Below, in pieces: positions 1 through 64,000 of a DNA stretch of 64,000 nucleotides; the first letter of the stretch is position 1, and every line of letters begins with the position of its first letter. Source of the stretch: Pseudanabaena sp. M085S1SP2A07QC (GTDB lineage Bacteria; Cyanobacteriota; Cyanobacteriia; Pseudanabaenales; Pseudanabaenaceae); assembly GCA_020404895.1 (NCBI GenBank), contig JADBWK010000035.1:1-64000 (forward strand), written 5' to 3'. The notes under the pieces were generated by a model. It did not search any database. It was not told where the DNA came from and saw nothing but the letters and a program-made list of their open reading frames with translations. The position numbers and the translations under genes were made by a program.

Positions 1-25
1 ATATGGAAATAGACAGTGAAAAACT

Positions 26-883
26 ATGCGCTTCATAAATCCTAAAACTGACTATGCTTTCAAAAAAATCTTTGGTTCCGAACAAAGCCATGATATTTTG
101 ATCAGCTTTCTCAATGCCATGCTCTACGAAGGCAATGACACGATTATTGAGATTGAAATACTCAATCCGCATCTCACCCCACGCATTCGAGGCTTCAAAG
201 ATACTTACCTAGATATCAAAGCTACGATCACCGATCAAGATCGCCAAAAAAGTACTGTAATTATCGAGATGCAAGTGTTAAATGTAGAAGGATTTCAGAA
301 ACGTATTCTCTATAACGCCGCCAAAACCTACACCAATCAACTTGCAATTGGTGACGAGTACACCGATCTTCAACCCGTGATAGCTCTTACCATAGCCGAC
401 TTTGAAATGTTTCCCGAACTCGATCAACTGATATCACGCTTCATTCTTAAAGAAAAAACCTACCTCACTGATTACCCAATCTACGATATAGAGCTAGTAT
501 TCATCGAACTACCAAAATTTCAAAAACAACTTGTAGAACTGGAAACCCTTGCGGACAAATGGCTCTATTTCCTAAAAACCGCCAGAAAACTTGAATCCGT
601 GCCGCCGAGTATGGAATCTGTGCCTGAGATAAAACAAGCCTTTGCGATCGCCAACCAAGCCAACCTCAGTTCCGAAGAAATAGATGAATTAGAACATCAA
701 GAAATCTTTATTCAAGATCAACGTAATGTCGTTAAAAAAGCTCTAAATCAAGGTATTGAGCAAGGAAAGCTAGAGACTCAACTAGCGATCGCTCAACAAC
801 TGCTTGATGTTTTAGACGATGCTGCCATCAGTCGCACTACAGGATTAAGTATTGAGCAAATAGCCAAACTTAGAAGCTTATAA
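26..883 (+). CDS. Rpn family recombination-promoting nuclease / PD-(D/E)XK nuclease family transposase
   Basis: The 285-residue product opens with the DYAFKKIFGSE-type motif (residues 9-19) typical of the Rpn/YhgA family. The nuclease core is visible as Asp63 in YLDIKA and Glu81-x-Gln83 in IIEMQ, the D...ExQ arrangement of this PD-(D/E)XK subgroup. The C-terminus is the usual charged helix ending in a short TTGLSIEQIAKL-like helix. Known members are DNA endonucleases that stimulate RecA-independent recombination and are very abundant in cyanobacteria. The ATG at 26 is the only early start. The gene stands alone, followed by a convergent gene. Family assignment is firm; the biological role here is unknown. 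Confidence 0.88.
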   Translation: MRFINPKTDYAFKKIFGSEQSHDILISFLNAMLYEGNDTIIEIEILNPHLTPRIRGFKDTYLDIKATITDQDRQKSTVIIEMQVLNVEGFQKRILYNAAKTYTNQLAIGDEYTDLQPVIALTIADFEMFPELDQLISRFILKEKTYLTDYPIYDIELVFIELPKFQKQLVELETLADKWLYFLKTARKLESVPPSMESVPEIKQAFAIANQANLSSEEIDELEHQEIFIQDQRNVVKKALNQGIEQGKLETQLAIAQQLLDVLDDAAISRTTGLSIEQIAKLRSL

Positions 884-965
884 ATCTCAAATAGGCTATC
901 ACTGTTTCTAGAAATCTCTATTGAGGCAATTCCCAAAAGCGATCAATGCCCTGCGATCGCTAAAT

Positions 966-2282
966 CTATCCAATCCACACATCATTGGCATAGTCTAGCC
1001 AATATTGTACGAGCCAGATACTTGAAAAACCTAGTAACCACAACAGTAATTTAGTTACTTTGCGGGTTGGGAAACAATTACTGATATAGGCGATCGCTAC
1101 AAAAAAATAAGGAGTCCCAAATATAAAACGTCTTAAACTTGTTAGTTTTTGATCACTAAAAACAATAATTATTGAGTGTATTAGAGCAAAATAAATACAG
1201 AACCAAAATATATAACTAGTAGATATATTGTTAGATGCTTGAGTTAGATTAACCTCTTTAAAATTAGTTAATCGATCTGAAGAATTAACTCTTTTAAAAT
1301 CCATGCCATAGAATGCCATAAATGCTGGTGGGTAAGCAAAAAGCAAAATCCATTGCCAAATTTTTGGTGTAATAAAAATCAATTTTTTGATATTAACAGA
1401 TATACAAATAAATAAAGCTGTAATTACCGCTATTACTGGTAAATATATTGCAGTAAAATCGGCAGATGTTAGAGGTATAAAAAATAATTGAGAATATATT
1501 CCTAGCTGTTTTCCCCAAGCTTTTTGATCGTGGAAAGGAGCAAAAAAATCTCCTCTAGACTGTAAACAGTAATAACCATATACACAATAACCAATTACCG
1601 CACCAAAACAAATGAAAAAAGTAGTTATGCCATAACTCCTAAAATATTTGTTAAAGTTTTCATTGTTTTGCAATTTAGTTATTATTAAAATTGAAGCTAA
1701 TGCAAAGATCGCTGAAAAAATTGATTGGATAAGAAATGGTCTTGTTAAGGAAAGAAAGCATGAAAAAACAAATATAGATATGGTCGTTAGTATAAATTTA
1801 ATAGATATTTTTGATGTTGCCTTTAAATTGGTTATAAGAGAGAGAAAAATTAAGCTGAGAACAGAAAAAATTCCTTCAGTATAACCAATCATTCTAAAGA
1901 CTGAAAGAGGATTCATTGCATACAGAGCAACAACCAAAAATGTGATTTTATAACTTTTTATATTTTGTTTTAGTATAAATATAAATAAAGGGATGGTAAT
2001 CAAAGATAGCGAACTACCAACAATTCTAAAATAGAAAGCTGCATCATCAACTGTTTTTGGTGTCCCTATCTTACTAACTAGCCACGGCCATAATGGGTAA
2101 AATGCATTACAAGTTGGATGTATGACCAAATTTGAATAATGTCCAACATCATAAAATAGTTTTGATGGAGCATTTGACAAAAAACTTGTAAAAATATGTG
2201 GATTTATAATAATTGCAATTGCTGTAAAAAGAGCAAATCCTAAAATTATAGGAACTGATCCTAAAAACACATTAAATTTCAT
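966..2282 (-). CDS. PIG-V-like mannosyltransferase family integral membrane protein
   Basis: A 438-residue polytopic membrane protein with roughly ten hydrophobic segments. Near the N-terminus it carries FYDVGHYSNL (about residues 43-52) followed by AFYPLWPWL, matching the D-x-G-H-Y ... F(Y/F)PL(Y/W)P signature of PIG-V-type dolichol-phosphate-mannose-dependent mannosyltransferases, a GT-C fold. Such bacterial homologues are thought to glycosylate lipids or polysaccharides at the membrane, but the substrate cannot be read from sequence. The coding region is conspicuously AT-rich and poor in the GCGATCGC octamer compared with its neighbours, suggesting horizontal acquisition. The ATG at 2282 is the start. 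Confidence 0.7.
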   Translation of the reverse strand: MKFNVFLGSVPIILGFALFTAIAIIINPHIFTSFLSNAPSKLFYDVGHYSNLVIHPTCNAFYPLWPWLVSKIGTPKTVDDAAFYFRIVGSSLSLITIPLFIFILKQNIKSYKITFLVVALYAMNPLSVFRMIGYTEGIFSVLSLIFLSLITNLKATSKISIKFILTTISIFVFSCFLSLTRPFLIQSIFSAIFALASILIITKLQNNENFNKYFRSYGITTFFICFGAVIGYCVYGYYCLQSRGDFFAPFHDQKAWGKQLGIYSQLFFIPLTSADFTAIYLPVIAVITALFICISVNIKKLIFITPKIWQWILLFAYPPAFMAFYGMDFKRVNSSDRLTNFKEVNLTQASNNISTSYIFWFCIYFALIHSIIIVFSDQKLTSLRRFIFGTPYFFVAIAYISNCFPTRKVTKLLLWLLGFSSIWLVQYWLDYANDVWIG

Positions 2283-2370
2283 TAATACTGAAAATTGATA
2301 TTAGTAGTAGCTTGCTAAATCATCATATTGTCTCGCTAGTAATTTCAATAATTTATTTTAGAAAGATTAA

Positions 2371-2583
2371 TCAAAGTTGATTGGGATCAATGCCTTGCGA
2401 TCGCAAAATTGCCTCTAAACGCTCAATCCTCTGTATAGCCTGTTCTTTGATCAGACGCTCTTGTTCCTTAGCCAAGCGTTCCTGTTCTTCTGGTAACGGC
2501 ACAATCTCACCATTAGCCATGAAATAGCGCAGTTGATTTTTATGGATACCTAGATAAAGAACCATAACCATACTCCACGACAA
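2371..2583 (-). pseudogene. C-terminal remnant of a Uma2 family endonuclease
   Basis: The 70-residue frame resembles only the last part of Uma2 proteins: a LGIHKNQLRYFMANGEIVPLP segment that matches the final beta strands, then a charged helix with EQERLAKEQERLIKEQ and the ending LRSQGIDPNQL, a common Uma2 tail in cyanobacteria. The PD-(D/E)XK catalytic core present in the full-length relative at 43894-44466 is absent. It is therefore best read as a truncated relic. Whether the fragment is translated is unknown. Confidence 0.6.
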
Positions 2584-2640
2584 TATTCGTTTTAGTATAG
2601 CCTAGGCAGACTAAGCTACAAATTTTAGAGATGAGAGCGT

Positions 2641-3342
2641 ATGTTAGAGATTAAGAACCTTAGCGTTAACTATGGTGGGATTCAAGCACTGCAAGATGTG
2701 AGCTTGACCGTGAATGAGGGCGAAGTCGTTACCTTAATCGGTGCTAATGGTGCGGGTAAAACAACAACCTTACGCAGTATTTCGGGACTGGTATCGCCGC
2801 GATCGGGAGAAATTATTTATAATGGCAAAAATATTACGAGTTTAAGACCAGATCAAATTGTCCAAGTTGGTATTGCCCATAGCCCAGAAGGACGGAGAGT
2901 GTTAGCCAGACAGACTGTTTTGGATAATCTAGAGCTAGGTGCTTTTGTGCGTAGCGATCGCTGGGGTATTAAAGCTGATATCGAAAAGCAGTTTCAGATT
3001 TTTCCGAGGCTCGGTGAACGTCGCGATCAATTGGCGGGGACATTAAGTGGAGGCGAACAGCAAATGTTAGCTATCACTCGTGCGGTGATGAGTCTCCCTA
3101 GACTTTTATTGCTTGATGAACCAAGTTTAGGACTAGCCCCACAGATTGTCAGAGAAATTTTTAAAACCATTGTGAATCTTAATCAATCTGGGGTAACGAT
3201 TTTATTGGTTGAGCAAAACGCGACTTTAGCTTTGCAGCACGCGAATCGTGGATATGTGATGGAGTCTGGTGTAATTACGATCGCAGGGCAAGCATCGGAT
3301 TTATTAGTTGATGAAAGAGTCCGCCAAGCATATCTAGGATAA
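2641..3342 (+). CDS. livF: Branched-chain/neutral amino acid ABC transporter ATP-binding protein, LivF/NatE type
   Basis: A 233-residue ABC ATPase of LivF length. Walker A is GANGAGKT (residues 34-41), the signature is LSGGEQQ, and Walker B is LLLLDEPSLGLAP. The HSPEGRRVL and VEQNATLAL stretches are characteristic of LivF rather than LivG. In cyanobacteria the orthologue (NatE) energises the N-I neutral amino-acid permease. The membrane, binding-protein and LivG subunits are not beside it in this window, consistent with the scattered nat genes of cyanobacteria. The ATG at 2641 follows a GAGAGCGT stretch that may act as a weak ribosome binding site. A 25-bp-armed palindrome begins at the stop codon. 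Confidence 0.9.
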   Translation: MLEIKNLSVNYGGIQALQDVSLTVNEGEVVTLIGANGAGKTTTLRSISGLVSPRSGEIIYNGKNITSLRPDQIVQVGIAHSPEGRRVLARQTVLDNLELGAFVRSDRWGIKADIEKQFQIFPRLGERRDQLAGTLSGGEQQMLAITRAVMSLPRLLLLDEPSLGLAPQIVREIFKTIVNLNQSGVTILLVEQNATLALQHANRGYVMESGVITIAGQASDLLVDERVRQAYLG

Positions 3343-3394
3343 AACCCAAAAGACGAGTGGCGGTGCTTAGCACCGCCACTCGTCTTTTGGGTTT
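3342..3394. terminator. Perfect 25-bp-armed palindrome at the end of livF
   Basis: Arms 3342-3366 and 3370-3394 are perfectly complementary with a 3-base loop (TTA). The ends read AAACCCAAAAGA / TCTTTTGGGTTT, the same outer sequence as the hairpin inside the 108-bp mobile element of this window, while the inner arm differs. It could act as a terminator for livF. Its length and shared ends suggest it belongs to a repeat family. Confidence 0.75.
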
Positions 3395-3496
3395 CGTTTT
3401 TTAAGCTTTGTGGGAAACTTTTAGTGAATTTGTGTTTGAACCAACACTTTTAGCGCACAATTTTAAGTAGATACCTAGCGCGTCAAATTGTTTTGT

Positions 3497-4585
3497 ATGA
3501 TTGAGACCCTCAATAAGTTGCCTCGTTGGTTTTCTCTGGGCTTAACTTTTCCGTTAATTTTTCTGAACGGTTGGTTATTGCTATTGCTTGGTCGAGAATT
3601 GCAACCACTAGTCAGCATCCTGATCACAGCGACAGTGATTTCATTTTTGCTAGATTATCCGATTCGCTTTTTAACCAAACTAAAGGTAAATCGTGGCATT
3701 GCGGCAGGATTGGTAATTCTCATATTTTTCATGGTGCTAGGAACATTAGCCATTTTTATTGTGCCTTTGATTTTGGCACAGGCTAATGAACTCATCGTCC
3801 GCTTACCGGACTGGATTAAGTCTGGTCAGCAACAACTACAGACCCTTGAGACATGGGCGATCGCACAGCAATTACCATTTGATATTAGTAGTACTTTCAA
3901 TCAGCTAATCGAAAAGCTAACGGGGGTACTGCGATCTCTAACCACTCAACTTTTTAGCATTGTCTTTGGAGCGATCGGCAGTCTGGTAAATATCTTTTTG
4001 ACCTTGATATTTTCGATTTTTCTTGTCATCCGTGGTGAATTCCTTTGGAATGGCTTATTAAGTTGGCTACCTCAGAAATGGAATGATCAGGTTCGCAATT
4101 TACTGCCCCGCAATTTTGAGCGCTTTATTGTCGGACAGGTTACTTTAGCGACAATCCTTGGTATTCTGCAAACTACAGCTATGCTAATCTTAGGGGTTCC
4201 CCTTGCCCAGCTTTTTGGCTTTGGCATAGGGCTTGCGAGTTTAATTCCCCTTGGCGGATCTAGCACTATTATCACCGTTAGCCTATTGATAGCTCTACAG
4301 AATTTCTGGCTAGGGGTCAAGGTTTTACTAGTCGCAGTGGCAATTATTCAAATTGTGGAGAATGTACTGGGTCCGCGTATTGTCGGAGAGTTAACAGGAC
4401 TAAATCCAGTATGGATGTTAATTTCCCTCGATATTGGCTTTAAGCTAAATGGAGTTTTAGGGCTATTGGTTGCTGTGCCGATCGCAGGTTTTATCAAAGG
4501 TACTTTTGACACAATTCGCGGCGTGAATGGTTCCAGTAAAGTTGAGTCGATCGCCGAAGCCCATACCGAAGTGTCTATAAAGTAA
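3497..4585 (+). CDS. AI-2E family transporter (PerM/YdiK-like membrane protein)
   Basis: About 362 residues with a hydrophobic N-terminal pair of helices, a central amphipathic stretch and a C-terminal block of four to five membrane segments, as in the UPF0118/AI-2E exporter family. The conserved GFGIGLASLIPLGGS and ENVLGPRIVGELTGLNP segments are the strongest family markers. The protein sits in the plasma membrane; known relatives export autoinducer-2 or act as ion antiporters, so the substrate here is not defined. A TTG lies three codons upstream at 3488, but the ATG at 3497 (MIETLNKLP) is the likelier start. A palindrome separates it from livF, so co-transcription is doubtful. Confidence 0.85.
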   Translation: MIETLNKLPRWFSLGLTFPLIFLNGWLLLLLGRELQPLVSILITATVISFLLDYPIRFLTKLKVNRGIAAGLVILIFFMVLGTLAIFIVPLILAQANELIVRLPDWIKSGQQQLQTLETWAIAQQLPFDISSTFNQLIEKLTGVLRSLTTQLFSIVFGAIGSLVNIFLTLIFSIFLVIRGEFLWNGLLSWLPQKWNDQVRNLLPRNFERFIVGQVTLATILGILQTTAMLILGVPLAQLFGFGIGLASLIPLGGSSTIITVSLLIALQNFWLGVKVLLVAVAIIQIVENVLGPRIVGELTGLNPVWMLISLDIGFKLNGVLGLLVAVPIAGFIKGTFDTIRGVNGSSKVESIAEAHTEVSIK

Positions 4586-4674
4586 AAAGTAAGGGTGTTA
4601 AACGCAATATGGAGTGCATCTTTAAGTTTTTGTAACGTATGCCCCAATCAATAGGAACTCCTGTTAATCTAGGC

Positions 4675-4720
4675 AAAAGAAACATGAGTAGCAATCAAAG
4701 CGCCGCTCATGTTTCTCTTT
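4675..4720. terminator. Hairpin downstream of the AI-2E family gene
   Basis: AAAAGAAACATGAG pairs with CTCATGTTTCTCTTT around a loop of about 17 bases. The stem is followed by T-rich sequence. It is a plausible rho-independent terminator for the upstream gene. Confidence 0.5.
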
Positions 4721-4746
4721 TACAGAACTACTGATGATTTGTGCAT

Positions 4747-5067
4747 ATGAAGCGTTTTCGGGATGAATGGATTGATGAATGGTGTCAGGAAAATGGTTGG
4801 ACTGACCTATTTGTTGAACGTTGCTGCAATTATTGGGCATTTCCACCAAGCTCTGTGATGCCATTACCGATACCTGAAAAGACTTTGCGGGCAATTAAAA
4901 ATGCTAAAGGGATGAGTGATGATGAAAAATCTTGGACATTTGCCGCGATCGCTATTTCCTGCCTAGCATCAATATTTAGCTTTATTTTAAAAAATCCTCT
5001 CCCAATCACCTGTGCTTTTGGCTGTGTCGCCTTTATTGTCGGGCAACTAGAAATCGAAGAATTTTAA
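4747..5067 (+). CDS. Hypothetical protein with two C-terminal membrane segments
   Basis: About 106 residues. The N-terminal half is soluble and rich in Trp, Cys and acidic residues (DEWIDEWCQENGWTDLF, then CCNYWAFPP). The C-terminal half holds two hydrophobic stretches (SWTFAAIAISCLASIFSFIL and ITCAFGCVAFIVGQL) joined by a short turn containing NPLP. I do not recognise a named domain. It could be a small inner-membrane protein. A GTG two codons upstream (4741) is an alternative start. It is followed by a strong bidirectional terminator shared with opcA. Confidence 0.6.
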   Translation: MKRFRDEWIDEWCQENGWTDLFVERCCNYWAFPPSSVMPLPIPEKTLRAIKNAKGMSDDEKSWTFAAIAISCLASIFSFILKNPLPITCAFGCVAFIVGQLEIEEF

Positions 5068-5113
5068 AAAGTGGCTATTCTCATTATGAAACCAATTTTT
5101 ATAAAGAGAATAG

Positions 5114-5154
5114 CTATAAAAAAAAGGCTCGCACTGGCGAGCCTTTTTTTATAG
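5114..5154. terminator. Bidirectional terminator between a hypothetical gene and opcA
   Basis: The stem AAAGGCTCGC / GCGAGCCTTT has a 4-base loop, flanked by an A-run on the left and a T-run on the right, so it can terminate transcription from both sides. The opcA stop codon lies inside its right edge. Confidence 0.85.
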
Positions 5155-6270
5155 TGTTAGTATTTTCGATACGAGCGCAAGACTTTCTTCATAGAGAGCT
5201 TCACGTCCCCAGCGCTGCAATTGTTGCCCAAGAAGCGTATCAGCACTTTGATCTGACAAAGGTGATACTTGATGAACACGATAGTTTTGAGCTCCGCCAC
5301 CAGCTTCCATTCGCATACAGCCCGTAGACTCTGAGCAGAATACATTACAAGCATCAGTATTTTGATTAGAGGCTGTCAAGCGTAAACCGATCAGATCTCC
5401 AACTACCTCACCAACATCACCAATGGGAATCGCTGCTAATTCAGCCTTAATTTTGATATGGTTACGACCCTCAAAAATAATATGCTGGATATCGTAATCA
5501 CCGCCTTCAGTAATGCGTTCGATTGGTTCCCATTCCAGACGACTAGCGATCCAGCCCAGAAACATTAGAGCTTGGGTACTGTTGCCACGCTCATAATCGA
5601 TAGTGATTCCATCAATTTCCCAAACAGCCGAACGGCGATCGGGTTGGTCAAAAGCTTGAGCTGTAAGTTCTTGCCAAGGTGCAAGGCGTTGCCAATTCAA
5701 GTCCGCAATTTGCTTACTTGCTTGAATCATCCCTTGAACTTTGAGTAAATCTGACTCAGAATTGGCAAATGTAGCTGAGTCCATAATTAAGCGATCGCTT
5801 AAGTTAACCAGCTTCTCAAACATACGTGTATTAGGTGCGGGGCTGTCTTTCCACCACAAAAATACAGGTAAATCGGGGATCAGTAATTCTGGCAAAATAC
5901 TATGAACGCGATCAAATGCTTGTTTTGCGCCAGTTAGGGTGATGTATTCACCGCAAACCAAAGAGCTACGACTTTTTTGAATTGGGCAATAGGCTGCGAC
6001 CCGTGCAGATATGCCTTGATCTTCTTCATTAAGAGTTACCAAATCGACTACGCGACAAGGACTCTGAGAAACGATCGCATCAACGGAAGCCATCCGCGAT
6101 ACTACATCCATATTTTCTGGTTCATACACCAAAAGATTAAAAGTTGTGGCGCGAGCAGCCGAATTTTCACCATAAGACTGCCAGATTTTGCTTAGCTCCG
6201 CTTCGACTTGAGATACCGAGACATCTTTGGGAGCTTGCAAAGATACAACGGAAGTTGCTTGGGTATTCAT
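5149..6270 (-). CDS. opcA: Glucose-6-phosphate dehydrogenase assembly protein OpcA
   Basis: The 373-residue product matches OpcA in length and content, including the VSLQAPKDVSVSQVEAELSK start, the PDLPVFLWWKDSPAP segment and a Cys-containing C-terminal region (NVFCSESTGCMRMEAGGG). In cyanobacteria OpcA is the redox-responsive effector that activates Zwf so that glucose 6-phosphate enters the oxidative pentose phosphate pathway in the dark. It lies directly downstream of zwf on the same strand, 121 bases away, the classic cyanobacterial order. The start is ATG at 6270. It ends in a bidirectional terminator. Confidence 0.95.
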   Translation of the reverse strand: MNTQATSVVSLQAPKDVSVSQVEAELSKIWQSYGENSAARATTFNLLVYEPENMDVVSRMASVDAIVSQSPCRVVDLVTLNEEDQGISARVAAYCPIQKSRSSLVCGEYITLTGAKQAFDRVHSILPELLIPDLPVFLWWKDSPAPNTRMFEKLVNLSDRLIMDSATFANSESDLLKVQGMIQASKQIADLNWQRLAPWQELTAQAFDQPDRRSAVWEIDGITIDYERGNSTQALMFLGWIASRLEWEPIERITEGGDYDIQHIIFEGRNHIKIKAELAAIPIGDVGEVVGDLIGLRLTASNQNTDACNVFCSESTGCMRMEAGGGAQNYRVHQVSPLSDQSADTLLGQQLQRWGREALYEESLALVSKILTL

Positions 6271-6280
6271 GGGAATTATA

Positions 6281-6390
6281 AATTACGAGTAGGGAATTGG
6301 GAATTACGAATTACGAGTAGGGAATTGGGAATTACGAATTATAAATTTAAGGAAATTAGATCGTAATTCGTAATTCCTAATTCCTAATTG
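6281..6390. repeat. Short tandem and inverted repeats in the zwf-opcA gap
   Basis: AATTACGAGTAGGGAATTGG occurs at 6281 and again at 6309, a 28-base period. The downstream stretch ending near 6389 (TAATTCGTAATTCCTAATTC) is the inverted counterpart, so the gap can fold back on itself. Similar GGGAATTGGGAATTACGAATTACG repeats are familiar in cyanobacterial spacers. It might affect zwf-opcA read-through. Confidence 0.7.
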
Positions 6391-6391
6391 A

Positions 6392-7921
6392 TCAAAGCCG
6401 TCGCCACTGTCGTCCATCACGTTCGATCAGTTGTTCGGCTTCAGATGGGCCCCAAGTTCCTGCTTCGTATTGAGGCACGACGCTGGGATCATTAGGCATT
6501 TCCCATGCAGTAAGCGCGGGTGTCACAACTTTCCATGCGGCTTCCACTTCGTCACCGCGTGTAAATAGTGTCTGATCACCCAACATACAGTCTAGCAATA
6601 GACGATCATAAGCGTCGGAGCCTTCGATACCGAAGGTTTTACCATAGCCGAAGTCCATTTCTACCGAACGCGATCGCAGGTCGGCTCCTGGCATCTTTGC
6701 CTCAAATTTCAGAGCTACGCCCTCATTAGGCTGGATTCTGAGTGTCAGCACGTTAGGTGAAACCTGCTTTGCGGCTGACTGAAATAGCAAATAAGGCACA
6801 TCACGAAACTGAATCGCAATTTCGCTGACTTTTTTTGGCATCCGTTTGCCAGTTCGCAAATAGAAAGGAACACCTTGCCAACGCCAGTTGTTTACTTCAA
6901 ATTTCATGGCTACATAGGTTGGCACTAAGGAATCAGGATTAACATTCGGTTCAAGGCGATAGCCTTCCACCTGTTTACCCTTCATCCAACCCTGTCCATA
7001 TTGCGCTCGTACACATGATCGCTCTAGGCGGCGTGTATTGGCGAGTCGGGTTGCTTGGATCACCTTAACTTTTTCATTTCGCAGAGAGTCTGCATCCATG
7101 GCGTTAGGTGGTTCCATCGCTGTCAAGCAGAAAAGTTGCATCAAATGATTTTGCAGCATATCTCTGAGCGCCCCAGAGTTTTCATAATAGCCAGCTCGAT
7201 CCTCAACACCAACGGTTTCAGCAACCGTAATTTGGATGTGGTCGATAAACTGGCGATTCCATAGTGGTTCAAAAATCGTATTGGCAAATCGCAGCACCAA
7301 AAGATTCTGAACGGTTTCTTTTCCTAAATAATGATCAATCCGATAAATCTGTTTTTCGTCACAAGCTTTTTGAACTACTCGATTGAGATCTTGACATGAT
7401 GACAAATCTCGACCAAAGGGTTTCTCAATCACAAGCCGAGTCTTGTCAGCATTCTTGATCATCCCAGCTTGCCCCAACTTCTCGATCGCATCGGTAAAGT
7501 AATTGGGTGAAACGGCTAAATAAAAGACTCGATTACCGCGAGTACCCCTTTCTTTGTCAATTTGACTCAGAAACTCATCAAGCTTTTTATAATCCTCAAG
7601 ATTGCTCATATCAAGGGATTGATAATATAAGCCTTCAGCAAAATCTTGCCAAATTGCTTCAGCGCCAATACCTACAGAGAACTTTTCCACGCCCTCGCGC
7701 ATTTGTTCACGAAAGTAGTCATGACTCCAAGGTCTTCGAGCCACACCCACGATTGTGAGTTCGGGCGGTAGCCGACGCTGCTGTTTGAGATAATAGATCG
7801 CTGGAACTAGCTTGCGAATAGTCAAATCACCCGACGCACCAAAGATCACAAGGATCAGTGGTTCAGGTGTTCTTTCTTGTTGTAAACCAACCCGTAAGGG
7901 ATTTTCGAGTATTTGTACCAC
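6392..7921 (-). CDS. zwf: Glucose-6-phosphate 1-dehydrogenase
   Basis: 509 residues, normal for cyanobacterial G6PDH. It oxidises glucose 6-phosphate to 6-phosphogluconolactone with NADP+. The nucleotide-binding fingerprint GASGDLT is at residues 28-34, EKPFGRD at 166-172, and the substrate-binding and catalytic motif RIDHYLGKE at 194-202. The initiator is GTG at 7921; there is no upstream in-frame ATG close by and no strong Shine-Dalgarno. It forms the zwf-opcA pair with the following gene. The family and activity are secure; regulation by OpcA and thioredoxin is known for the family, not shown here. Confidence 0.97.
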
Positions 7922-8313
7922 AGGCTCGTTTGTTGAACGCTAGGTAGATTCTAGCCAATATATTCATTTTTCCAACAATATCGTCTGTTTTCCTTTAGGA
8001 TTACTTGATTTAATTTTGGGCTTTACAACATTGCAGGTCTAAATAAACCCCAAAAAGAGTAAGCACAGTTCAAATCCTCGTATCGTGTGTGATAATGATT
8101 ATCATTCTTGGTAAATGGTCGGATAAATATGATTTCTGGCACAAGAGTATGGGTAGTTGTAATAGAAATATTATTGCGAGTATTAGTCAGATGTTTTTAT
8201 TGAAATCCTAATTTATTTGGGCTAAAAGTTCTAAAAATGTTTAAGCTATTTCTACTTTAATGATATTTATTACTATTAAGGTTTACGTAATAGGTTAAGT
8301 GAGGAGTTAATCC
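7922..8313. promoter_or_regulatory. Divergent intergenic region between zwf and the porin gene
   Basis: This 392-base AT-rich gap carries the divergent promoters of zwf (left) and the porin (right). It holds one clear operator, the Fur box at 8091-8109, and a GTGAGGAG ribosome binding site just before the porin ATG at 8314. I see no open reading frame or structured RNA in it. Confidence 0.6.
8091..8109. promoter_or_regulatory. Fur box upstream of the SLH porin gene
   Basis: The 19 bases GATAATGATTATCATTCTT match the 19-base Fur consensus at 16 positions and contain a perfect 13-base palindrome (AATGAT-T-ATCATT, 8094-8106). It lies about 205 bases before the porin start codon and about 170 bases from the zwf start. 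This predicts iron-dependent repression, most likely of the porin. Confidence 0.85.
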
Positions 8314-9921
8314 ATGTCGAAAATTTGGTTTGAACAAGTACAGAAATCTCTAGTTGGCGTGATCGCCTGTTCTGCGATCGGAGTATTGCCCAGCAACATG
8401 TTTAGAGCCTCGGCTCAGTCGTTATCACCAACTAAAGATGTCCTAACGCAAAATGTCACATCCGTCTCCCAACTCAGTGATGTACTTCCGACTGATTGGG
8501 CTTTTACAGCCTTGCAGTCCCTCGTTGAGCGCTATGGATGTATCGCAGGTTACCCTGATAGAACCTTTCGCGGTAAGCAAGCCACCAGTCGCTATGAATT
8601 TGCCGCAGGGTTAAATGCTTGTCTCGACAAAATCAATGAGATTATCTCCGCAGGGCTAGCCGATAAGGTTAGCAAAGAGGATCTCGCCACATTACAGAAA
8701 TTGCAAGAAGAATTTGCGACTGAACTTGCAACTTTGCGAGGTAGAGTTGATGCCCTTGATGCAAAAACTGCCAAACTCGAAGCGCAGCAATTTTCGACGA
8801 CAACTAAGCTCACAGGTCAAGTAATTGCGGCTGTCTCTGCGGGAAGTTCAGGTACTGATTTTCTGCTGGCCTCAACTGGAGTAGCGACAACCAATGCGGG
8901 CAAAGTCAATGCAACTGTGATCAGCCGCGTGCGACTGAATTTTAATACGAGTTTTACGGGCGAAGATTTATTGCTAACTCGCGTCGAACTTGGCAATGGT
9001 GGCACAGGGCTTAATAATCAGCTAGATGCCCCTGCTAGCTTATTAGGTTTTACAGGATTTGGGAACAGTTCTAAATTTGATTACAGTGGCGCTGGTACGA
9101 TTGCAACATTAAATCGCTTGCGTTACGATTTCCCGATTGGCAAAGATATCCGCGCTTCGATTGGGACAAATATGTCATTGAATGATCATCTTGATGCGAA
9201 TAGCTTCGCTAATGATGAGTCTGCCGATTTTTCCAGTGGCATGTTTATTAATAATCCCCTGATTTTGCCCGTAAATGATGGTGCTGGAGCTGCGATCGCA
9301 TGGAACTTTGGTGGTAGTGCTTTTACTCTGAGAGCAGGTTATGTAGCCCAAAATGCTAGTAGTCCCACTTCTGACGGCACGATCAATCGAGGTTTGTTTG
9401 GTGATCCGTACCAAGGTACGGTTGAGCTAGAATTTGCGCCGAAAAATGCGAATGATGAGAGTCCGTTTGCAATCCGCTTGCAATATACTCGCGCTTCAGT
9501 AAATAATCTTGACTACAACACGGGCGGGGTAAACCTTGAGTGGGCTTTTAATAAATCTGTGGCAATTTTTGGACGCTATGGATTTGGCAACATCAGTAAT
9601 CGCAGCAATGCTATTTCCGCAGCACTCCCCAGCTACACAGTTTCAGGTAATACCTCTCTTAGCCCTCAAACTTGGTCTGCGGGTTTTGCTTTTCCTGATT
9701 TATTTAAGGAAGGTGCGATGGCTGCGATCGCGGTTGGGCAACCTTTCATTGAGAACCAAGTGGGTAATGCTACTCAAACCAATGTGGAATTGTTCTATCG
9801 CTTCCCCATCTCTGACAATATCAGTATCACTCCTGATGTGCAGTTCATCTTCAATCCCAATAACAACAGTGGCAATAGCACCATCACTGTCGCTACATTG
9901 AGAACTGTATTCTCGTTCTAA
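8314..9921 (+). CDS. SLH-domain OprB-type outer-membrane porin, probable iron-uptake porin
   Basis: 535 residues. The N-terminus has a signal-like hydrophobic segment ending near FRASAQS. Residues about 50-110 form one SLH domain (VLPTDWAFTALQSLVERYGCIAGYPD ... SRYEFAAGLNACL read in parts), which binds the peptidoglycan-linked polymer. A short coiled coil follows (KLQEEFATELATLRGRVDALDAK in parts), then a beta-rich OprB-like barrel ending in a terminal Phe (TVFSF), the usual barrel-assembly signal. This is the Som/OprB architecture of cyanobacterial major porins. The Fur box upstream supports the iron-uptake subgroup. Start ATG 8314 has a good ribosome binding site (GAGGAG). Confidence 0.9.
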   Translation: MSKIWFEQVQKSLVGVIACSAIGVLPSNMFRASAQSLSPTKDVLTQNVTSVSQLSDVLPTDWAFTALQSLVERYGCIAGYPDRTFRGKQATSRYEFAAGLNACLDKINEIISAGLADKVSKEDLATLQKLQEEFATELATLRGRVDALDAKTAKLEAQQFSTTTKLTGQVIAAVSAGSSGTDFLLASTGVATTNAGKVNATVISRVRLNFNTSFTGEDLLLTRVELGNGGTGLNNQLDAPASLLGFTGFGNSSKFDYSGAGTIATLNRLRYDFPIGKDIRASIGTNMSLNDHLDANSFANDESADFSSGMFINNPLILPVNDGAGAAIAWNFGGSAFTLRAGYVAQNASSPTSDGTINRGLFGDPYQGTVELEFAPKNANDESPFAIRLQYTRASVNNLDYNTGGVNLEWAFNKSVAIFGRYGFGNISNRSNAISAALPSYTVSGNTSLSPQTWSAGFAFPDLFKEGAMAAIAVGQPFIENQVGNATQTNVELFYRFPISDNISITPDVQFIFNPNNNSGNSTITVATLRTVFSF

Positions 9922-9940
9922 TTTACTGATGGGTTTAAAA

Positions 9941-9982
9941 CCTCACCCCTAGCCCCTCTTCTTCGCAAAGGAGAGGGGAATC
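9941..9982. repeat. Dispersed cyanobacterial CCTCACCCCTAGCCCCTC repeat with hairpin
   Basis: The sequence CCTCACCCCTAGCCCCTC, followed by a TTCGC loop and AAGGAGAGGGG, is the short interspersed hairpin repeat common between cyanobacterial genes. It sits just after the porin and may serve as its terminator, though it lacks a long T-run. Confidence 0.6.
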
Positions 9983-10086
9983 AGAAAATTCAGTTACCTA
10001 ATTTCAACATCATCTCGACTAATTGGGATATGCCAATACAGCAAGGGTTTGAGTATTCAGGCAATTTGTTTTGCTTGGCTAAGTTA

Positions 10087-10734
10087 TCAACTTAGTAAAT
10101 CAGGGAAATGCTCATTTAAAGTGGCTTTCAACTCTTTTTCCAGTTCCTGAAAAGCAGACAAGTTTCTTAGAGGCTCAAAATCATCGATCATCTCAGCGAC
10201 TCTAACGCAATAGTTAGAAGGAATATTAACTTTTTTGCCACGTCTACGTGGAAAACTTGCATCAATTAGAAGCTTTTCTAGCCTTTCTTTCGGATCAGAT
10301 ATTTGTTCGATTTCAGAAAATTTTGGCAAATCCAATTCCTGCTTACCATTTGGATTTCCTACGACTTTCCGAATTGCATCTTCATTAAAAAGAAGCCAAG
10401 ATTCAATCATCTTAATAGGAATCACACAGACTATTGGAGGCAATGATTTTTTAACAAGCTTTTCTGCCTTGCGAATTTCTTTTGTACGAGTTTCGATGGG
10501 AGTTTCATCAGATTCAGCATCTCGGTGGATAAACAAAATGTCACATGGAAATAAATCTAGAGCGATCGCGATTTTATCTTGTAGCTTCTTAGGAGGGTTT
10601 CGTAAATTCCCTAAAATCGGCAGTTGTGGTTCAGGCGCATTAATTCCTAATTTTATTAGGAGCCATTTCAGAATTGGGATTAAAGCGTCATCTGTACGTC
10701 CATCTGCAATTAATGTGAATCTAAAATCATTCAT
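10087..10734 (-). CDS. DUF4276-like / TOPRIM-like protein paired with an AAA ATPase
   Basis: 215 residues. The N-terminus FTLIADGRTDDALI (residues 6-19) resembles the first TOPRIM strand-loop, usually (V/I)EGxTD, but with Asp11 where Glu is usual. A second acidic motif, DILFIHRDAESD (65-76), matches the DxD strand of TOPRIM-type nucleases. VIPIKMIESWLLFNE is a stretch often seen in DUF4276 proteins. The start codon overlaps the end of the upstream ATPase gene by four bases, so the two are translated together. By analogy with OLD, Gabija and PARIS, it is probably the nuclease partner of an ATP-driven sensor. That function is inference. Confidence 0.6.
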   Translation of the reverse strand: MNDFRFTLIADGRTDDALIPILKWLLIKLGINAPEPQLPILGNLRNPPKKLQDKIAIALDLFPCDILFIHRDAESDETPIETRTKEIRKAEKLVKKSLPPIVCVIPIKMIESWLLFNEDAIRKVVGNPNGKQELDLPKFSEIEQISDPKERLEKLLIDASFPRRRGKKVNIPSNYCVRVAEMIDDFEPLRNLSAFQELEKELKATLNEHFPDLLS

Positions 10735-12290
10735 GACTTTAGGATATCCTCCATAAGTCCAGTGATATATGGTTGTATGTCGGGTCTATCTACTACTCTA
10801 GATTTTTTCTTGGATTTAGATTGAGAATTTCCATTACCATAGATATCTATCTCTTCATTAGAAGCTACTGGATTGAGATAACCAAGCAGTCGTCCTTTTG
10901 CAACAATATTCACCGCATCATCTTTAGTCCGCCAAGTACCATTTAAGCAACTAAACCTAACCCCTCTATATCGTTTGTGATTATTAACTATCTCTTTTAA
11001 CTCTGCAATAACAAGACTATCGTCTGGAACTTGCAATACAACCGCAGGAGAATGTGTATTAATTATGACTTGTCGAAGGGGATTATCAACGTCAACTTGT
11101 TCATTGACATCTGTAGCAATACTCTGTAAAAGCTTTAAAATTGCAGGTATACGTTCTGGATGAATGCCATTTTCGGGTTCTTCTAAACATAACAAACCTT
11201 GAGTTTCGTGATCGAGATTTAGTACAGCTAATGCTAGAAATCTCAAAGTTCCATCACTTAAAGATCTAGCAGGATGAGATGTTCCGTCACGTCCTTGAAC
11301 CATTAAAGTTAGAAGTTGACGTTTTTCATCGCGATCAATACTGACACTTCTGACATCATGAATTAACTCAGAAAGGGTATTTGCAACTTGAGTATAAACT
11401 TGCTGTCCACTATCATCTGAAGATTCTCGATCATTTAAGTTTTCTATATCACTCAACATTGCCAGACGATATAAAGTAGAAGGTAAATGAGAACCATCCA
11501 TACCTAATACTGTGTCAGTCATAAAATCATCTGGCTTCCTCAGTGAAGAAGGCTCTAGCTGTAAAATACGCCATGACTGCATCTCTCTTTTTGCTAATAA
11601 TGCTGTCGGACTTTCAACTGCATTAGATTCTGAAAGAACAGTTCTTGGTAATGTTCTTGCTAAGAATCTTCTTGTTTTACCAACGGAACCACCTTCTTTT
11701 CGTCCGCTACTTCCACTATCCTGATGAACTTTAATTTTTCGATCTTCATCATTTTTTTCACCTTCTGTAGAAATAAATTCTCCACGTCGTCGAGTCACAA
11801 ATAATGAGTCAATCCATTGTTTTGAGTAATCAAAAATAAGATTGTTGGGGAGTTCTGATTTATTAAGTCGAGTGAGTTCTTCTTTAATTATTTCTAAAGT
11901 TCCTAAAGGTTTGAGGGGGTTTTGTTCTGGTCGATAAGCAATAATCAAAATGTAACGCAAAATAGTGCTGCTAGCTTTTGCTTCTTGCCCTAAATCATCT
12001 GTGCCATGACTAGATATAATCATTTCTGCTTCAAAGCTCATTTCTGTATCATATTCATTTCCAACACGATGAAAAAGGCTCCGTACATCAGAAGACTTTC
12101 CTCCTTCATCTCTAATTGATCGAGCAGCTTCTATCAAAGAGTTATTGCTTAAAGCACTCAAAAACTGAATAGCATCAAAGAGATTTGACTTTCCTACGCC
12201 ATTAGCACCAGCAATACAAGTAAATGGAGAAAATCGGATATCTACATCTATTAGATTTTTAAATCCAGAGACCTTCAGACGTGTAAGCAT
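10731..12290 (-). CDS. AAA family ATPase (OLD/RecF-like), defence-type
   Basis: About 519 residues from the ATG at 12290; a TTG seven codons upstream (12311) is less likely. The N-terminus LTRLKVSGFKNLIDVDIRF is the standard SMC/RecF-like strand, followed by Walker A GANGVGKS at residues 28-35. A LSDGTLRFLAL signature and Walker B GLLCLEEPENGIHP follow, then the NTHSPAVV switch motif. The middle is variable and charged, as in AAA_15/AAA_21 ATPases. Such ATPases act as activators or sensors in phage defence with a TOPRIM or HNH nuclease encoded next door. Here the partner is the overlapping DUF4276-like gene. Target and trigger are unknown. Confidence 0.75.
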   Translation of the reverse strand: MLTRLKVSGFKNLIDVDIRFSPFTCIAGANGVGKSNLFDAIQFLSALSNNSLIEAARSIRDEGGKSSDVRSLFHRVGNEYDTEMSFEAEMIISSHGTDDLGQEAKASSTILRYILIIAYRPEQNPLKPLGTLEIIKEELTRLNKSELPNNLIFDYSKQWIDSLFVTRRRGEFISTEGEKNDEDRKIKVHQDSGSSGRKEGGSVGKTRRFLARTLPRTVLSESNAVESPTALLAKREMQSWRILQLEPSSLRKPDDFMTDTVLGMDGSHLPSTLYRLAMLSDIENLNDRESSDDSGQQVYTQVANTLSELIHDVRSVSIDRDEKRQLLTLMVQGRDGTSHPARSLSDGTLRFLALAVLNLDHETQGLLCLEEPENGIHPERIPAILKLLQSIATDVNEQVDVDNPLRQVIINTHSPAVVLQVPDDSLVIAELKEIVNNHKRYRGVRFSCLNGTWRTKDDAVNIVAKGRLLGYLNPVASNEEIDIYGNGNSQSKSKKKSRVVDRPDIQPYITGLMEDILKS

Positions 12291-12486
12291 AATATTTTGG
12301 GGTAACAACAAAGAAAGAAATTCGCTTTTGATAGATTCTTGTACTTATCTCAGACTTAGCCAAGAGAGACTATGTGTGTTGTTTTCTTTAAATTACATTA
12401 CACGAATACCTTAGTCTATAATTAACTTGAAGCTTAAAATTTCATTTCCTAAAATTTTTATATTTCCAACCTAATAACTCGATCGC

Positions 12487-14538
12487 ATGGTCTCTTCGCC
12501 GCCCGCCACCCCAACCACCAACACCACTTATACCCCTATCACATTTCCTCTTGCGGCTGTGGTCGGTCAAGAAGCGATTAAAACCGCTTTACTGCTAGCA
12601 GCGATCGATCCTGCGATCGGTGGCATCGCCCTCGCAGGTAGACGCGGCACAGCCAAATCCGTCCTTGCCCGTGGGATTCATGCCCTTCTGCCTCCCATCG
12701 AAGTTGCCGTTGAATCTCTTAGTAACTGTGATCCAACTAAGCCCGACATATGGGACGATGCGCTAGTCAAGGCTATGAAGGACAAAGACAAGAGCGAAAT
12801 TGTCACCAAAGTTATTCCTGCACCATTCATCCAAATTCCGTTGGGAATTACCGAAGATCGGCTGATTGGTTCTGTGGATGTGAGTCGTTCGGTGCGCGAA
12901 GGTCAGACCGTATTTCAACCAGGGATTTTAGCAGAAGCACATCGTGGCGTTCTCTATATTGACGAAATTAATTTACTCGATCCCCAGATTTCTAATTTGT
13001 TGCTTTCCGTACTCTCTACAGGCTATAACCAAGTCGAACGCGAAGGCATCAGCTACCAACATCCTTGTCAACCTTTGCTGATTGCCACCTATAACCCTGA
13101 AGAAGGCATTTTAGGCGAACATCTGATGGATCGGATTGCGATAAATCTTTCGGCGGATGGAGTTCTCTCCCTTGATCAGCGAGTAGAAGCAGTGGATATG
13201 GTATTGGGCTATGCTAATTCTCCTGAAGCCTTTTTGAGTAGCTATGACTCGGATATTGACGATCTACGGACACAGATTATTTTGGCGCGAGAATGGCTGA
13301 AAGACATCACAATTTCGAGAGCACAAATTCAGTATCTTGTAGCTGAAGCGGTGCGGGGTGGAGTCCAAGGACATCGGGCAGAGCTGTTTGCGTTGCGAGT
13401 GGCGAAGGCGGCGGCGGCGCTAGAAAGTCGCACACAGGTAAATGCTGATGATTTACGGCAGGCGGTGGAGTTGGTAATCGTGCCGCGATCGCCTCTTTCT
13501 CCTGATCAACAACAACCTGAACAGCAGCAACAGCAGCAAGCACCACCTCCGCCACCTCCCAATCAGGACGAAGGAGAACAGGAACAGGAGGAAGATCAAG
13601 AGGATCAGGAACAAGAGCAAGAGCAGGATGAATCCCCTGAAATTCCTGAAGAATTTGTCTTCGATCCTGAAGGAGTAATTCTCGATCCAGAAGTTCTCTT
13701 CTTTGCTCAGTCAATGCAGAAGCAAGGACGATCGGGGACGCGCAATGTGATTTATTCCCAAGAGCGTGGGCGTTACATAAAGCCAATTTTGCCTCAAGGT
13801 AAGAGCGATCGCATTGCGGTCGATGCAACACTCCGAGCCTCGGCTCCCTATCAAAAAGCGAGAAGATTGCGCCACCCCCATCGCAAAGTGATCGTTGAGG
13901 ATGTGGATATTAGAGCGAAGAAGCTAGCACGTAAGGCTGGAGCGCTAACAATTTTCTTGGTGGATGCATCTGGCTCAATGGCACTCAATCGAATGCAATC
14001 GGCTAAGGGCGCGGCTTTACGGATGTTAACCGATAGCTATCAAAATCGTGATCAGATTTCTCTAATTCCCTTTCGTGGTGAGAAAGCCGATGTATTATTA
14101 CCGCCCACTCGTTCCATCGAAGCAGCGCGTCGTCGTTTGGATACCATGCCTTGCGGAGGTGGTTCGCCGCTAGCACATGGCTTGACTCAAGCTGTAAGAG
14201 TAGCGATGAACGCGAGACAGTCAGGTGATGTTGGCTCAGTGACGATTGTGGCGATTACTGATGGTCGTGGCAATGTGCCTCTAGCGAGATCGATGGGTGA
14301 ACCGATTGATCCTGAAAACAAGCCTGATATTAAAGCGGAATTGATCGATATTTGTCGCAAAGTTCGCGCTTTAAATTTAGGGCTATTGGTAATTGATACA
14401 GAAAATAAATTCGTGTCTACAGGCTTTGCAAAGGAACTTGCCGCCGCAGGTGGGGGGAAGTATTACCATTTACCCAAAGCGACCGATCAGGCGATCGCAA
14501 ATGTCGCGCTCAGTGCGATCGCTGATCTACGACAATAA
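12487..14538 (+). CDS. chlD: Magnesium chelatase ATPase subunit D
   Basis: 683 residues. ChlD with ChlI and ChlH inserts Mg2+ into protoporphyrin IX, the first committed step of chlorophyll synthesis. The N-terminal AAA+ domain (about 15-340) has a degenerate P-loop (GRRGTAKS) and LYIDEINLL. An acidic/Gln/Pro linker (about 340-385, with runs of Q, P and E) joins it to the C-terminal von Willebrand A domain, whose MIDAS motif is DASGSM, with a later TDGRGN. Length and order match cyanobacterial ChlD. The start is ATG 12487. The gene is monocistronic and ends in a bidirectional terminator whose arm includes the stop codon. Confidence 0.96.
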
Positions 14539-14575
14539 AAAAATCGCCCGCTTAGCGGGCGATTTTTTTATTGTC
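14531..14575. terminator. Bidirectional terminator containing both convergent stop codons
   Basis: Arms 14531-14552 and 14554-14575 are fully complementary over 22 bases, with the core ATCGCCCGC / GCGGGCGAT flanked by A and T runs. The chlD stop and the stop of the convergent SpoIID gene both lie inside the arms. Confidence 0.9.
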
Positions 14576-16178
14576 GCGGAGTGTAATGCTCAGGACGCAA
14601 TTTCTGTAACCGCGTATTCGTGTAATAAAAGTTGAGAATGCGATCGTAAGACCAGCCCATACGAGCTAAATTATAAGAACCTGTCTGGCTCATGCCCACG
14701 CCATGCCCCAATCCGCCGCCAATAAAAGCATATCCAGTCAACACTTTATCTTGATAAATCGGCTCTAGTTTAAAGAAAGTGCTATCAGGTGGATCGAAGG
14801 CATCGATGATTTCATCTTTTTTGACGAGGATTTTGCCAGTATCAGTGGTTACTTCTAATTCCAAAACTCGTCCTGAGGTAGCTCTTTTTGAGACTTGCAG
14901 TTGTTTAATCGCACTAAAATTAGTTGTACTATCTCCAGAGAATCGCAAAAACTTTTTCAAAGAAGTTTGTAATTCTTCTAATGAACCGATTCTTCGCCAA
15001 CGCAGGTTTTTCCATCCCACCTCATTAAAACCCTGCTGACGTTCTAAAAATGCTTTGAGATTTTTATCATCAGCAATATTTGCGGATCGCTGATTTTCAG
15101 GACGATTGGCAAGATCTAGTACCGATTGTAAATAGGGGCGTGGTGTTCCATCCCAAATATCGTTATAGTTTGCGGTAATTCCACCCGTCGTTGACGAATA
15201 GAGCGCATCGATGACCTTATCGTTATAGGTAAGAACCAAGCCTCTAGTATCAGCGATCGCGCGATCGGCAACTTCAGTAGTATCTTCTAAACCTCGATAT
15301 ACTTGGCATTGTGTATCAGCGCAAAGTTCGTATTCATCGACCTTAAAGCGGTGCAAACTTGCCAGCACATAAGTACGCGCCAGAATAGCTTGGGCTTGTA
15401 CAGATGCATAAGGCGCATTGTAACCAATTTCATGGGGAACTACACCGCGCACATAAGTTTCTAAAGGAACGTTATTGACTAAGGTAAAACTTTGATGAGC
15501 ATTAGGTTGTAATCTCAAACTACCTGCATAAGCTCGATTGCTAATCTCAGCCTTATTCTCTCTTTGATAGCTCACTTCGACAATACCATTACTGCTACTG
15601 ACATCAAGGCGATCGCGGTTATACCGAAAATCTCCCACTGTCCATGAAGCGATCGCTTTTTGGGGCAGTATCCGACGATCAAGCTGGACTGTAAGATTGC
15701 CTTGCGATCGCAAAGTATAAAACAACAAATAACGCAATAACATCGAGTCATACATATCGCGCTTTGCCCAGACTTGCCAACGTCTCGGTTGAGCAATTTC
15801 AGTCTGGATACCCTTCTCATTCCAATGGAAAGCACTTGCCGCCGCATTTTCAAAACTACGATGATTGCTAAGAACTAACTTCTCTTCAAGAATTGGTTGC
15901 GTTAATTTTTGTGGGGCAATGTCAATAACTAGGCGATCGCTGCTTAAGGTTTGTGTGCTTTTCCCGTCAGCAGATGGGAAAGAAAGGGTAAGTTTGCCAC
16001 CTGAGGGAGCCTTTAGTATAAGCCGATCCTGCGGTCTTTCCCCAAAACGTTGGACAATACCAATTTTAAGAATAGGAGCTGATTCTGTTTGAGCTTGCGC
16101 AAGTTCGCCTGCCGTAAGTGTAAACGAACAAATAGTTACAATTACGGTTTGGCGAATGATAACGAAAGTTTTTAACAT
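14568..16178 (-). CDS. SpoIID/LytB domain-containing exported protein
   Basis: 536 residues with an N-terminal signal peptide (hydrophobic VTICSFTLTAGELAQA, probable cleavage after AQA). The SpoIID domain begins around residue 235 with NVPLETYVRGVVPHEIG and includes LARTYVLASLHRF and GLVLTYNDKVIDALYSSTTGG. The C-terminal GHGVGMSQTGSYNLARMG is the hallmark LytB/SpoIID motif. SpoIID proteins are glycan-strand lytic transglycosylases, and cyanobacterial homologues presumably remodel periplasmic peptidoglycan. The start is ATG 16178. It shares a terminator with chlD. Domain assignment is secure; the cellular role is inferred. Confidence 0.88.
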   Translation of the reverse strand: MLKTFVIIRQTVIVTICSFTLTAGELAQAQTESAPILKIGIVQRFGERPQDRLILKAPSGGKLTLSFPSADGKSTQTLSSDRLVIDIAPQKLTQPILEEKLVLSNHRSFENAAASAFHWNEKGIQTEIAQPRRWQVWAKRDMYDSMLLRYLLFYTLRSQGNLTVQLDRRILPQKAIASWTVGDFRYNRDRLDVSSSNGIVEVSYQRENKAEISNRAYAGSLRLQPNAHQSFTLVNNVPLETYVRGVVPHEIGYNAPYASVQAQAILARTYVLASLHRFKVDEYELCADTQCQVYRGLEDTTEVADRAIADTRGLVLTYNDKVIDALYSSTTGGITANYNDIWDGTPRPYLQSVLDLANRPENQRSANIADDKNLKAFLERQQGFNEVGWKNLRWRRIGSLEELQTSLKKFLRFSGDSTTNFSAIKQLQVSKRATSGRVLELEVTTDTGKILVKKDEIIDAFDPPDSTFFKLEPIYQDKVLTGYAFIGGGLGHGVGMSQTGSYNLARMGWSYDRILNFYYTNTRLQKLRPEHYTPRQ

Positions 16179-16339
16179 GTCAAGCTCAAGATGTCAGAAG
16201 ATGTACTGTATTTTTGCAATATATTAGCAATACTATGGACAAATTTGGTCATAAATGGAGCCTTAAAAGCAAAACTTCTAGAAATTTAGTCCATGTCTGC
16301 CCAAGATCCAATAAATTGGTTGGTCTTGAGTGAGTTCTA

Positions 16340-17557
16340 CTATTGACAAAAATCTTTCCAATCTTGATGTACTCTTTGGCTATATGCCTTGGCATATTCC
16401 ATTACTTCAGTTTTCCATTTAGATTTACCAGCAAAATCGATCAATTGATCGATGGTCGCAGAGCCTTGTCTAGCACTACTACGCAAATGAGACCAAGCTA
16501 CAACTTCCCCTAATGACAGCATTAATTGCTCAGACTTCTGCAATTTATCATCCCATTTCTCGATCTTTAAATGATCAGTTGGACTTTGAGTAGATTGAAG
16601 TCCTCTCAACACAAATGAATCTTTACCAATAGTCACAGAGTGTAGAAAAGCGATAGGAATTGCTTGTAATCGCTTTTGAATTGACACAATGCGATCGCTT
16701 TCACTTTTCCATGTTGGTTGAGCCCAAACGTTACGCACTGCCAGCGAAGAAGGTAGGGCTCTTTTTAGATCGAGGAGATAGTTACCATCGGGTGAGCCTT
16801 TGCCTTCCACTAATAAAACATAACGCTCTATCCCTAAACTTCCCTTGCCAGCAATGCGCTGTGCTACGTCCAATAATTTAAAAAACTTGGGATTTGTCTG
16901 CTGTGCTGCAAAATCCTCTATGCAACTCTCCACTTTTTGTCTTTGTTGGTCAGTTATTGGCTTCGCCTTTTTGAAATCAATTTTTAACGATCTCCTTTGC
17001 TTTTCTTGATCTAAAACAGTTCTTTCCTCTAATAACTCTCTGCGCTTGACCTGATTTTTGCGTGCCAGCAAATCTTCGATCACTGGAGGAGCCATATCTT
17101 CGCCCATCCAATAAGCTTTCCCCTCAGATATAGTCTTAATGTAAGAATTGAGGAATTTTTGGCAGAGCTTTTCTGCAACTTGCAACCCGACTGAATAAGT
17201 CTCCGTAGATACAAAGATGCTGGTCAACAAACGGGCGATTTCCCAAGTACAAGGAGCAAGCATAGCTTCATCAAAATCGTTGATATCAAAATAAACGTGA
17301 CGATTAGCTGCTTTATAATTCCCAAAATTCTCTACATGAAGATCGCCACAAATCCAGACTAGAGGTGCTTTTTTAAACCATGACTTAATCGGCAAATCTT
17401 CATAAAATAGATGACAGGTGGATCGAAAAAAGATAAAGGGGTTTTCTTTTTCCTCACGCATATACTGATATTTTGCCTTCAGCAAATCGGGATCTCGCGG
17501 TTGACTGAGATTAAATTGATAAATGCGATCGCGAATATTTCGATTTGCCATAAACAT
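16340..17557 (-). CDS. DUF2252 family protein
   Basis: 405 residues. The typical DUF2252 signature is visible as WICGDLHVENFGNYK followed by VYFDINDFDEAMLAPCTWEIARL, which recalls the GDxHxxN...DFD catalytic and metal-binding loops of the protein-kinase-like/aminoglycoside-phosphotransferase fold. SARQGSATIDQLIDFAGKSKW lies near the C-terminus. The resemblance suggests a phosphotransfer enzyme, but substrates of this family are unknown to me. ATG 17557 and ATG 17551 are both possible starts. It lies 38 bases downstream of the next minus-strand gene, across a palindrome. Confidence 0.8.
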   Translation of the reverse strand: MFMANRNIRDRIYQFNLSQPRDPDLLKAKYQYMREEKENPFIFFRSTCHLFYEDLPIKSWFKKAPLVWICGDLHVENFGNYKAANRHVYFDINDFDEAMLAPCTWEIARLLTSIFVSTETYSVGLQVAEKLCQKFLNSYIKTISEGKAYWMGEDMAPPVIEDLLARKNQVKRRELLEERTVLDQEKQRRSLKIDFKKAKPITDQQRQKVESCIEDFAAQQTNPKFFKLLDVAQRIAGKGSLGIERYVLLVEGKGSPDGNYLLDLKRALPSSLAVRNVWAQPTWKSESDRIVSIQKRLQAIPIAFLHSVTIGKDSFVLRGLQSTQSPTDHLKIEKWDDKLQKSEQLMLSLGEVVAWSHLRSSARQGSATIDQLIDFAGKSKWKTEVMEYAKAYSQRVHQDWKDFCQ

Positions 17558-17563
17558 TCTGAA

Positions 17564-17600
17564 ATTAGTATAAACAGCGCTTAGCGCTGTTTATACTAAT
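17564..17600. terminator. 18-bp-armed palindrome
   Basis: ATTAGTATAAACAGCGCT (17564-17581) pairs exactly with 17583-17600 around one base. The stop codon of the upstream minus-strand gene lies within the right arm. It could terminate that gene and insulate the DUF2252 gene, whose ATG is only 7 bases away. Confidence 0.75.
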
Positions 17601-18945
17601 TTACTTTACTAAGTCCTGTATACACATTCTCGTTTACTAATCCCAACCAAGGGTCACTAGCTGGAGTGAGAAACAATTGATCGTAAACTCGGCGATTCAG
17701 GGAGTTTAGAGCCAGTGAATTGCCATTGAGATTTTCATTGCCGAGAAATTCACCATTAGCAAACCAACTGTGAATCTGTGCATGAAATACATATTCGTTA
17801 CGGACAGTATCTTGAGCGATCGCTTTTTCAAAGCTACTGACCACCGTTGGCATTGATGCGCTCGGCGATAACTTACGTTCCATGAGCTTCAGACTCCCTT
17901 GATCGAGATATACTCGATTTTGATAAAGCCTTGCTAATCTTGCCCAATTTGCATCACTCAGCTTGGCAAAAGGTGAAGGGGGAGGAACTTCGGAGATAGG
18001 CGCACTAGGCGTGCGAGTTAGCGTAGGCATCTCGACTGCCATTTTACCAAAAGTCAACCGACTTGCAGTCCTCGCATCAGAACTAAAAGGGTTACCCGTA
18101 AACACATCTTGATTATTAAGTAATGGTTGCAATGGCAAGCTTAGGAGAGTGAGATCTGTTCGCCAATTTTTTTCAAGCTTCGTAAGGCGATCTCGATGAT
18201 ATTTAACCAAAACTTCGCGGCGTAACTTTACATCGTTAGTATTGTTAAGTAGTTTCTCAGCGCCCTCAGCATCTTTCAGATTTTCTAGAAATACTTGAGG
18301 ACTGTACAAACCTGGAATTGCATCAATTGGGCGACCATCACTATCAAGTACATAGTGAATGCTATTACCTGTCAGGGTTTGCTCTAGCTTACGACCATCC
18401 CCAAAATCAATCGTCACCTTAGGTACTGGACGCTCAGGCTGCCAATGTAAAATAAAGCGATCGCGCAGCAATTGTGAGACTCCCGCATTAGGATAAAGCG
18501 CTGTGCGGAAAAATCGACTATTAGCACAACTCAACTCATCATTAAGGTTGCCAAGCAATCGCAATGACAAAATCGGTTTTCCAGATTCCTTTGATGCAGT
18601 CTTGGCAGCTTCTAAATCTTTGTACCAATACAAGCGTGAGGCATCGCAGTCTTTTTGCTGACAAATTGCATCTAAAGTTGCTCGTAATTGCGCATTATTA
18701 GGTAAATCTTTTTGATAAGCATTCCAAAATGCATCTACACCAGCATTTTTAAATTCTCGTAATTTGGCGATCGCCTGCTGCGATGTTACTTGATCTTTGG
18801 AAGCTGCTTGTTGAACGAGGCTATTCAAACTCGGTTGCTCTGAAGCGATAACTGCCTGTGGTGAAGAGATGGCAGAGATAGCGATCGCGCCCAAACTCAA
18901 TAAAGCGAAACATGAATTAGCCAGCTTTTTTTTCACAAGCATCAT
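17596..18945 (-). CDS. Exported thioredoxin-fold-like protein without a CxxC motif
   Basis: 449 residues with a signal peptide (LANSCFALLSLGAIAISAIS, cleavage probably near VIASEQ). A helical segment with QQAIAKLREF follows. Residues about 100-215 read like a thioredoxin-like domain of the type LYWYKDLEAAKTASKESGKP-ILSLRLLG, with SRFFRTALY and LLRDRFILHWQPE, which is the pattern of thioredoxin_7/DUF255 proteins where a redox CxxC is lost. The C-terminus (VRNEYVFHAQIHSWFANGE) is conserved-looking but unassigned. It likely acts in the periplasm. I do not recognise a named function. The start ATG is at 18945 or one codon on. Confidence 0.65.
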   Translation of the reverse strand: MMLVKKKLANSCFALLSLGAIAISAISSPQAVIASEQPSLNSLVQQAASKDQVTSQQAIAKLREFKNAGVDAFWNAYQKDLPNNAQLRATLDAICQQKDCDASRLYWYKDLEAAKTASKESGKPILSLRLLGNLNDELSCANSRFFRTALYPNAGVSQLLRDRFILHWQPERPVPKVTIDFGDGRKLEQTLTGNSIHYVLDSDGRPIDAIPGLYSPQVFLENLKDAEGAEKLLNNTNDVKLRREVLVKYHRDRLTKLEKNWRTDLTLLSLPLQPLLNNQDVFTGNPFSSDARTASRLTFGKMAVEMPTLTRTPSAPISEVPPPSPFAKLSDANWARLARLYQNRVYLDQGSLKLMERKLSPSASMPTVVSSFEKAIAQDTVRNEYVFHAQIHSWFANGEFLGNENLNGNSLALNSLNRRVYDQLFLTPASDPWLGLVNENVYTGLSKVN

Positions 18946-19212
18946 AAAATCTCCTTAATCGCGTAGGCTTAAGCTTCCGCAGCAATAGACATATTTACCA
19001 CTCATATTGTTCCTAACAAAAGCTAATTTTAGCTAATTTTTTAAATCACAAATAGTCGTAAAGATTAAAAATTTCTGGGTGGCACTTCATACCCGCTAGA
19101 AATTTCCGAGTTTGTGTTCTTACATTACTTGCAACGATCCCCGCAAAGATAGACAATGTTTGCATTCAGAAAAAATATGCAAATAAAAAAGCCAAGATAA
19201 TCCGAAGAATTT

Positions 19213-20502
19213 ATGAAAAACGTACTGGCTATCATTTTGGGCGGTGGACAGGGAAGCCGACTATATCCCCTCACTAAAACACGCGCTAAGCCCGCCGTCC
19301 CTGTAGCAGGAAAATATCGACTGATCGACATTCCTGTGAGTAACTGTATCAACTCAGGTATTGAAAAAATTTATATCCTGACGCAGTTTAACTCCGCATC
19401 ACTTAATCGTCATGTCAATCAAGCCTATCGCCCCGCATCCTATTCTGATGGCTTTGTGGAAATTCTTGCCGCTCAGCAAACACCCGATAGTCCAGATTGG
19501 TTTCAAGGTACAGCCGACGCTGTTCGCCGTTATGCATGGCTGTTAGAGTCTTGGGATGTCAGCGAATACTTGATCCTATCTGGCGATCATCTGTACAACA
19601 TGGACTACGAAAAATTCGTAGAGCATCATCGCGAAACTGGGGCAGATATCACCCTGTCAGTATTGCCTGTTGATCAGAAAAAAGCCTCAGCTTTTGGCTT
19701 GCTCAAAACTGATAGTACGGGCAAAGTAATTAACTTCCTAGAAAAGCCTAAGGGAGAAGCGCTGGAGGGAATGCGTGTTGATACAACTAAACTTGGTCTA
19801 GATCAAGCTTCCGCGATCGCGAATCCTTTCATCGCTTCGATGGGAATCTATGTGTTTAATAAGCAAGCTATGTTAAAGCTGTTAACTGAAAATCCCGAAC
19901 ACACAGATTTTGGCAAAGAAATTATTCCTGATGCAATTCACAATTTGAATGTTCAGGCTTATTTATATAAGGGATATTGGGAAGATATTGGAACCATTGA
20001 GTCTTTCTATCAAGCAAATCTAGATTTGACTCGCCATCCTTCCACTGGCTTCAATTTCTACGAAACCAAAAAACCAATCTACACTCGCGCTCGTTATTTG
20101 CCACCCAGCAAAGTTCATGACTGTAAAGTTAAGGATTCAATCATTGGTGAAGGATGTCTCCTTAACAAATCGACGGTCACCAATTCAGTCGTCGGTATTC
20201 GGATGCATATTGATGCTGATTGCACTATTGAAGACACATTGTTAATGGGGTGTGATTTCTATCAGCCTCAAGAAGAGCGTGAGTCAGATCTCGCAACCAA
20301 CAAAGTGCCAATGGGAATTGGCGAAAATACAATTATTCGTCACGCAATCATCGACAAGAATGCCCGTATTGGCAAAAATGTGCAGATCATCAACAAAGAT
20401 CGTGTGCAAGATGTAAACCGTGAAGAGCAAGGCTATTGCATTTGTAATGGCATTGTCGTCGTCGTCAAAAATGCGGTTATCCCAGATAACACCATCATCT
20501 AG
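19213..20502 (+). CDS. glgC: Glucose-1-phosphate adenylyltransferase (ADP-glucose pyrophosphorylase)
   Basis: 429 residues, standard for cyanobacterial AGPase. It makes ADP-glucose from ATP and glucose 1-phosphate, the regulated step of glycogen synthesis. The catalytic N-terminus has [13 protein letters not shown] and [20 protein letters not shown]; substrate loops include [22 protein letters not shown] and [10 protein letters not shown]. The C-terminal left-handed beta-helix carries hexapeptide-like repeats and ends [10 protein letters not shown]. Cyanobacterial AGPase is activated by 3-phosphoglycerate and inhibited by phosphate. The start is ATG 19213. It is followed by a strong terminator. 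Confidence 0.97.
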
Positions 20503-20510
20503 CAAAATGC

Positions 20511-20536
20511 AAAAGCGGCTCTTAGAGCCGCTTTTT
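20511..20536. terminator. Terminator between convergent glgC and the restriction-modification gene
   Basis: AAAAGCGGCTCT pairs with AGAGCCGCTTTT around a tight loop and is followed by a T-run. It lies between the two convergent stop codons and can serve both genes. Confidence 0.85.
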
Positions 20537-20551
20537 TGTACTAATCGCTAT

Positions 20552-23500
20552 TTACCGCAAAAATTGCTGCCAATCATAAGTTGCTTGCTTTATTACCTCA
20601 TAGTTAGTATCCAACTGAGTCTCTAACAACAAAATTGCGGCAATTCGTCGCGCCATGTTGCTAACTTCTCGTACTTCTTCAGATTTAAGCGATCGCCCTA
20701 ATAAAGTCTCCTCACGATAGCTCAGCCATTTTTTGATTACCTGATATCCGCCGATGGTGTAATCCCAGACCCGCACAGGCATATTTTTCCAATACGCCAC
20801 ATCATTCAAGTAAATATCACGGGTAGTTTTACCCAGTAATGTTTGCATTGACTGATCCAATGTTTTTAATTCATCGGCACTATATTCTCGCTTTTGAATT
20901 TTGCCTTTTCCCGGCATAGTCACACCTTCTTTACCAGCATGACCCCAACCTGCGGTAAGTGCTAATTCTTGGTCAGGGTTAAGCTGTCCACCGCCCACTT
21001 TTGAAATTGCCGCAATACTACGCAATTCTGGAAGAATTGTACCAAGGGTCACGCCTTCAACTTTGGTTTCGATATCCAAAAGCTTAGCAAGTTCTTTGCC
21101 TAAATTAGCAGATGCGATTAACAAGTCTTGGCTATTAGGTAACGGGATACGCGGAAAATCTTGATGAATACCATCGTGATTTTGTTGTAAATAGGCTGGT
21201 GAGTAACCAATCGCTAAGGCGTGCATCCAAATTAATATGGCTGTATCAGCATCTTCGTCAGGATTGGGCAAACCTAAATTATTTAGATATTGACGAGCCG
21301 AAGTAGAAAGATTAGCAAAAGGGCGATCGACTTCAGGCTTTTCCCCTAAAACTTCTAATAGACTTAATTGTTCTTTAGGGCGGATTCTCGCGCCATTCAT
21401 TAATTGTAAAGGAATGGCAACTGCATCAGGGGTTAATAAATGATCGTCAGAAAGACAAGGCGTAAAGTAAAAAGGAGTCCCTTCATCATCTTTAGCGGAT
21501 TTAAATCGAGTAATGAAGAATTTATTCCCCTCCCAACATTGTTTCCAAAGAAAAGGGCGTGACTCATTCCAAATCGGTCTAATTTCGGAGTAGTAACACC
21601 ACCGTACCTCAAAGGGTCTGATTGCATAGCGAAGTAACCGCCGTTCATCAAATATTTCTGCCAGTAAAGCTTTACGCCTCGCAACTTTGGGATCAAATCG
21701 AGCTTGAGGTTTGACTAAACCATAGCCTAATTTTTGATAAGCTTCCCAACCGATATCAGCATCAAAATAAGCTCTCATTCTCTCTGCTAGAGCATTGCGA
21801 TCTATATCAATTAATGCCCCACCACGTTTTTCCATGAGTCCATTGCTAGGGGCAACTGCACAGATGTCAGTTAGCTTTGCCCATTTTAAATATGCTTTTG
21901 TAATGATAGAAGGCTTAAAAGAAAATCTATTTGTTTCACTAGGAAATACAGTTTCATAATGGGAGTCAAAGTTTTTCTCTTCTAGGGTTGAGAGCAACTG
22001 TTTACGACGATCTGAAGCTTTTGCAGCGTTAATGTCATTTCTGAATCGAACAATTGGGGTCTCCGAATTATTTCCGTTTTTAACCCATAGAGAAATTGCT
22101 ACACCTTGCTGAATACCTGCGGAAAACCCTTGAATAGCAAACACTGTTTCACTGGTTTTACCATCTGGGGCGTACTCAGAAATTTTGCGATTACCATGCA
22201 TATTTTCAATCCAAAACTTATCAAAGGATTGGTATAAGTTTTTGCGTAAAACTACGAATGAAGGATCGCTTACCCAAGATTGATTAGATATGTAGCAAAC
22301 AACCCCGCGACGAGGTTGTTGATCAGCAACACAATTTTCAGCAACTCTAAAGAAGCGCACATACAAATCATCTAAATTAAACTTCTTGATCCCCCATTGA
22401 CTGATTAAACCTTCTTTATAAGCATCAACTAAACCCTCTTCCTGTCTTGGACTCACACCCGCATAAGCGTTATAAGGAGGATTACCTAAAACCACTAAAA
22501 TCGGTTTGCCACGTTTCACAGAGTCCGCCGCATCGCGTTCTTCTTGTAACTCAGGAAAATTTAAACTTAACTGCTGAACCCGCCGTTTTGCCTCCTCATC
22601 AGGCGGTTCCCAACCTGTTAATGCATTAGTCAGATATACGCCCACCCGTTCGGTTTCATCCTGCAAAGGCACGCCAAAATTTTGCAATAAAAGTCCTAAC
22701 TGTAAATGCGCCACCACAAAAGGAGCAGTCAAAATCTCAAAACCAAATACCCGATTCTTAGCAATTTCCTTTAACTTGCTTCCACTTAGGGCATCTTCGC
22801 CGTTTTCACTGAGAGTTTGGTTAATCCGCTTCAGCACTTCCACCAAAAAAGCCCCTGTTCCGCAACAGGGATCGAGAATGTAGACATTTTCATCTGCTAA
22901 ACCATCGGCAATTCCTAACTCCTCTCGCAATACTGTATCTACCCGCGCCACCATATACTGCACAATCTCTGGTGGTGTATACCAAACCCCCATATCTTTA
23001 CGAAGTTGTGGGTCAAAAGCTTCTAGAAACGGCTCATAAAAGTACTGTACCGCCTGTCCCTCATCAAACTGAGAAAAGAAGGACTCTCGATCCACCCTAT
23101 TTAAAGCTTCACCAGTCCAATCTAATACCTCGACTAAATCTAATCGCCCTAAATTAGTGGGAGTCGCTACTTTTTCAAACAAAGCTTTAACCATTGGTAC
23201 ATGAAGTGACCAAGCGGCTGTTTGCCAATCAAAGTAACCACGCCTTGCCCCCTGCTTGTGCCACAACACCCACGCCGAAAACAATCCATAAAATAGAGTT
23301 TGAATCAAGGTGGATTTAAAAAAGCGATCGCCTTGCTCTTCTTTAAAACTAATCCCTAATGCTTCTTCTAAGCCAGTCCGAATCGCTTCTAAAGCTGGAA
23401 GATCAGATTTCTCAATTCTGGCTCTAGCATCTTTGGCATAAGATGCTAAAAACCAAGCCAGATCCTGGGGCGATGCGATCGCAGCTTGTTGAAGCATTAC

Positions 23501-24022
23501 CCGTTTTAAGTATTCCGTGATCTGCTCTTCTTGTTCCAAAGCAAATGCATGGGAATTTTGAGCTTTGAGCCAAAATTCTTTCTCGCTTGAGGCTAAACGA
23601 TAAGTTTCTAACTTGATCGGCTGACCATTAACATTTTGCCCAATCAGCACAAAATCTCGATAATTTGACACTAAGACTTGACGGTACTTGTCCCAATATT
23701 TAGAAACCTGCGGCGTATTCACAACTAACCAAGCATCATCTCCCGTCCCCTTGATTTCAATCACACCCCGTTCAGGATTTTGTGGCTCAGATGGTATTTC
23801 CCCCGAACGTTTTTGAAATTGTTTAGCTGTGAATAGTCCTCCATCAGGCATTCCTGCACCTTGATTTCTCAACTGCATTACACAACGTACTTTAGGCTGT
23901 AGGGTTGAACCAATTGTATTGAGCAGATTTGCTAAAGCATTGTAATAAGATGTTTCTTTAACCCCAGCCCCCGATGCGCGGATGTCTCGCAGTTCGAGAA
24001 TATAGGTTTCAAAAGGATTCAT
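20552..24022 (-). CDS. Single-chain type ISP/IIG-like restriction-modification enzyme (N6-adenine methyltransferase with N-terminal nuclease)
   Basis: 1156 residues. Near the N-terminus a PD-(D/E)XK pattern is visible: PDGGLFT (about 58-64) followed by GVIEIKG. The central N6-adenine methyltransferase has motif I DPCCGTGAFLVEVLKRI and motif IV NPPYNAY. The C-terminal several hundred residues form the probable target-recognition region. No SF2 helicase motifs are seen, unlike full type ISP enzymes, so it may cut like a type IIG/IIL enzyme. It would both modify and cleave DNA from one polypeptide. ATG 24022 is the start. No separate methylase, specificity or helicase gene lies alongside. Confidence 0.85.
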   Translation of the reverse strand: MNPFETYILELRDIRASGAGVKETSYYNALANLLNTIGSTLQPKVRCVMQLRNQGAGMPDGGLFTAKQFQKRSGEIPSEPQNPERGVIEIKGTGDDAWLVVNTPQVSKYWDKYRQVLVSNYRDFVLIGQNVNGQPIKLETYRLASSEKEFWLKAQNSHAFALEQEEQITEYLKRVMLQQAAIASPQDLAWFLASYAKDARARIEKSDLPALEAIRTGLEEALGISFKEEQGDRFFKSTLIQTLFYGLFSAWVLWHKQGARRGYFDWQTAAWSLHVPMVKALFEKVATPTNLGRLDLVEVLDWTGEALNRVDRESFFSQFDEGQAVQYFYEPFLEAFDPQLRKDMGVWYTPPEIVQYMVARVDTVLREELGIADGLADENVYILDPCCGTGAFLVEVLKRINQTLSENGEDALSGSKLKEIAKNRVFGFEILTAPFVVAHLQLGLLLQNFGVPLQDETERVGVYLTNALTGWEPPDEEAKRRVQQLSLNFPELQEERDAADSVKRGKPILVVLGNPPYNAYAGVSPRQEEGLVDAYKEGLISQWGIKKFNLDDLYVRFFRVAENCVADQQPRRGVVCYISNQSWVSDPSFVVLRKNLYQSFDKFWIENMHGNRKISEYAPDGKTSETVFAIQGFSAGIQQGVAISLWVKNGNNSETPIVRFRNDINAAKASDRRKQLLSTLEEKNFDSHYETVFPSETNRFSFKPSIITKAYLKWAKLTDICAVAPSNGLMEKRGGALIDIDRNALAERMRAYFDADIGWEAYQKLGYGLVKPQARFDPKVARRKALLAEIFDERRLLRYAIRPFEVRWCYYSEIRPIWNESRPFLWKQCWEGNKFFITRFKSAKDDEGTPFYFTPCLSDDHLLTPDAVAIPLQLMNGARIRPKEQLSLLEVLGEKPEVDRPFANLSTSARQYLNNLGLPNPDEDADTAILIWMHALAIGYSPAYLQQNHDGIHQDFPRIPLPNSQDLLIASANLGKELAKLLDIETKVEGVTLGTILPELRSIAAISKVGGGQLNPDQELALTAGWGHAGKEGVTMPGKGKIQKREYSADELKTLDQSMQTLLGKTTRDIYLNDVAYWKNMPVRVWDYTIGGYQVIKKWLSYREETLLGRSLKSEEVREVSNMARRIAAILLLETQLDTNYEVIKQATYDWQQFLR

Positions 24023-24079
24023 ACTAATTTGCGGGGTTAGATAGCACCTATAATTATGACTTAATCACTGACGTAATAT

Positions 24080-24130
24080 CTGTATAAACAATAAAAGCCT
24101 TGCTTTGCAAGGCTTTTATTGTTTATACAG
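24080..24130. terminator. 24-bp-armed perfect palindrome at the gatA end
   Basis: Arms 24080-24103 and 24107-24130 are exact complements with loop TTT; the core is AAAAGCCTTGC / GCAAGGCTTTT. The gatA stop codon and last codons lie inside the right arm. The T-rich flank fits a terminator for gatA. Confidence 0.85.
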
Positions 24131-25583
24131 ATGGTTGTTGTTTGTGCCATTCCGTTGATTGCTCGTAGCCATAGGCAACTTGCAACAACACATCTTCCCT
24201 TAATACATTCGAGATCATTTGTAAGCCAATCGGCATTCCCTTTGAGTCAAAACCACAGGGAATACTAATCCCTGGTAAACCCGCCAGATTTACAGGAATT
24301 GTCATCAAATCCGATAGATACATCCCAAGTGGATCTTCAGTTTTACTACCTGCCTTAAAAGCAGTAGTTGGTGCAGTCGGACAAACCAAAACATCCACTT
24401 GCTCAAATGCTTTTTGGAAATCTTGAACGATTAAAGTCCTAACTTTCTGAGCTTTCAGATAATAGGCATCATAGTAGCCAGCAGATAGGACATATGTACC
24501 AATCATGATCCGTCGCTTGACTTCTGCCCCAAAGCCCTGTTCGCGGGTATTTTCATACATGCTTAACAGGCTCTCAGCGCTCTCATCACGAAAGCCATAC
24601 TTCACGCCATCATAGCGGGCGAGGTTGGCGGAGGCTTCGGAGGGAGCGATGATGTAATAGGTGGGTAGTCCATAGCGAAATCGAGGACAGGAAATTTCAT
24701 AGACTTCTGCGCCCATGTTCTCGAAATGCGCGATCGCCTTTCTTACGGCAACTTCAACTTCACTATCCAAACCTTCGCCAAAGGTTTCGGTAATTACGCC
24801 AACTTTTTTACCCTTAAGTGACTGAGTTAAATCTGGTGTTAACAACGCCGCATAGTCAGGAACTGCGGCGTTGATACTGGTGGAGTCTTTGGGGTCATAT
24901 CCTGCGATCGCGCCCAAAAATATCGCCGCATCTTCGACAGTATTGGCAAAAGGTCCTATTTGATCCAAAGACGAAGCAAAAGCAACTAAACCAAATCGTG
25001 AAACTAATCCGTAAGTTGGCTTTAGTCCAACTACGCCACAATATGAAGCGGGTTGGCGAATCGATCCACCAGTATCAGAACCTGTTGCTATTACACATTC
25101 ACCACTGGAGACGGCTGCTGCCGAACCACCCGAAGATCCCCCAGGGACATATTCCGTATTCCAAGGATTTGCTGTTAACGCGATCGCCGAGTTTTCAGTG
25201 GAGCTGCCCATGGCAAACTCATCAAGATTCGTTTTGCCAACCATCACGGCTCCAGATGATCTCAACTTTGCTGTAATTGTCGCTTCGTAGGGTGGGACAA
25301 AATTTTTCAGCATATTGGAGCCACAGGTGGTCGGCATTCCCTTGACACACATATTGTCTTTCATGCCTAGAGGCACGCCTGCCAATGCGGGCAAGGTTTC
25401 ACCAGCAGAGATCGCGGCATCGATGACTTTGGCTTGGGCGATCGCTACTTCGGGTGTAACTGTCACAAAACTATGTAATTTCGGCTCTAACCGATCAATG
25501 CGATCTAAAAACTCTTGAGCAATTTCGGTTGCTGATCGCTCTTTATTGATTAAGGTTTGGCGAATTTGGGCGATCATTGTCAT
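24123..25583 (-). CDS. gatA: Asp-tRNA(Asn)/Glu-tRNA(Gln) amidotransferase subunit A
   Basis: About 486 residues. GatA supplies ammonia from glutamine to GatB so that misacylated Glu-tRNA(Gln) or Asp-tRNA(Asn) is amidated. The amidase-signature triad is visible: Lys75 in PLGMKDN and the Ser residues in [16 protein letters not shown] and [13 protein letters not shown]. The C-terminal [12 protein letters not shown] and PIGLQMI are typical. ATG 25583 and ATG 25577 are both possible; an in-frame TTG at 25589 is less likely. gatB and gatC are not in this window, as usual in cyanobacteria. Confidence 0.96.
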
Positions 25584-25617
25584 AAACAAGCTGATGGGTT
25601 ATTGGGCAGAATCCCAA

Positions 25618-25851
25618 TTATAAAACCAAGCTACCGACTTTTTGTGGTTTTGCATTAGTAACAGTTAGAGCAATCTGAGACCCAGATACTTCTACTGTGT
25701 CCTGAGAAATTAACCCTTCTATACTGTATCCATCTTCTTCGCCTTCAGGCATTGAATAATGTTCAACAACTGTACCGATGCTCCCTCTTTTAAGGCTGAA
25801 CTGAGGAATATCTTGGGTTAATTGAACTTGAGAAAATAAGGGGATTACCAT
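25618..25851 (-). CDS. DUF4926 domain-containing small protein
   Basis: 77 residues from the ATG at 25851. The pattern FSQVQLTQDIPQFSLKRGSIGTVVEHY then GYSIEGLI, read in parts, matches DUF4926: a small SH3-like beta protein starting with V-x-L-x-x-D-(I/L)P and KGxxGTVVE. Such genes often sit beside DUF6883 genes and are suspected toxin-antitoxin or mobile-module components. The longer frame reading upstream to 25983 lacks family similarity in its first 44 residues, so I start at the family Met. It is not in an obvious pair here; the adjoining plus-strand frame is a remnant. Confidence 0.7.
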   Translation of the reverse strand: MVIPLFSQVQLTQDIPQFSLKRGSIGTVVEHYSMPEGEEDGYSIEGLISQDTVEVSGSQIALTVTNAKPQKVGSLVL

Positions 25852-25890
25852 AATTTTTTTGCTTATGCAGGAAATAAGGTTACAAATTGA

Positions 25891-26160
25891 GTTGTTTGTT
25901 CGGTTACTATCCAAGACGATGGAGAGGAATTTTTTGCTGAGCTTGAAAGCATCTGGAAAGAAGAGTGTAGTCCTGATCCACAAACCCCATCTTTTCTTCT
26001 ATATGACTTAAGTACAAAGGAAGAGCATATTTTTAGACCTGCGACAATGACCCTACTGGCAGCATTAACGATTAAGGCATTTAATGCCCATGTTAAAAAG
26101 GAACCTATTAAAAAACTTTTCTGGAAACCTACAGAAGGTTTTCCACTTGTAGAAGCATAG
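25891..26160 (+). pseudogene. Start-less open frame, possible gene remnant
   Basis: A plus-strand frame of 89 sense codons runs from just after an in-frame TGA (25888-25890) to TAG at 26158. It reads like a real acidic/basic globular protein (for example EEFFAELESIWKEECSPD, then SFLLYDLSTKEEHIFRPATM, and KLFWKPTEGFPLVEA at the end), with no low-complexity bias. It has no ATG, GTG or TTG start near its beginning; the only in-frame Met is mid-frame. I do not recognise the family. It may be the tail of a decayed gene whose N-terminus was lost. Confidence 0.4.
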
Positions 26161-26314
26161 TTTTTTAGATTTAACTCATAGCTTCGTACAGAAGTTGTCG
26201 CAAAAACAAATAATTTTCTGGACAAGTGCGGAGAAAGCAAATACAATATATCCGCAAATTAAGGTACGTTCGCACCGCTTGGAGGTCATTATTCCTGAAC
26301 CGCTAACCCTGACT

Positions 26315-26668
26315 GTGAGTTTACGAGGCAGCCGCGAAGTCAAGGACACCTATCAATTGATCCGCCTCACAGGTCTTCTGGACGCTTTTTCGGAGCCAGC
26401 CTTTAAAAAGGTGATTGGCAAATGCGTCGAGGATGGACCGTTTAACGTGATTTTAGATTTGTCAACCATTGATTTTGTCGATAGCTCTGGACTTGGGGTT
26501 TTAGTGCAAATGGCAAAAAAAACTCAAACTTTGAGTGGCACTCTCCAAATTATTACCAACGCTAGAGTTACGCAAACAGTCAAACTGGTTCGATTAGATC
26601 AGTTTCTGTCACTTCAGACATCAATTGGTGAGGCTCTTGCCAAGCTGGAGCAAATTAAAAAAGACTAA
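26315..26668 (+). CDS. STAS domain anti-sigma factor antagonist
   Basis: 117 residues from GTG at 26315. The SpoIIAA-like STAS fold is clear: YQLIRLTGLLDAFSEPAF, then VILDLSTIDFVDSSGLGVLVQMAKK, with the phosphorylatable serine in the DSSGLG motif. Such proteins bind anti-sigma kinases and switch partners according to phosphorylation. The frame is open back to a TTG at 26195, but the family usually begins with a MSLRG/LRGSREV stretch, so I prefer 26315. An in-frame TTG at 26279 is the other option. GGAGG at 26281 is too far for 26315. No kinase or sigma gene is adjacent. Confidence 0.82.
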   Translation: MSLRGSREVKDTYQLIRLTGLLDAFSEPAFKKVIGKCVEDGPFNVILDLSTIDFVDSSGLGVLVQMAKKTQTLSGTLQIITNARVTQTVKLVRLDQFLSLQTSIGEALAKLEQIKKD

Positions 26669-26946
26669 GTTAAAAGTCAGTAAGCTAAGCAAATAAGTCA
26701 ATATCTTGATCAAGATCAACAAGTGTAGGCACTCAATTTTAACTTGATGGTATTTTGCATTATCTAAAGATGAAGAAAGTTTAGGGGGCAAATTTTCTAA
26801 ACTTGATTGTAGTCATCAAAGCAAAATTGATCACTTAGTAATGACCTTGATATAGAGCAAATCACTTTTGCTATTTTTTACAAAATATTTGTTTGTTTAG
26901 AGAACCTGTTTAGATTTTGAACTACAGCAGTTTTAGGGTAAATGAA

Positions 26947-27002
26947 CCACAATAAAATTTGGGAAGGTGTTGCAAAGCAGCACTTTCCCAAATTTATTGT
27001 GG
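26947..27002. repeat. Intergenic palindrome, GAACC-CAATAAA family, copy 1
   Basis: CCACAATAAAATTTGGGAAG pairs with CTTTCCCAAATTTATTGTGG across GTG-TTGCAAAGCAG-CAC, with one extra A and one mismatch. The copy at 47544-47604 shares GAACC, CAATAAA and the GTGTTGC / GCAGCAC centre. Confidence 0.75.
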
Positions 27003-27058
27003 TGGGTTTGAGCGGACAGTATTGTGTAGTAATAAAAAAGATAGCTAGAATTGCAAAG

Positions 27059-27109
27059 CTAAAACCTGTAAAGTTGCGCCCCTACTGGGAGCAACTTTAC
27101 AGGTTTTAG
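27059..27109. repeat. 19-bp-armed palindrome
   Basis: CTAAAACCTGTAAAGTTGC at 27059-27077 pairs exactly with 27091-27109 around a 13-base loop. No gene end is adjacent, so a terminator role is not obvious. Confidence 0.75.
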
Positions 27110-27121
27110 TAATTTATTTTG

Positions 27122-27222
27122 CTTACTCCCTTCCCACCAAAGAAATAGCCATATAAAACCAAGAATTAGCGTTGCGGCGCTTCGCGCCGCAACGTCTAAT
27201 TCTTCACTGGGATGGGAGTAAG
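27122..27222. repeat. Nested palindrome with GC-rich core
   Basis: Outer arms CTTACTCCCTTCCCA and TGGGATGGGAGTAAG (one mismatch) enclose inner arms GAATTAG-GTTGCGGCGC and GCGCCGCAAC-CTAATTC with loop TTC. The roughly 100-base unit has the outer-inverted-repeat plus inner-hairpin layout of the mobile element at 38370. Confidence 0.7.
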
Positions 27223-27327
27223 TACTTAACACCAATAGTTATGACACTTGTTTTAGTGGCAATAACTAAAACCTATTCTCAGTAATTGGAAGTCCTGCTA
27301 TGATATTTCTAAGGCAAAATTTATACA

Positions 27328-27360
27328 CATTGATGGGCAAGCTACGCTTGCCCATCAATG
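27328..27360. repeat. 15-bp-armed palindrome
   Basis: CATTGATGGGCAAGC (27328-27342) pairs exactly with 27346-27360 around the loop TAC. It lies about 100 bases before mrnC. Confidence 0.75.
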
Positions 27361-27462
27361 TCTGAAGTAAATGTAAATATTAAATATCTGATAAATACCT
27401 AAACATTTTGTCCAAGCCCAAACGAAAGTAATCAAATTATTTTGTAATGGCATTATCCTGTA

Positions 27463-27858
27463 ATGTCTCTTAGCCCAATCGTTGAAAATATCGCTGGGAT
27501 CCCAGCCTCTGCTCTAGCCTATATTGGCGATGCTGTGTATGAAATGCAAATGCGGTTGCATTATTTACTGCCGCCACGCACAGCCAAACAGTATCACCAG
27601 CTTGTAGTTAGTCAAGTTAGAGCCGAGCAACAAGCAAAACTTCTCGAAAAACTTGATCTCACAGATTTTGAGTCCGATCTAGTAAGACGCGGACGCAATG
27701 CTGCGGGATCTGCTCCACGTAAAGTTGATCCCAAGATTTACCAAAGTGCTACAGGATTTGAAGCTTTGATTGGTTATCTTTACTTAACCGATCGCGATCG
27801 CCTTGACCAAATTTTCATTCAGCTACTTAGCCACATCGATACCCCAGCGCCGCCATGA
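27463..27858 (+). CDS. mrnC: Mini-ribonuclease III
   Basis: 131 residues, the RNase III catalytic domain without the double-stranded RNA-binding domain. The catalytic motif LAYIGDAVYEMQMR lies near the N-terminus, LVRRGRNA in the middle, and GFEALIGYLYL provides the second acidic site. Mini-III processes 23S rRNA precursor ends. The start is ATG 27463. Its stop overlaps the next start by four bases (ATGA), coupling it to rlmB, another 23S rRNA maturation gene. This pairing supports the assignment. Confidence 0.93.
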   Translation: MSLSPIVENIAGIPASALAYIGDAVYEMQMRLHYLLPPRTAKQYHQLVVSQVRAEQQAKLLEKLDLTDFESDLVRRGRNAAGSAPRKVDPKIYQSATGFEALIGYLYLTDRDRLDQIFIQLLSHIDTPAPP

Positions 27859-29396
27859 CAACGCAACCTAGACTAAAATCCAAATCCGACAAGAATTCCG
27901 AGAGAGACGGAGATCGAAATTACGAGAAACGCTCCGACAAGTCTTTTGATAAATATTCAGACAAACGTTCTGATAATCGCTCGGATAGCCGATCTGATCG
28001 CAACACTGGTAAATATACAGATAAACGCACTGACAATCGTACTGATACCCGCTCTGATAGTCGTCCAGAGAGAAGTACTGACCGATCCTTTGACAAACCA
28101 TACAAATCTGATAAGCCTTACAAGTCATCAGATAGAAATTTTGAGAAGCGCTCTGACAGTCGTACTGACTCTAAATATTCAGGAAAATCAGACAAATACT
28201 CAGATCGTCGTCCTGAGAAAAGTTTTGACAAGCCATTTGAGAAGCGTACTGAATCATTTGCTGAGCCAAGATTTGAGCGCAAGTTTGACAAACCCATCGG
28301 CGATAAAAAGTTTGGTGACAAATTCGCTGACAAGAAATTTGGCGATAAAAAGTTTGGTGACAAGAAGTTCGGCGATAAGAAATTTGGCGACAAGAAATTC
28401 GGCGACAAGAAGTTTGAACGGAGCGATCGCCCTGAGAGAGCTGATCGGGGAGCTGATCGTAATTTTGGCGATCGGGATTTCGGAGATCGTAAATTTGATC
28501 GTGATCGTAATTTTGGCGATCGCGATCGTACCGCTATTCCTAATTTTGAACGCCGCTCTCTGCCCCCAGTCTCGCGAAACGTTGATCCCGATGGCGAACT
28601 AGGAATTACCGCGCCAGTTCATAATCCTGAAAATCCTGACATCGTTTATGGTCGCCATGCAGTTGAGGCAGTACTAAATAGCGATCGTAGTATTAATCGC
28701 GTATGGGTAACAGCCCGAATGCGCTATGCTCCAGACTTCTTACCATTGATTAACGAGGCTAAGACGGCAGGAGCAGTGGTCGATGAAGTTGACAATACAA
28801 GACTTGATCGCATCACTGACAATGGCAGGCATCAAGGCATCGCTGTTCAGGTTTCTGCTTATGAATATGCTGACCTAGATGAATTAATTGCCAGTGCTAA
28901 GGCAAAATCGGCACAGCCAGTAATTGTCATTGCTGACGGAATTACCGATCCCCATAATTTGGGGGCGATCATTCGCAGTGCTGCTGCTCTTGGAGCACAT
29001 GCTTTAGTTATCCCTCAACGTCGTGCAGCAGGAATTACTGCTACAGTAGCCAAAGTTGCCGCAGGCACATTAGAAATTCTGCCAGTCGCCCGCGTTGTTA
29101 ATCTCAATCGAGCTCTTGAGAAAATCAAGGAAGCAGGTTTCTGGGTTTATGGAACTATGGCAGGTGCAAGTGAAGCAATTCACAAAGTCAAATTCTCTGG
29201 CGCGATCGCCTTGGTAATCGGCGCAGAAGATGAAGGTCTAAGTCTATCAGTCCAAAAAAATTGTGACTTCCTCGTTTCTATTCCTTTAGAAGGAAAAGTA
29301 GAAAGCTTAAATGCATCAGTTGCGACAGGAATGGCGCTGTACGAGATTTTTAGACAACGTTGGGTTAATACGTTAAACCTGAACAATTTGTCTTGA
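27855..29396 (+). CDS. rlmB: 23S rRNA (guanosine-2'-O)-methyltransferase RlmB with long charged N-terminal tail
   Basis: 513 residues. The last 250 or so are a normal SpoU/TrmH enzyme: PDIVYGRHAVEAVLNS, then NLGAIIRSAAALGAHALVIP, VIGAEDEGLS and SIPLEGKVESLNASVATGMALYE (read in parts), which build the SAM-binding trefoil knot. It methylates the 2'-OH of G2251 (E. coli numbering) in 23S rRNA. The first 265 residues are an Arg/Asp/Ser/Lys-rich disordered tail, beginning with DKxSD-type repeats and including at least six tandem DKKFG units. Such a tail could bind RNA or ribosomes. It is translationally coupled to mrnC. Confidence 0.93.
   Translation: MTTQPRLKSKSDKNSERDGDRNYEKRSDKSFDKYSDKRSDNRSDSRSDRNTGKYTDKRTDNRTDTRSDSRPERSTDRSFDKPYKSDKPYKSSDRNFEKRSDSRTDSKYSGKSDKYSDRRPEKSFDKPFEKRTESFAEPRFERKFDKPIGDKKFGDKFADKKFGDKKFGDKKFGDKKFGDKKFGDKKFERSDRPERADRGADRNFGDRDFGDRKFDRDRNFGDRDRTAIPNFERRSLPPVSRNVDPDGELGITAPVHNPENPDIVYGRHAVEAVLNSDRSINRVWVTARMRYAPDFLPLINEAKTAGAVVDEVDNTRLDRITDNGRHQGIAVQVSAYEYADLDELIASAKAKSAQPVIVIADGITDPHNLGAIIRSAAALGAHALVIPQRRAAGITATVAKVAAGTLEILPVARVVNLNRALEKIKEAGFWVYGTMAGASEAIHKVKFSGAIALVIGAEDEGLSLSVQKNCDFLVSIPLEGKVESLNASVATGMALYEIFRQRWVNTLNLNNLS
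28300..28415 (+). repeat. 15-base tandem repeat coding for DKKFG units
   Basis: A GGCGA(T/C)AA(A/G)AA(A/G)TT(T/C) unit repeats about seven to eight times inside rlmB. The third codon positions vary, so the copies are not fresh identical duplications. Length variation between strains would be expected. Confidence 0.8.
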
Positions 29397-29490
29397 AGTC
29401 ATGTTTTAAGTTATATAAAGATATAGAAAGAAGACTTTAACTTTAAAGTCTTCACATTTACCTAAACCATTCACTTTAACTACGAAAATC

Positions 29491-29787
29491 ATGGGTGGTA
29501 ACTTGTTTAAGAACATTTTTACATCAATTCTCGAAACTGTTGGGTTAGCTGTGTGGATCGAAATTGTTACCGATTCACCACGTTGCACATACTACTTTGG
29601 TCCTTTTATGAGTGAGTCTGAAGCTCACGCTGCAAAAACTGGTTATATCGAAGATCTAGAAACTGAAGGTACTAAGGGGCTTTCTGTAATGGTTAAGCGG
29701 TGTAAACCTGAAAAGCTGACCATTTATGATGATTCACTGGATTTTAAGCTTGACCGTTTTTTTGCATTTAGCGGTCAGACTCTGTAA
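29491..29787 (+). CDS. DUF1816 domain-containing protein
   Basis: 98 residues. The pattern GLAVWIEIVTDSPRCTYYFGPF followed by SEAHAAKTGYIEDLETEGT, read in parts, is DUF1816, a small cyanobacterial family with a CpcD-like flavour sometimes linked to phycobilisomes. The function is unproven. Its position after mrnC-rlmB is, from memory, conserved in other cyanobacteria. The start is ATG 29491. A short terminator hairpin follows the gene. Confidence 0.85.
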   Translation: MGGNLFKNIFTSILETVGLAVWIEIVTDSPRCTYYFGPFMSESEAHAAKTGYIEDLETEGTKGLSVMVKRCKPEKLTIYDDSLDFKLDRFFAFSGQTL

Positions 29788-29807
29788 TCACTAAACTGAT
29801 TAATTAA

Positions 29808-29834
29808 TTAAGGGGCTGAAGCCCCTAATTTTTT
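29808..29834 (+). terminator. Terminator after the DUF1816 gene
   Basis: AGGGGC pairs with GCCCCT around TGAA, followed by AATTTTTT. This is a short rho-independent terminator. Confidence 0.8.
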
Positions 29835-29905
29835 ATGAGATAAATGCATAATAAATATCTAGTGAGAGATTTATTGTTTTTTCAAGAGACTATTTAAGCG
29901 AACAT

Positions 29906-30556
29906 ATGTTATTTGGACTTGGTAAAAAGTTAACTCTTCCCACAGCATCAGATGCTCTTGTGGGAAGATCTTCGGCAATTCCTACTGCATCACATCATTT
30001 TGTAAATGGTAATGCGCTGAAACCTCCTTTCCCTGAAGGTATGGAAACTGCTGTTTTTGGTTTAGGATGCTTTTGGGGAGCGGAACGTAAGTTTTGGCAG
30101 CAAAAAGGTATTTATGTTACCGCTGTCGGCTATGCCGCAGGCTTAACGCCTAATCCGACTTATGAAGAAGTTTGTTCGGGTAGGACTGGTCATAATGAGG
30201 TTGTGCTAGTTGTGTACGATCCCAAAGCAATAAGTTATTCAGATTTACTCAAGGTTTTTTGGGAATCTCATAACCCCACCCAAGGAATGCAACAGGGCAA
30301 TGATAAAGGAACCCAGTATCGTTCAGGCATATATGTGTACAACGATGCCCAAAGAAAACTCGCTGAGGATTCGCGGGAAGTTTATCAGGATGCTCTTAAG
30401 GCTTCAGGGATGAAGCAGGGCATTACGACGGAAATTCGTGATGCTGATGAGTTTTATTACGCTGAGGGCTACCATCAGCAATATCTCGCCAAGAACCCTG
30501 GTGGTTATTGTGGGCTAGGCGGTACAAATGTTTGTTATCCCCCTGTAGCAGTTTAA
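29906..30556 (+). CDS. msrA: Peptide-methionine (S)-S-oxide reductase MsrA
   Basis: 216 residues. MsrA repairs methionine-S-sulfoxide in oxidised proteins. The catalytic Cys55 lies in [11 protein letters not shown]. The [26 protein letters not shown] and [21 protein letters not shown] stretches (read in parts) are typical, as is [18 protein letters not shown] with a resolving Cys near the C-terminus. An N-terminal extension of about 45 residues precedes the core, as in other cyanobacterial MsrA proteins. The start is ATG 29906. A strong terminator follows. Confidence 0.96.
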
Positions 30557-30566
30557 AAAATAAATT

Positions 30567-30609
30567 AAAAAATAAAAATGCAGCGCGAAGCGCTGCATTT
30601 TTATTTTTT
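30567..30609. terminator. Bidirectional terminator after msrA
   Basis: A 20-base arm ending ATGCAGCGC pairs with GCGCTGCAT and its T-rich tail around the loop GAA. It lies between convergent genes and can serve both. Confidence 0.85.
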
Positions 30610-30630
30610 AATTTAGGCGGCTCTGCCGAC

Positions 30631-31908
30631 TCAATTATTCTCTATAGCATTAATCACTATTGCGGCTAGTTTACTCGCTGCTCCTACTTCTCCACATACA
30701 GCTTTTAGGCGATCGCGCATTTTGCTAAGTTCATCTGGGCGATCGAGATAAGACAAAATTTCTGTAGCAACTTGAGTCGGTATGAGCTTTCCCCAAAGCT
30801 CTGGCACGATCGCTTCACCAGCCCAAATATTCGGCCAAGCTAATAACTGACCTCTTTTTTGAATTTGTGAAATTAGCACTGCGTTAATTAAAGTGCCTAA
30901 ACCCTTACCTAAAAGTGGTGCAGATGCAATTAGACCTAGCAATCCATCCCATCCCACTTTGGTGTCCGCAAAATTGGTAGGCAAAAGAACTAGCATAGGT
31001 TGATTGAGAGCTGCTAGCTCCGCAGTATTAGCACCGACAGTGGTAATGCAGAGTTGGCTGCTTTTGATGAAGTTATGGGCGGGGAATTCGCGATGGATCT
31101 TAATGATAGTCCCTTTGGCAGTTACTAAATTTCCATCAAATATATTGGCTGTCGCCCCATCACTATCGGCAGTAGGAAAGCTAATTTGAGTGTATTGAGC
31201 TAAGGTTTCGGGGGTAGTCGTTGGGGCAAGGATGATTGCTAATTCCAAATCAGGGCGTTTTTGATGGAGAATATCAGCGATCGCAACAACTAGAGGTGCT
31301 CCGACCTGTAGTTTATGTCCTTTGGAACCAGGCATAAAGCAAATTCTATTAGCAGGTAATGAGTTGCTCAATGTCTCTTCTTGATTTGATTGATCAATCA
31401 TCAAATCCCCAATTATTGTTGCTTTAGCTCGAAATTCTGTTGGGATCTTATCGAAAACTGCCTGATTGCGTACTGCGAACAAATCTACCCAGCGACACCA
31501 TCGGGCTTCCCATTCTGCATAAATCAAAGTTTTGTAACCAAGGCGCTTGGCGATCGCGATCGCGAAAAACTGATCTCCACCCAAAAAAACTACGATCCCT
31601 TGTTTTGCCCATTCCCAGTTAGGGGTTCTGCCCCACAATAAAAAATCAAAAAACTGCTCCTGTGACAATACCCGATCTACATTCGGAAAACTTTGGGCAA
31701 GTTGGGCTTCCCGTCCACTGGCATTTTGGCATGGTGAGAGGGAGATCGAGATGCGTGTTTTTTGAAAATTAGTTAAGTCTGGCTGCGATCGCTGTGCTAT
31801 GTCTAAGGCTTTAAGAAAGGGAAATACCCATGTCGTTAACTCCCCAGGAGCATTCGACAGAATTAAAATATCTGTGCAAATATCCTTAGTCTCAGGAATG
31901 TTAGCCAT
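30631..31908 (-). CDS. LpxB-related glycosyltransferase (lipid-A-disaccharide synthase-related)
   Basis: About 425 residues from ATG 31908; an in-frame ATG at 31923 lies within a palindrome and is less likely. ILILSNAPGELTTWVFPFLKAL resembles the LpxB start, and FMPGSKGHKLQVGAPLVVAIAD matches its nucleotide-sugar region. SSQLCITTVGANTAELAALNQPMLVLLP is the typical GT19/GT-B donor-site strand. A canonical lpxB is encoded separately at 35866, so this is a diverged cyanobacterial paralogue of unknown acceptor. It is probably peripheral to the inner membrane. Function beyond glycosyl transfer is inference. Confidence 0.75.
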   Translation of the reverse strand: MANIPETKDICTDILILSNAPGELTTWVFPFLKALDIAQRSQPDLTNFQKTRISISLSPCQNASGREAQLAQSFPNVDRVLSQEQFFDFLLWGRTPNWEWAKQGIVVFLGGDQFFAIAIAKRLGYKTLIYAEWEARWCRWVDLFAVRNQAVFDKIPTEFRAKATIIGDLMIDQSNQEETLSNSLPANRICFMPGSKGHKLQVGAPLVVAIADILHQKRPDLELAIILAPTTTPETLAQYTQISFPTADSDGATANIFDGNLVTAKGTIIKIHREFPAHNFIKSSQLCITTVGANTAELAALNQPMLVLLPTNFADTKVGWDGLLGLIASAPLLGKGLGTLINAVLISQIQKRGQLLAWPNIWAGEAIVPELWGKLIPTQVATEILSYLDRPDELSKMRDRLKAVCGEVGAASKLAAIVINAIENN

Positions 31909-31915
31909 TGTCAGT

Positions 31916-31968
31916 AAACCCATAAAGTAGAGACAGCAAGTTTCTCGCTGTCTCTACTTTATGGGTTT
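31916..31968. repeat. 22-bp-armed palindrome with AAACCCA/TGGGTTT ends
   Basis: Arms 31916-31937 and 31947-31968 pair exactly around AAGTTTCTC. The ends match those at 3342 and 35712 while the inner arm is unique. It lies immediately upstream of the LpxB-like start. Confidence 0.8.
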
Positions 31969-31999
31969 GAGTAGCTATGCACAATGAAATATAAAAAAT

Positions 32000-32038
32000 A
32001 AAATCCGTACTGCCCACTACGTGGGCAGTACGGATTTT
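32000..32038. repeat. 18-bp-armed palindrome
   Basis: AAAATCCGTACTGCCCAC (32000-32017) pairs exactly with 32021-32038 around TAC. It lies in the divergent gap between the LpxB-like gene and btpA, where no terminator is expected. Confidence 0.8.
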
Positions 32039-32189
32039 GCCTCTGGGTTTTTAATTGGACTGAGGTACTTACTTGCCAGAAATTGAAATGACGAGATCGA
32101 ATTCACGATAAAATTATGCACTCATAATCAAGTTAAATTAAAAGCTAGTCACTCAGCTTTTTACTCAAATTTTTATAAACGTCACGCAT

Positions 32190-33056
32190 GTGGATTTAAG
32201 TAGTTTATTTGATACGCCAAAGCCCGTTATTGGGGTCATCCATCTTTTGCCGTTGCCTACTTCGCCGCGTTGGGGGAGCAGCCTTAAAGAGGTCATTGAT
32301 CGTGCTGAGCAGGAAGCTACAGCACTTGCCGCAGGTGGTGTACATGGAATTATCGTAGAAAATTTTTTTGATGCTCCGTTTACGAAAGATCGCGTTGATC
32401 CTGCGGTAGTGAGTTCCATGAGCCTAGTTGTCCATCGCGTCAAGCAGATGGTTGGCGTTCCTGTAGGCATCAATGTCTTAAGGAATGATGGTCATAGTGC
32501 CTTAGCGATCGCTTCCTGTGTTGGGGCTAAGTTTATTCGGGTCAATGTCCTGATGGGCGTAATGGCAACTGATCAAGGCATTATCGAAGGTGATGCTTAC
32601 AAACTTTTGCGCTATCGCCGTGAACTTGGCTCAGATGTAAAAATCTTTGCTGATGTTTTGGTGAAGCATGCTCAACCCATTTCCGTTCCGCAGATTTCCG
32701 CAGCAGTCCACGATACGATTCATCGAGGACTTGCCGATGCGGTGATCTTGTCTGGATGGGCAACGGGACATCCGCCGACATCAGAAGATCTTAAGGAAGC
32801 AAAAATTGCTTGTGGTGATACTCCTCTATTTGTTGGCTCTGGAGCAACATGGGATAATGTATCGCAGTTGATGGAATATGCTGACGGTGTAATTGTCTCT
32901 AGCTCACTCAAACGTAATGGTCAGATCCAGCAGGCGATCGATCCGATCAGGGTTAGCCGATTTGTCGATGCGGTACGGTTAGATATTGCCAATAAAAAAA
33001 ATAAACATATTGCCGAAGAGCAAATATTGCGATCGCCGCCGATATCGATTGGATAA
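32190..33056 (+). CDS. btpA: Photosystem I biogenesis protein BtpA
   Basis: 288 residues. BtpA is a thylakoid-associated TIM-barrel-like protein that stabilises photosystem I reaction-centre proteins in cyanobacteria. The N-terminus PVIGVIHLLPLPTSPRWG, the GGVHGIIVENFFDAPF segment and VGVPVGINVLRNDGHSALAIA are family hallmarks. The start is GTG at 32190; an overlapping ATG at 32188 is in a different frame and ends after three codons. It is followed closely by the VKOR-thioredoxin gene, though with a short gap. Confidence 0.95.
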   Translation: MDLSSLFDTPKPVIGVIHLLPLPTSPRWGSSLKEVIDRAEQEATALAAGGVHGIIVENFFDAPFTKDRVDPAVVSSMSLVVHRVKQMVGVPVGINVLRNDGHSALAIASCVGAKFIRVNVLMGVMATDQGIIEGDAYKLLRYRRELGSDVKIFADVLVKHAQPISVPQISAAVHDTIHRGLADAVILSGWATGHPPTSEDLKEAKIACGDTPLFVGSGATWDNVSQLMEYADGVIVSSSLKRNGQIQQAIDPIRVSRFVDAVRLDIANKKNKHIAEEQILRSPPISIG

Positions 33057-33126
33057 AATCTATAAAATAAAAACTAGATGCGCATAACACCTCTCGTTAC
33101 AAATCTATTTAGTAGGCAGGTACAAA

Positions 33127-34026
33127 TTGTCAGGAACAGCTACAAGAAAACGATCTGAGCCTTGGTTGCATCGGTGGTCGCGCCCTGCGATCGTCGTTTT
33201 GTCTCTATTTGGCTTTTCTCTGGTAACTTATTTGACTGTAACTCACTTTTTTGGGCAAAAAATCGCACTCTGCGATGTCCAAGGCAGTGGCTGTGACTTA
33301 GTGCTAAGTAGTGAATACGCCAAGATTTTTGGTATTCCTCTGACAATTTTTGGTGGTTTGGGCTATCTCACCATAGGATTCTTGGCGGGATTGCCCTTGA
33401 TTCTCAAGAAAGATGATCCTAAGGATCAAGCGCAAATCAAGGAAGTAGCAAATTTCTTGCTATTTATGGTGTCCTCGTCAACTTTTGTCTTTAGTGGCTA
33501 CCTGATGTATCTACTAGCATCGGGACAGATTGGGGGACAGCCTCAGGTGTGTCTCTATTGCATATCTTCCGCTGTGACCATGACGACAATTTGGTTACTC
33601 ACAGTATTTGGTAATGCTTGGAAAGATGTGGGCAATCTCTTCTTCACAGGTGCGATTGTAGCGATCGTGACGCTAACGGGAACTTTAGTTGTTTATGGTA
33701 GCCAAGGTAAACTCGCAGCTCAGAGTAATTCGTTTGCAGGACGATTAGCCCAGCATTTAACTGCAACTAATGCCAAGATGTACGGAGCATATTGGTGTCC
33801 GCATTGTATAGACCAGAAGAACAAGTTTGGCGAAGCTCAAAAGTTAGTTCCCTATGTCGAATGTGCCCCTAATGCTCCTAATGGGGTAAAGTCACAAACT
33901 GCATTGTGTGAACAAAAAGGGATTAAGGGATTTCCTACTTGGGAGATCAATGGCAAAATGCTTTCAGGCGAGCGTACTTTAGATGAATTAGCAAATGAGT
34001 CGGGCTATACAGGCGATCGCAAATAA
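33127..34026 (+). CDS. Vitamin K epoxide reductase (VKOR)-thioredoxin fusion
   Basis: 299 residues. The VKOR half has four to five membrane helices, the loop cysteines C49 and C56 (CDVQGSGC) and the active-site CLYC at 142-145. The C-terminal thioredoxin-like domain has CPHC at 224-227 and a KGFPTWEING cis-Pro region. In cyanobacteria this fusion oxidises periplasmic or lumenal proteins, replacing DsbA/DsbB, and passes electrons to quinone. The start is TTG at 33127, preceded by AGGCAGGT. It follows btpA by 70 bases on the same strand. Confidence 0.93.
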   Translation: MSGTATRKRSEPWLHRWSRPAIVVLSLFGFSLVTYLTVTHFFGQKIALCDVQGSGCDLVLSSEYAKIFGIPLTIFGGLGYLTIGFLAGLPLILKKDDPKDQAQIKEVANFLLFMVSSSTFVFSGYLMYLLASGQIGGQPQVCLYCISSAVTMTTIWLLTVFGNAWKDVGNLFFTGAIVAIVTLTGTLVVYGSQGKLAAQSNSFAGRLAQHLTATNAKMYGAYWCPHCIDQKNKFGEAQKLVPYVECAPNAPNGVKSQTALCEQKGIKGFPTWEINGKMLSGERTLDELANESGYTGDRK

Positions 34027-34030
34027 TCTC

Positions 34031-34063
34031 AAAAAAAGAGAGCGCTTAGCGCTCTCTTTTTTT
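34031..34063. terminator. Bidirectional terminator after the VKOR gene
   Basis: AAAAAAAGAGAGCGCT pairs with AGCGCTCTCTTTTTTT around one base. It lies between convergent genes and includes part of the stop codon of the minus-strand gene. Confidence 0.9.
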
Positions 34064-34898
34064 ATAAATTCCAATAATTTGCTCTTTCTTTGAGCCAGCC
34101 ATTTTTGCGCCATTTCTCGACAATATCAAATACCCGATCACGTAAGTCTAGATGTTGTAAACCACGCGGCAATGCGATCGCCAAACTATGAACTGCCAAA
34201 GGTTGTCCAATGATTGCAAAATCAGGATGATCTTTTAGCCATTGCATGAGACTGGTGCTATCGCCAACAAAAGCCTTGATTTTGCCAGATTGCAGAGCCT
34301 CTAAGCCGTCAGAATAAGAACTTGCACCTATAATCGCTGCTTTGGAAAATTGAGATTGGATCGCGGCGATCGCTGCCGAATTTTTAAGAACACCAATGGC
34401 AACGGGCTGGGCGAGATCCTGAATAGCTAAGCCCCGCTTCGCGATCACGATCGTGCTGTCGGTGTAATAGGGCAAAGAAAAATCGACTAGGCGCGAACGA
34501 TTTGTGGTGACTGTGATTTGGGCGATCGCTAGGTCAACTTGATTGTTTTGTAATGCGGATAGGCGATCGCGATTTTTTAACGGGACTAACTCTATCGGAA
34601 TGTTTAGTTCCTTCGCCAATTCACGGGCAATATCAATTTCTAGCCCTGATAAGTTACCACTGCGATCTCGAAATCCTAGGGGTGGCAAATTATCTTTGAC
34701 CCCAATAATTAGCTTGCCTCGGTTTTTAATTTTATCAAGAGTATTTATTTCTGGGGTGATAGCTGCGTTTGTTTCTGCGGCGATCGCTAGATTTGCTACA
34801 TGACTTGGCTGAATAAACTTGAAATGATTTCCCCCATCGAAAAAGGAAATCATCGCGATCGTTGCTAAGGCAAAAGTCCCAATCTGAATCTTTTTCAC
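34062..34898 (-). CDS. Family 3 extracellular solute-binding protein (amino-acid type)
   Basis: 278 residues with an N-terminal signal segment (MKKIQIGTFALATIAMISFF). The core is a bacterial periplasmic binding protein of family 3: LDKIKNRGKLIIGVKDNLPPLGF, LSGLEIDIARELAKELN, QVDLAIAQITVTTNRSRLVDFS (read in parts). Such proteins capture polar amino acids or other small ligands for an ABC importer. No permease or ATPase lies beside it; the LivF at 2641 belongs to a different transporter class. The ligand is unknown. The start is ATG 34898. Confidence 0.87.
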   Translation of the reverse strand: MKKIQIGTFALATIAMISFFDGGNHFKFIQPSHVANLAIAAETNAAITPEINTLDKIKNRGKLIIGVKDNLPPLGFRDRSGNLSGLEIDIARELAKELNIPIELVPLKNRDRLSALQNNQVDLAIAQITVTTNRSRLVDFSLPYYTDSTIVIAKRGLAIQDLAQPVAIGVLKNSAAIAAIQSQFSKAAIIGASSYSDGLEALQSGKIKAFVGDSTSLMQWLKDHPDFAIIGQPLAVHSLAIALPRGLQHLDLRDRVFDIVEKWRKNGWLKERANYWNL

Positions 34899-34920
34899 AC
34901 AGCCTCCCTAAAATCTCGCA

Positions 34921-34959
34921 AAAGAAAAAAGCGGCGCTCAGCGCCGCTTTTTTCTTTTT
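34921..34959 (-). terminator. Terminator after rplT
   Basis: AAAAGAAAAAAGCGGCGCT pairs with 34941-34959 around a single base. On the minus strand it gives a GC-rich stem plus T-run, just after the rplT stop codon. Confidence 0.9.
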
Positions 34960-34962
34960 TGT

Positions 34963-35316
34963 TTATGCGATCGCTTTTGCTTTTTCCACGATCGCGGAAA
35001 AAGCATCAGGATCAAGTATCGCAATCTGAGAAAGCATCTTACGATTGATCTCAATATTAGATTTCTTTAGCAACCCAGCGAATTTGCTATAGCTCAAACC
35101 TTGTTGGCGAGCCGCAGCATTAATGCGGGTAATCCAGAGACTACGAAAATCGCGCTTCTTCTTACGGCGATCGCGGTAGGCATTACGCAGAGCTTTCATT
35201 ACCTGCTGGTTAGCAGTGCGGAACAGCTTAGAGTGCGATCCGCGAAAGCCCTTGGCTAATTTCAGTACTTTGTTGCGGCGCTTCCTAGCTACGTTACCGC
35301 GTTTTACTCTCGTCAT
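34963..35316 (-). CDS. rplT: 50S ribosomal protein L20
   Basis: 117 residues, exact family length. The basic N-terminus [20 protein letters not shown] and the [23 protein letters not shown] stretch (read in parts) identify bL20, which binds 23S rRNA and is required early in 50S assembly. It lies 72 bases after rpmI on the same strand, the usual rpmI-rplT order; infC is not adjacent. The start is ATG 35316. Confidence 0.98.
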
Positions 35317-35388
35317 GGCAGTTCGTTAATTATCGTTAAAGTCGGTTATTTTCACTTCTAGCAATGTCTATCTCATCGATAACAATTA

Positions 35389-35586
35389 CTAGGCGTAAGG
35401 CATCATTGCACTTACTCTGTCATTATCAGTCTCATCAACTATAGCCATCTTACCCAATCTGCTCTTACGAACAGTTGGTTTATGCTCTAGTAGGTGATTG
35501 CGACCAGCGTGGCGGCGAGCAAACTTGCCGCTACCCGTCACCTTGAATCGCTTGGCGGCAGATTTACGAGTTTTGAGCTTAGGCAC
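35389..35586 (-). CDS. rpmI: 50S ribosomal protein L35
   Basis: 65 residues, normal for bL35. [20 protein letters not shown] at the start and [14 protein letters not shown] in the middle are characteristic. It starts with GTG at 35586, preceded by AGAAAGAA as a possible ribosome binding site. It is the first gene of the rpmI-rplT pair. Confidence 0.97.
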
Positions 35587-35680
35587 TTCTTTCTAGTCCA
35601 AATTTTTGACCTTTACGAGTGTACCATAAGCAAATGCAATATATTTCATTTAGTATAAAATTCCAGCAATTGTCCTTTTA

Positions 35681-35795
35681 TAGCTGTTGCCAGTCACGCT
35701 TAGGACAACATAAAACCCAGTCATAGAGTTTGCGCTGCTTTGCAGCGCAAACTCTATGACTGGGTTTTATGTCCTGATACACTTGGCGACAGTTA
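35681..35795. repeat. MITE-like element with AAAACCCA hairpin, distant relative of the 108-bp element
   Basis: Imperfect outer inverted repeats (TAGCTGTTGCCAG and its partner near 35782-35795) surround AGGACA/TGTCCT and a perfect 27-bp-armed hairpin (35712-35738 and 35742-35768, loop TTT). The AGGACA...AAAACCCA / TGGGTTTTATGTCCT frame is shared with the elements at 38370, 45095 and 51651, but the inner arm differs. It lies in the gap upstream of lpxB. Confidence 0.65.
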
Positions 35796-35865
35796 TTAAA
35801 ACTGATTTTAAATTTTTCTGCGTCGTAGACACAGAAAAATTTAAAATCGAGTTCATTAGACCTCT

Positions 35866-37080
35866 ATGGCACAAAACGCTCTTACAACCAATTTAAGTAT
35901 GGAATCTAGTTCAGAAATTAAGACGAAACGCCGCGTGTTTATTAGTACAGGGGAAGTTTCAGGTGATTGGCATGGGGCGATTTTGATTGAGGGTCTGCGT
36001 GAACGGGCTGCCCTAAGAGGGATCGAATTAGAAATCGTCGGGCTTGGTGGCGATCGCATGGCGGCGACAGGGATAAAGGTTCTAGGAAATACAGTTGGAA
36101 TTGGTTCAATTGGGATAGTTGAAGCCTTGCCTTATATTTTGCCAACTCTTAAGGTGCAGCGAGATGCCAAACAATGGTTAAAAACTGCTCCGCCCGATGT
36201 GGTGGTGCTAATCGATTACATGATGCCCAATCAAAGTATGGGGCATTATGCTAAACACACGTTAAAGATTCCCGTCATCTATTACATCGCTCCTCAAGAA
36301 TGGGTTTGGTCATATAACGACAAAAATACGCGGGCGATCGCAGATTTTACAGATAAATTATTAGCAATTTTCCCGCAAGAAGCAATTTTTTACGAGAAGC
36401 AAGGCACAAACGTGCAATGGGTCGGGCATCCATTTGTGGATTTAATGGCAAGGATTCCCGATCGCATGGAAGCCCGTAAGCAACTTGGTATCGCTGATGA
36501 TGATTTGGTGGTGACTTTACTACCAGCTTCTCGAACACAAGAATTGCGATCGGTTATGCCAATTATTCTTGCCGCCGCTAAAATCATCCAAACCAAGTTA
36601 CCTCATGTCAAATTTTGGTTGCCGCTATCTCTAGAGCGCTATCGCCCCGAAGTTGAGAAATTGCTTGAGGAATATGACATCAAAGCCACAATCGTTTCCG
36701 CAAAGTCTCAGATTGCAATTAGCGCGGCTGACTTGGTGCTTAGCAAATCAGGAACTGTGAATTTAGAGACAGCTCTTCTCAATGTGCCGCAGGTGATTTT
36801 ATATCGAGTCAGTAATGTTACGGCTTGGATAGCGCGTCATTTGCTGAAGCTAAAACTACCATTTATTTCACCTGTGAATTTAGTGAATATGGAATCAGTC
36901 GTACCTGAGTTTGTGCAAACTGACGCGATTCCCGAAGCGATCGCAGAATGTGCGTTAGACCTACTAATTAATCCTCAAGCAAGACAAACTATGCTCGATG
37001 GGTACTCTAGAGTGAGAGAGAGTTTGGGCGAAAAAGGAGCGATTAACCGTGTTGCTGATTCGATTCTTGATTATCTATAG
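35866..37080 (+). CDS. lpxB: Lipid-A-disaccharide synthase
   Basis: 404 residues. LpxB condenses UDP-2,3-diacylglucosamine and lipid X into the lipid A disaccharide on the inner face of the plasma membrane. RVFISTGEVSGDWHGA, LIDYMMPN, YYIAPQEWVWS, FVGHP-like WVGHPFVD and LPASRTQELRSVMP are recognisable family motifs, and the donor site reads LSKSGTVNLETALLNVPQVILYR. ATG 35866 starts an extension of about 20 residues before the core; ATG 35899 is an alternative. A mobile-like palindromic element lies just upstream. Confidence 0.95.
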   Translation: MAQNALTTNLSMESSSEIKTKRRVFISTGEVSGDWHGAILIEGLRERAALRGIELEIVGLGGDRMAATGIKVLGNTVGIGSIGIVEALPYILPTLKVQRDAKQWLKTAPPDVVVLIDYMMPNQSMGHYAKHTLKIPVIYYIAPQEWVWSYNDKNTRAIADFTDKLLAIFPQEAIFYEKQGTNVQWVGHPFVDLMARIPDRMEARKQLGIADDDLVVTLLPASRTQELRSVMPIILAAAKIIQTKLPHVKFWLPLSLERYRPEVEKLLEEYDIKATIVSAKSQIAISAADLVLSKSGTVNLETALLNVPQVILYRVSNVTAWIARHLLKLKLPFISPVNLVNMESVVPEFVQTDAIPEAIAECALDLLINPQARQTMLDGYSRVRESLGEKGAINRVADSILDYL

Positions 37081-37104
37081 AAAGATAGATAGAAAAATCT
37101 TGTT

Positions 37105-38203
37105 ATGAACTACCAAACTTCTCGCCGCCAATTTCTAGCAGGTGCTTCTGGTGCGATCGCTTTAGCAACCAGTCTAGTTAGAGCCGACGAGACTGTTGCC
37201 CAATCATCAAATAAGAGCATTATCAAACCCGCAGTATTGAAAAAAGGCGACAAGGTAGGAATGGTAGCTCCTGCTAGTTATAGCTTTGAGCCAGAGGATA
37301 TTAAAATTGCCAAGGAAGTGATCGAACAATATGGCTTTGAAGTAGAACTTGGAGCTCACATTGCCTCGCAATATGGATATTTAGCAGGAAAAGATGTAGA
37401 AAGAGCTTCTGACATCAACGAGATGTTCCGTCGTCCAGATATTCGCGGTATTTTTACCTTTTCTGGTGGCTATGGCAGCAGCCGATTGTTACATCTACTA
37501 GATTACGAACTGATTCGCCAAAATCCTAAAGTAATTATTGGGCATAGCGATATCACAGCTTTGGTGCTAGCAATCCATCAAAAAACTGGGCTCATTACCT
37601 TTCATGGTTCATCTAGCCTAAGTAATGTCGGGAACTATGCGATCGCCCATTTTCGGCGGGCGGTCATGGCTACTCAGAATATTGGAGAAATTGCGAAGTC
37701 TCCCTACAGTGGTACGGACGATGAAGCTCGTAAGCATCGCCTCGTTACCATAGTTTCGGGACAGGCTAATGGTCAGCTTGTAGGCGGGAATCTCAGTTTA
37801 GTGGTCAATCTCTTGGGTACTCGCTATGAAATCGACACTAAAGATAAGATTCTATTTCTAGAAGATATTGGAGAAGAACCCTATCGCCTATCGCATCGAT
37901 CGCATGTTAACGCAATTATTTTTAGCTGGGAAATTACAAGCAGCTTCAGGTTTTGCGTTGGGACATTTCGTGGATTGTCAAGCCAAAGATGGAGGATTGC
38001 GAAGTTTTAGTCTAGAAGAAGTCCTACGCGATCGCTTTGAACCATTGGGGAAGCCAACCTTATACAATTTGATGTTTGGTCACATCACTGAAAATGCGGT
38101 ACTCCCTCTAGGAGTAAATGCGACGCTTGATGCTACTGCCAAAAAATTAGTGATTAACGAAAGTGCTGTGAATCATTATGATCAGCGATCGCCTAATTTT
38201 TAA
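37105..38203 (+). pseudogene. LD-carboxypeptidase (peptidase S66), frameshifted by a 7-bp duplication
   Basis: A twin-arginine signal (SRRQFLAGASGAIALA) is followed by S66 features: GDKVGMVAPAS, the nucleophile motif GHSDIT, and FLEDIGEEPYR. At 37881-37894 CTATCGC is present twice in tandem; removing one copy joins EEPYR to IDRMLTQLFLAGKLQAASGFALGHF in the next frame, which continues to LYNLMFGHITENAVLPLG with the family His and stops at 38203. As read, the first frame ends out of register at 38010. The intact enzyme would trim tetrapeptide stems of peptidoglycan. It is either a recent pseudogene or an assembly or sequencing error. Confidence 0.85.
37881..37894 (+). other. 7-bp tandem duplication causing a frameshift
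   Basis: CTATCGC at 37881-37887 is immediately repeated at 37888-37894. Deleting either copy restores the LD-carboxypeptidase frame. Confidence 0.85.
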
Positions 38204-38364
38204 ACTTGTGCGATCGCAAAGCTATCCCGATCGCTAATCCGATAAAACAAAAAGTCTGAGTCAATGGTAAGAATTTGACTTAATTCAGGCAAAAAATCAG
38301 AATTTATTTTTAGAGCTTGGACAATACGGTTACGATGATATTCGATTCCACTGCTGTAGACTCT
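38200..38364 (-). pseudogene. Possible C-terminal gene fragment
   Basis: A 54-codon minus-strand frame reads as plausible protein (GIEYHRNRIVQALKINSDFL, then DSDFLFYRISDRDSFAIAQV) but has no start codon. It begins just after the ancestral stop of the DUF5615 gene, on the far side of the inserted element. A short similar end (DLDSFAIIQV and stop) is seen near 39625-39660 on the same strand. The HR-RI--ALK pattern faintly recalls DUF29, but I cannot assign a family. Confidence 0.3.
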
Positions 38365-38369
38365 CTACC

Positions 38370-38477
38370 TATAGCAACGTAAGAGATAGATAGGACAATT
38401 CAAAACCCAAAAGATGGCAGAGCTTCGCTCTGCCATCTTTTGGGTTTTATGTCCTAAGCAAAGCTTACATTGCTATA
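38370..38477. mobile_element. 108-bp MITE-like element, copy 1
   Basis: Terminal inverted repeats TATAGCAACGTAAG / CTTACATTGCTATA (one mismatch) enclose AGGACA/TGTCCT and the hairpin CAAAACCCAAAAGATGGCAG with its complement, loop TTC. TA appears duplicated at the ends. The right end overlaps the last three codons of the DUF5615 gene; removing the element with one TA would give that gene the ending KLPVR-stop. It carries no coding capacity. Confidence 0.88.
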
Positions 38478-38845
38478 ACAGGTAATTTACGGATACGAAT
38501 ACTCTCATCTTGGACTGTAATTGCAGAACCTTCTTGTAAGGCTTTTTCTATTTGAGACAAGACATCTAACAGCCTTTTGGTCACGATGTCGGGTTTTGCT
38601 GATGAGAGGCGCAAGGTGATTAAGCTGGGTTGACTGTATTTGCTAAGTGCTACAAGCATTGAGAAGTCTAGATCTTGAGTCAGTACAACCCAGTTTTCAA
38701 TTCTGGCAAATTCTAAGATATTGATGTCTGGTGCATTGGCAGGTAAGACTTCTGAGCTACGCATAATTTCATAGCCTTGTTTTTGTAAGTCTCCAACTGT
38801 TTTGGGTGAGATATGAACATCTGCAAGTAACCGAATATTTTTCAC
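38465..38845 (-). CDS. DUF5615 PIN-like toxin
   Basis: 126 residues from GTG 38845. The N-terminus IRLLADVHISP followed by ENWVVLTQDLDFSMLV are the two acidic PIN-like motifs of DUF5615, a family of probable RNase toxins. It overlaps the DUF433 gene by four bases (GTGA), the usual antitoxin-first arrangement. The longer frame to 38881 would cover the end of the antitoxin gene and lacks similarity. Its last residues (IAM) are encoded by the end of the mobile element at 38370, so the C-terminus has been rewritten but the core is intact. Confidence 0.8.
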   Translation of the reverse strand: MKNIRLLADVHISPKTVGDLQKQGYEIMRSSEVLPANAPDINILEFARIENWVVLTQDLDFSMLVALSKYSQPSLITLRLSSAKPDIVTKRLLDVLSQIEKALQEGSAITVQDESIRIRKLPVIAM

Positions 38846-39075
38846 GCGAGAACACCGTGAGTTTGATCTGAGACTGCCCAAGCTGCATAGTTGAGGACTT
38901 GTCTGATGTCTTCAAGTTCTAGTTCAGGATAGGCTTCTAAAATTTCTGGAACGGATAGGTTGCTGGCTAAAAGTTTGAGGACAAAGGCTACGGTAATCCT
39001 CATACCTCTAACGGTGGGCTGTCCGAGACAGACATCTGCTTTAATGACAATTCGATCTAATCCTATAGTTTTCAT
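38842..39075 (-). CDS. DUF433 domain antitoxin
   Basis: 77 residues. The DUF433 helix-turn-helix pattern is visible: CLGQPTVRGMRITVAFVLKL, then LSVPEILEAYPELELEDIRQVLNYAAWA, read in parts. Such proteins are found directly upstream of DUF5615 toxins and are thought to bind DNA and neutralise the toxin. Here it precedes a DUF5615 gene with a four-base overlap. The start is ATG 39075, eight bases after the DUF29 stop, so the three genes may form one transcript. Confidence 0.82.
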   Translation of the reverse strand: MKTIGLDRIVIKADVCLGQPTVRGMRITVAFVLKLLASNLSVPEILEAYPELELEDIRQVLNYAAWAVSDQTHGVLA

Positions 39076-39082
39076 TGTTGAT

Positions 39083-39541
39083 TTATTCAGGTAAAAAATC
39101 GGGATTTAGAGTTTCTTCTTGACTAAAAGGCGATCGCATTGGGAAAGTAGAGATATTTAATCCTGTTTCAATGGCGGCTTTTCTTCTGCCTTCTTGATAA
39201 CAATCATCAAAGACTTGTTTTAAGTATGGTTTTAGGCTAGGGCTTACTTTTAGGGCTTTGAGAATGCGGCTACGATGTTCGTCAATGGTATATCGCCAAC
39301 TTGAAGTACGTTTATTGACTTGATATTGATATTTGAGTAAGTGCATCAATAAAATTTCTAAGTTACTTTCTAAAGCAACTTTTTCTTTTCGCGCCATTGC
39401 TTCAATTTCTTCTAAAAGGTTCTCAATGTCTAAGTTTTCTAGTTTCCCCGTGCGGAGTTGTTCGGTAGTCATTTCTAACCACATTAGGTAGTCTTGTTCG
39501 TAGACTGTTTTTAAGGAGGGTTTTGCATTTATGACTGTCAT
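39083..39541 (-). CDS. DUF29 family protein
   Basis: 152 residues. The family signature is clear: YEQDYLMWLEMTTEQLRTGK, LDIENLLEEIEAMARKEK, LLMHLLKYQYQ and IDEHRSRILKALKVSPSLK. DUF29 proteins are all-helical, expanded in cyanobacteria, and of unknown function; proximity to toxin-antitoxin and mobile genes is common. It probably lies in one transcript with the downstream DUF433/DUF5615 pair. The start is ATG 39541. Confidence 0.88.
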   Translation of the reverse strand: MTVINAKPSLKTVYEQDYLMWLEMTTEQLRTGKLENLDIENLLEEIEAMARKEKVALESNLEILLMHLLKYQYQVNKRTSSWRYTIDEHRSRILKALKVSPSLKPYLKQVFDDCYQEGRRKAAIETGLNISTFPMRSPFSQEETLNPDFLPE

Positions 39542-39706
39542 CGGGGTTGCTCCATTGACGATGTTTCTATTTTACACTGCGATCGCTTAAATCATTTGGT
39601 CAGCGATCGCTCGCTACACCATTAAACTTGGATAATCGCAAAGCTATCGAGATCGCCATATAATTAAGTGATGAGGTTATATCGTGATGAACAAGGCGCT
39701 AGAGCA

Positions 39707-39928
39707 ATGATCACTGTAGAAACGATTGTAAATGAATTAAATTCAATGCCAGAGCCTTTATTAGCGGAGGTACTCAGCTTTGTTCGGGCTGCTAAAAACA
39801 AATCTGTTCAACCATCTCAACAGTTAGGGTTTCAGCGTGTTGCTGGGTTGCATGAGGGACAAATCTGGATGAGTGATGATTTTAATGAGCCTTTACCAGA
39901 TGAGTTTTGGTTAGGAGATGATGATTGA
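39707..39928 (+). CDS. DUF2281/VapB-type antitoxin
   Basis: About 73 residues from ATG 39707; the frame is open to an ATG at 39668. The DUF2281-like N-terminus MITVETIVNELNSMPEPLLA and EVLSFVRAAK is followed by a C-terminal toxin-binding tail (GQIWMSDDFNEPLPDEF), typical of antitoxins paired with PIN toxins. Its stop codon overlaps the VapC start by one base (TGATG). Confidence 0.8.
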   Translation: MITVETIVNELNSMPEPLLAEVLSFVRAAKNKSVQPSQQLGFQRVAGLHEGQIWMSDDFNEPLPDEFWLGDDD

Positions 39929-40314
39929 TGAGAGTCTTGATTGATACTCATGTTTTCATCTGGTGGACTAGTGATGTGAAAAAACTTTCGTCACGGGTTC
40001 ATGATTTGTTGCTAGATCCTAGTACTGAAGCTATTTTGAGTATGGTCAGTATTTGGGAAATGCAGATTAAGTTGTCTTTAGGAAAGCTGCAATTTAGGAC
40101 GGCTTTATCGGAATTAGTAGATAATGAAATCAATCGCAATCGAATTGAACTACTTTCATTGTCTTTGTCTCATATCTATGCGCTTAGTAATCTTCCTCAT
40201 CATCATCGAGATCCGTTTGATCGCATATTAATTGCTCAGTCTATGGATGAGGATTTACAAATTCTTAGTATTGATGAGAAGTTTGATGCTTATGGTGTTA
40301 AACATTTGTGGTGA
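39928..40314 (+). CDS. VapC-type PIN domain toxin
   Basis: 128 residues. The PIN acidic residues occur in RVLIDTHVFIWW (Asp6), SIWEMQIK, DPFDRILIAQS and LSIDEKF. VapC toxins cleave tRNA or rRNA and are neutralised by the antitoxin encoded just upstream. It is a close paralogue of the interrupted PIN gene at 44879 (shared (S/A)WEM and PFDR(I/L)LIAQ(S/A)M motifs). The start is ATG 39928, coupled to the antitoxin stop. Confidence 0.87.
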   Translation: MRVLIDTHVFIWWTSDVKKLSSRVHDLLLDPSTEAILSMVSIWEMQIKLSLGKLQFRTALSELVDNEINRNRIELLSLSLSHIYALSNLPHHHRDPFDRILIAQSMDEDLQILSIDEKFDAYGVKHLW

Positions 40315-40508
40315 TAATTGCTTGGTTCACTGGGTTTGAAATTCACTAAAACATCGCACACAAACACAAAGCTTTGAGATCGCAAAAAATCAAAAATCAA
40401 TGATGCTTGCCGATCTTTTCAGTCATCAATTTTCTGCTAGTTCGAGCATCTGTTAATATACCAATACTAGATAGTTATTTCGCGCATAGGGTTTCTCACC
40501 CAAAAGTC

Positions 40509-42017
40509 ATGACCAAGCAGCCAAAGAAAGCTACAACCAAACGTAAACCTAAAGCACAAAAAAGCAAAAATCTACCTGTCTATTTCCTTTCGTTGGAAGT
40601 AGAAAACGTTCTTTGTTTTAAAGAGAAGCAAGAGCTAAATCTCTCTAGAAATGGTTCCCCTGCAAAATGGACAGTTATTTTAGGAAATAACGGAGTTGGT
40701 AAAACGACGCTTTTAAAATGCTTAGCTATGATAGAAAAGCGACAAGAAGAATATATAAATCCCACACCATCAATACCTGCTCTTATATCTTCTTATATAT
40801 ATTTGCATCCTTCAAGTAATAGCTTAGTATGGGAAGATCTTAAGTACTTACGTGCTGCTCATGCAAAAATAAATGCTAATGTCCTCAATCTAGATTATCT
40901 TGGGAAATCGCCAGATCAAAATCAAAAAGCTCAAATACAAATAAGTTTAGAAAATGGCTCTAGTACTTTCAGCCTTCATCCCAAAAATATAGATGAGCTT
41001 TTATTGGAAATATCTTCTTCTGAGGAGTATAAAACTTTTTTAGATCCAAACGATATAGAGAAATTATCAATAGTAAATAAGCGTATCAATGAGAGGTTTA
41101 TGAATAACTTACTTTGTTACGGATATGGAGCAACACGTAAATATGGAAAAGAATTACTGAGTAAAACTGTTTTTCCTAGAAATTCTCTCAGTCTTTTTTC
41201 GGAAGAAGCTGTACTCATTAATCCAGAAGAATGGTTGTTGCAAACTGATTATGCTGTTAAATCGGCATCTGGAAAAACTAAAATTTCTTTAGAAAAGCAG
41301 TTTAATCATATCGTCGAGATATTGAAACAAATCCTCCCAGACATAGATAATATCCGTATCTCATCAGTAGATGAAGAGAATTTAAGTCCGAAAGCAGAAT
41401 TTTTAACACCCTTTGGATGGGTTCAATTATCTAGTTTAGGATTGGGATACCGTACAACGATCGCTTGGATGGTCGATCTAGCAGTGAGATTATTTAAACG
41501 ATATCCTGATAGCGAAAATCCGCTTGCTGAACCAGCGATTGTGTTAGTTGATGAGATTGACTTGCATATGCATCCAAAATGGCAAAGAGATATCATGCAA
41601 TTTCTGACCGATCGCTTCCCAAATACTCAATTTATTGTTACCGCCCATAGTCCGCTCGTAGTCCAAGCTGCACAGGATGCAAATGTTGTCTTGTTACAAC
41701 GAGAAGGCGATCAAGTTAAGATTATTAATAATAATGATCTAGAAATTATTGAAAATTGGCGAGTCGATCAAGTCCTGACCAGTGTTTTTGAAATTCCATC
41801 AGCAAGACCGCCTCAAATTGAAAAATTGTTAGCTGAAAGACAAGAGATCCTCTCGAAACCAAAGATCTCTAAAGCCGATAAAGCAAAACTGAAAGAATTA
41901 GAGGAAAAAATTGGCGCTTTGCCTACTGCCGAAAACCCAGACGATATCAAAGCGATGGACATCATTCGTCGAGCTGCCAAGTTATTAGAAAAATCTGGCG
42001 CGGAGGCAGTTGAGTGA
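40509..42017 (+). CDS. ptuA: AAA family ATPase, PtuA-like (Septu defence)
   Basis: 502 residues from ATG 40509; the open frame extends to a TTG at 40407. After a Lys-rich start comes FLSLEVENVLCFKEKQELNL, then Walker A GNNGVGKT (59-66). Walker B is AIVLVDEIDLHMHPKWQ, followed by FIVTAHSPLVVQ. A charged C-terminal coiled segment (SKADKAKLKELEEKIG) follows. Its GTGA overlap with an HNH nuclease gene is the standard Septu arrangement, in which PtuA controls PtuB to degrade phage DNA. The family link is strong; activity here is inferred. Confidence 0.82.
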   Translation: MTKQPKKATTKRKPKAQKSKNLPVYFLSLEVENVLCFKEKQELNLSRNGSPAKWTVILGNNGVGKTTLLKCLAMIEKRQEEYINPTPSIPALISSYIYLHPSSNSLVWEDLKYLRAAHAKINANVLNLDYLGKSPDQNQKAQIQISLENGSSTFSLHPKNIDELLLEISSSEEYKTFLDPNDIEKLSIVNKRINERFMNNLLCYGYGATRKYGKELLSKTVFPRNSLSLFSEEAVLINPEEWLLQTDYAVKSASGKTKISLEKQFNHIVEILKQILPDIDNIRISSVDEENLSPKAEFLTPFGWVQLSSLGLGYRTTIAWMVDLAVRLFKRYPDSENPLAEPAIVLVDEIDLHMHPKWQRDIMQFLTDRFPNTQFIVTAHSPLVVQAAQDANVVLLQREGDQVKIINNNDLEIIENWRVDQVLTSVFEIPSARPPQIEKLLAERQEILSKPKISKADKAKLKELEEKIGALPTAENPDDIKAMDIIRRAAKLLEKSGAEAVE

Positions 42018-42799
42018 TTCGGATTCACAAGCCCAAAACGCCACCAGAAAAACTCGCTACAGATGGTAAACAAAAACGGCGATCGCATTGCGCCTCATAT
42101 TCTCGTAATCCATCCGCCTACGAAACGGGGACAAAAAAGTTTGAATTTGATAGTTCTATCTACGCCCATAAAACCGTCAAGCAAGCGCTAATCAAAGCTC
42201 AACACCAAAAATGCTGTTTTTGCGAACGCCTAATCGGGACTGATGGCGATGTCGAACATTTTCGTCCGAAGCAAGCCTACAAACAAGCACCTGGCGAAGC
42301 CCTAAAATATCCAGCTTACTATTGGCTCGCGTACGAATGGGATAATCTCTATCTTGCCTGTACTGGTTGCAACCAAAGACATAAGCAAAATTTATTCCCT
42401 CTTCAAAATCCAGCCGAAAGAGCTACTAACCACAAAGAAAAAATTGAGCAAGAGCAACCGTTATTTATTGATTTTGGGAAAGAAAATCCTGAAGATTTTG
42501 TCGGTTTTAGAGGCGAGGTTGCTTATGCGATTAAAGGAAGTCAGAGAGGACAAATTACAATTGATTTGCTAAAACTTAATAATCGGGTGCTACCAGAAGC
42601 AAGACTCAAAAATCTTCAAAAATTGCAGGTATTTAACCAAGTTTTGTTATTAGCCAAGCAAAGACCGAATGACCAAGAATTTCAAGAATTAGCAAAGGAA
42701 GCAAAAGACATTCTAGAAAATGCTGTTTTGGATAGTGCCGAATTTGCATCGGTTGCTCGTTGTGCGATTAATTCAGATTTTCAGCATGTAATCAATTAG
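42014..42799 (+). CDS. ptuB: HNH endonuclease, PtuB-like (Septu defence)
   Basis: 261 residues starting with GTG 42014, overlapping ptuA by four bases. The HNH fold is visible: zinc cysteines C67 and C70 (CCFC), the catalytic stretch DVEHFRPK with His82, and NLYLACTGCNQRHK with C116, C119, Asn120 and His123. This is the TIGR02646-type HNH seen with Septu and some retron systems; no reverse transcriptase or msr/msd is present, so Septu fits best. No missing catalytic residue is apparent. Confidence 0.85.
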   Translation: MIRIHKPKTPPEKLATDGKQKRRSHCASYSRNPSAYETGTKKFEFDSSIYAHKTVKQALIKAQHQKCCFCERLIGTDGDVEHFRPKQAYKQAPGEALKYPAYYWLAYEWDNLYLACTGCNQRHKQNLFPLQNPAERATNHKEKIEQEQPLFIDFGKENPEDFVGFRGEVAYAIKGSQRGQITIDLLKLNNRVLPEARLKNLQKLQVFNQVLLLAKQRPNDQEFQELAKEAKDILENAVLDSAEFASVARCAINSDFQHVIN

Positions 42800-42873
42800 A
42801 TAATCCACACCATCCACCAAACATTGCGTTAAAGTTAAACTTAAAGCACAAAGCCCGATCGCCAATATCAACC

Positions 42874-43863
42874 ATGAATATTACAGTCAAGCTTCGCCGC
42901 CAAACTTCACGCGATAGCGAACCCACCTATCAAACCTATCAAATCGAAGCCGACCCCGATCGCACCACAGTACTTGATGCATTAATCAAAATTCAAGGCG
43001 AACAGGATGGCTCCATCGGCTTTCGGCGCAACTGTCGCAATGCTATTTGTGGATCTTGCTCCATGCGAATTAATGGGCGATCGGGCTTAGCTTGTCAGAA
43101 ACATATCAGCGAAGTAATGGGAGAGCAGGATACCGAACTAGTCATCGAACCAATGCAAAATCTACCCGTTATCAAAGACTTGATCGTGGACATGACTAAG
43201 TTTTGGGATAACCTTGCCAAAGTCGATCCCTATGTCTCTACTGCATCAAGACAAATCAGCAAAACCGAATTTCTGCAAACCCCAGCCCAACGTGCCAAAC
43301 TCCAAGCCGCCGCCAATTGCATACTCTGCGGTTCTTGCTATTCCGAATGTAATGCTGCGGCTGTCAGCGATCGCTTTGTTGGCCCCCATGCATTAGCGAA
43401 AGCATATCGAGTCATGGCAGACAACCGTGACGATCGCACGGAGGAACGGGTAGAAAAATATAACGAATCAGGATTTGTTTGGGACTGTACGCGCTGCTAT
43501 AACTGCAACGAAGTCTGTCCAGTGGAAGTGCAACCTCTGGATCGAATTTCCCAAATCAAACATGAAATTCTTGCTAATACTGATCTACCAGAATCTACCG
43601 CTCAGCGTCATCGTCACGCGATGGTTGAGCTAGTCAAAGAAGACGGCTGGATCGATGAAAGTAAATTTGGTGTGCGCGTAGTTGGTGATAACTTTCGAGA
43701 TATCAAAGGATTACTCAGCATTTTCCCCCTCGGCATTCGCATGGTTTTAAGCGGCAAAATGCCCTACCCTTGGGAGTTTCAGAAATCAGAAGGAGCATCT
43801 GAAGCTAAAGCTTTGATTGAGGCGATCTATTCTGCGAAGAGCGATCGCGAAAGCCAACAATAA
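42874..43863 (+). CDS. sdhB: Succinate dehydrogenase/fumarate reductase iron-sulfur subunit
   Basis: 329 residues. The plant-type [2Fe-2S] ligands are C54, C59, C62 and C74 (CRNAICGSC ... ACQ). The [4Fe-4S]/[3Fe-4S] segments are CILCGSCYSEC and CTRCYNCNEVCPVEV. SdhB relays electrons from succinate to plastoquinone at the thylakoid or plasma membrane. The C-terminus is about 80 residues longer than E. coli SdhB, as in other cyanobacterial forms. The start is ATG 42874. No sdhA lies beside it, usual in cyanobacteria. Confidence 0.95.
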   Translation: MNITVKLRRQTSRDSEPTYQTYQIEADPDRTTVLDALIKIQGEQDGSIGFRRNCRNAICGSCSMRINGRSGLACQKHISEVMGEQDTELVIEPMQNLPVIKDLIVDMTKFWDNLAKVDPYVSTASRQISKTEFLQTPAQRAKLQAAANCILCGSCYSECNAAAVSDRFVGPHALAKAYRVMADNRDDRTEERVEKYNESGFVWDCTRCYNCNEVCPVEVQPLDRISQIKHEILANTDLPESTAQRHRHAMVELVKEDGWIDESKFGVRVVGDNFRDIKGLLSIFPLGIRMVLSGKMPYPWEFQKSEGASEAKALIEAIYSAKSDRESQQ

Positions 43864-43893
43864 ATTCATCCAAATCGTATACAGTACTAAAAA

Positions 43894-44466
43894 ATGAAAA
43901 GTACAGTACAGGTAAATCTATCACCTCTCACTCTGCAAGATTTCCTCAAACAGCCAGAGACTAAACCTGCTCGTGAATATATTGATAGTCAAATCATCCA
44001 GAAACCAATGCCACAGGGAAAACATAGCACCTTGCAGGGAGAACTTGTCCCAACGATTAATGGGATATTGAAACCTAATCGCATTGGTCGTGCTTACCCA
44101 GAATTACGTTGCACTTTTGGTGGACGTTCAACAGTGCCAGATATTGCGGTGTTTCAATGGGAGAGAATTCCCCGCGAATCTAATGGTGAAGTGGCTAATA
44201 CTTTTGCGATCGCGCCAGGCTGGACAATTGAAATTCTCTCACCCGATCAAAGCCAAACTAAAGTAACCAAAAATATTCTGCATTGCCTAAAACATGGAAC
44301 TCAAATGGGTTGGCTGCTCGATCCCGATGAAAAAACGGTATTTGTCTATCAGCAAAAACAGGAAATTGAAGTGTTTGATGACCCAGAGGCAATTCTTCCT
44401 GTACCAGATTTTGCGAATGGGTTACAACTCACGGTGAAAGACTTGTTTGCATGGTTGCTGGATTAA
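43894..44466 (+). CDS. Uma2 family endonuclease
   Basis: 190 residues. The PD-(D/E)XK core of Uma2 is visible: ELRCTFGGRSTVPDIAVFQWERIP (PD) and PGWTIEILSPDQSQTKVTKNILHCLKHGTQMGWLLDPDEKTVFVYQ (E...K-like), read in parts. Uma2 proteins are very abundant in cyanobacteria, with suspected nuclease activity and unclear biology. This one appears full length, unlike the relic at 2371. The start is ATG 43894, 30 bases after sdhB. Confidence 0.88.
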   Translation: MKSTVQVNLSPLTLQDFLKQPETKPAREYIDSQIIQKPMPQGKHSTLQGELVPTINGILKPNRIGRAYPELRCTFGGRSTVPDIAVFQWERIPRESNGEVANTFAIAPGWTIEILSPDQSQTKVTKNILHCLKHGTQMGWLLDPDEKTVFVYQQKQEIEVFDDPEAILPVPDFANGLQLTVKDLFAWLLD

Positions 44467-44540
44467 ACAGTTTCTTATAATGGATTCTATGATCACGACA
44501 ATAAAGCTGACCGATTAACATCTTATTAGGTTTCTTAAAT

Positions 44541-44879
44541 ATGAGTACAGATCTACCTGCAAACTTACAATCCGAGAAATTGAAGGCTTCTTTACCAGCT
44601 TTACAAAATCACTTGCAAGGATTTCTTGCAGAATATGAAGATAAGGTTGCTCAAGCACGTGCCCAACTTGCCCATGTGGAAGCACTCCTAGTAAGCCTAC
44701 CTACTGAAGCACCTAAATCTAAAGGTAAAAAGAAAGATGATCGCCCTAAAATGTCAGACTATCCTACGCAAAAAAATTTAAGACCTAAACGCCGATCGCT
44801 GTTTGGTTCAGATAAAGATAAAATTATCATTGGGAAAAAATTTGATGAACCCTTGACAGAATTTCAGGATTATATTTGA
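44541..44879 (+). CDS. Chimeric antitoxin: histone-like-protein N-domain fused to a VapB-like tail
   Basis: 112 residues. The first 65 or so are nearly the same as the start of the histone-like protein at 48815-49957 (shared EYEDKVAQARAQLAHVEALL, then a Lys-rich TEAPKSKGKKK). The last 25 (RSLFGSDKDKIIIGKKFDEP) look instead like the toxin-binding tail of DUF2281/VapB antitoxins; compare IWMSDDFNEPLPDEF at 39707. The stop overlaps the following PIN toxin start (TGATG), as in the intact module at 39707-40314. It appears to be a fusion created by recombination. Whether it neutralises anything now is unknown, since the toxin is interrupted. Confidence 0.65.
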   Translation: MSTDLPANLQSEKLKASLPALQNHLQGFLAEYEDKVAQARAQLAHVEALLVSLPTEAPKSKGKKKDDRPKMSDYPTQKNLRPKRRSLFGSDKDKIIIGKKFDEPLTEFQDYI

Positions 44880-45386
44880 TGAGTCATTTCTTGCTTGATA
44901 CTCATTCTTTAATTTGGTTCTTTAAAGGAGATGCTCAATTAAGCCGTAAAGCTCGAACAATAATTGATGATGAGGAAAATATAAAATTCATCAGCATAGT
45001 TAGTGCATGGGAAATGACAATCAAACAAAGTAAAGGTAGAGAGTTTCTCGATTTGGGAACAACAGTTGATAATTTTGTCGAACAAAAGCTTATCTATAGC
45101 AACGTAAGAGATAGATAGGACAATTCAAAACTCAAAAGATGGCAGAGCTTTGCTCTGCCATCTTTTGGGTTTTATGTCCTGAGCAAAGCTTACATTGCTA
45201 TATCAAGATTTTCAGCTTCTCCCAGTTGAATTATCCCATTTGAAGGTTTTGTCTGTACTACCAGTTTTCCAAAAACATAAAGAGCCTTTTGACCGCTTAT
45301 TGATAGCTCAAGCAATGAGTGAAAATTTATCTCTGATTAGTTGTGACAGTAAATTTAAAGACTATCCTATAGACAGAATTTGGTAG
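44879..45386 (+). pseudogene. VapC-type PIN toxin interrupted by a 108-bp element
   Basis: The first part (FLLDTHSLIWFF, SAWEMTIKQSK, to VEQKLI) runs into the element and stops at 45118 (YSNVRDR). The second part resumes at YQDFQLLPVELSHLKVL and ends KEPFDRLLIAQAMSENLSLI ... DRIW. Removing the 108-bp element with one TA copy joins KLI to YQDFQ in frame, giving a full PIN toxin of about 128 residues. Without removal the protein lacks the C-terminal acidic residues and should be inactive. Confidence 0.85.
45095..45202. mobile_element. 108-bp MITE-like element, copy 2, inside vapC
   Basis: Same ends and length as copies at 38370 and 51651. It differs from copy 1 at about three positions (AAACTC for AAACCC, TTT loop for TTC, and CCTGAGC for CCTAAGC). 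TA is duplicated at the ends. It interrupts the PIN gene. Confidence 0.88.
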
Positions 45387-45405
45387 TGATCTCCTCTGCA
45401 AAAAA

Positions 45406-46794
45406 TCAGAAAATACCTGCGGATTCGTAGAGGCGGCGAATTAGAGCGAGAATCTTGCGATCGTAGAGAGGATCGATCGCCCAACGTCCCGTTAGTTGAT
45501 GTAAGACTGGAGCAACGCCTCTCGCCACAAAATTGAATCTGGGTGCAACTAGAGGTTGAAATAGCGGAGCATTACAGGCGTAAGCTTTAAGCTGTTGGAT
45601 ATGTGCTCTTACACCTGTGCGCTGATCGGCAAAAGTTGCCCCTGCTCCTTTTGTATTAGAACTGGCTGCTGCACCCAAACTAGCGAAATTATTTTGCTCA
45701 GGCTCAATACCTTTGACAAATCTGAGAAATCCTGTTTCGATACACATTTGACAAAAAGCAATATCGTGATTTACACCTTCAATTTCAGCTTCTTCCCGAT
45801 ATATGTGAGGTAGATCGCTATGGTTGGTAAGTACTGCTTCATTATTATTTTTAAGGAACATCAGCATCTGCACTTCCGACGCATTGCCAACTCCCATGAT
45901 CTGATCGATTTGTCCAGTAAAAACCTTGAAAATTGTTTTCAAATAAAGTGTGCGTGTAGTGCTATCCCAAGACACAGAAGTATTTAGCTCACGCAGCGCG
46001 ATCGCTTGTATGTAGACGATACTTTGATAACGGAGACGACAGGTTAAAGGAATTTGGTTGAGATCGAAGCCAAGGCGATCGACTAAATCCGCAGGCACAA
46101 AAACATTTCCTGAAACTAGAATCCCTTTTTCTTCATAACTTTGACCATTGAGATTGATGTTAATCTCTGGATAAGCCACGGGCTTAATAGTCGTGGGGCG
46201 ATTGGATGGAGTATATACAGGAATTGTGGTGGCAGTTTCGTTAATCCATGATTGCAAACCATCGGCAATTCCGATCGCATAATCACGTCGCCTTGTTTGC
46301 ATTAATAACTTGTCTTGAGAATTGTTAGAAAACACTAATTCCAGCAAGATGGAAGGAACTGAAATTTGGCGGCAAAAACTCAAACTACCTATGCTTGCGA
46401 TCGTATCCGCTTTTGCACCACGATTGATGATTTCAGGTACACGCTTAGTTAAAGCACTGGTAAGTATTTCTGCTTGTCGCTTACGTAGCGCATTATTCGT
46501 AATGTAATAGGCAGTTGTACCGCGTAACTCACTAGTACTAGTAATATCTATTTGCATGGACAAAGCCACATCTTGAGGTGTAGCTCTCGCATTAATCCAA
46601 GCGATCGCCTCAGTTAAATTTAAATCATCGCTAGGGATGCTGATCGAAATGCCCCGCGATCGCAATTCGGCAATCACTAAGTCTCTGGTGGCAGCTAATT
46701 CAGCAGTTTCCATCGCTCCACCCGTCATCTCACTCAGATCGCGAAATGACCCCTCAAAACCACCGTGACCTGCGGAAATAAATATTTTACCCAT
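45406..46794 (-). CDS. N-acetylmuramoyl-L-alanine amidase-like protein with C-terminal glucosaminidase domain
   Basis: 462 residues. Residues 1-195 match Amidase_3: FISAGHGG (His10), GAMETAELA (Glu29), and PSILLELVFSNN with the late Glu. The usual second zinc His in S-(I/L)-H-(A)-N appears as Gln81 in LSMQID. A middle beta domain (about 210-300) resembles copper-amine-oxidase/stalk repeats. The C-terminus (about 310-462, with FCQMCIETGFLRF and TGVRAHIQQLKAYA) is Glucosaminidase-like. No signal peptide is present on the ATG 46794 form. It may act on peptidoglycan via the glucosaminidase only. Confidence 0.75.
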   Translation of the reverse strand: MGKIFISAGHGGFEGSFRDLSEMTGGAMETAELAATRDLVIAELRSRGISISIPSDDLNLTEAIAWINARATPQDVALSMQIDITSTSELRGTTAYYITNNALRKRQAEILTSALTKRVPEIINRGAKADTIASIGSLSFCRQISVPSILLELVFSNNSQDKLLMQTRRRDYAIGIADGLQSWINETATTIPVYTPSNRPTTIKPVAYPEININLNGQSYEEKGILVSGNVFVPADLVDRLGFDLNQIPLTCRLRYQSIVYIQAIALRELNTSVSWDSTTRTLYLKTIFKVFTGQIDQIMGVGNASEVQMLMFLKNNNEAVLTNHSDLPHIYREEAEIEGVNHDIAFCQMCIETGFLRFVKGIEPEQNNFASLGAAASSNTKGAGATFADQRTGVRAHIQQLKAYACNAPLFQPLVAPRFNFVARGVAPVLHQLTGRWAIDPLYDRKILALIRRLYESAGIF

Positions 46795-46877
46795 ATCTCT
46801 ATCTGCCAGCCAATTTCAGCAACCAAAAAAGTCTTCGTAAGTCTATCAGCTTTTGTCCTGTTTGACTTTTTATTATT

Positions 46878-46914
46878 AAAAATAGAAAGGGGGCTTTGCG
46901 CCCTTCTATTTTTT
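46878..46914. repeat. AT-rich hairpin AAAATAGAAAGGG / CCCTTCTATTTT
   Basis: The arms pair with one missing T around GGCTTTGCG and are followed by a T-run. It is terminator-like in form, but the adjacent gene starts here rather than ends. Confidence 0.6.
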
Positions 46915-46957
46915 GGATTGAGATCTGATCATAAAAATATCAAAATTGGTTTCATAA

Positions 46958-47012
46958 TTAATACAGCACTTTGCGAATGTGTAATGAACACATTCGCAAA
47001 GTGCTGTATTAA
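46958..47012. repeat. 24-bp-armed perfect palindrome
   Basis: TTAATACAGCACTTTGCGAA with TGTG (46958-46981) pairs exactly with 46989-47012 around TAATGAA. No adjacent gene end explains it. Confidence 0.8.
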
Positions 47013-47029
47013 TCTCAGTGAGATTTTTG

Positions 47030-47062
47030 GTTTTGGATTTTGCCTATGGCAAAATCCAAAAC
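47030..47062. repeat. 15-bp-armed perfect palindrome
   Basis: GTTTTGGATTTTGCC (47030-47044) pairs exactly with 47048-47062 around TAT. It lies about 50 bases before the ferredoxin start. Confidence 0.8.
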
Positions 47063-47110
47063 GATGTATTGCTGATTTATCAGGGCGGGAATCTTCAAAA
47101 AGCACCAATC

Positions 47111-47515
47111 ATGAAAAAAAGAGTTAATCTTACCTTTCCCAAGCGAGCAATCAGCATTCCGATCACCTATCGGCTTGCGAAAGATTTTAATATTGCCGCC
47201 AATATCATTCGTGCTCAAGTCGCCCCCAATAAAGTTGGCAAAATGGTGCTGGAGCTATCAGGCGATATTGACCAACTGGAAGAAGCGATGGACTGGATGC
47301 GATCGCAAGATATCGAGGTTTCATTACATGGTCGCGAAATTGTGATCGATGATACTGCTTGTGTTGATTGCGGCTTGTGTACGGGTGTCTGCCCCACAGA
47401 AGCCTTGACTCTCGATCCGAAGACTTTTCAACTCAACTTTTTGCGATCGCGCTGTGTTGTCTGCGAACAATGCATTACTGCATGTCCTGTTAACGCTATA
47501 TCCATCAACCTATAG
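47111..47515 (+). CDS. NIL domain plus 2x[4Fe-4S] ferredoxin-like protein
   Basis: 134 residues from ATG 47111. The first 75 residues are a NIL domain (RLAKDFNIAANIIRAQVAPN, GKMVLELSG), named for MetN-like ligand binding. Then come two ferredoxin motifs: CVDCGLCTGVCP and CVVCEQCITACP. Cyanobacteria carry this fusion widely; roles in sulfur or redox sensing have been suggested. The upstream frame from 47018 includes a palindrome and lacks similarity, so the start is the family Met. A REP-like palindrome follows downstream. Confidence 0.88.
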   Translation: MKKRVNLTFPKRAISIPITYRLAKDFNIAANIIRAQVAPNKVGKMVLELSGDIDQLEEAMDWMRSQDIEVSLHGREIVIDDTACVDCGLCTGVCPTEALTLDPKTFQLNFLRSRCVVCEQCITACPVNAISINL

Positions 47516-47543
47516 TTTTTTTTCGCAATTTTATGAGTTGGAA

Positions 47544-47604
47544 GAACCGCAATAAATTTTTTGAAAGTGTTGCTTTGCAGCACTTTCAAAAAATTTATTG
47601 GTTC
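47544..47604. repeat. Intergenic palindrome, GAACC-CAATAAA family, copy 2
   Basis: GAACCGCAATAAATTTTTTG followed by AAAGTG (47544-47569) pairs with 47581-47604 around TTGCTTTGCAG, lacking only two bases near the outer end. It matches the layout of the copy at 26947 (GAACC, CAATAAA, GTGTTGC/GCAGCAC). Confidence 0.8.
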
Positions 47605-47760
47605 AGGATTGAGTGCAAAGCATTGTAAGCTCAAGAGAGGTAATGCTTAAGACACAAATCAGCGACAACCGATTTGAGATTGCGATAACCGCTTATAATG
47701 ATACAAAAAGTAACAATTTTTCATAAACCCTTTAATCAATCAAACTTTGAGTCATAACTC

Positions 47761-48507
47761 ATGCATTTTGAGTTTTTTTCGCTAGAAATTATTCAAGAAT
47801 GGATACAGCAGTATGGATACTGGATTGTTTTCTTAGGCATCATGCTTGAGAATGCAGGTATCCCATTGCCAGGGGAAACGATCACCTTAGTTGGTGGATT
47901 TTTGGCTGGAAATGGCGAGTTGCGCTATCCATTAGTTTTGCTATGTACCGTCGCTGGAGCTATCTTGGGAGACAGTGCGGGATACTGGTTAGGACGTTGG
48001 GGAGGATTGCCAGCGTTAGAGAAAATAGGCAAGCTATTTCGGATGCCCAGCGATGAAATTGCGATCGCCCGCGAAAAATTTCGTGGTAGCGCCGATCGGG
48101 CGGTCTTTTTTGGACGCTTTATCGCGATCTTACGAATCTTTGCAGGCCCAATGGCAGGGTTGTCAGGGATGTCCTATCCTCGATTTCTATTTTTCAATGC
48201 TACAGGTGCGATCGTCTGGGCAACAGTCACCACAGGGGTCGCTTATTACGCAGGTACATTAATTCCCCTAGAAACTCTAGTCTCTGGAGTTGTCAGGATT
48301 AGTTCAATTATTTTAAGCGGTGTAGTGCTATGGTTTGCCATACCCCCAGCATTCCGATGGCTTAAAGAAAGGTTTATCAATTGGCGCAATGCAAATAAAC
48401 CTCAATCCTCTAAAACCAGTCATCCTAATCTCCAATCTGCGCAAGAGCCACCTCTACTCTTATCAATCACTGAAGATAAGGTGATGCTAAAAATAGAAAA
48501 AGATTAA
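47761..48507 (+). CDS. DedA family membrane protein
   Basis: 248 residues. The DedA/SNARE-associated signature is clear: ILENAGIPLPGETITLVGGFLA (read as GIPLPGE), GDSAGYWLGRWGG, FFGRFIAILRIFAGPMAGLSGM, with four to five membrane segments. DedA proteins act in lipid flipping (undecaprenyl phosphate or phosphatidylethanolamine) and membrane homeostasis. The start is ATG 47761. The C-terminus is an extended polar tail. A strong terminator follows before the tRNA. Confidence 0.9.
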   Translation: MHFEFFSLEIIQEWIQQYGYWIVFLGIMLENAGIPLPGETITLVGGFLAGNGELRYPLVLLCTVAGAILGDSAGYWLGRWGGLPALEKIGKLFRMPSDEIAIAREKFRGSADRAVFFGRFIAILRIFAGPMAGLSGMSYPRFLFFNATGAIVWATVTTGVAYYAGTLIPLETLVSGVVRISSIILSGVVLWFAIPPAFRWLKERFINWRNANKPQSSKTSHPNLQSAQEPPLLLSITEDKVMLKIEKD

Positions 48508-48511
48508 ACAG

Positions 48512-48548
48512 AAAAAGATGGGCTACCCACAGGGTAGCCCATCTTTTT
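48512..48548. terminator. Terminator after dedA
   Basis: AAAAAGATGGGCTACCC pairs with 48532-48548 around ACA and ends in a T-run. It also lies just downstream of the tRNA on the other strand, so it may serve both. Confidence 0.85.
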
Positions 48549-48555
48549 GTAATTA

Positions 48556-48640
48556 CGGAGAGAGAGGGATTCGAACCCTCGGTTGCTTTCACAACATTCG
48601 ATTTCAAGTCGAACGCATTCGACCACTCTGCCATCTCTCC
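48556..48640 (-). tRNA. tRNA-Ser (anticodon UGA)
   Basis: Read on the minus strand, GGAGAGA (5') pairs with TCTCTCC (3') in the acceptor stem, with discriminator G. The anticodon loop reads CTTGAAA, giving UGA, and a long variable arm (class II) follows, then the TTCGAATCC T-loop. The 85-nucleotide length is normal. CCA is not encoded. Confidence 0.96.
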
Positions 48641-48679
48641 CGTTGGATATTCTAAGGCATGATTACACCTAACACAAGC

Positions 48680-48716
48680 AAAAAATAAAGACTCGCATAG
48701 CGAGTCTTTATTTTTT
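48680..48716. terminator. Bidirectional hairpin between the tRNA and the histone-like gene
   Basis: AAAAAATAAAGACTCGC (48680-48696) pairs exactly with 48700-48716 around ATA. It sits about 100 bases after the histone-like gene stop, which is transcribed toward it. Confidence 0.8.
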
Positions 48717-48814
48717 AGAGGTAGTAGGTTTCAAATGAGTATGTGCTCATTTGAAATTCTAAAATCAATCCTATGTCGAAAGCAGAATAAAAATCCTTAC
48801 AGGCTACCGTCAAT

Positions 48815-49957
48815 TTAGGCCTTGACCGCAGACATCGACAAGGTGTAGTAACCCAACTGGTTAGGAACTCTCTCCCATTTACCATCCAACTTGCCTTTAG
48901 ACAAGTTCTTGGTAACGCGGTCTTTCGCTTGACGGAAGTTTTCTGCCGAGAGATCGCCATAGAGAGCTTTGACAACGCTATCAGCATTGACAAACTCGCC
49001 CTTACGCTCTTGTAAAACTTTCTCGATCGCATCAGTCAAGGTATTACCCTGATAGAGAGGACGCATTACCAGAGAACTCATGCGACCAGACTTCTTCGGC
49101 TGTGAAGCTTTAGATGATTCTGCTTCCGCCTTTTTTGAAGCCTTAGGAGTTGCCTTTACAGGGGTCGCCTTAGGAGCTTTGGTTGCTACCGCCTTAGGAG
49201 CTTTAGTTGCTACTGCCTTAGGAGCTTTAGTTGCCTTAGTTGCTTTAGGGGCAGGAGCTGCTTTAGCAGCAGTTTTAGGAGCTTTGGCTGCCTTAGGAGC
49301 AGGAGCTTCAGTCTTCACAGATGCAGCTCTACCTCTCTTAATGGTAGAGGTAGGGACTGTTTTCAAGGTTTCTAAAGATAATGTGTAGTAACCAAGTTGG
49401 TTAGGAACACGCTTCCATCTATCTTCGCCTTTGCCCTTCGAGAGGTTTTTGGTGACGCGCTCTTTAGCGACTCGGAACACTGTCTCAGTCAGATCACCGT
49501 AAAGGATATTGACCACGTCATCAGCATTTACAGCTTGACCTTGGCGTTCATTCAAAATCTTTTCGATCGCTTCTGTGAGGGTAAGACCATCATAGGCAGG
49601 ACGAGTTGTCAAAGAGCCACGACGATGTCCTCTTCCTCTTCCTTTAGCGGCAGGAGCAACTTCAGGCTTAGCGGCGGCTTTAGGTTTGCGACCTTTAGTA
49701 GGGGCGGGTGGAACTTCAGCAATGACGACGGGAGCAACAACAGGAGCGACAGCTTCGACTTCTTTCTTTTTAGCTTTGGTCTTAGGAGCTTCGGCGGGTA
49801 ATGTGCCTAGAAGAGCTTCAACATGGGCGAGTTGGGCACGGGCTTGAGCAACTTTGTCTTCATATTCAGAGAGGAATCCTTGCAAACTGCTATGCAAAGC
49901 TTGTAAAGTCGCGCCAAAGCCGTCTGGCTGTAGTGTTACAGGTAGATCTATAGTCAT
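48815..49957 (-). CDS. Histone-like protein with two winged-helix (HARE-HTH-like) repeats and Ala/Lys/Pro linkers
   Basis: 380 residues. Residues 1-60 form a coiled-coil start (GFLSEYEDKVAQARAQLAHV). Two related domains follow at about 110-205 and 295-380: LTEAIEKILNERQG and LTDAIEKVLQERKG, then (V/A)NADxVV, LYGDL, A(K/x)xRVTKNLSKGK and RVPNQLGYYTLS. Between them is a histone-H1-like AKAPKA tail. The repeat resembles the HARE-HTH winged helix used in chromatin and nucleoid proteins. It is probably a nucleoid-associated protein; DNA binding is inference. The N-domain is reused in the chimeric antitoxin at 44541. The start is ATG 49957. Confidence 0.7.
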   Translation of the reverse strand: MTIDLPVTLQPDGFGATLQALHSSLQGFLSEYEDKVAQARAQLAHVEALLGTLPAEAPKTKAKKKEVEAVAPVVAPVVIAEVPPAPTKGRKPKAAAKPEVAPAAKGRGRGHRRGSLTTRPAYDGLTLTEAIEKILNERQGQAVNADDVVNILYGDLTETVFRVAKERVTKNLSKGKGEDRWKRVPNQLGYYTLSLETLKTVPTSTIKRGRAASVKTEAPAPKAAKAPKTAAKAAPAPKATKATKAPKAVATKAPKAVATKAPKATPVKATPKASKKAEAESSKASQPKKSGRMSSLVMRPLYQGNTLTDAIEKVLQERKGEFVNADSVVKALYGDLSAENFRQAKDRVTKNLSKGKLDGKWERVPNQLGYYTLSMSAVKA

Positions 49958-50159
49958 ATTACGGAAACCAAAAAGATAGTAATGATTAATTGATTAGATT
50001 AGCTTGTTTCTTCATACGTTTGCTTATGATGGAAGAAACTCATCATTTCGTTCTATCACGTTTTGAGAGAACTCGCAATAGTTTGGAAAGAATTCTCACT
50101 ATTTTATTTTTTTTTAGAAGAAAGAGGTCATATAAAGGGTCATCTTTCTCAAATAATTG

Positions 50160-52593
50160 TCATTTTTTTAACCCTAGGAGAAACTTTGCCTCAGCAGCGC
50201 GATCGCTATTGGGATATCTCTCTAGTAAAGTCTTTAAATAGCTAGGTCGCCTACTGAGAAAGAAACTCGAAAATAGCAGATCGTCTATATATGTACTTTG
50301 CGGAAACTTAGCCTGTAACTCCGCGATAATGTCATCGATCCGCTTTAGATAGTCAGAGCTTAAACCTAGCTCGCGATCAAACTCATAGCTTTTGCCTATA
50401 GCCGCTGAGAGTCTAGATAAGGTTCTTTCCATACTGACGTTAAATTGATTAAAGCTTACGGTAGCGGTTACTCCTGCGGGAGGATGGATATTTTGTCTTT
50501 CTGAGAAAGTGTGGTTTTCCCACTGGTCAAATAAGGTCATGGCAAGCATATATAAAGTTTTTTCGCGAACTGTTGGAGATGTGCTGTTTTCTTCGAGTAG
50601 TTCTTGATAGATAGAGATGGCGATCGCATTTTCACTATGCTCTCGATATTTAGTCATAATCTCTTTATAGTCGAGCTTTGATTCATCGCATACCCACCAT
50701 TTACGACAACCTTGATAGCCTTGATAGCTTGGGCTTGGCAACTGATAGAGCTGATTGCCCTGCAAGACTGGCAAATTCAAGCGTCCGTTTTTCCATCCGC
50801 CGATACCTGCCCAATTTGAGGCAATTTGATAGCGTGATTCGGGTGTATTTTCGATTTGCCATTGGAGTAGCTTTTGCCACCGCAGCTTTTGTTCGCTCAG
50901 CAGTGATTGAGATTCTTTCCTGTACCTAGCTACTCGATCGTACCAACTATAATACTTTCGCCTAGGATCTTGAGGATAGAAATATGCTTCAAGGATGCGA
51001 TCGGGAAGTGTCTCTAATTTTATGTTTTCAGCAGTTTCTAGAGCTTTGGCATAGTCTTGCGATCGCGCGTATTGGATAGCGATCGCATATTGCAAGAAAG
51101 GAGCTAATGGTTGATTATCTGGATCTTGCAAAAGTATTTGCATCTGCTCGATAGACAAACCAACATTTAGTAAGATGCGAATATGAGGGAAGGCGAGATA
51201 GCGAGCATCGCGATCGCCCATTGGTTGCGCCATCATTTTCATCCAGAGGCGCATCGCTCCCATAATGTCATTATTGTCTTGCAAACTCAGCGCAAGGAAG
51301 TAAGAGGCATCATCTGCACCAGAATGGTCTTCATAGCGATTTAGCCAGTCTTGCCATGCTTCGAGTCGTTCTTGATCGGTCATCTTCGCATTGCGATCAA
51401 GGATTTCCTGACTGCGTTTCTGATTCCCAAGGTATGAACGTCCAGTCAAATCACCATATTCGCGACAGCCTCGAACAAATTTTGACTGCGGATATTTTTC
51501 CACTATTCCCAAAACCAAAAAATAAGCGTAACCACTCTTCGCAGAAGGATTTAAGTCACCAACAAGTAGTGAGAGTGGGTAAAGTTGTGGCAGGTCATTC
51601 TCCAAAATATCTTGAAGAATTTCTGACGCTTGCTCGTCTCCATGCCGATCTATAGCAACGTAAGAGATAGATAGGACAATTCAAAACCCAAAAGATGGCA
51701 GAGCGAAGCTCTGCCATCTTTTGGGTTTTATGTCCTAAGCAAAGCTTACATTGCTATAGTTCGGCGATCGCCCAGATCCGATCTGAGGCTTTTTCTTCAT
51801 CTGTGGAGAGATCGTTTGCTAAAGCGCGAAAGAAGGCGCGACCAAAGGGAGTAATTTCTCCTGCTTTAATTTTGCCCAGTCGCTCAACCAAAATTTTGTC
51901 TCGGTCATCAATGGATTGTTTTTGGTATAAAGCGATCGCCTCATCGATCTGGCTATCTGTCGGTTGTTGTAGCTGCTCAAATTTAACCCAATCTGACAGA
52001 CCGATAAACTCTATTTCTTTTTCGTCTCGAAATTTGCCATAAACAGCTTCACGCTCACCTAGGTTTCCTAAAAAAAGAGTGTTAAACCCATAGAATCGCG
52101 GAGAATCTCTAGGTTCCAGATTCGCTTTAGCTAAGGCGATCAACTCTGCTCTTACTTTAGGATCGTCCAAGCCAAAATCCTTCTCCCAAAATGTTACCCG
52201 CCCAAACAAATTACTACGATCATTTTCAAAAAGCGAACTATAGTTGGCTCTATAGCCACCCATACGAGTAATTTTTCGTTTAATTTGTTGACGTAACCAC
52301 ATAGTTGTGTAAGGTTTGCCGAGGCTGCGAATGCCTTCAACACCATACTTTTGTCGCGTTCCATCACCGAAACTAGCATAGTAACTTAGCAAAGGATAAG
52401 CTTTTGCTCCATAACGCTTCCAAGCAGGATTTTTAACAGGGTCACTTCCCCATTTTGCCTGAAGAATATCTTGGCGGATTGCTTGAGCGATTTCTTGCCA
52501 TTGGGGATCGAATCGGAGGCGATCGCGCAGGACATCATCGATTTCTAATTGTGAGATTTCTTGGGGACTGAAGGAATCCGCTAGTTTTGACAT
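50160..52593 (-). pseudogene. Solenoid (TPR/HEAT-like) protein gene interrupted by a 108-bp element
   Basis: The 5' part (52593-51754, from MSKLADSF to DRIWAIAEL) stops at the TAG supplied by the element end. The 3' part (to 50160) continues as DRHGDEQASEILQDILENDL and ends KFLLGLKK. Deleting the 108-bp element plus one TA joins WAIAEL to DRHGDEQ in frame, giving about 775 residues rich in helical repeats (for example SYFLALSLQDNND, and ALETAENIKLETLPDR). The function of the intact protein is unknown to me. An ATG at 51605 could re-initiate the second part. Confidence 0.85.
51651..51758. mobile_element. 108-bp MITE-like element, copy 3, inside a solenoid gene
   Basis: Identical to copy 1 except that the hairpin loop reads GAA instead of TTC, its reverse complement (GAGC-GAA-GCTC against GAGC-TTC-GCTC). 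TA is duplicated at the ends. It supplies the stop codon of the 5' fragment. Confidence 0.88.
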
Positions 52594-52679
52594 TTCAGGT
52601 TGTCAGACTTTTGTGATTTGGTATTGTTGAATATTTACCTAGCAAGAATTATTTTACAAATCATGCCCAGAAAAATTTT

Positions 52680-53294
52680 ATGTATCCATTTATAATTCGC
52701 AGTGTTGCTGTTTTGATAAACATTTCACTATTTTCTGTAGGTTGCAGTAGTAATCCCACTGTTGCATATTCACCGATCGCCAATTCGACATCAACTTTGC
52801 AATCGGTGGTACATGAGTCTCCTCCAATTGCGGCAATCCCGAAGGTATCAGAAAATCTACTAAGTGCAGAACAGCTAATGCAATTAAAGCAACTAGGTAT
52901 AAAGGTTGTTTTGCCTACCTATTTGCCAGCAGGCTTTCAAGTCACTTATTTTGAGGCACATAGACAGAAAAGACCTGAAGACATAACCGATTCTGCCTAC
53001 TATAGAATTTCTTACGCTAATGCAAACAACATTTGCATCGAAGTAGGTAGTGGATATCAGGCTGTGTGGATAACGAACCCCAGCAAAAGTGAACTTGAAA
53101 CTGCTCTGGGAGACATCGAGATTACCTATGGAAAACTCCGCAGAAGTGAAACAATGCAATATTGGGCTTCAATTAAAAAAGGTGGGCAAGTCATCTATAC
53201 AGGCGGAAAACTCTCTGGAGTAAGTGAGACCTGTAACCCCCTCAGTCTAAAAGATTTCACTAAGGTTCTGAAGTCATTAACAGTGCTTGAATAA
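52680..53294 (+). CDS. Predicted lipoprotein of unknown function
   Basis: 204 residues. A signal segment with lipobox SVGCSS puts the lipidated Cys at residue 22. A low-complexity Ser/Thr/Pro linker follows. The rest is one beta-rich domain beginning LMQLKQLGIKVVLPTYLPAGFQ, then YRISYANANNICIEVGSG and TYGKLRRSETMQYWASIKKGG, a pattern resembling DUF4367-type lipoproteins but not enough for a firm family call. It would be anchored to a membrane facing the periplasm. ATG 52680 is the start. A hairpin follows. Confidence 0.7.
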   Translation: MYPFIIRSVAVLINISLFSVGCSSNPTVAYSPIANSTSTLQSVVHESPPIAAIPKVSENLLSAEQLMQLKQLGIKVVLPTYLPAGFQVTYFEAHRQKRPEDITDSAYYRISYANANNICIEVGSGYQAVWITNPSKSELETALGDIEITYGKLRRSETMQYWASIKKGGQVIYTGGKLSGVSETCNPLSLKDFTKVLKSLTVLE

Positions 53295-53322
53295 AAATCG
53301 CATCCTTAGCAACGAGATGGTC

Positions 53323-53365
53323 TTTCTCGCTAAGAATGCGATAATATCGCTTTCTTAGCGAGAAA
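53323..53365. terminator. 13-bp-armed hairpin between convergent genes
   Basis: TTTCTCGCTAAGA (53323-53335) pairs exactly with 53353-53365. It lies between the lipoprotein and SDR stop codons and may act as a terminator, though no long T-run follows. Confidence 0.55.
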
Positions 53366-53388
53366 CTTTAGGTCAAAGCAATCAAGGA

Positions 53389-54105
53389 TTAAAAGAACAA
53401 ATGACTCTCAGGTTGGATATTGATTTCCATCGGCACTGCTTGTGGATCGGCGGAGAGCGCAAACATGATTGCATTTGCGGCAGTCTCGGTAGTTAGCATT
53501 TTGCTGCGATCGACCTTCAGACTAACGTTATCCCAGAATGGCGAATCAATTCCCCCAAAATAAAATAGAGTCACCTTAATCCCCAAACGGCGAAGTTCAT
53601 CTGCCATGCACTTACTGAATCCAACTGCGCCAAACTTAGAAGCGCAATAAGCCGCTGCCATTGCCATTGGATGCTTACCCAGAATGCCAATTACATTACA
53701 GATATGACCAATCTTGCGATCCTTCATTACATTAGCAACCACTTGACTGGTATAAAAATTTCCCTTGAGATTGAGATCAAGCATTTGGTCGAGTTCTTGC
53801 GGTTCAATGCGAAGGAATTGTTTCATCACACCCGCACCTGCGGCATTCACTAAGACATCAATCTGTCCAAACTGCACAATCGCTTTTTGTACCATCGCTT
53901 CGACTTGCTCATACTTAGTGATGTCTGTGGGAATAGCGATCGCCTCGCTATCATAGTCATCTTCCAGATTGTTGACTAGCTCTTCTAATTTATCAGCATC
54001 CCTAGCTACAAGAACTAACTTCGCTCCTGCTTCAGCTAACTTTGGCACAAGTGCCGAACCAATTCCACCTGTTGCACCGACAACGACAACAACTTTATTT
54101 TGCAT
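53389..54105 (-). CDS. Short-chain dehydrogenase/reductase (SDR) family protein
   Basis: 238 residues, classical SDR length. The Rossmann motif GATGGIG is at 10-16, NAAG at 87-90, and the catalytic pair Tyr153/Lys157 in YCASK. The position 13 residues before Tyr, normally the catalytic Ser, is Gly140 in CNVIGILGK. The arginine in VARDADK suggests NADP(H) preference. The substrate is unknown. The start is ATG 54105; it is on the same strand but 158 bases downstream of grpE, so it is probably not part of the chaperone operon. Confidence 0.88.
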   Translation of the reverse strand: MQNKVVVVVGATGGIGSALVPKLAEAGAKLVLVARDADKLEELVNNLEDDYDSEAIAIPTDITKYEQVEAMVQKAIVQFGQIDVLVNAAGAGVMKQFLRIEPQELDQMLDLNLKGNFYTSQVVANVMKDRKIGHICNVIGILGKHPMAMAAAYCASKFGAVGFSKCMADELRRLGIKVTLFYFGGIDSPFWDNVSLKVDRSKMLTTETAANAIMFALSADPQAVPMEINIQPESHLFF

Positions 54106-54263
54106 CTTAAAAATAAGGTATTTATGTTTGACGATCTTTACAATACTTTACTTTTGTTTATAGAATAAAGCTACATTAAACAAATCTACAACCTGAAAAA
54201 GCAAAGATAAATTGACTTGCTTACTTTTTTAGATTTTATACAGATTGCAGTCCATCTTATTTT

Positions 54264-54746
54264 CTAATTACCTAATTTAGCAACAATCACTTCAGCAGAC
54301 CTTAAAACCTTATCACCTTCCCTATATCCAGCTTTAAGGATTTTCAGAAGCGATCTCTCTGGCAAATCATCACGAATTTCCGAGTCAATGATGCGGCATG
54401 AGTTGATATCAACTGGTGTATTTTCTGGAATAGTAATTACATGAACATCTCGCTTTTGTAATATTGACAAGAGTTTACGTTGGACAAAGCTAATGGCACG
54501 AGGTAAGCGTTGATAACTTTCTGGTAAAGGTTCAGGACTATTTTCTAAAGAATTAATCAGATTGTCTAGGGTGTCAACGATTTCTAGTAATTCCAAGAAA
54601 AAATTAGCATTTTTAGCTTCGCTTTCACTTTTATTAGCACGAATAGTTTTCTGTAAAACTGCGTTTTGTTTTTGTAAGTCGTTAATTGTTTGAATAGTCA
54701 GATTTCGCTGATTTTCATCAATAGTATATGTATTTAATAGATTCAT
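54264..54746 (-). CDS. grpE: GrpE-like nucleotide exchange factor
   Basis: 160 residues from ATG 54746; a TTG three codons upstream overlaps the preceding spacing. The N-terminal half is coiled coil (LTIQTINDLQKQNAVLQKTI). It then shows FFLELLEIVDTLDNLI and the C-terminal beta domain (ITIPENTPVDINSCRIID ... LPERSLLKILKAGYREGDKVLRSAEVIVAKLG in parts), the GY-x-x-x-x-(K/R)-(V/L)-(L/I)-R pattern of GrpE. It lacks part of the canonical DNxxR motif (reads LDNLI). It would release ADP from the Hsp70 at 58939. It follows the J-like gene directly, last in the operon. Confidence 0.8.
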   Translation of the reverse strand: MNLLNTYTIDENQRNLTIQTINDLQKQNAVLQKTIRANKSESEAKNANFFLELLEIVDTLDNLINSLENSPEPLPESYQRLPRAISFVQRKLLSILQKRDVHVITIPENTPVDINSCRIIDSEIRDDLPERSLLKILKAGYREGDKVLRSAEVIVAKLGN

Positions 54747-54757
54747 TATTTTCAATT

Positions 54758-55123
54758 TTACTCAAAGTCTAAAGTTAGAGATTCTGCTAAGTTCTTACCA
54801 ATTTGAAGATCAAGCGAAGAAGTTGTTTGATTATCCCGAATTACATCCCCCAATTTATCAAAATCTAGCAAGATATCCCAAACTGGCATATCTTGATTCA
54901 AAGTAGATAAGTCTGAGCGTTGAAATTTTTGTAAAGGAGATAGGCTAGGAAGTAAAAAGTCAGCAACCAGTCTTTCTTCTGGTTTCATGAGTGATTTTTG
55001 GGCTTTTGCGATCGCATCAATAGGATAAGCCTTTTGCTTCATCGCTACAGCCATTGCTTTCGTGATCTCAGCTTTAGATGATGCTGATGTTAAACCTAAA
55101 ATATCGTAAGGGTTTCGTTCCAT
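54758..55123 (-). CDS. J-domain-like protein lacking the HPD motif
   Basis: 121 residues. The start NPYDILGLTSASSKAEITKA (residues 4-23) matches helix I and the turn of DnaJ J-domains. Where HPD should stand, the sequence is KAYPID (31-36), and the later KPEERLVADFL resembles helix III-IV. The C-terminal 60 residues are unassigned. J-like proteins without HPD can bind but not stimulate Hsp70. Its place between an Hsp70-containing operon and grpE supports a chaperone role. The start ATG 55123 follows the toxin gene by 21 bases; grpE starts 11 bases beyond its stop. Confidence 0.65.
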   Translation of the reverse strand: MERNPYDILGLTSASSKAEITKAMAVAMKQKAYPIDAIAKAQKSLMKPEERLVADFLLPSLSPLQKFQRSDLSTLNQDMPVWDILLDFDKLGDVIRDNQTTSSLDLQIGKNLAESLTLDFE

Positions 55124-55144
55124 GAGTATTTTTAACTATTGAGT

Positions 55145-55480
55145 CTATAAATATTCGATATGCTTAATCATTTCTTCAGGTGTCAACAATTCCCAAATCA
55201 AGACAATTCCCTGAATAATTTGCCCTATAGATTTTGTTTGTTGTGGGCAGTAAACAATTCCTAAATGGTTGATTCCCTGACGATGAATTCTTAAAAAATC
55301 CATATCTTGCGTGAAAACAACCCTTTCTTGAGAAACTGCAAATTTAAGCTGTACGTCATCAGGAACAGAAATAAGTTTCTGCTCTGGAGTCGTTGTTACA
55401 TCAATTCCTCGCATACGCAACCCATTAGCGATCGCGTTACTTACATTTTCATCTAAATGAAATTTGATTTCCCTAGCCAT
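55145..55480 (-). CDS. DUF5615 PIN-like toxin within the chaperone operon
   Basis: 111 residues. IKFHLDENVSNAIANGLRMRGIDVTTTPE and ERVVFTQDMDFLRIH (read in parts) hold the acidic PIN-like residues of DUF5615. It overlaps the upstream DUF433 gene by eight bases, the same antitoxin-toxin order as at 38465-39075, but sequence identity between the two toxins is modest. It looks intact. Its position inside an Hsp70 operon is unusual. The start is ATG 55480. Confidence 0.84.
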   Translation of the reverse strand: MAREIKFHLDENVSNAIANGLRMRGIDVTTTPEQKLISVPDDVQLKFAVSQERVVFTQDMDFLRIHRQGINHLGIVYCPQQTKSIGQIIQGIVLIWELLTPEEMIKHIEYL

Positions 55481-55784
55481 GACTGATTTTTAACTTCTGT
55501 TGGACTAAGGAAGGATATTGAGACTTTATTTCTTTGGCAAATGCTTCATCGTTGGCAATATCTTGTCTAATTTCGGCAACGTGATCATAGTAATAGGCTA
55601 GAGCCGCATGAACATCAGCTAAATTAATACTAGGGTAGTGATAAATGATTTCATCGGGAGACATTCCCATCCTTTCATAGCAAATGACAATATTTTGGAC
55701 TGTAATCCGATGTCCAGCAATGCGAGGCTTACCACCACAAGTTCCTGCGGTGATTTCGATGTGATTGGTGATAGTTGCTGCCAT
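55473..55784 (-). CDS. DUF433 domain antitoxin within the chaperone operon
   Basis: 103 residues from ATG 55784, which has a perfect AGGAGGT ribosome binding site seven bases upstream; the longer frame to 55829 is therefore rejected. HIEITAGTCGGKPRIAGHRI and YERMGMSPDEIIYHYPSINL-ADVHAALAYYYDH are typical DUF433. It is the cognate antitoxin of the overlapping DUF5615 gene. The strong site suggests antitoxin is made in excess even within the operon. Confidence 0.85.
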   Translation of the reverse strand: MAATITNHIEITAGTCGGKPRIAGHRITVQNIVICYERMGMSPDEIIYHYPSINLADVHAALAYYYDHVAEIRQDIANDEAFAKEIKSQYPSLVQQKLKISHG

Positions 55785-55799
55785 GAGACACCTCCTTAA
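55784..55799 (-). promoter_or_regulatory. Strong Shine-Dalgarno of the DUF433 gene
   Basis: On the minus strand ATTAAGGAGGTGTCTC precedes ATG 55784. It fixes the start codon and is the clearest ribosome binding site in this region. Confidence 0.8.
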
Positions 55800-55839
55800 T
55801 ATGAGTTTTACATTGCAAAATGTTGCCAAGCTTACATTA

Positions 55840-58350
55840 CTAATTTACTAGGTCGGGGACTAACTTAGTAATCCAGCCGATTACTTCAATTCTCTCCCAA
55901 TGGCTAATTCTGCCTTGTCTATCGGCTTCTTGTAAGATATTTGCTAACACTTCTGCTAATGTTTGTTTGACTTCACGATTACCAGAGTGCATGGCACGGT
56001 TAACGGCATTCTCAGTTTCACCTCTTTTCAGAAATTGATGAATCTCTTCATTAGCAAGTATTACCTCAATTCGATTAATGATATCTCGATAGACAGGATT
56101 GCTGGCATCAATATCAGTTAATTCGCGCAGTTTTGACAATCCTTGTTTAGGTGTAATTCTTTCGTTGGCGATCTGTATCCTAATTTCTTCAGTTTTATAT
56201 TCGGTGTAATAGTTTCGTGCAGCTTTGCTAGAGACAGTATCTAGCCATGTTTTGGCAAATATCATTTGATCTTTTTCGTCCAAGCTCCGCACTATTGACT
56301 CACATAGGCGATCTATTTCACTGATCCATTCAGAATTTTTTTGGATTGGTTGTGTAAATTGCTGAATTGATTGAAAAGCACCTCGCCATTGATTCTTTTT
56401 CAGCAAGTTACAGGCTTCAAAATAACAGAGCATTATTTGAGCATTATTGAAATGCTCTTTATGATTCAAATATCCTGAATTGTGATTTTTTAATTGTAAG
56501 CCTCGTTCAACATCACCATCAAGACAGGCAGCGATCGCTAGTCCCACAGGACAATATAAAAGAGGTAGTTGAGAATTTGTCGGCAAAAGTTTATGTTGAT
56601 CTTGTAGATCAGTCATGGATTTCAAGAAATTTTTTCTTGATTTCTCGTTTTGGTTTAGAAAGCTTACACTGCTAGGCAAAATCCAAGTTTTGCCTAATCT
56701 GATACCTTGTTCAATGGGACTTTTAAGGATATTTAATGTGTATCGATCAAGTCGCTGCCAATCGCGTACTTGCATATAGGTATTTAGATCATGTTCTTTA
56801 ATCTGATCTAATACCCGATCCCACAGGGTTTCTAGTTTTTGCTTAAGTTGAGATCGGTCTGGGGTTACATTACCCAGCCAAGGCAAGTTATGTAATGTCG
56901 GATCTTCTGCTAGATTAGCGATCGCTGTTCCCCAACTTGCATTAAATTCCATGAGCAAGGCAAAATTTGGATGTTCTGTATTAACGGCGCAATAATAAGC
57001 GGCTACTGCCCAATTATGTAAACTTTGCAAATTTGGACGTTCTAACCAGATAGAGCGCGTTTTTTCTAACAAAACATTCCAGTTAATTTTGGGTTGCTTC
57101 CATGATTCTATGTCTAAACGAGGCAGAATATGCGTATCTAAATTTTTGCGAATTATATCGGCTTGAGGATGACGCTCTAGTGCTTTGTGACTGATATCGG
57201 CTGCTTTCTCAATATCACCCTGATCAACAAACTTCTCGATCACCTGCAAGTCCAAAAGATAAGCATTTTGCTTGATAATCTCCAACTTTGAGCGTTGAGT
57301 ATCTAATTCAGGAGATCGGATATTTTGCCATTCTCTCTCAGTTCCCTCATAATTTTGTTGCTTGGCAATTATAAAACCACGTAAGTAATTGGCGCGATCA
57401 CCATCCAAGCCATCTAGAAAAATCAATGCTTGTTCCCAGTTTTCCTGTTTACAAGTAACAATGACTTGTCGAAAGCGACATTCTAATAGGTCTGGCATTA
57501 GCTTATAAGCTTTGGTATAGCAATCTAAAGCTAGATCCAGTTCTCTAGATTGTTCGTGATGCAATCCTTTCTGGAAAATTGTCTTAGCTTCGAGAATGTG
57601 CTCAAGACTGCGTAAAAACTTTTGTCCATCTTCACGAGGGAAAGAGGTGATCGCCATTCTTGCCGTTTTAAAAGCCCTTAGAAAATCAGCTTGCTGACAG
57701 AAAGATTTTGCATTTTTTAATTCTTGGCAATATTGCTTTTCAGTAATTACACCTGACTTGCAAACTGCAATCAGATCATTTAGCTCATCTGTGCTGTAAA
57801 ATTTTTGAGCTTCTTCATAAATTGGCAAAGCTTTCTGAAAATATTTAGCTAAAGCATTTGCTTGTGCATCTTCAAAAAGCTCTAACCAGTTTTTACGCTG
57901 TTGTAGCTCAGAACTGTAGGATTTTACTTGTTCATTGACTTTAGGATCGAATAGTAAGTTTTTAGCTTTTTGTAAACAATGAAGTGCTTTCTCTAAGTCT
58001 TCATATTCTTTAGGATTGCCAGAAACTGAGGCAAGCAGATTATTACCTTCTTGAGTTAGGCGTTGGGCATTTTGCATTTGCCCACTCCATTTCTTTAAAG
58101 ATTCTTCTAGTTTGAGCAAAAGATCGCTAAGAAACCATTTACGAAATAACTGCTCCCAAAAGTTAGGAGTTTGGCTCCAAAGGCGTGTTCCACTCTTAGC
58201 AAGCTGAATTGCTTCTTTGAGTCGCTTGGCTTTAGCTCTTTCCTCAGATTTGATAAGGAAATCCTTCGTTTGATTGGCGCGATCGCGAATATCGATGACA
58301 CCAACACCGCAGCAAATCCTTGTCAATGAATTGATTAGCCTCATTACCAT
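55840..58350 (-). CDS. Large helical repeat (TPR-like) protein of the chaperone operon
   Basis: 836 residues, almost wholly helical. TPR-like units are visible, for example REDGQKFLRSLEHILEAKTI, then RELDLALDCYTKAYKLMPDL and NWEQALIFLDGLDGDRANYL, and further units to about residue 420. The second half has longer, less regular helices and contains W-rich NWAVAAYYCAV and NASWGTAIANLAEDP. There is no membrane segment. It starts at ATG 58350, six bases after the LysM gene, so the two are co-translated. It may be a scaffold or client adaptor for the Hsp70. I do not recognise an established family. Confidence 0.7.
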   Translation of the reverse strand: MVMRLINSLTRICCGVGVIDIRDRANQTKDFLIKSEERAKAKRLKEAIQLAKSGTRLWSQTPNFWEQLFRKWFLSDLLLKLEESLKKWSGQMQNAQRLTQEGNNLLASVSGNPKEYEDLEKALHCLQKAKNLLFDPKVNEQVKSYSSELQQRKNWLELFEDAQANALAKYFQKALPIYEEAQKFYSTDELNDLIAVCKSGVITEKQYCQELKNAKSFCQQADFLRAFKTARMAITSFPREDGQKFLRSLEHILEAKTIFQKGLHHEQSRELDLALDCYTKAYKLMPDLLECRFRQVIVTCKQENWEQALIFLDGLDGDRANYLRGFIIAKQQNYEGTEREWQNIRSPELDTQRSKLEIIKQNAYLLDLQVIEKFVDQGDIEKAADISHKALERHPQADIIRKNLDTHILPRLDIESWKQPKINWNVLLEKTRSIWLERPNLQSLHNWAVAAYYCAVNTEHPNFALLMEFNASWGTAIANLAEDPTLHNLPWLGNVTPDRSQLKQKLETLWDRVLDQIKEHDLNTYMQVRDWQRLDRYTLNILKSPIEQGIRLGKTWILPSSVSFLNQNEKSRKNFLKSMTDLQDQHKLLPTNSQLPLLYCPVGLAIAACLDGDVERGLQLKNHNSGYLNHKEHFNNAQIMLCYFEACNLLKKNQWRGAFQSIQQFTQPIQKNSEWISEIDRLCESIVRSLDEKDQMIFAKTWLDTVSSKAARNYYTEYKTEEIRIQIANERITPKQGLSKLRELTDIDASNPVYRDIINRIEVILANEEIHQFLKRGETENAVNRAMHSGNREVKQTLAEVLANILQEADRQGRISHWERIEVIGWITKLVPDLVN

Positions 58351-58356
58351 AGGTAA

Positions 58357-58896
58357 TTATTTCCCTTTGCAATTTGTTGGAATATTTAGCTTTTCACCTA
58401 CCTCTAGTTCATTTTGTCTGCCAACTAAAGATGGATTAGCATTTACTAAATCACGCCATGCTAAATCATTTTCACAAAAACGAAGTGCTAGAGTCTCTAA
58501 CGCATCACCTGTCTGCACAGTATAGGTTTGTGGCAATAATGTTTTTGGCGAAGATGTGACGATTGGACTAGAGATGATTACGGGTGGAGTTGCCTGTCCA
58601 ACTTTTTCAGAAATGCGAGATGATGTGATTGATTGGAATATGGAGTAACCAGTCCAACCTCCGATCACAAAACCTATTGCTATACCAAGCAATACTAACA
58701 GCCAAATTTTGGGAAGTTTTGATTCCTTGGGTACATTTTGAATATTCTCAATAGTCGTATCATTTTCAGCTTGTAAAATTGGTAATTCTAAAAGCGATCG
58801 CTGTAATGAAACATCATTGTCACAGTTTGGACAAATACTTTGAGGAATCAGTTGATAACCACAAACAGGACAATCAATGCGGATAGATTCAGTCAT
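58357..58896 (-). CDS. Zinc-ribbon, single-membrane-span, LysM domain protein
   Basis: 179 residues in three parts. A zinc ribbon CPVCGY...CPNCDN lies at about 9-26. One membrane helix spans about 65-88 (IWLLVLLGIAIGFVIGGWTG). A LysM domain follows at about 128-174 (YTVQTGDALETLALRF, then ELEVGEKLNIP), though with NDLAWRDLVNANP in its middle as usual. The ribbon would face the cytoplasm and the LysM the periplasm, or thylakoid lumen. Its place between Hsp70 and the repeat protein suggests it anchors the complex to a membrane; that is inference. The start is ATG 58896. Confidence 0.8.
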   Translation of the reverse strand: MTESIRIDCPVCGYQLIPQSICPNCDNDVSLQRSLLELPILQAENDTTIENIQNVPKESKLPKIWLLVLLGIAIGFVIGGWTGYSIFQSITSSRISEKVGQATPPVIISSPIVTSSPKTLLPQTYTVQTGDALETLALRFCENDLAWRDLVNANPSLVGRQNELEVGEKLNIPTNCKGK

Positions 58897-58938
58897 TGAT
58901 AAAAATTGGTAAAAATTATTTGAGGATTAATTTTGAGA

Positions 58939-61155
58939 TTAGCGAGACAAGCCTGTACTAATTGAGGCAGCCATTCCCGCATCAACGTAGCGTTCTACTA
59001 TTGGCAATAGCTCTTGGGCAATTCTTGCAAATTCCATGCCTCTGTCATTTTTTGCGGCATGTATTAGCATATCCAGTTTGTCTGTCATGATTCGACCTTC
59101 CGCAGGATTGACCTGATTCGCATTACGAACTCCTGTCATCAAAAGACCTATCAAAGTAACGCGCTCAGGTAGACTCTTAATTTCTTGTTGAACACGCTCA
59201 ATAGAAACTTGCATTCCTGCAATATTGTTTTTGTCAACTCCCTCTTGTAAGTCACGCGACAAGTTCTTCAATCTTTGGATTTGAGCAGTAGGTATTAGCT
59301 CTCCACAAATCTTGAGTAATAGTTCAATCTCATTGATGTATAACTCTGCGTCTAAACGTTCCTTTGACATCATTACCTTCAGAGATTCAAGTTCTTGCTT
59401 GGCAGCCTGACGCATATCAGGACGAACTTCGCCTGTATTTTTGTCAACAATACGATTCGCAGATTTGACAACAGCAGCAATTTTCTCTGTTGCTGTGGCA
59501 ACCCCTAACTTACTCAGCCCAATTTCATTTAGTTCTGGAATTACTGCTTCTATTTCATTTAGCATCTTTTCGTCAGATCTACCTTGAGAAAATTGACAGG
59601 ATACGCTTACGCTAGGATCGCTGCGTAAATGGGCATGGACATTTAAAGAATTCTCTTTGCCATCTAAATCTAAATTGATTTGAATTTCAGTTCCTTTCGG
59701 ATAGTCGCGATCTAAAGAAAGCCACATATCACCAATACTTTCATCATTGCCAATACCATCTAAATCATTACTGACTTCATCAGGACTGAAAAACTGAAAA
59801 TGAATCAGTCGCTGTCCTTCATCAATTAGTTTAAAAGTATGTGAACTTGTCACGGGTAGAACGTCACCTCGACGAATCAGGAGATGTCGTGGATCATTAA
59901 CTAATTTGATGCAGTAATCGCGGGATACAGTCCCAACCTTATCAACTAATCCTGCCGCAACTATTGCCGCACCTTCAGCGATCGCATACATAGGACTTGG
60001 ATGCAATACCACCTTCTCATCACCAAAAGCGGCTCGAACCTGAGACTGCACATAGGGAATTTGCGATGAGCCACCCACCAATAGAATCACATCTACTAGA
60101 TCAGGCGTATATTCCGATAATTGCAAAGCTTCATGACAGATTTTAATCGTTCGCGACACTAATGGCTGAATCATCTGCTCAAATTGCGATCGCGCAATCT
60201 CGACTTCTACAGGAATACCAATCCCTAACTCGTCTCTGAGTGTAGTAGAAGGTGCAATTGTTGTAGTTGTAGATTTACTCAACTCCACTTTAGCTTTTTC
60301 ACAAGCTAACTTGAGATCGGCAATGAACCGTAATTTTTCGTAGTGAGGCATTTTGTCAATCAAGTGATCGATATCTTTGATTCCTTCCTGCTTTGCAATT
60401 TGCTCTTTCACAAACTGCGTCAATTTCAAATCGACATCATCGCCACCTAGCCAAAGATCACCCGCCTTTCCTTGCTCAATAAACTGAGTCCCTGCCGACA
60501 TAATCAAGGAAGCATCAAACGTGCCACCACCAAAGTCATAAACTAAGATAGTTTTAACATCATCGCTATCTGGCTTAAAGCCGTAAGAAATAGCTGCCGC
60601 CGTCGGTTCAGGGAGCAATTCTAAAGGTGTCAATCCTGCTTTGTAAGCAGCTGATCGTGTTGCATTTTTCTGTTTGTCATTGAAATAGGCAGGAATCGTA
60701 ATTACGGCTTGATTAATTACTTCATTCTGTTTACCAAGGCGATCTCGACGATACGCAACAGCATTGCTCACAACTTTTTTAAGGATTTCTGCGGAAATAT
60801 CTTCAGGCGAATATTCTTTGCCTCCCATCCAAACCCCGATGCTATTATCAGTCCCGTCGCTCGGTGCGGCAATCTTGTAAGCACATTTCGATTTATGCTC
60901 TTGCACCTTCTGCTCGGAAAATCCACGCCCAATTAATCGCTTGATCGAATTAATCGTATTTTCTGGACTATGCCCTAAATTGTTGTAAGCAGGCTCACCA
61001 ACTTCAATTTGGTTGTCAATAGATGTGACAATTGATCGCGTCAGCTTTCTTTCTGGTGATGTATTATCTGCCCCCGTAACAATCTCTACCCCAACTTCAC
61101 TAAATGCACCAACAGAGTTGGTTGTTCCTAAGTCAATCCCTAGTGCTTTACCCAT
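58939..61155 (-). CDS. Hsp70 family chaperone (DnaK-like) of the accessory operon
   Basis: 738 residues, longer than DnaK (about 640). The ATPase domain has IDLGTTNS (7-14), EPTAAA (183-188), DFGGGTFD (207-214) and LLVGGSSQIPYV near 357-370. The substrate-binding half begins near GDVLPVTSSHTFKL and has the RLIHFQFF strand, but the C-terminal helical lid (about 530-738) is extended and lacks the DnaK EEVD-like tail. Synonymous DnaK1-like proteins exist in cyanobacteria. It leads the operon: LysM protein, repeat protein, toxin-antitoxin, J-like, GrpE. It is probably a specialised Hsp70, since J and GrpE partners are dedicated. The start is ATG 61155. Confidence 0.88.
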   Translation of the reverse strand: MGKALGIDLGTTNSVGAFSEVGVEIVTGADNTSPERKLTRSIVTSIDNQIEVGEPAYNNLGHSPENTINSIKRLIGRGFSEQKVQEHKSKCAYKIAAPSDGTDNSIGVWMGGKEYSPEDISAEILKKVVSNAVAYRRDRLGKQNEVINQAVITIPAYFNDKQKNATRSAAYKAGLTPLELLPEPTAAAISYGFKPDSDDVKTILVYDFGGGTFDASLIMSAGTQFIEQGKAGDLWLGGDDVDLKLTQFVKEQIAKQEGIKDIDHLIDKMPHYEKLRFIADLKLACEKAKVELSKSTTTTIAPSTTLRDELGIGIPVEVEIARSQFEQMIQPLVSRTIKICHEALQLSEYTPDLVDVILLVGGSSQIPYVQSQVRAAFGDEKVVLHPSPMYAIAEGAAIVAAGLVDKVGTVSRDYCIKLVNDPRHLLIRRGDVLPVTSSHTFKLIDEGQRLIHFQFFSPDEVSNDLDGIGNDESIGDMWLSLDRDYPKGTEIQINLDLDGKENSLNVHAHLRSDPSVSVSCQFSQGRSDEKMLNEIEAVIPELNEIGLSKLGVATATEKIAAVVKSANRIVDKNTGEVRPDMRQAAKQELESLKVMMSKERLDAELYINEIELLLKICGELIPTAQIQRLKNLSRDLQEGVDKNNIAGMQVSIERVQQEIKSLPERVTLIGLLMTGVRNANQVNPAEGRIMTDKLDMLIHAAKNDRGMEFARIAQELLPIVERYVDAGMAASISTGLSR

Positions 61156-61279
61156 GAAAATCTATGATTATTATAATGTCAGCAATTTTAACAGCGAAGA
61201 CGAACAATTTTTACAACAATCGCAATATATATATCATTTAAATTAAAATCACAAGAATCGTTGTCTTGATTTTGTAAGA

Positions 61280-61312
61280 TATAAAAAAGAGCGCATAGCG
61301 CTCTTTTTTATA
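61280..61312 (-). terminator. Terminator after the dienelactone hydrolase gene
   Basis: TATAAAAAAGAGCGC (61280-61294) pairs exactly with 61298-61312 around ATA. On the minus strand it ends the gene at 61315 and separates it from the Hsp70 operon promoter. Confidence 0.88.
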
Positions 61313-61314
61313 CT

Positions 61315-62148
61315 TTAGGCAACCCCATGGTGCTTAAACCAAGCCTGTAAACGTTTCCAGCCATCATCTGCCTCGGTCTGTCTATAGGAAGGTCGATAAT
61401 CGGCGTGAAAAGCGTGAGGTGCGTCAGGATAAACAACTATTTCGGATTTGGTACTGCAACCTTTGAGGCGATCGCGCATTTTCTCAACCGTATCTAAAGG
61501 AATACCCGTATCTTTGCCACCATAGAGTCCTAAAATCGGTACTTGTAAACTCGTGGCGATGTCAACTGGATGTTTGGGCGTGAGTGCAGTTGATTCGTCC
61601 ACAAGTCTGCCATACCAAGCGACACCAGCCTTGACTTTAGGGTTATGAGCAGCATAAAGCCAAGTAATTCGTCCACCCCAACAAAAACCAGTAATTCCCA
61701 GTTTGTTTGGATCTCCCTTCGCAGATTGCATCGCCCATGCCACAGTTGCATCAAGGTCAGACATTACCTGCGCGTCAGGTACTTTGCTAACCACTTTCCG
61801 AATCTCAGCAATATCCGTCAGTTTGGACACATCACCCTGTCGATAAAACATTTCAGGGGCGATCGCTAGATAACCTAATTTGGCTAAACGACGACAAACA
61901 TCTTGAATATAAGCATGAACTCCAAAAATCTCTTGGACAACTAAGATGACAGGGAAATCTTTGCCAAAAGTCGGTCTAGCCCGATAGGCGGGAATTATGC
62001 CATCTTTGACAGGAATTTTGACTTCACCTGCGATAATCCCCTTGTGATCGGTCGTAATTGTTTTTGCCGAAATTGGCTGTACAGCGATCGCAAAGCCAGC
62101 CGTCAGGCTACTAATCGCAATGAACTCGCGTCTGGTCAGTTTTGACAT
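61315..62148 (-). CDS. Dienelactone hydrolase family protein, Tat-exported
   Basis: 277 residues. The N-terminus [20 protein letters not shown] is a twin-arginine signal. The alpha/beta-hydrolase core has the DLH nucleophile Cys in GFCWGG, the Asp in GGKDTG and the His in [27 protein letters not shown] is a family hallmark. DLH-type enzymes hydrolyse dienelactones or other esters; the natural substrate in cyanobacteria is unknown. It acts outside the cytoplasm if exported. The start is ATG 62148. It is a single-gene unit. Confidence 0.9.
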
Positions 62149-62216
62149 TTAAGTTAACCTTCAGAATTTATAGATGGCGATAAGTTTTCTCTAACGCTAG
62201 CTATATTCTGTAATAC

Positions 62217-62310
62217 CAAAACACAAAATGGCGTAGCCATTTTGTGTTTTTAAAACCCTTACAGGGTTAGTTTTTTAATTCACAGAAGTGTTGCCACACT
62301 TTTGTGAATT
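62217..62310. repeat. Cluster of three small palindromes
   Basis: AAAACACAAAATGGC pairs with GCCATTTTGTGTTTT around GTA; AACCCTT/AGGGTT follow; then AATTCACA-GAAGTGT pairs with ACACTTTTGTGAATT. ATACC and GGTAT flank the cluster, so the whole may be one element. The AAGTGTTGCC centre recalls the GTGTTGC palindromes at 26947 and 47544. Confidence 0.65.
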
Positions 62311-62320
62311 GGTATAACCT

Positions 62321-62358
62321 AAAAAGAAAAGGTTGCGCTTGCGCAACCTTTTCTTTTT
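62321..62358 (-). terminator. Terminator after gpmI
   Basis: AAAAAGAAAAGGTTGCGC (62321-62338) pairs exactly with 62341-62358. On the minus strand it forms a GC-rich stem with a T-run 49 bases after the gpmI stop. Confidence 0.88.
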
Positions 62359-62406
62359 AAAAAATCCGCGTTATCCACAAATCTGTTTAATCCGCGATTC
62401 AGACTC

Positions 62407-64000
62407 TTATTTACCAATTTTGACTGGAGTTTTGACACTCTGTAGCTCATAAATTGCTGTTTCTAACAAAGAAATACCTGTCATCTCTTCTGGTTGTGGG
62501 ACTTTTAGGATTTCTAAAATCGTAGGCGCAATATCCGCTAGACGACCACCTGAAGGCTTGAGCTTGACATCAGCACCATGACCATAAATCTTACATCCTT
62601 CACCCTCTATCAAAATAAATGGCACAGGATTGCTAGAGTGGGCAGTCCAAGGATTACCATGCTCATCCCACATATATTCAGCATTGCCATGATCGGCGGT
62701 AATCAGAGCCGTACCTCCTGCATTGGCGATACTAGATAATAATTTGCCTAAACATAGATCAACCTGTTCTAGAGCTTTGACTGTGGCTTCAAAGTTGCCA
62801 GTGTGCCCTACCATATCTGGATTAGCGTAGTTAATTACGATCAGCGAATAAATATGTTTAGCGATCGCCTCTGAAGCGATGCGTGTCACCTCAGCGGCAG
62901 ACATAGCAGGTTCTTGATCGTAGGTAGACACCCTTGGACTATTGACTAAAACTCGATCGTCGCCTTCACTAGCTTCTTCCAAACCACCATCAAAGAAATA
63001 GGTGACATGAGCGTATTTCTCAGTTTCGGCTAGGCGTAACTGCTTCAGTCCATGCTTTGCCACGACTGGACCCAGCAAATTAGTGAGGTTTTGGGGTAAA
63101 AAGGCAACAGGGACAGGCAAAGTGCTATCGTACTGCGTAAATGTGGCATAGGCGATATCCTCGATATAATCGCGTTCAAAACCTGCAAAGTTTTTCGCAA
63201 CAATAGCTTGGGTAATCTCACGAGAGCGATCTGGACGGAAATTAAAGCATATTACACCGTCCCCAGAAGCGATCGCACCTTGTGCAATTCGAGTTGGGGG
63301 CAAAAATTCGTCAGTAACTTTTTCTTTGTAGGCAGATTCCAACAAATCCGTTGGTTCAGTTAGCTCAGTGGTGATGCGATCATTTGTCAGGACTTCATAG
63401 GCTTTTTGAACGCGATCCCAACGCTTGTCGCGATCCATCACAAAATAACGCCCACTGATCGTGACAATACGTCCGACACCGATCTTTTTAATATGCGCTT
63501 GTAAAAGCTTTATAAAGTTGATCCCTGAATGGGGCAAAGTGTCGCGTCCATCGGTAATCACATGAATACAGACATCATCAATTTGTTGAGATTTGGCTAA
63601 ATCTAGTAATCCCAATAGATGATCGATATGTGAATGTACGCCACCATCAGAGCAAAGCCCGATTAGATGCAATTTGCTATGGTTAGCCCTGACCTTTTTA
63701 CAAACTTGGACTAGTACAGAATTTGACAACAACGAGCCATCATCGACAGCATCAGAAATTCTGACTAATTCTTGGGGGACAACTCGACCAGCGCCAATGT
63801 TTAAATGTCCAACTTCAGAGTTGCCCATTTGACCTTTTGGTAAGCCAACATCTTTGCCAGAGGCTTGGAGGAGGGTTTTGGGGTAGGTACTCCATAGGCT
63901 ATCCATGACGGGAGTATTTGCTGCGGCGATCGCATTGCCCTCGGTTTCTTCCCTATGTCCCCAGCCGTCTAAGATGATCAGAACCAGTGGAGAAACAGAC
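62407..64000 (-). CDS. gpmI: 2,3-bisphosphoglycerate-independent phosphoglycerate mutase, 5' end outside the window
   Basis: The gene runs off the right edge. In frame before the internal ATG 63906 the minus strand still encodes LVLIILDGWGHREETEGNAI, the GpmI start with its metal Asp, so the real start lies beyond 64000 or very near it. The motif GNSEVGHLNIGAGR follows, with the phosphorylated Ser. Later, ITDGRDT, RYFVMDRDKRWDRV, ALITADHGNAEYM and AHSSNPVPFI are typical. It interconverts 3- and 2-phosphoglycerate with two Mn2+. The protein visible is about 531 residues; the family usually has about 530-540, so only a few residues are missing. Confidence 0.96.
   Translation of the reverse strand, partial: SVSPLVLIILDGWGHREETEGNAIAAANTPVMDSLWSTYPKTLLQASGKDVGLPKGQMGNSEVGHLNIGAGRVVPQELVRISDAVDDGSLLSNSVLVQVCKKVRANHSKLHLIGLCSDGGVHSHIDHLLGLLDLAKSQQIDDVCIHVITDGRDTLPHSGINFIKLLQAHIKKIGVGRIVTISGRYFVMDRDKRWDRVQKAYEVLTNDRITTELTEPTDLLESAYKEKVTDEFLPPTRIAQGAIASGDGVICFNFRPDRSREITQAIVAKNFAGFERDYIEDIAYATFTQYDSTLPVPVAFLPQNLTNLLGPVVAKHGLKQLRLAETEKYAHVTYFFDGGLEEASEGDDRVLVNSPRVSTYDQEPAMSAAEVTRIASEAIAKHIYSLIVINYANPDMVGHTGNFEATVKALEQVDLCLGKLLSSIANAGGTALITADHGNAEYMWDEHGNPWTAHSSNPVPFILIEGEGCKIYGHGADVKLKPSGGRLADIAPTILEILKVPQPEEMTGISLLETAIYELQSVKTPVKIGK

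Follow-up and report, generated by a model that had tools for sequence, protein, structure and literature searches.

The window, i.e. the whole analysed stretch of 64,000 nucleotides from Pseudanabaena sp. M085S1SP2A07QC (genome G000), possesses a two-gene cassette on its minus strand (Table 1). The gene of an ABC/SMC-head ATPase, HEC-01A, overlaps that of a small DUF4276-like protein, HEC-01B, by four bases (10731-10734). Both open reading frames, which the original prediction had already described as an ATPase and a small protein with this overlap, were confirmed, and so were the motifs IADGRTDD and FIHRDAES in the small protein. HEC-01A contains the motifs GANGVGKSN, LSDGT and CLEEPENGIHP, which we take to be Walker A, a signature-like motif and Walker B, respectively, besides NTHSP. 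Promoter-like sites occur at chance level (7 observed, 8.5 expected) and no terminator-like sites were found (1.7 expected).

Table 1. Features of the cassette and its surroundings in the window
Feature	Position	Strand	Description
OprB porin	8314-9921	+	Flanks the site on one side, in the window and in relative G008
Relic of rloB 3' end	9993-10091	-	99 bases, 33 codons, RloB aa 180-212, 76% identical
HEC-01B	10087-10734	-	DUF4276-like, predicted TOPRIM-type effector, 215 aa; PADLOC match
Putatively exchanged segment	10090-12416	-	Upstream region, HEC-01A and HEC-01B
HEC-01A	10731-12290	-	ABC/SMC-head ATPase, 519 aa, ATG at 12290; Pfam and PADLOC matches
Mg-chelatase-like AAA/VWA gene	12487-14538	+	Other edge of the site

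In Pfam, HEC-01A matches ATPase families only, AAA_21 with 101 bits and also AAA_15. It scores 319 bits against the PADLOC model of HEC-01A (PDLC04184; residues 1-426 on model positions 1-405 of 464), and HEC-01B scores 92 bits against PDLC04210 (residues 5-208 on positions 5-211 of 217). Membership in HEC-01 asks for an ATPase matching the HEC-01A model and an adjoining partner matching the HEC-01B model; the cassette has both, and the pair belongs to the candidate system HEC-01 catalogued in PADLOC. The proposed layout, an ATPase with a DUF4276-like partner reminiscent of PARIS or split OLD systems, is borne out, but the suggested distinct branch is not an unrecorded one, since PADLOC already lists the pair. 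HEC-01 is thus known as a candidate type, and new here is the genomic context of the exchange site. The HEC-01B of the window is a divergent member, as a relative (L061) reaches 263 bits on the same PDLC04210 model. The DUF4276 assignment holds in part: with 22.1 bits the small protein stays under the curated cut-off of PF14103 (30.2 bits), and so does the relative L067 (13.7 bits), which is closer to it than the two divergent relatives of the same arrangement that pass (L061 with 59.7 and L072 with 35.8 bits). As originally stated for DUF4435, no DUF4435 match was found in Pfam at E<=1, nor any AriB, RloB or AbiLii match in Pfam and PADLOC at the same threshold. According to PMC12988326, HEC stands for 'Hma-embedded candidates', several of which, HEC-06 being named, had antiviral activity. 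The literature search returned no functional study of HEC-01 among the matches listed and nothing on DUF4276; judged by title, none of the matches listed on RloA/RloB concerned this pair, none on MAD3/MAD4 concerned defence and none on Pseudanabaena and defence concerned this site.

The alignments A1 and A2 comprise 20 rows, with the two HEC-01B loci containing stops and the four fragment loci excluded. In HEC-01B, G12, D15, H70, D72, R83, E111 and W113 are invariant in all 20 rows. Position 11 is Asp in 15 rows and Glu in five; the Asp in place of Glu noted in the original prediction is present in the window, but does not mark a new branch because those five members possess Glu there. The model predicted from the 20-row alignment (pLDDT 90.3, pTM 0.88) aligns with AriB of the PARIS complex (8ux9_A; Z 7.2, 172 residues, rmsd 5.3 A) and with the TOPRIM regions of two OLD structures, 6njv (Z 5.9, 168 residues, rmsd 5.2) and 6nk8 (Z 5.8, 169 residues, rmsd 5.1). 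These are the three longest alignments among 50 rows of the structural comparison and cover most of the protein, as the predicted TOPRIM match would have it; the match is nevertheless not decisive, because unrelated proteins reach equal or higher Z. The remaining 47 rows (94-136 residues, Z up to 8.4) are other kinds of protein, with Piwi, receiver domains and lumazine synthase among them. Foldseek detected no match to the model in the PDB and the viral library at E<=0.001, and a sequence search of the PDB found no relative, the single match being a complex I subunit at E 0.17. The model makes a TOPRIM-type fold of HEC-01B likely, though not proven.

In profile comparison, HEC-01B aligns with the DUF4435 profile at motif I (P 0.019), no better than a match to the wrong part of RloB (P 0.012). 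The wider DUF4276 profile (A5) also aligns with DUF4435 at motif I (P 1.8e-4, probability 48%); since the position that A5 gives to motif II of canonical DUF4276 is doubtful, only motif I of this match is trustworthy. Control comparisons gave P 0.16 for HEC-01B against the ATPase profile and P 0.0075 for RloB against DUF4435. By sequence, the TOPRIM assignment of HEC-01B is very weakly supported. A kinship of HEC-01B with RloB, expected from the common acidic-G-x-[ST]-acidic pattern, finds no support: besides the wrong-part alignment, the RloB profiles yield a scrap of motif I (P 0.049), none of it significant, and the wide DUF4276 profile gives no useful alignment with RloB.

The model of HEC-01A (pLDDT 81.8) is ordered to about residue 475 and followed by a low-confidence tail from residue 476. 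All 50 rows shown of its comparison with solved structures are SMC/Rad50/RecN/PtuA-type heads, with Z from 22 to 17. No TOPRIM domain was found in the ATPase chain in Pfam, in the predicted model or in the structural rows shown. With the loop 281-300 and the tail set aside, residues 121-220 are the most variable stretch, with a mean pair identity of 0.43-0.54 per 20 residues (17 rows). Model confidence is low at 121-130 and 191-210 within this stretch and in the loop 281-300. Residues 121-220 are perhaps a candidate sensing region, to judge from their variability.

HEC-01B relatives occur in 24 of 388 genomes of the class and in six of 26 Pseudanabaena genomes, including that of the window. 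Among the 25 fetched loci, 19 possess intact adjacent pairs, two have a HEC-01B interrupted by a stop next to an intact ATPase gene, and four hold fragments. Linkage in other genomes, on which the original prediction was to stand or fall, is hence present: together with the window, 20 of 26 places hold an intact adjacent pair. DUF4276 genes in general are found in 71 of 242 genomes of the class, and an ATPase lies directly upstream in 26 of the best 30 loci, many of these being near-copies from Pseudanabaena. The four misses comprise L175 and L188, with an ATPase upstream at -119 and +254, L176 with a distant fragment only, and L183, where the wrong open reading frame was picked and no ATPase found. 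Named records with a relative of the small protein are three Pseudanabaena and one uncultured cyanobacterium; the pair also occurs in Kovacikia minuta, on a plasmid of 1.2 Mb. Searches of phage records and viral contigs yielded no HEC-01B. The two in-frame stops lie at codon 133 in G009 (L054 9241-9891) and codon 132 in G079 (L060 9859-10497), two distant genomes in which the ATPase remains open; they may reflect a costly effector, or chance. Recoding at these neighbouring codons was set aside, as independent loss is simpler given that the local sequence differs and relatives are intact. A short open reading frame in G165 (L063 74-436) fuses residues 1-38 of the ATPase with residues 67-134 of HEC-01B and seems to be the remnant of an in-frame deletion.

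Several copies of HEC-01 have predicted defence genes as neighbours. G025 (L056 16-14907) carries the pair inside a BREX locus, in the order BrxC, PglX, HEC-01A, HEC-01B, PglZ and BrxL, with a few other open reading frames between HEC-01 and PglX/PglZ. The same BREX locus also holds a PDC-S09 gene, and BrxA lies on the other strand. HEC-01 follows large helicases matching DpdE/ZorD models at a distance of 9 and 33 bp in G008 and G206, and a Rad50-like gene with an LmuB match in G197. PADLOC scans of neighbours covered chosen genes (two sets of 10) and not every neighbour: seven of ten chosen near neighbours of other copies have no PADLOC match at 1e-5, and the other three matched candidate PDC-S03, TIR-type proteins and LmuB/mad3-type ATPases. 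The neighbour L067:7938-9551 likewise has no PADLOC match at 1e-5. The window itself contains a second pair of an ATPase and a small gene with a four-base overlap (40407-42799, plus strand), which scores highest in PADLOC on Septu PtuA (508 bits) and PtuB (314 bits). A 1156-aa Type IIG restriction enzyme-methyltransferase is encoded on the minus strand some 8 kb away from the cassette (20552-24022; REase_MTase_IIG in PADLOC with 309 bits, Type_ISP_C in Pfam with 99 bits, mad2 weakly with 38 bits).

The chelatase-like gene at the edge of the cassette is matched in all 26 Pseudanabaena genomes (partial in G016), and its upstream side is readable in 23 of them, the window included; G004, G007 and G016 are excluded from this count because the gene is partial there or close to the end of a contig. 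This slot holds HEC-01 in three genomes (G000, G003, G009), an AbiL pair in four (G008, G011, G012, G019; PADLOC models were run on the pair of G008, whose RloB scores 141 bits in Pfam), an AbiJ_NTD4/DUF7014 (AbiJ-like) gene in two (G001, G014) and none of these cassettes in 14. At other places than the slot, HEC-01 occurs in G008, G024 and G025. The porin edge is present as a porin fragment in G019 and G012. A DUF29 gene stands beside the chelatase-like gene at five loci (L080 2293-2745, L077 2213-2665, L091 7318-7809, L086 7317-7772, L087 2368-2820), assigned by Pfam at L080 and by similarity at the other four; it adjoins AbiL or AbiJ-like genes in G019, G012, G011 and G001 and occurs without such a cassette in G020.

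In the window, the slot contains the relic of rloB. The stop codon of HEC-01B (10087-10089) lies within its first bases, and the junction in G009 is identical in kind. Three of the four AbiL loci (G008, G012, G019) were compared with the window at the junctions. Outside the exchanged segment, window DNA matches these relatives up to about 10090, and inside it no DNA match to them was found; the right edge lies at 12416 in two of them and at 12474 in G008. This rloB end recurs: it comes after HEC-01 in G000 and G009, and after the AbiJ-like gene in G014 and G001. On account of this relic, the simplest reading of the sequences is that AbiL stood at the slot first and was then replaced by HEC-01. 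It looks as though one predicted ATPase/TOPRIM system had replaced another in situ, with a legible scar left behind, so that the junctions and the order of defence turnover become testable.

Fragments of rloB are found elsewhere, too. An rloB end lies beside a porin in G005 (L127 3135-3200), with no defence gene recognised among the open reading frames listed. In G006, rloB ends or fragments lie away from any recognised defence cassette (L128 3757-3864, L129 2562-3017): an end (C235) at a place with neither porin nor chelatase-like gene nor, among the open reading frames listed, a recognised defence gene, and a fragment beyond the chelatase-like gene, on its other side. The relic and the differing cassettes could instead stem from genome fluidity and mobile pieces of rloB, with no replacement of one defence cassette by another at a dedicated site, and the rloB ends elsewhere in G005 and G006, the fragment across the chelatase-like gene in G006, the 14 of 23 genomes devoid of a HEC-01, AbiL or AbiJ-like cassette upstream of that gene, and the HEC-01 of G003, which stands at the slot without an rloB relic, all speak for it. 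Such an explanation is nonetheless improbable, considering that orientation and edges are the same, that in three AbiL-bearing relatives the flanking DNA agrees as far as the junctions, and that the same rloB end stands behind both HEC-01 (G000, G009) and the AbiJ-like gene (G014, G001).

A second exchange is visible within the cassette itself. The window and G009 are 95% identical at the ends of the compared region (238/251 and 421/441), in contrast to 79% in the ATPase core (1030/1310); the transition piece 10541-10859 (280/319 identical) was left out of the comparison of ends against core (Fisher p 1e-25). HEC-01B is 93% identical between the two, the copy in G009 being broken by its stop. 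In 8-row DNA trees, the core groups G009 with G024 at full support and rejects a clade of G000 and G009 (p-AU 2.9e-5), whereas HEC-01B groups G000 with G009 (83/100, not starred) and rejects G009 with G024 (p 0.0042); the latter tree came with a program warning about the long branch of G025. The p-values of both approaches are optimistic, as the borders and groups had been chosen with knowledge of the identity profile. The contrast in identity and the conflicting gene trees indicate that the core of the ATPase was exchanged independently of the effector: HEC-01 alleles have swapped this core and kept most of the effector gene. This fits a sensor under pressure, but also plain recombination among alleles. 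Owing to the stop in HEC-01B, the allele of G009 is probably not working as a pair. At both ends of rloA, the AbiL alleles at the slot (L081, L077, L080, L091) are 87-98% identical to G019, and between these conserved ends their RloA core diverges strongly, down to 45-60% in the lowest windows. Their rloB is about 63-94% identical over most of its length and varies as well, so that the effector does not simply stay there. The natural core exchange between the window and G009 could help to map what HEC-01A recognises.

We are in two minds about, and put forward tentatively, the wider reading that the slot is a defence cassette-exchange site, at which HEC-01, AbiL and AbiJ-like cassettes are swapped through flanking homology with breakpoints at gene ends, and that the resident HEC-01 has had the core of its sensor ATPase swapped alone with the effector kept, the sensor evolving as a plug-in. 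The interest of the cassette lies in this exchange site and in the natural exchange of the ATPase core.

The cassette is real, conserved and probably defensive, and we consider it likely that the window pair, as a HEC-01 cassette, serves against phages much as PARIS or AbiL do. The defence reading is supported by the PADLOC matches, the linkage of the pair, its patchy presence, the BREX and helicase context and the AbiL and AbiJ-like alternates at the slot; it is weakened by the many ordinary neighbours and by the failure to find HEC-01B in the phage and viral records searched. PMC12409363 lists AbiL and MADS among ATPase/Toprim systems and describes for PARIS that AriA keeps AriB inactive and frees it on meeting a phage protein, and that AriB cuts tRNA. 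By analogy with PARIS, HEC-01A would form a complex with the small TOPRIM-like enzyme HEC-01B and control it. HEC-01A may act as the sensor of an infection cue, perhaps via its variable region, upon which HEC-01B would be released to cut nucleic acid (DNA or tRNA) with the help of metal ions, and this cleavage would stop phage growth. The target of HEC-01B may be tRNA, other RNA or DNA.

The fold of HEC-01A, closest to SMC/Rad50/RecN heads, would also suit a housekeeping or DNA-repair module of a RecF/OLD-like ATPase with an accessory nuclease, or else a toxin-antitoxin-like unit. PMC12796447 offers a parallel in archaeal Cran1, a branch of the OLD family reported to have a cell-cycle role and, it seems, none in defence, and several copies of HEC-01 stand among genes without PADLOC match. 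We regard this as unlikely: HEC-01 is present in only six of the 26 Pseudanabaena genomes and degraded in several genomes, and its location once inside a BREX locus and elsewhere where relatives have AbiL is the behaviour of accessory defence. It is quite improbable that HEC-01B lacks nuclease activity, with catalysis lost in its D-G-x-[ST]-D variant and the protein serving the ATPase as a partner in binding or signalling. The modest TOPRIM structural match and the Asp that 15 of the 20 members have at position 11 speak for this reading; against it stand an acidic residue (D/E) at that position in 20 of 20 and the invariant D15, D72 and E111, which suit metal binding.

Between the window pair, here read as a predicted anti-phage cassette, and the catalogued HEC-01 no defining difference was found. 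Among better-known systems, MADS resembles it in that HEC-01A matches the MAD3 model with 131.4 bits, a score far below the cut-off of 420 bits, and differs in that no methylase occurs among the ten open reading frames scanned at 966-18945. OLD and GajA of Gabija share the logic of an ABC ATPase with a TOPRIM, and the OLD TOPRIM regions align to HEC-01B, but in the window the predicted TOPRIM is a separate protein, unlike in the single chain of OLD and in GajA. The cassette furthermore adjoins a porin and the chelatase-like gene instead of a GajB (UvrD-like) helicase. AbiL (RloA/RloB) likewise consists of two genes, an ATPase and a TOPRIM-type protein, and occupies the same slot in G008, G011, G012 and G019; RloB and HEC-01B, however, lack significant profile similarity, and the window effector has no RloB/AbiLii match. 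PARIS differs in its effector, that of the window being DUF4276-like and devoid of a DUF4435 or AriB match. In the comparison with AriA and AriB named in the original prediction, the ATPase scores 97 and 71 bits on AriA models, which seem generic. Like PARIS, the window pair is split into an ATPase and an effector, here predicted to be TOPRIM-like, and it is AriB that provides the longest structural alignment of HEC-01B (172 residues).
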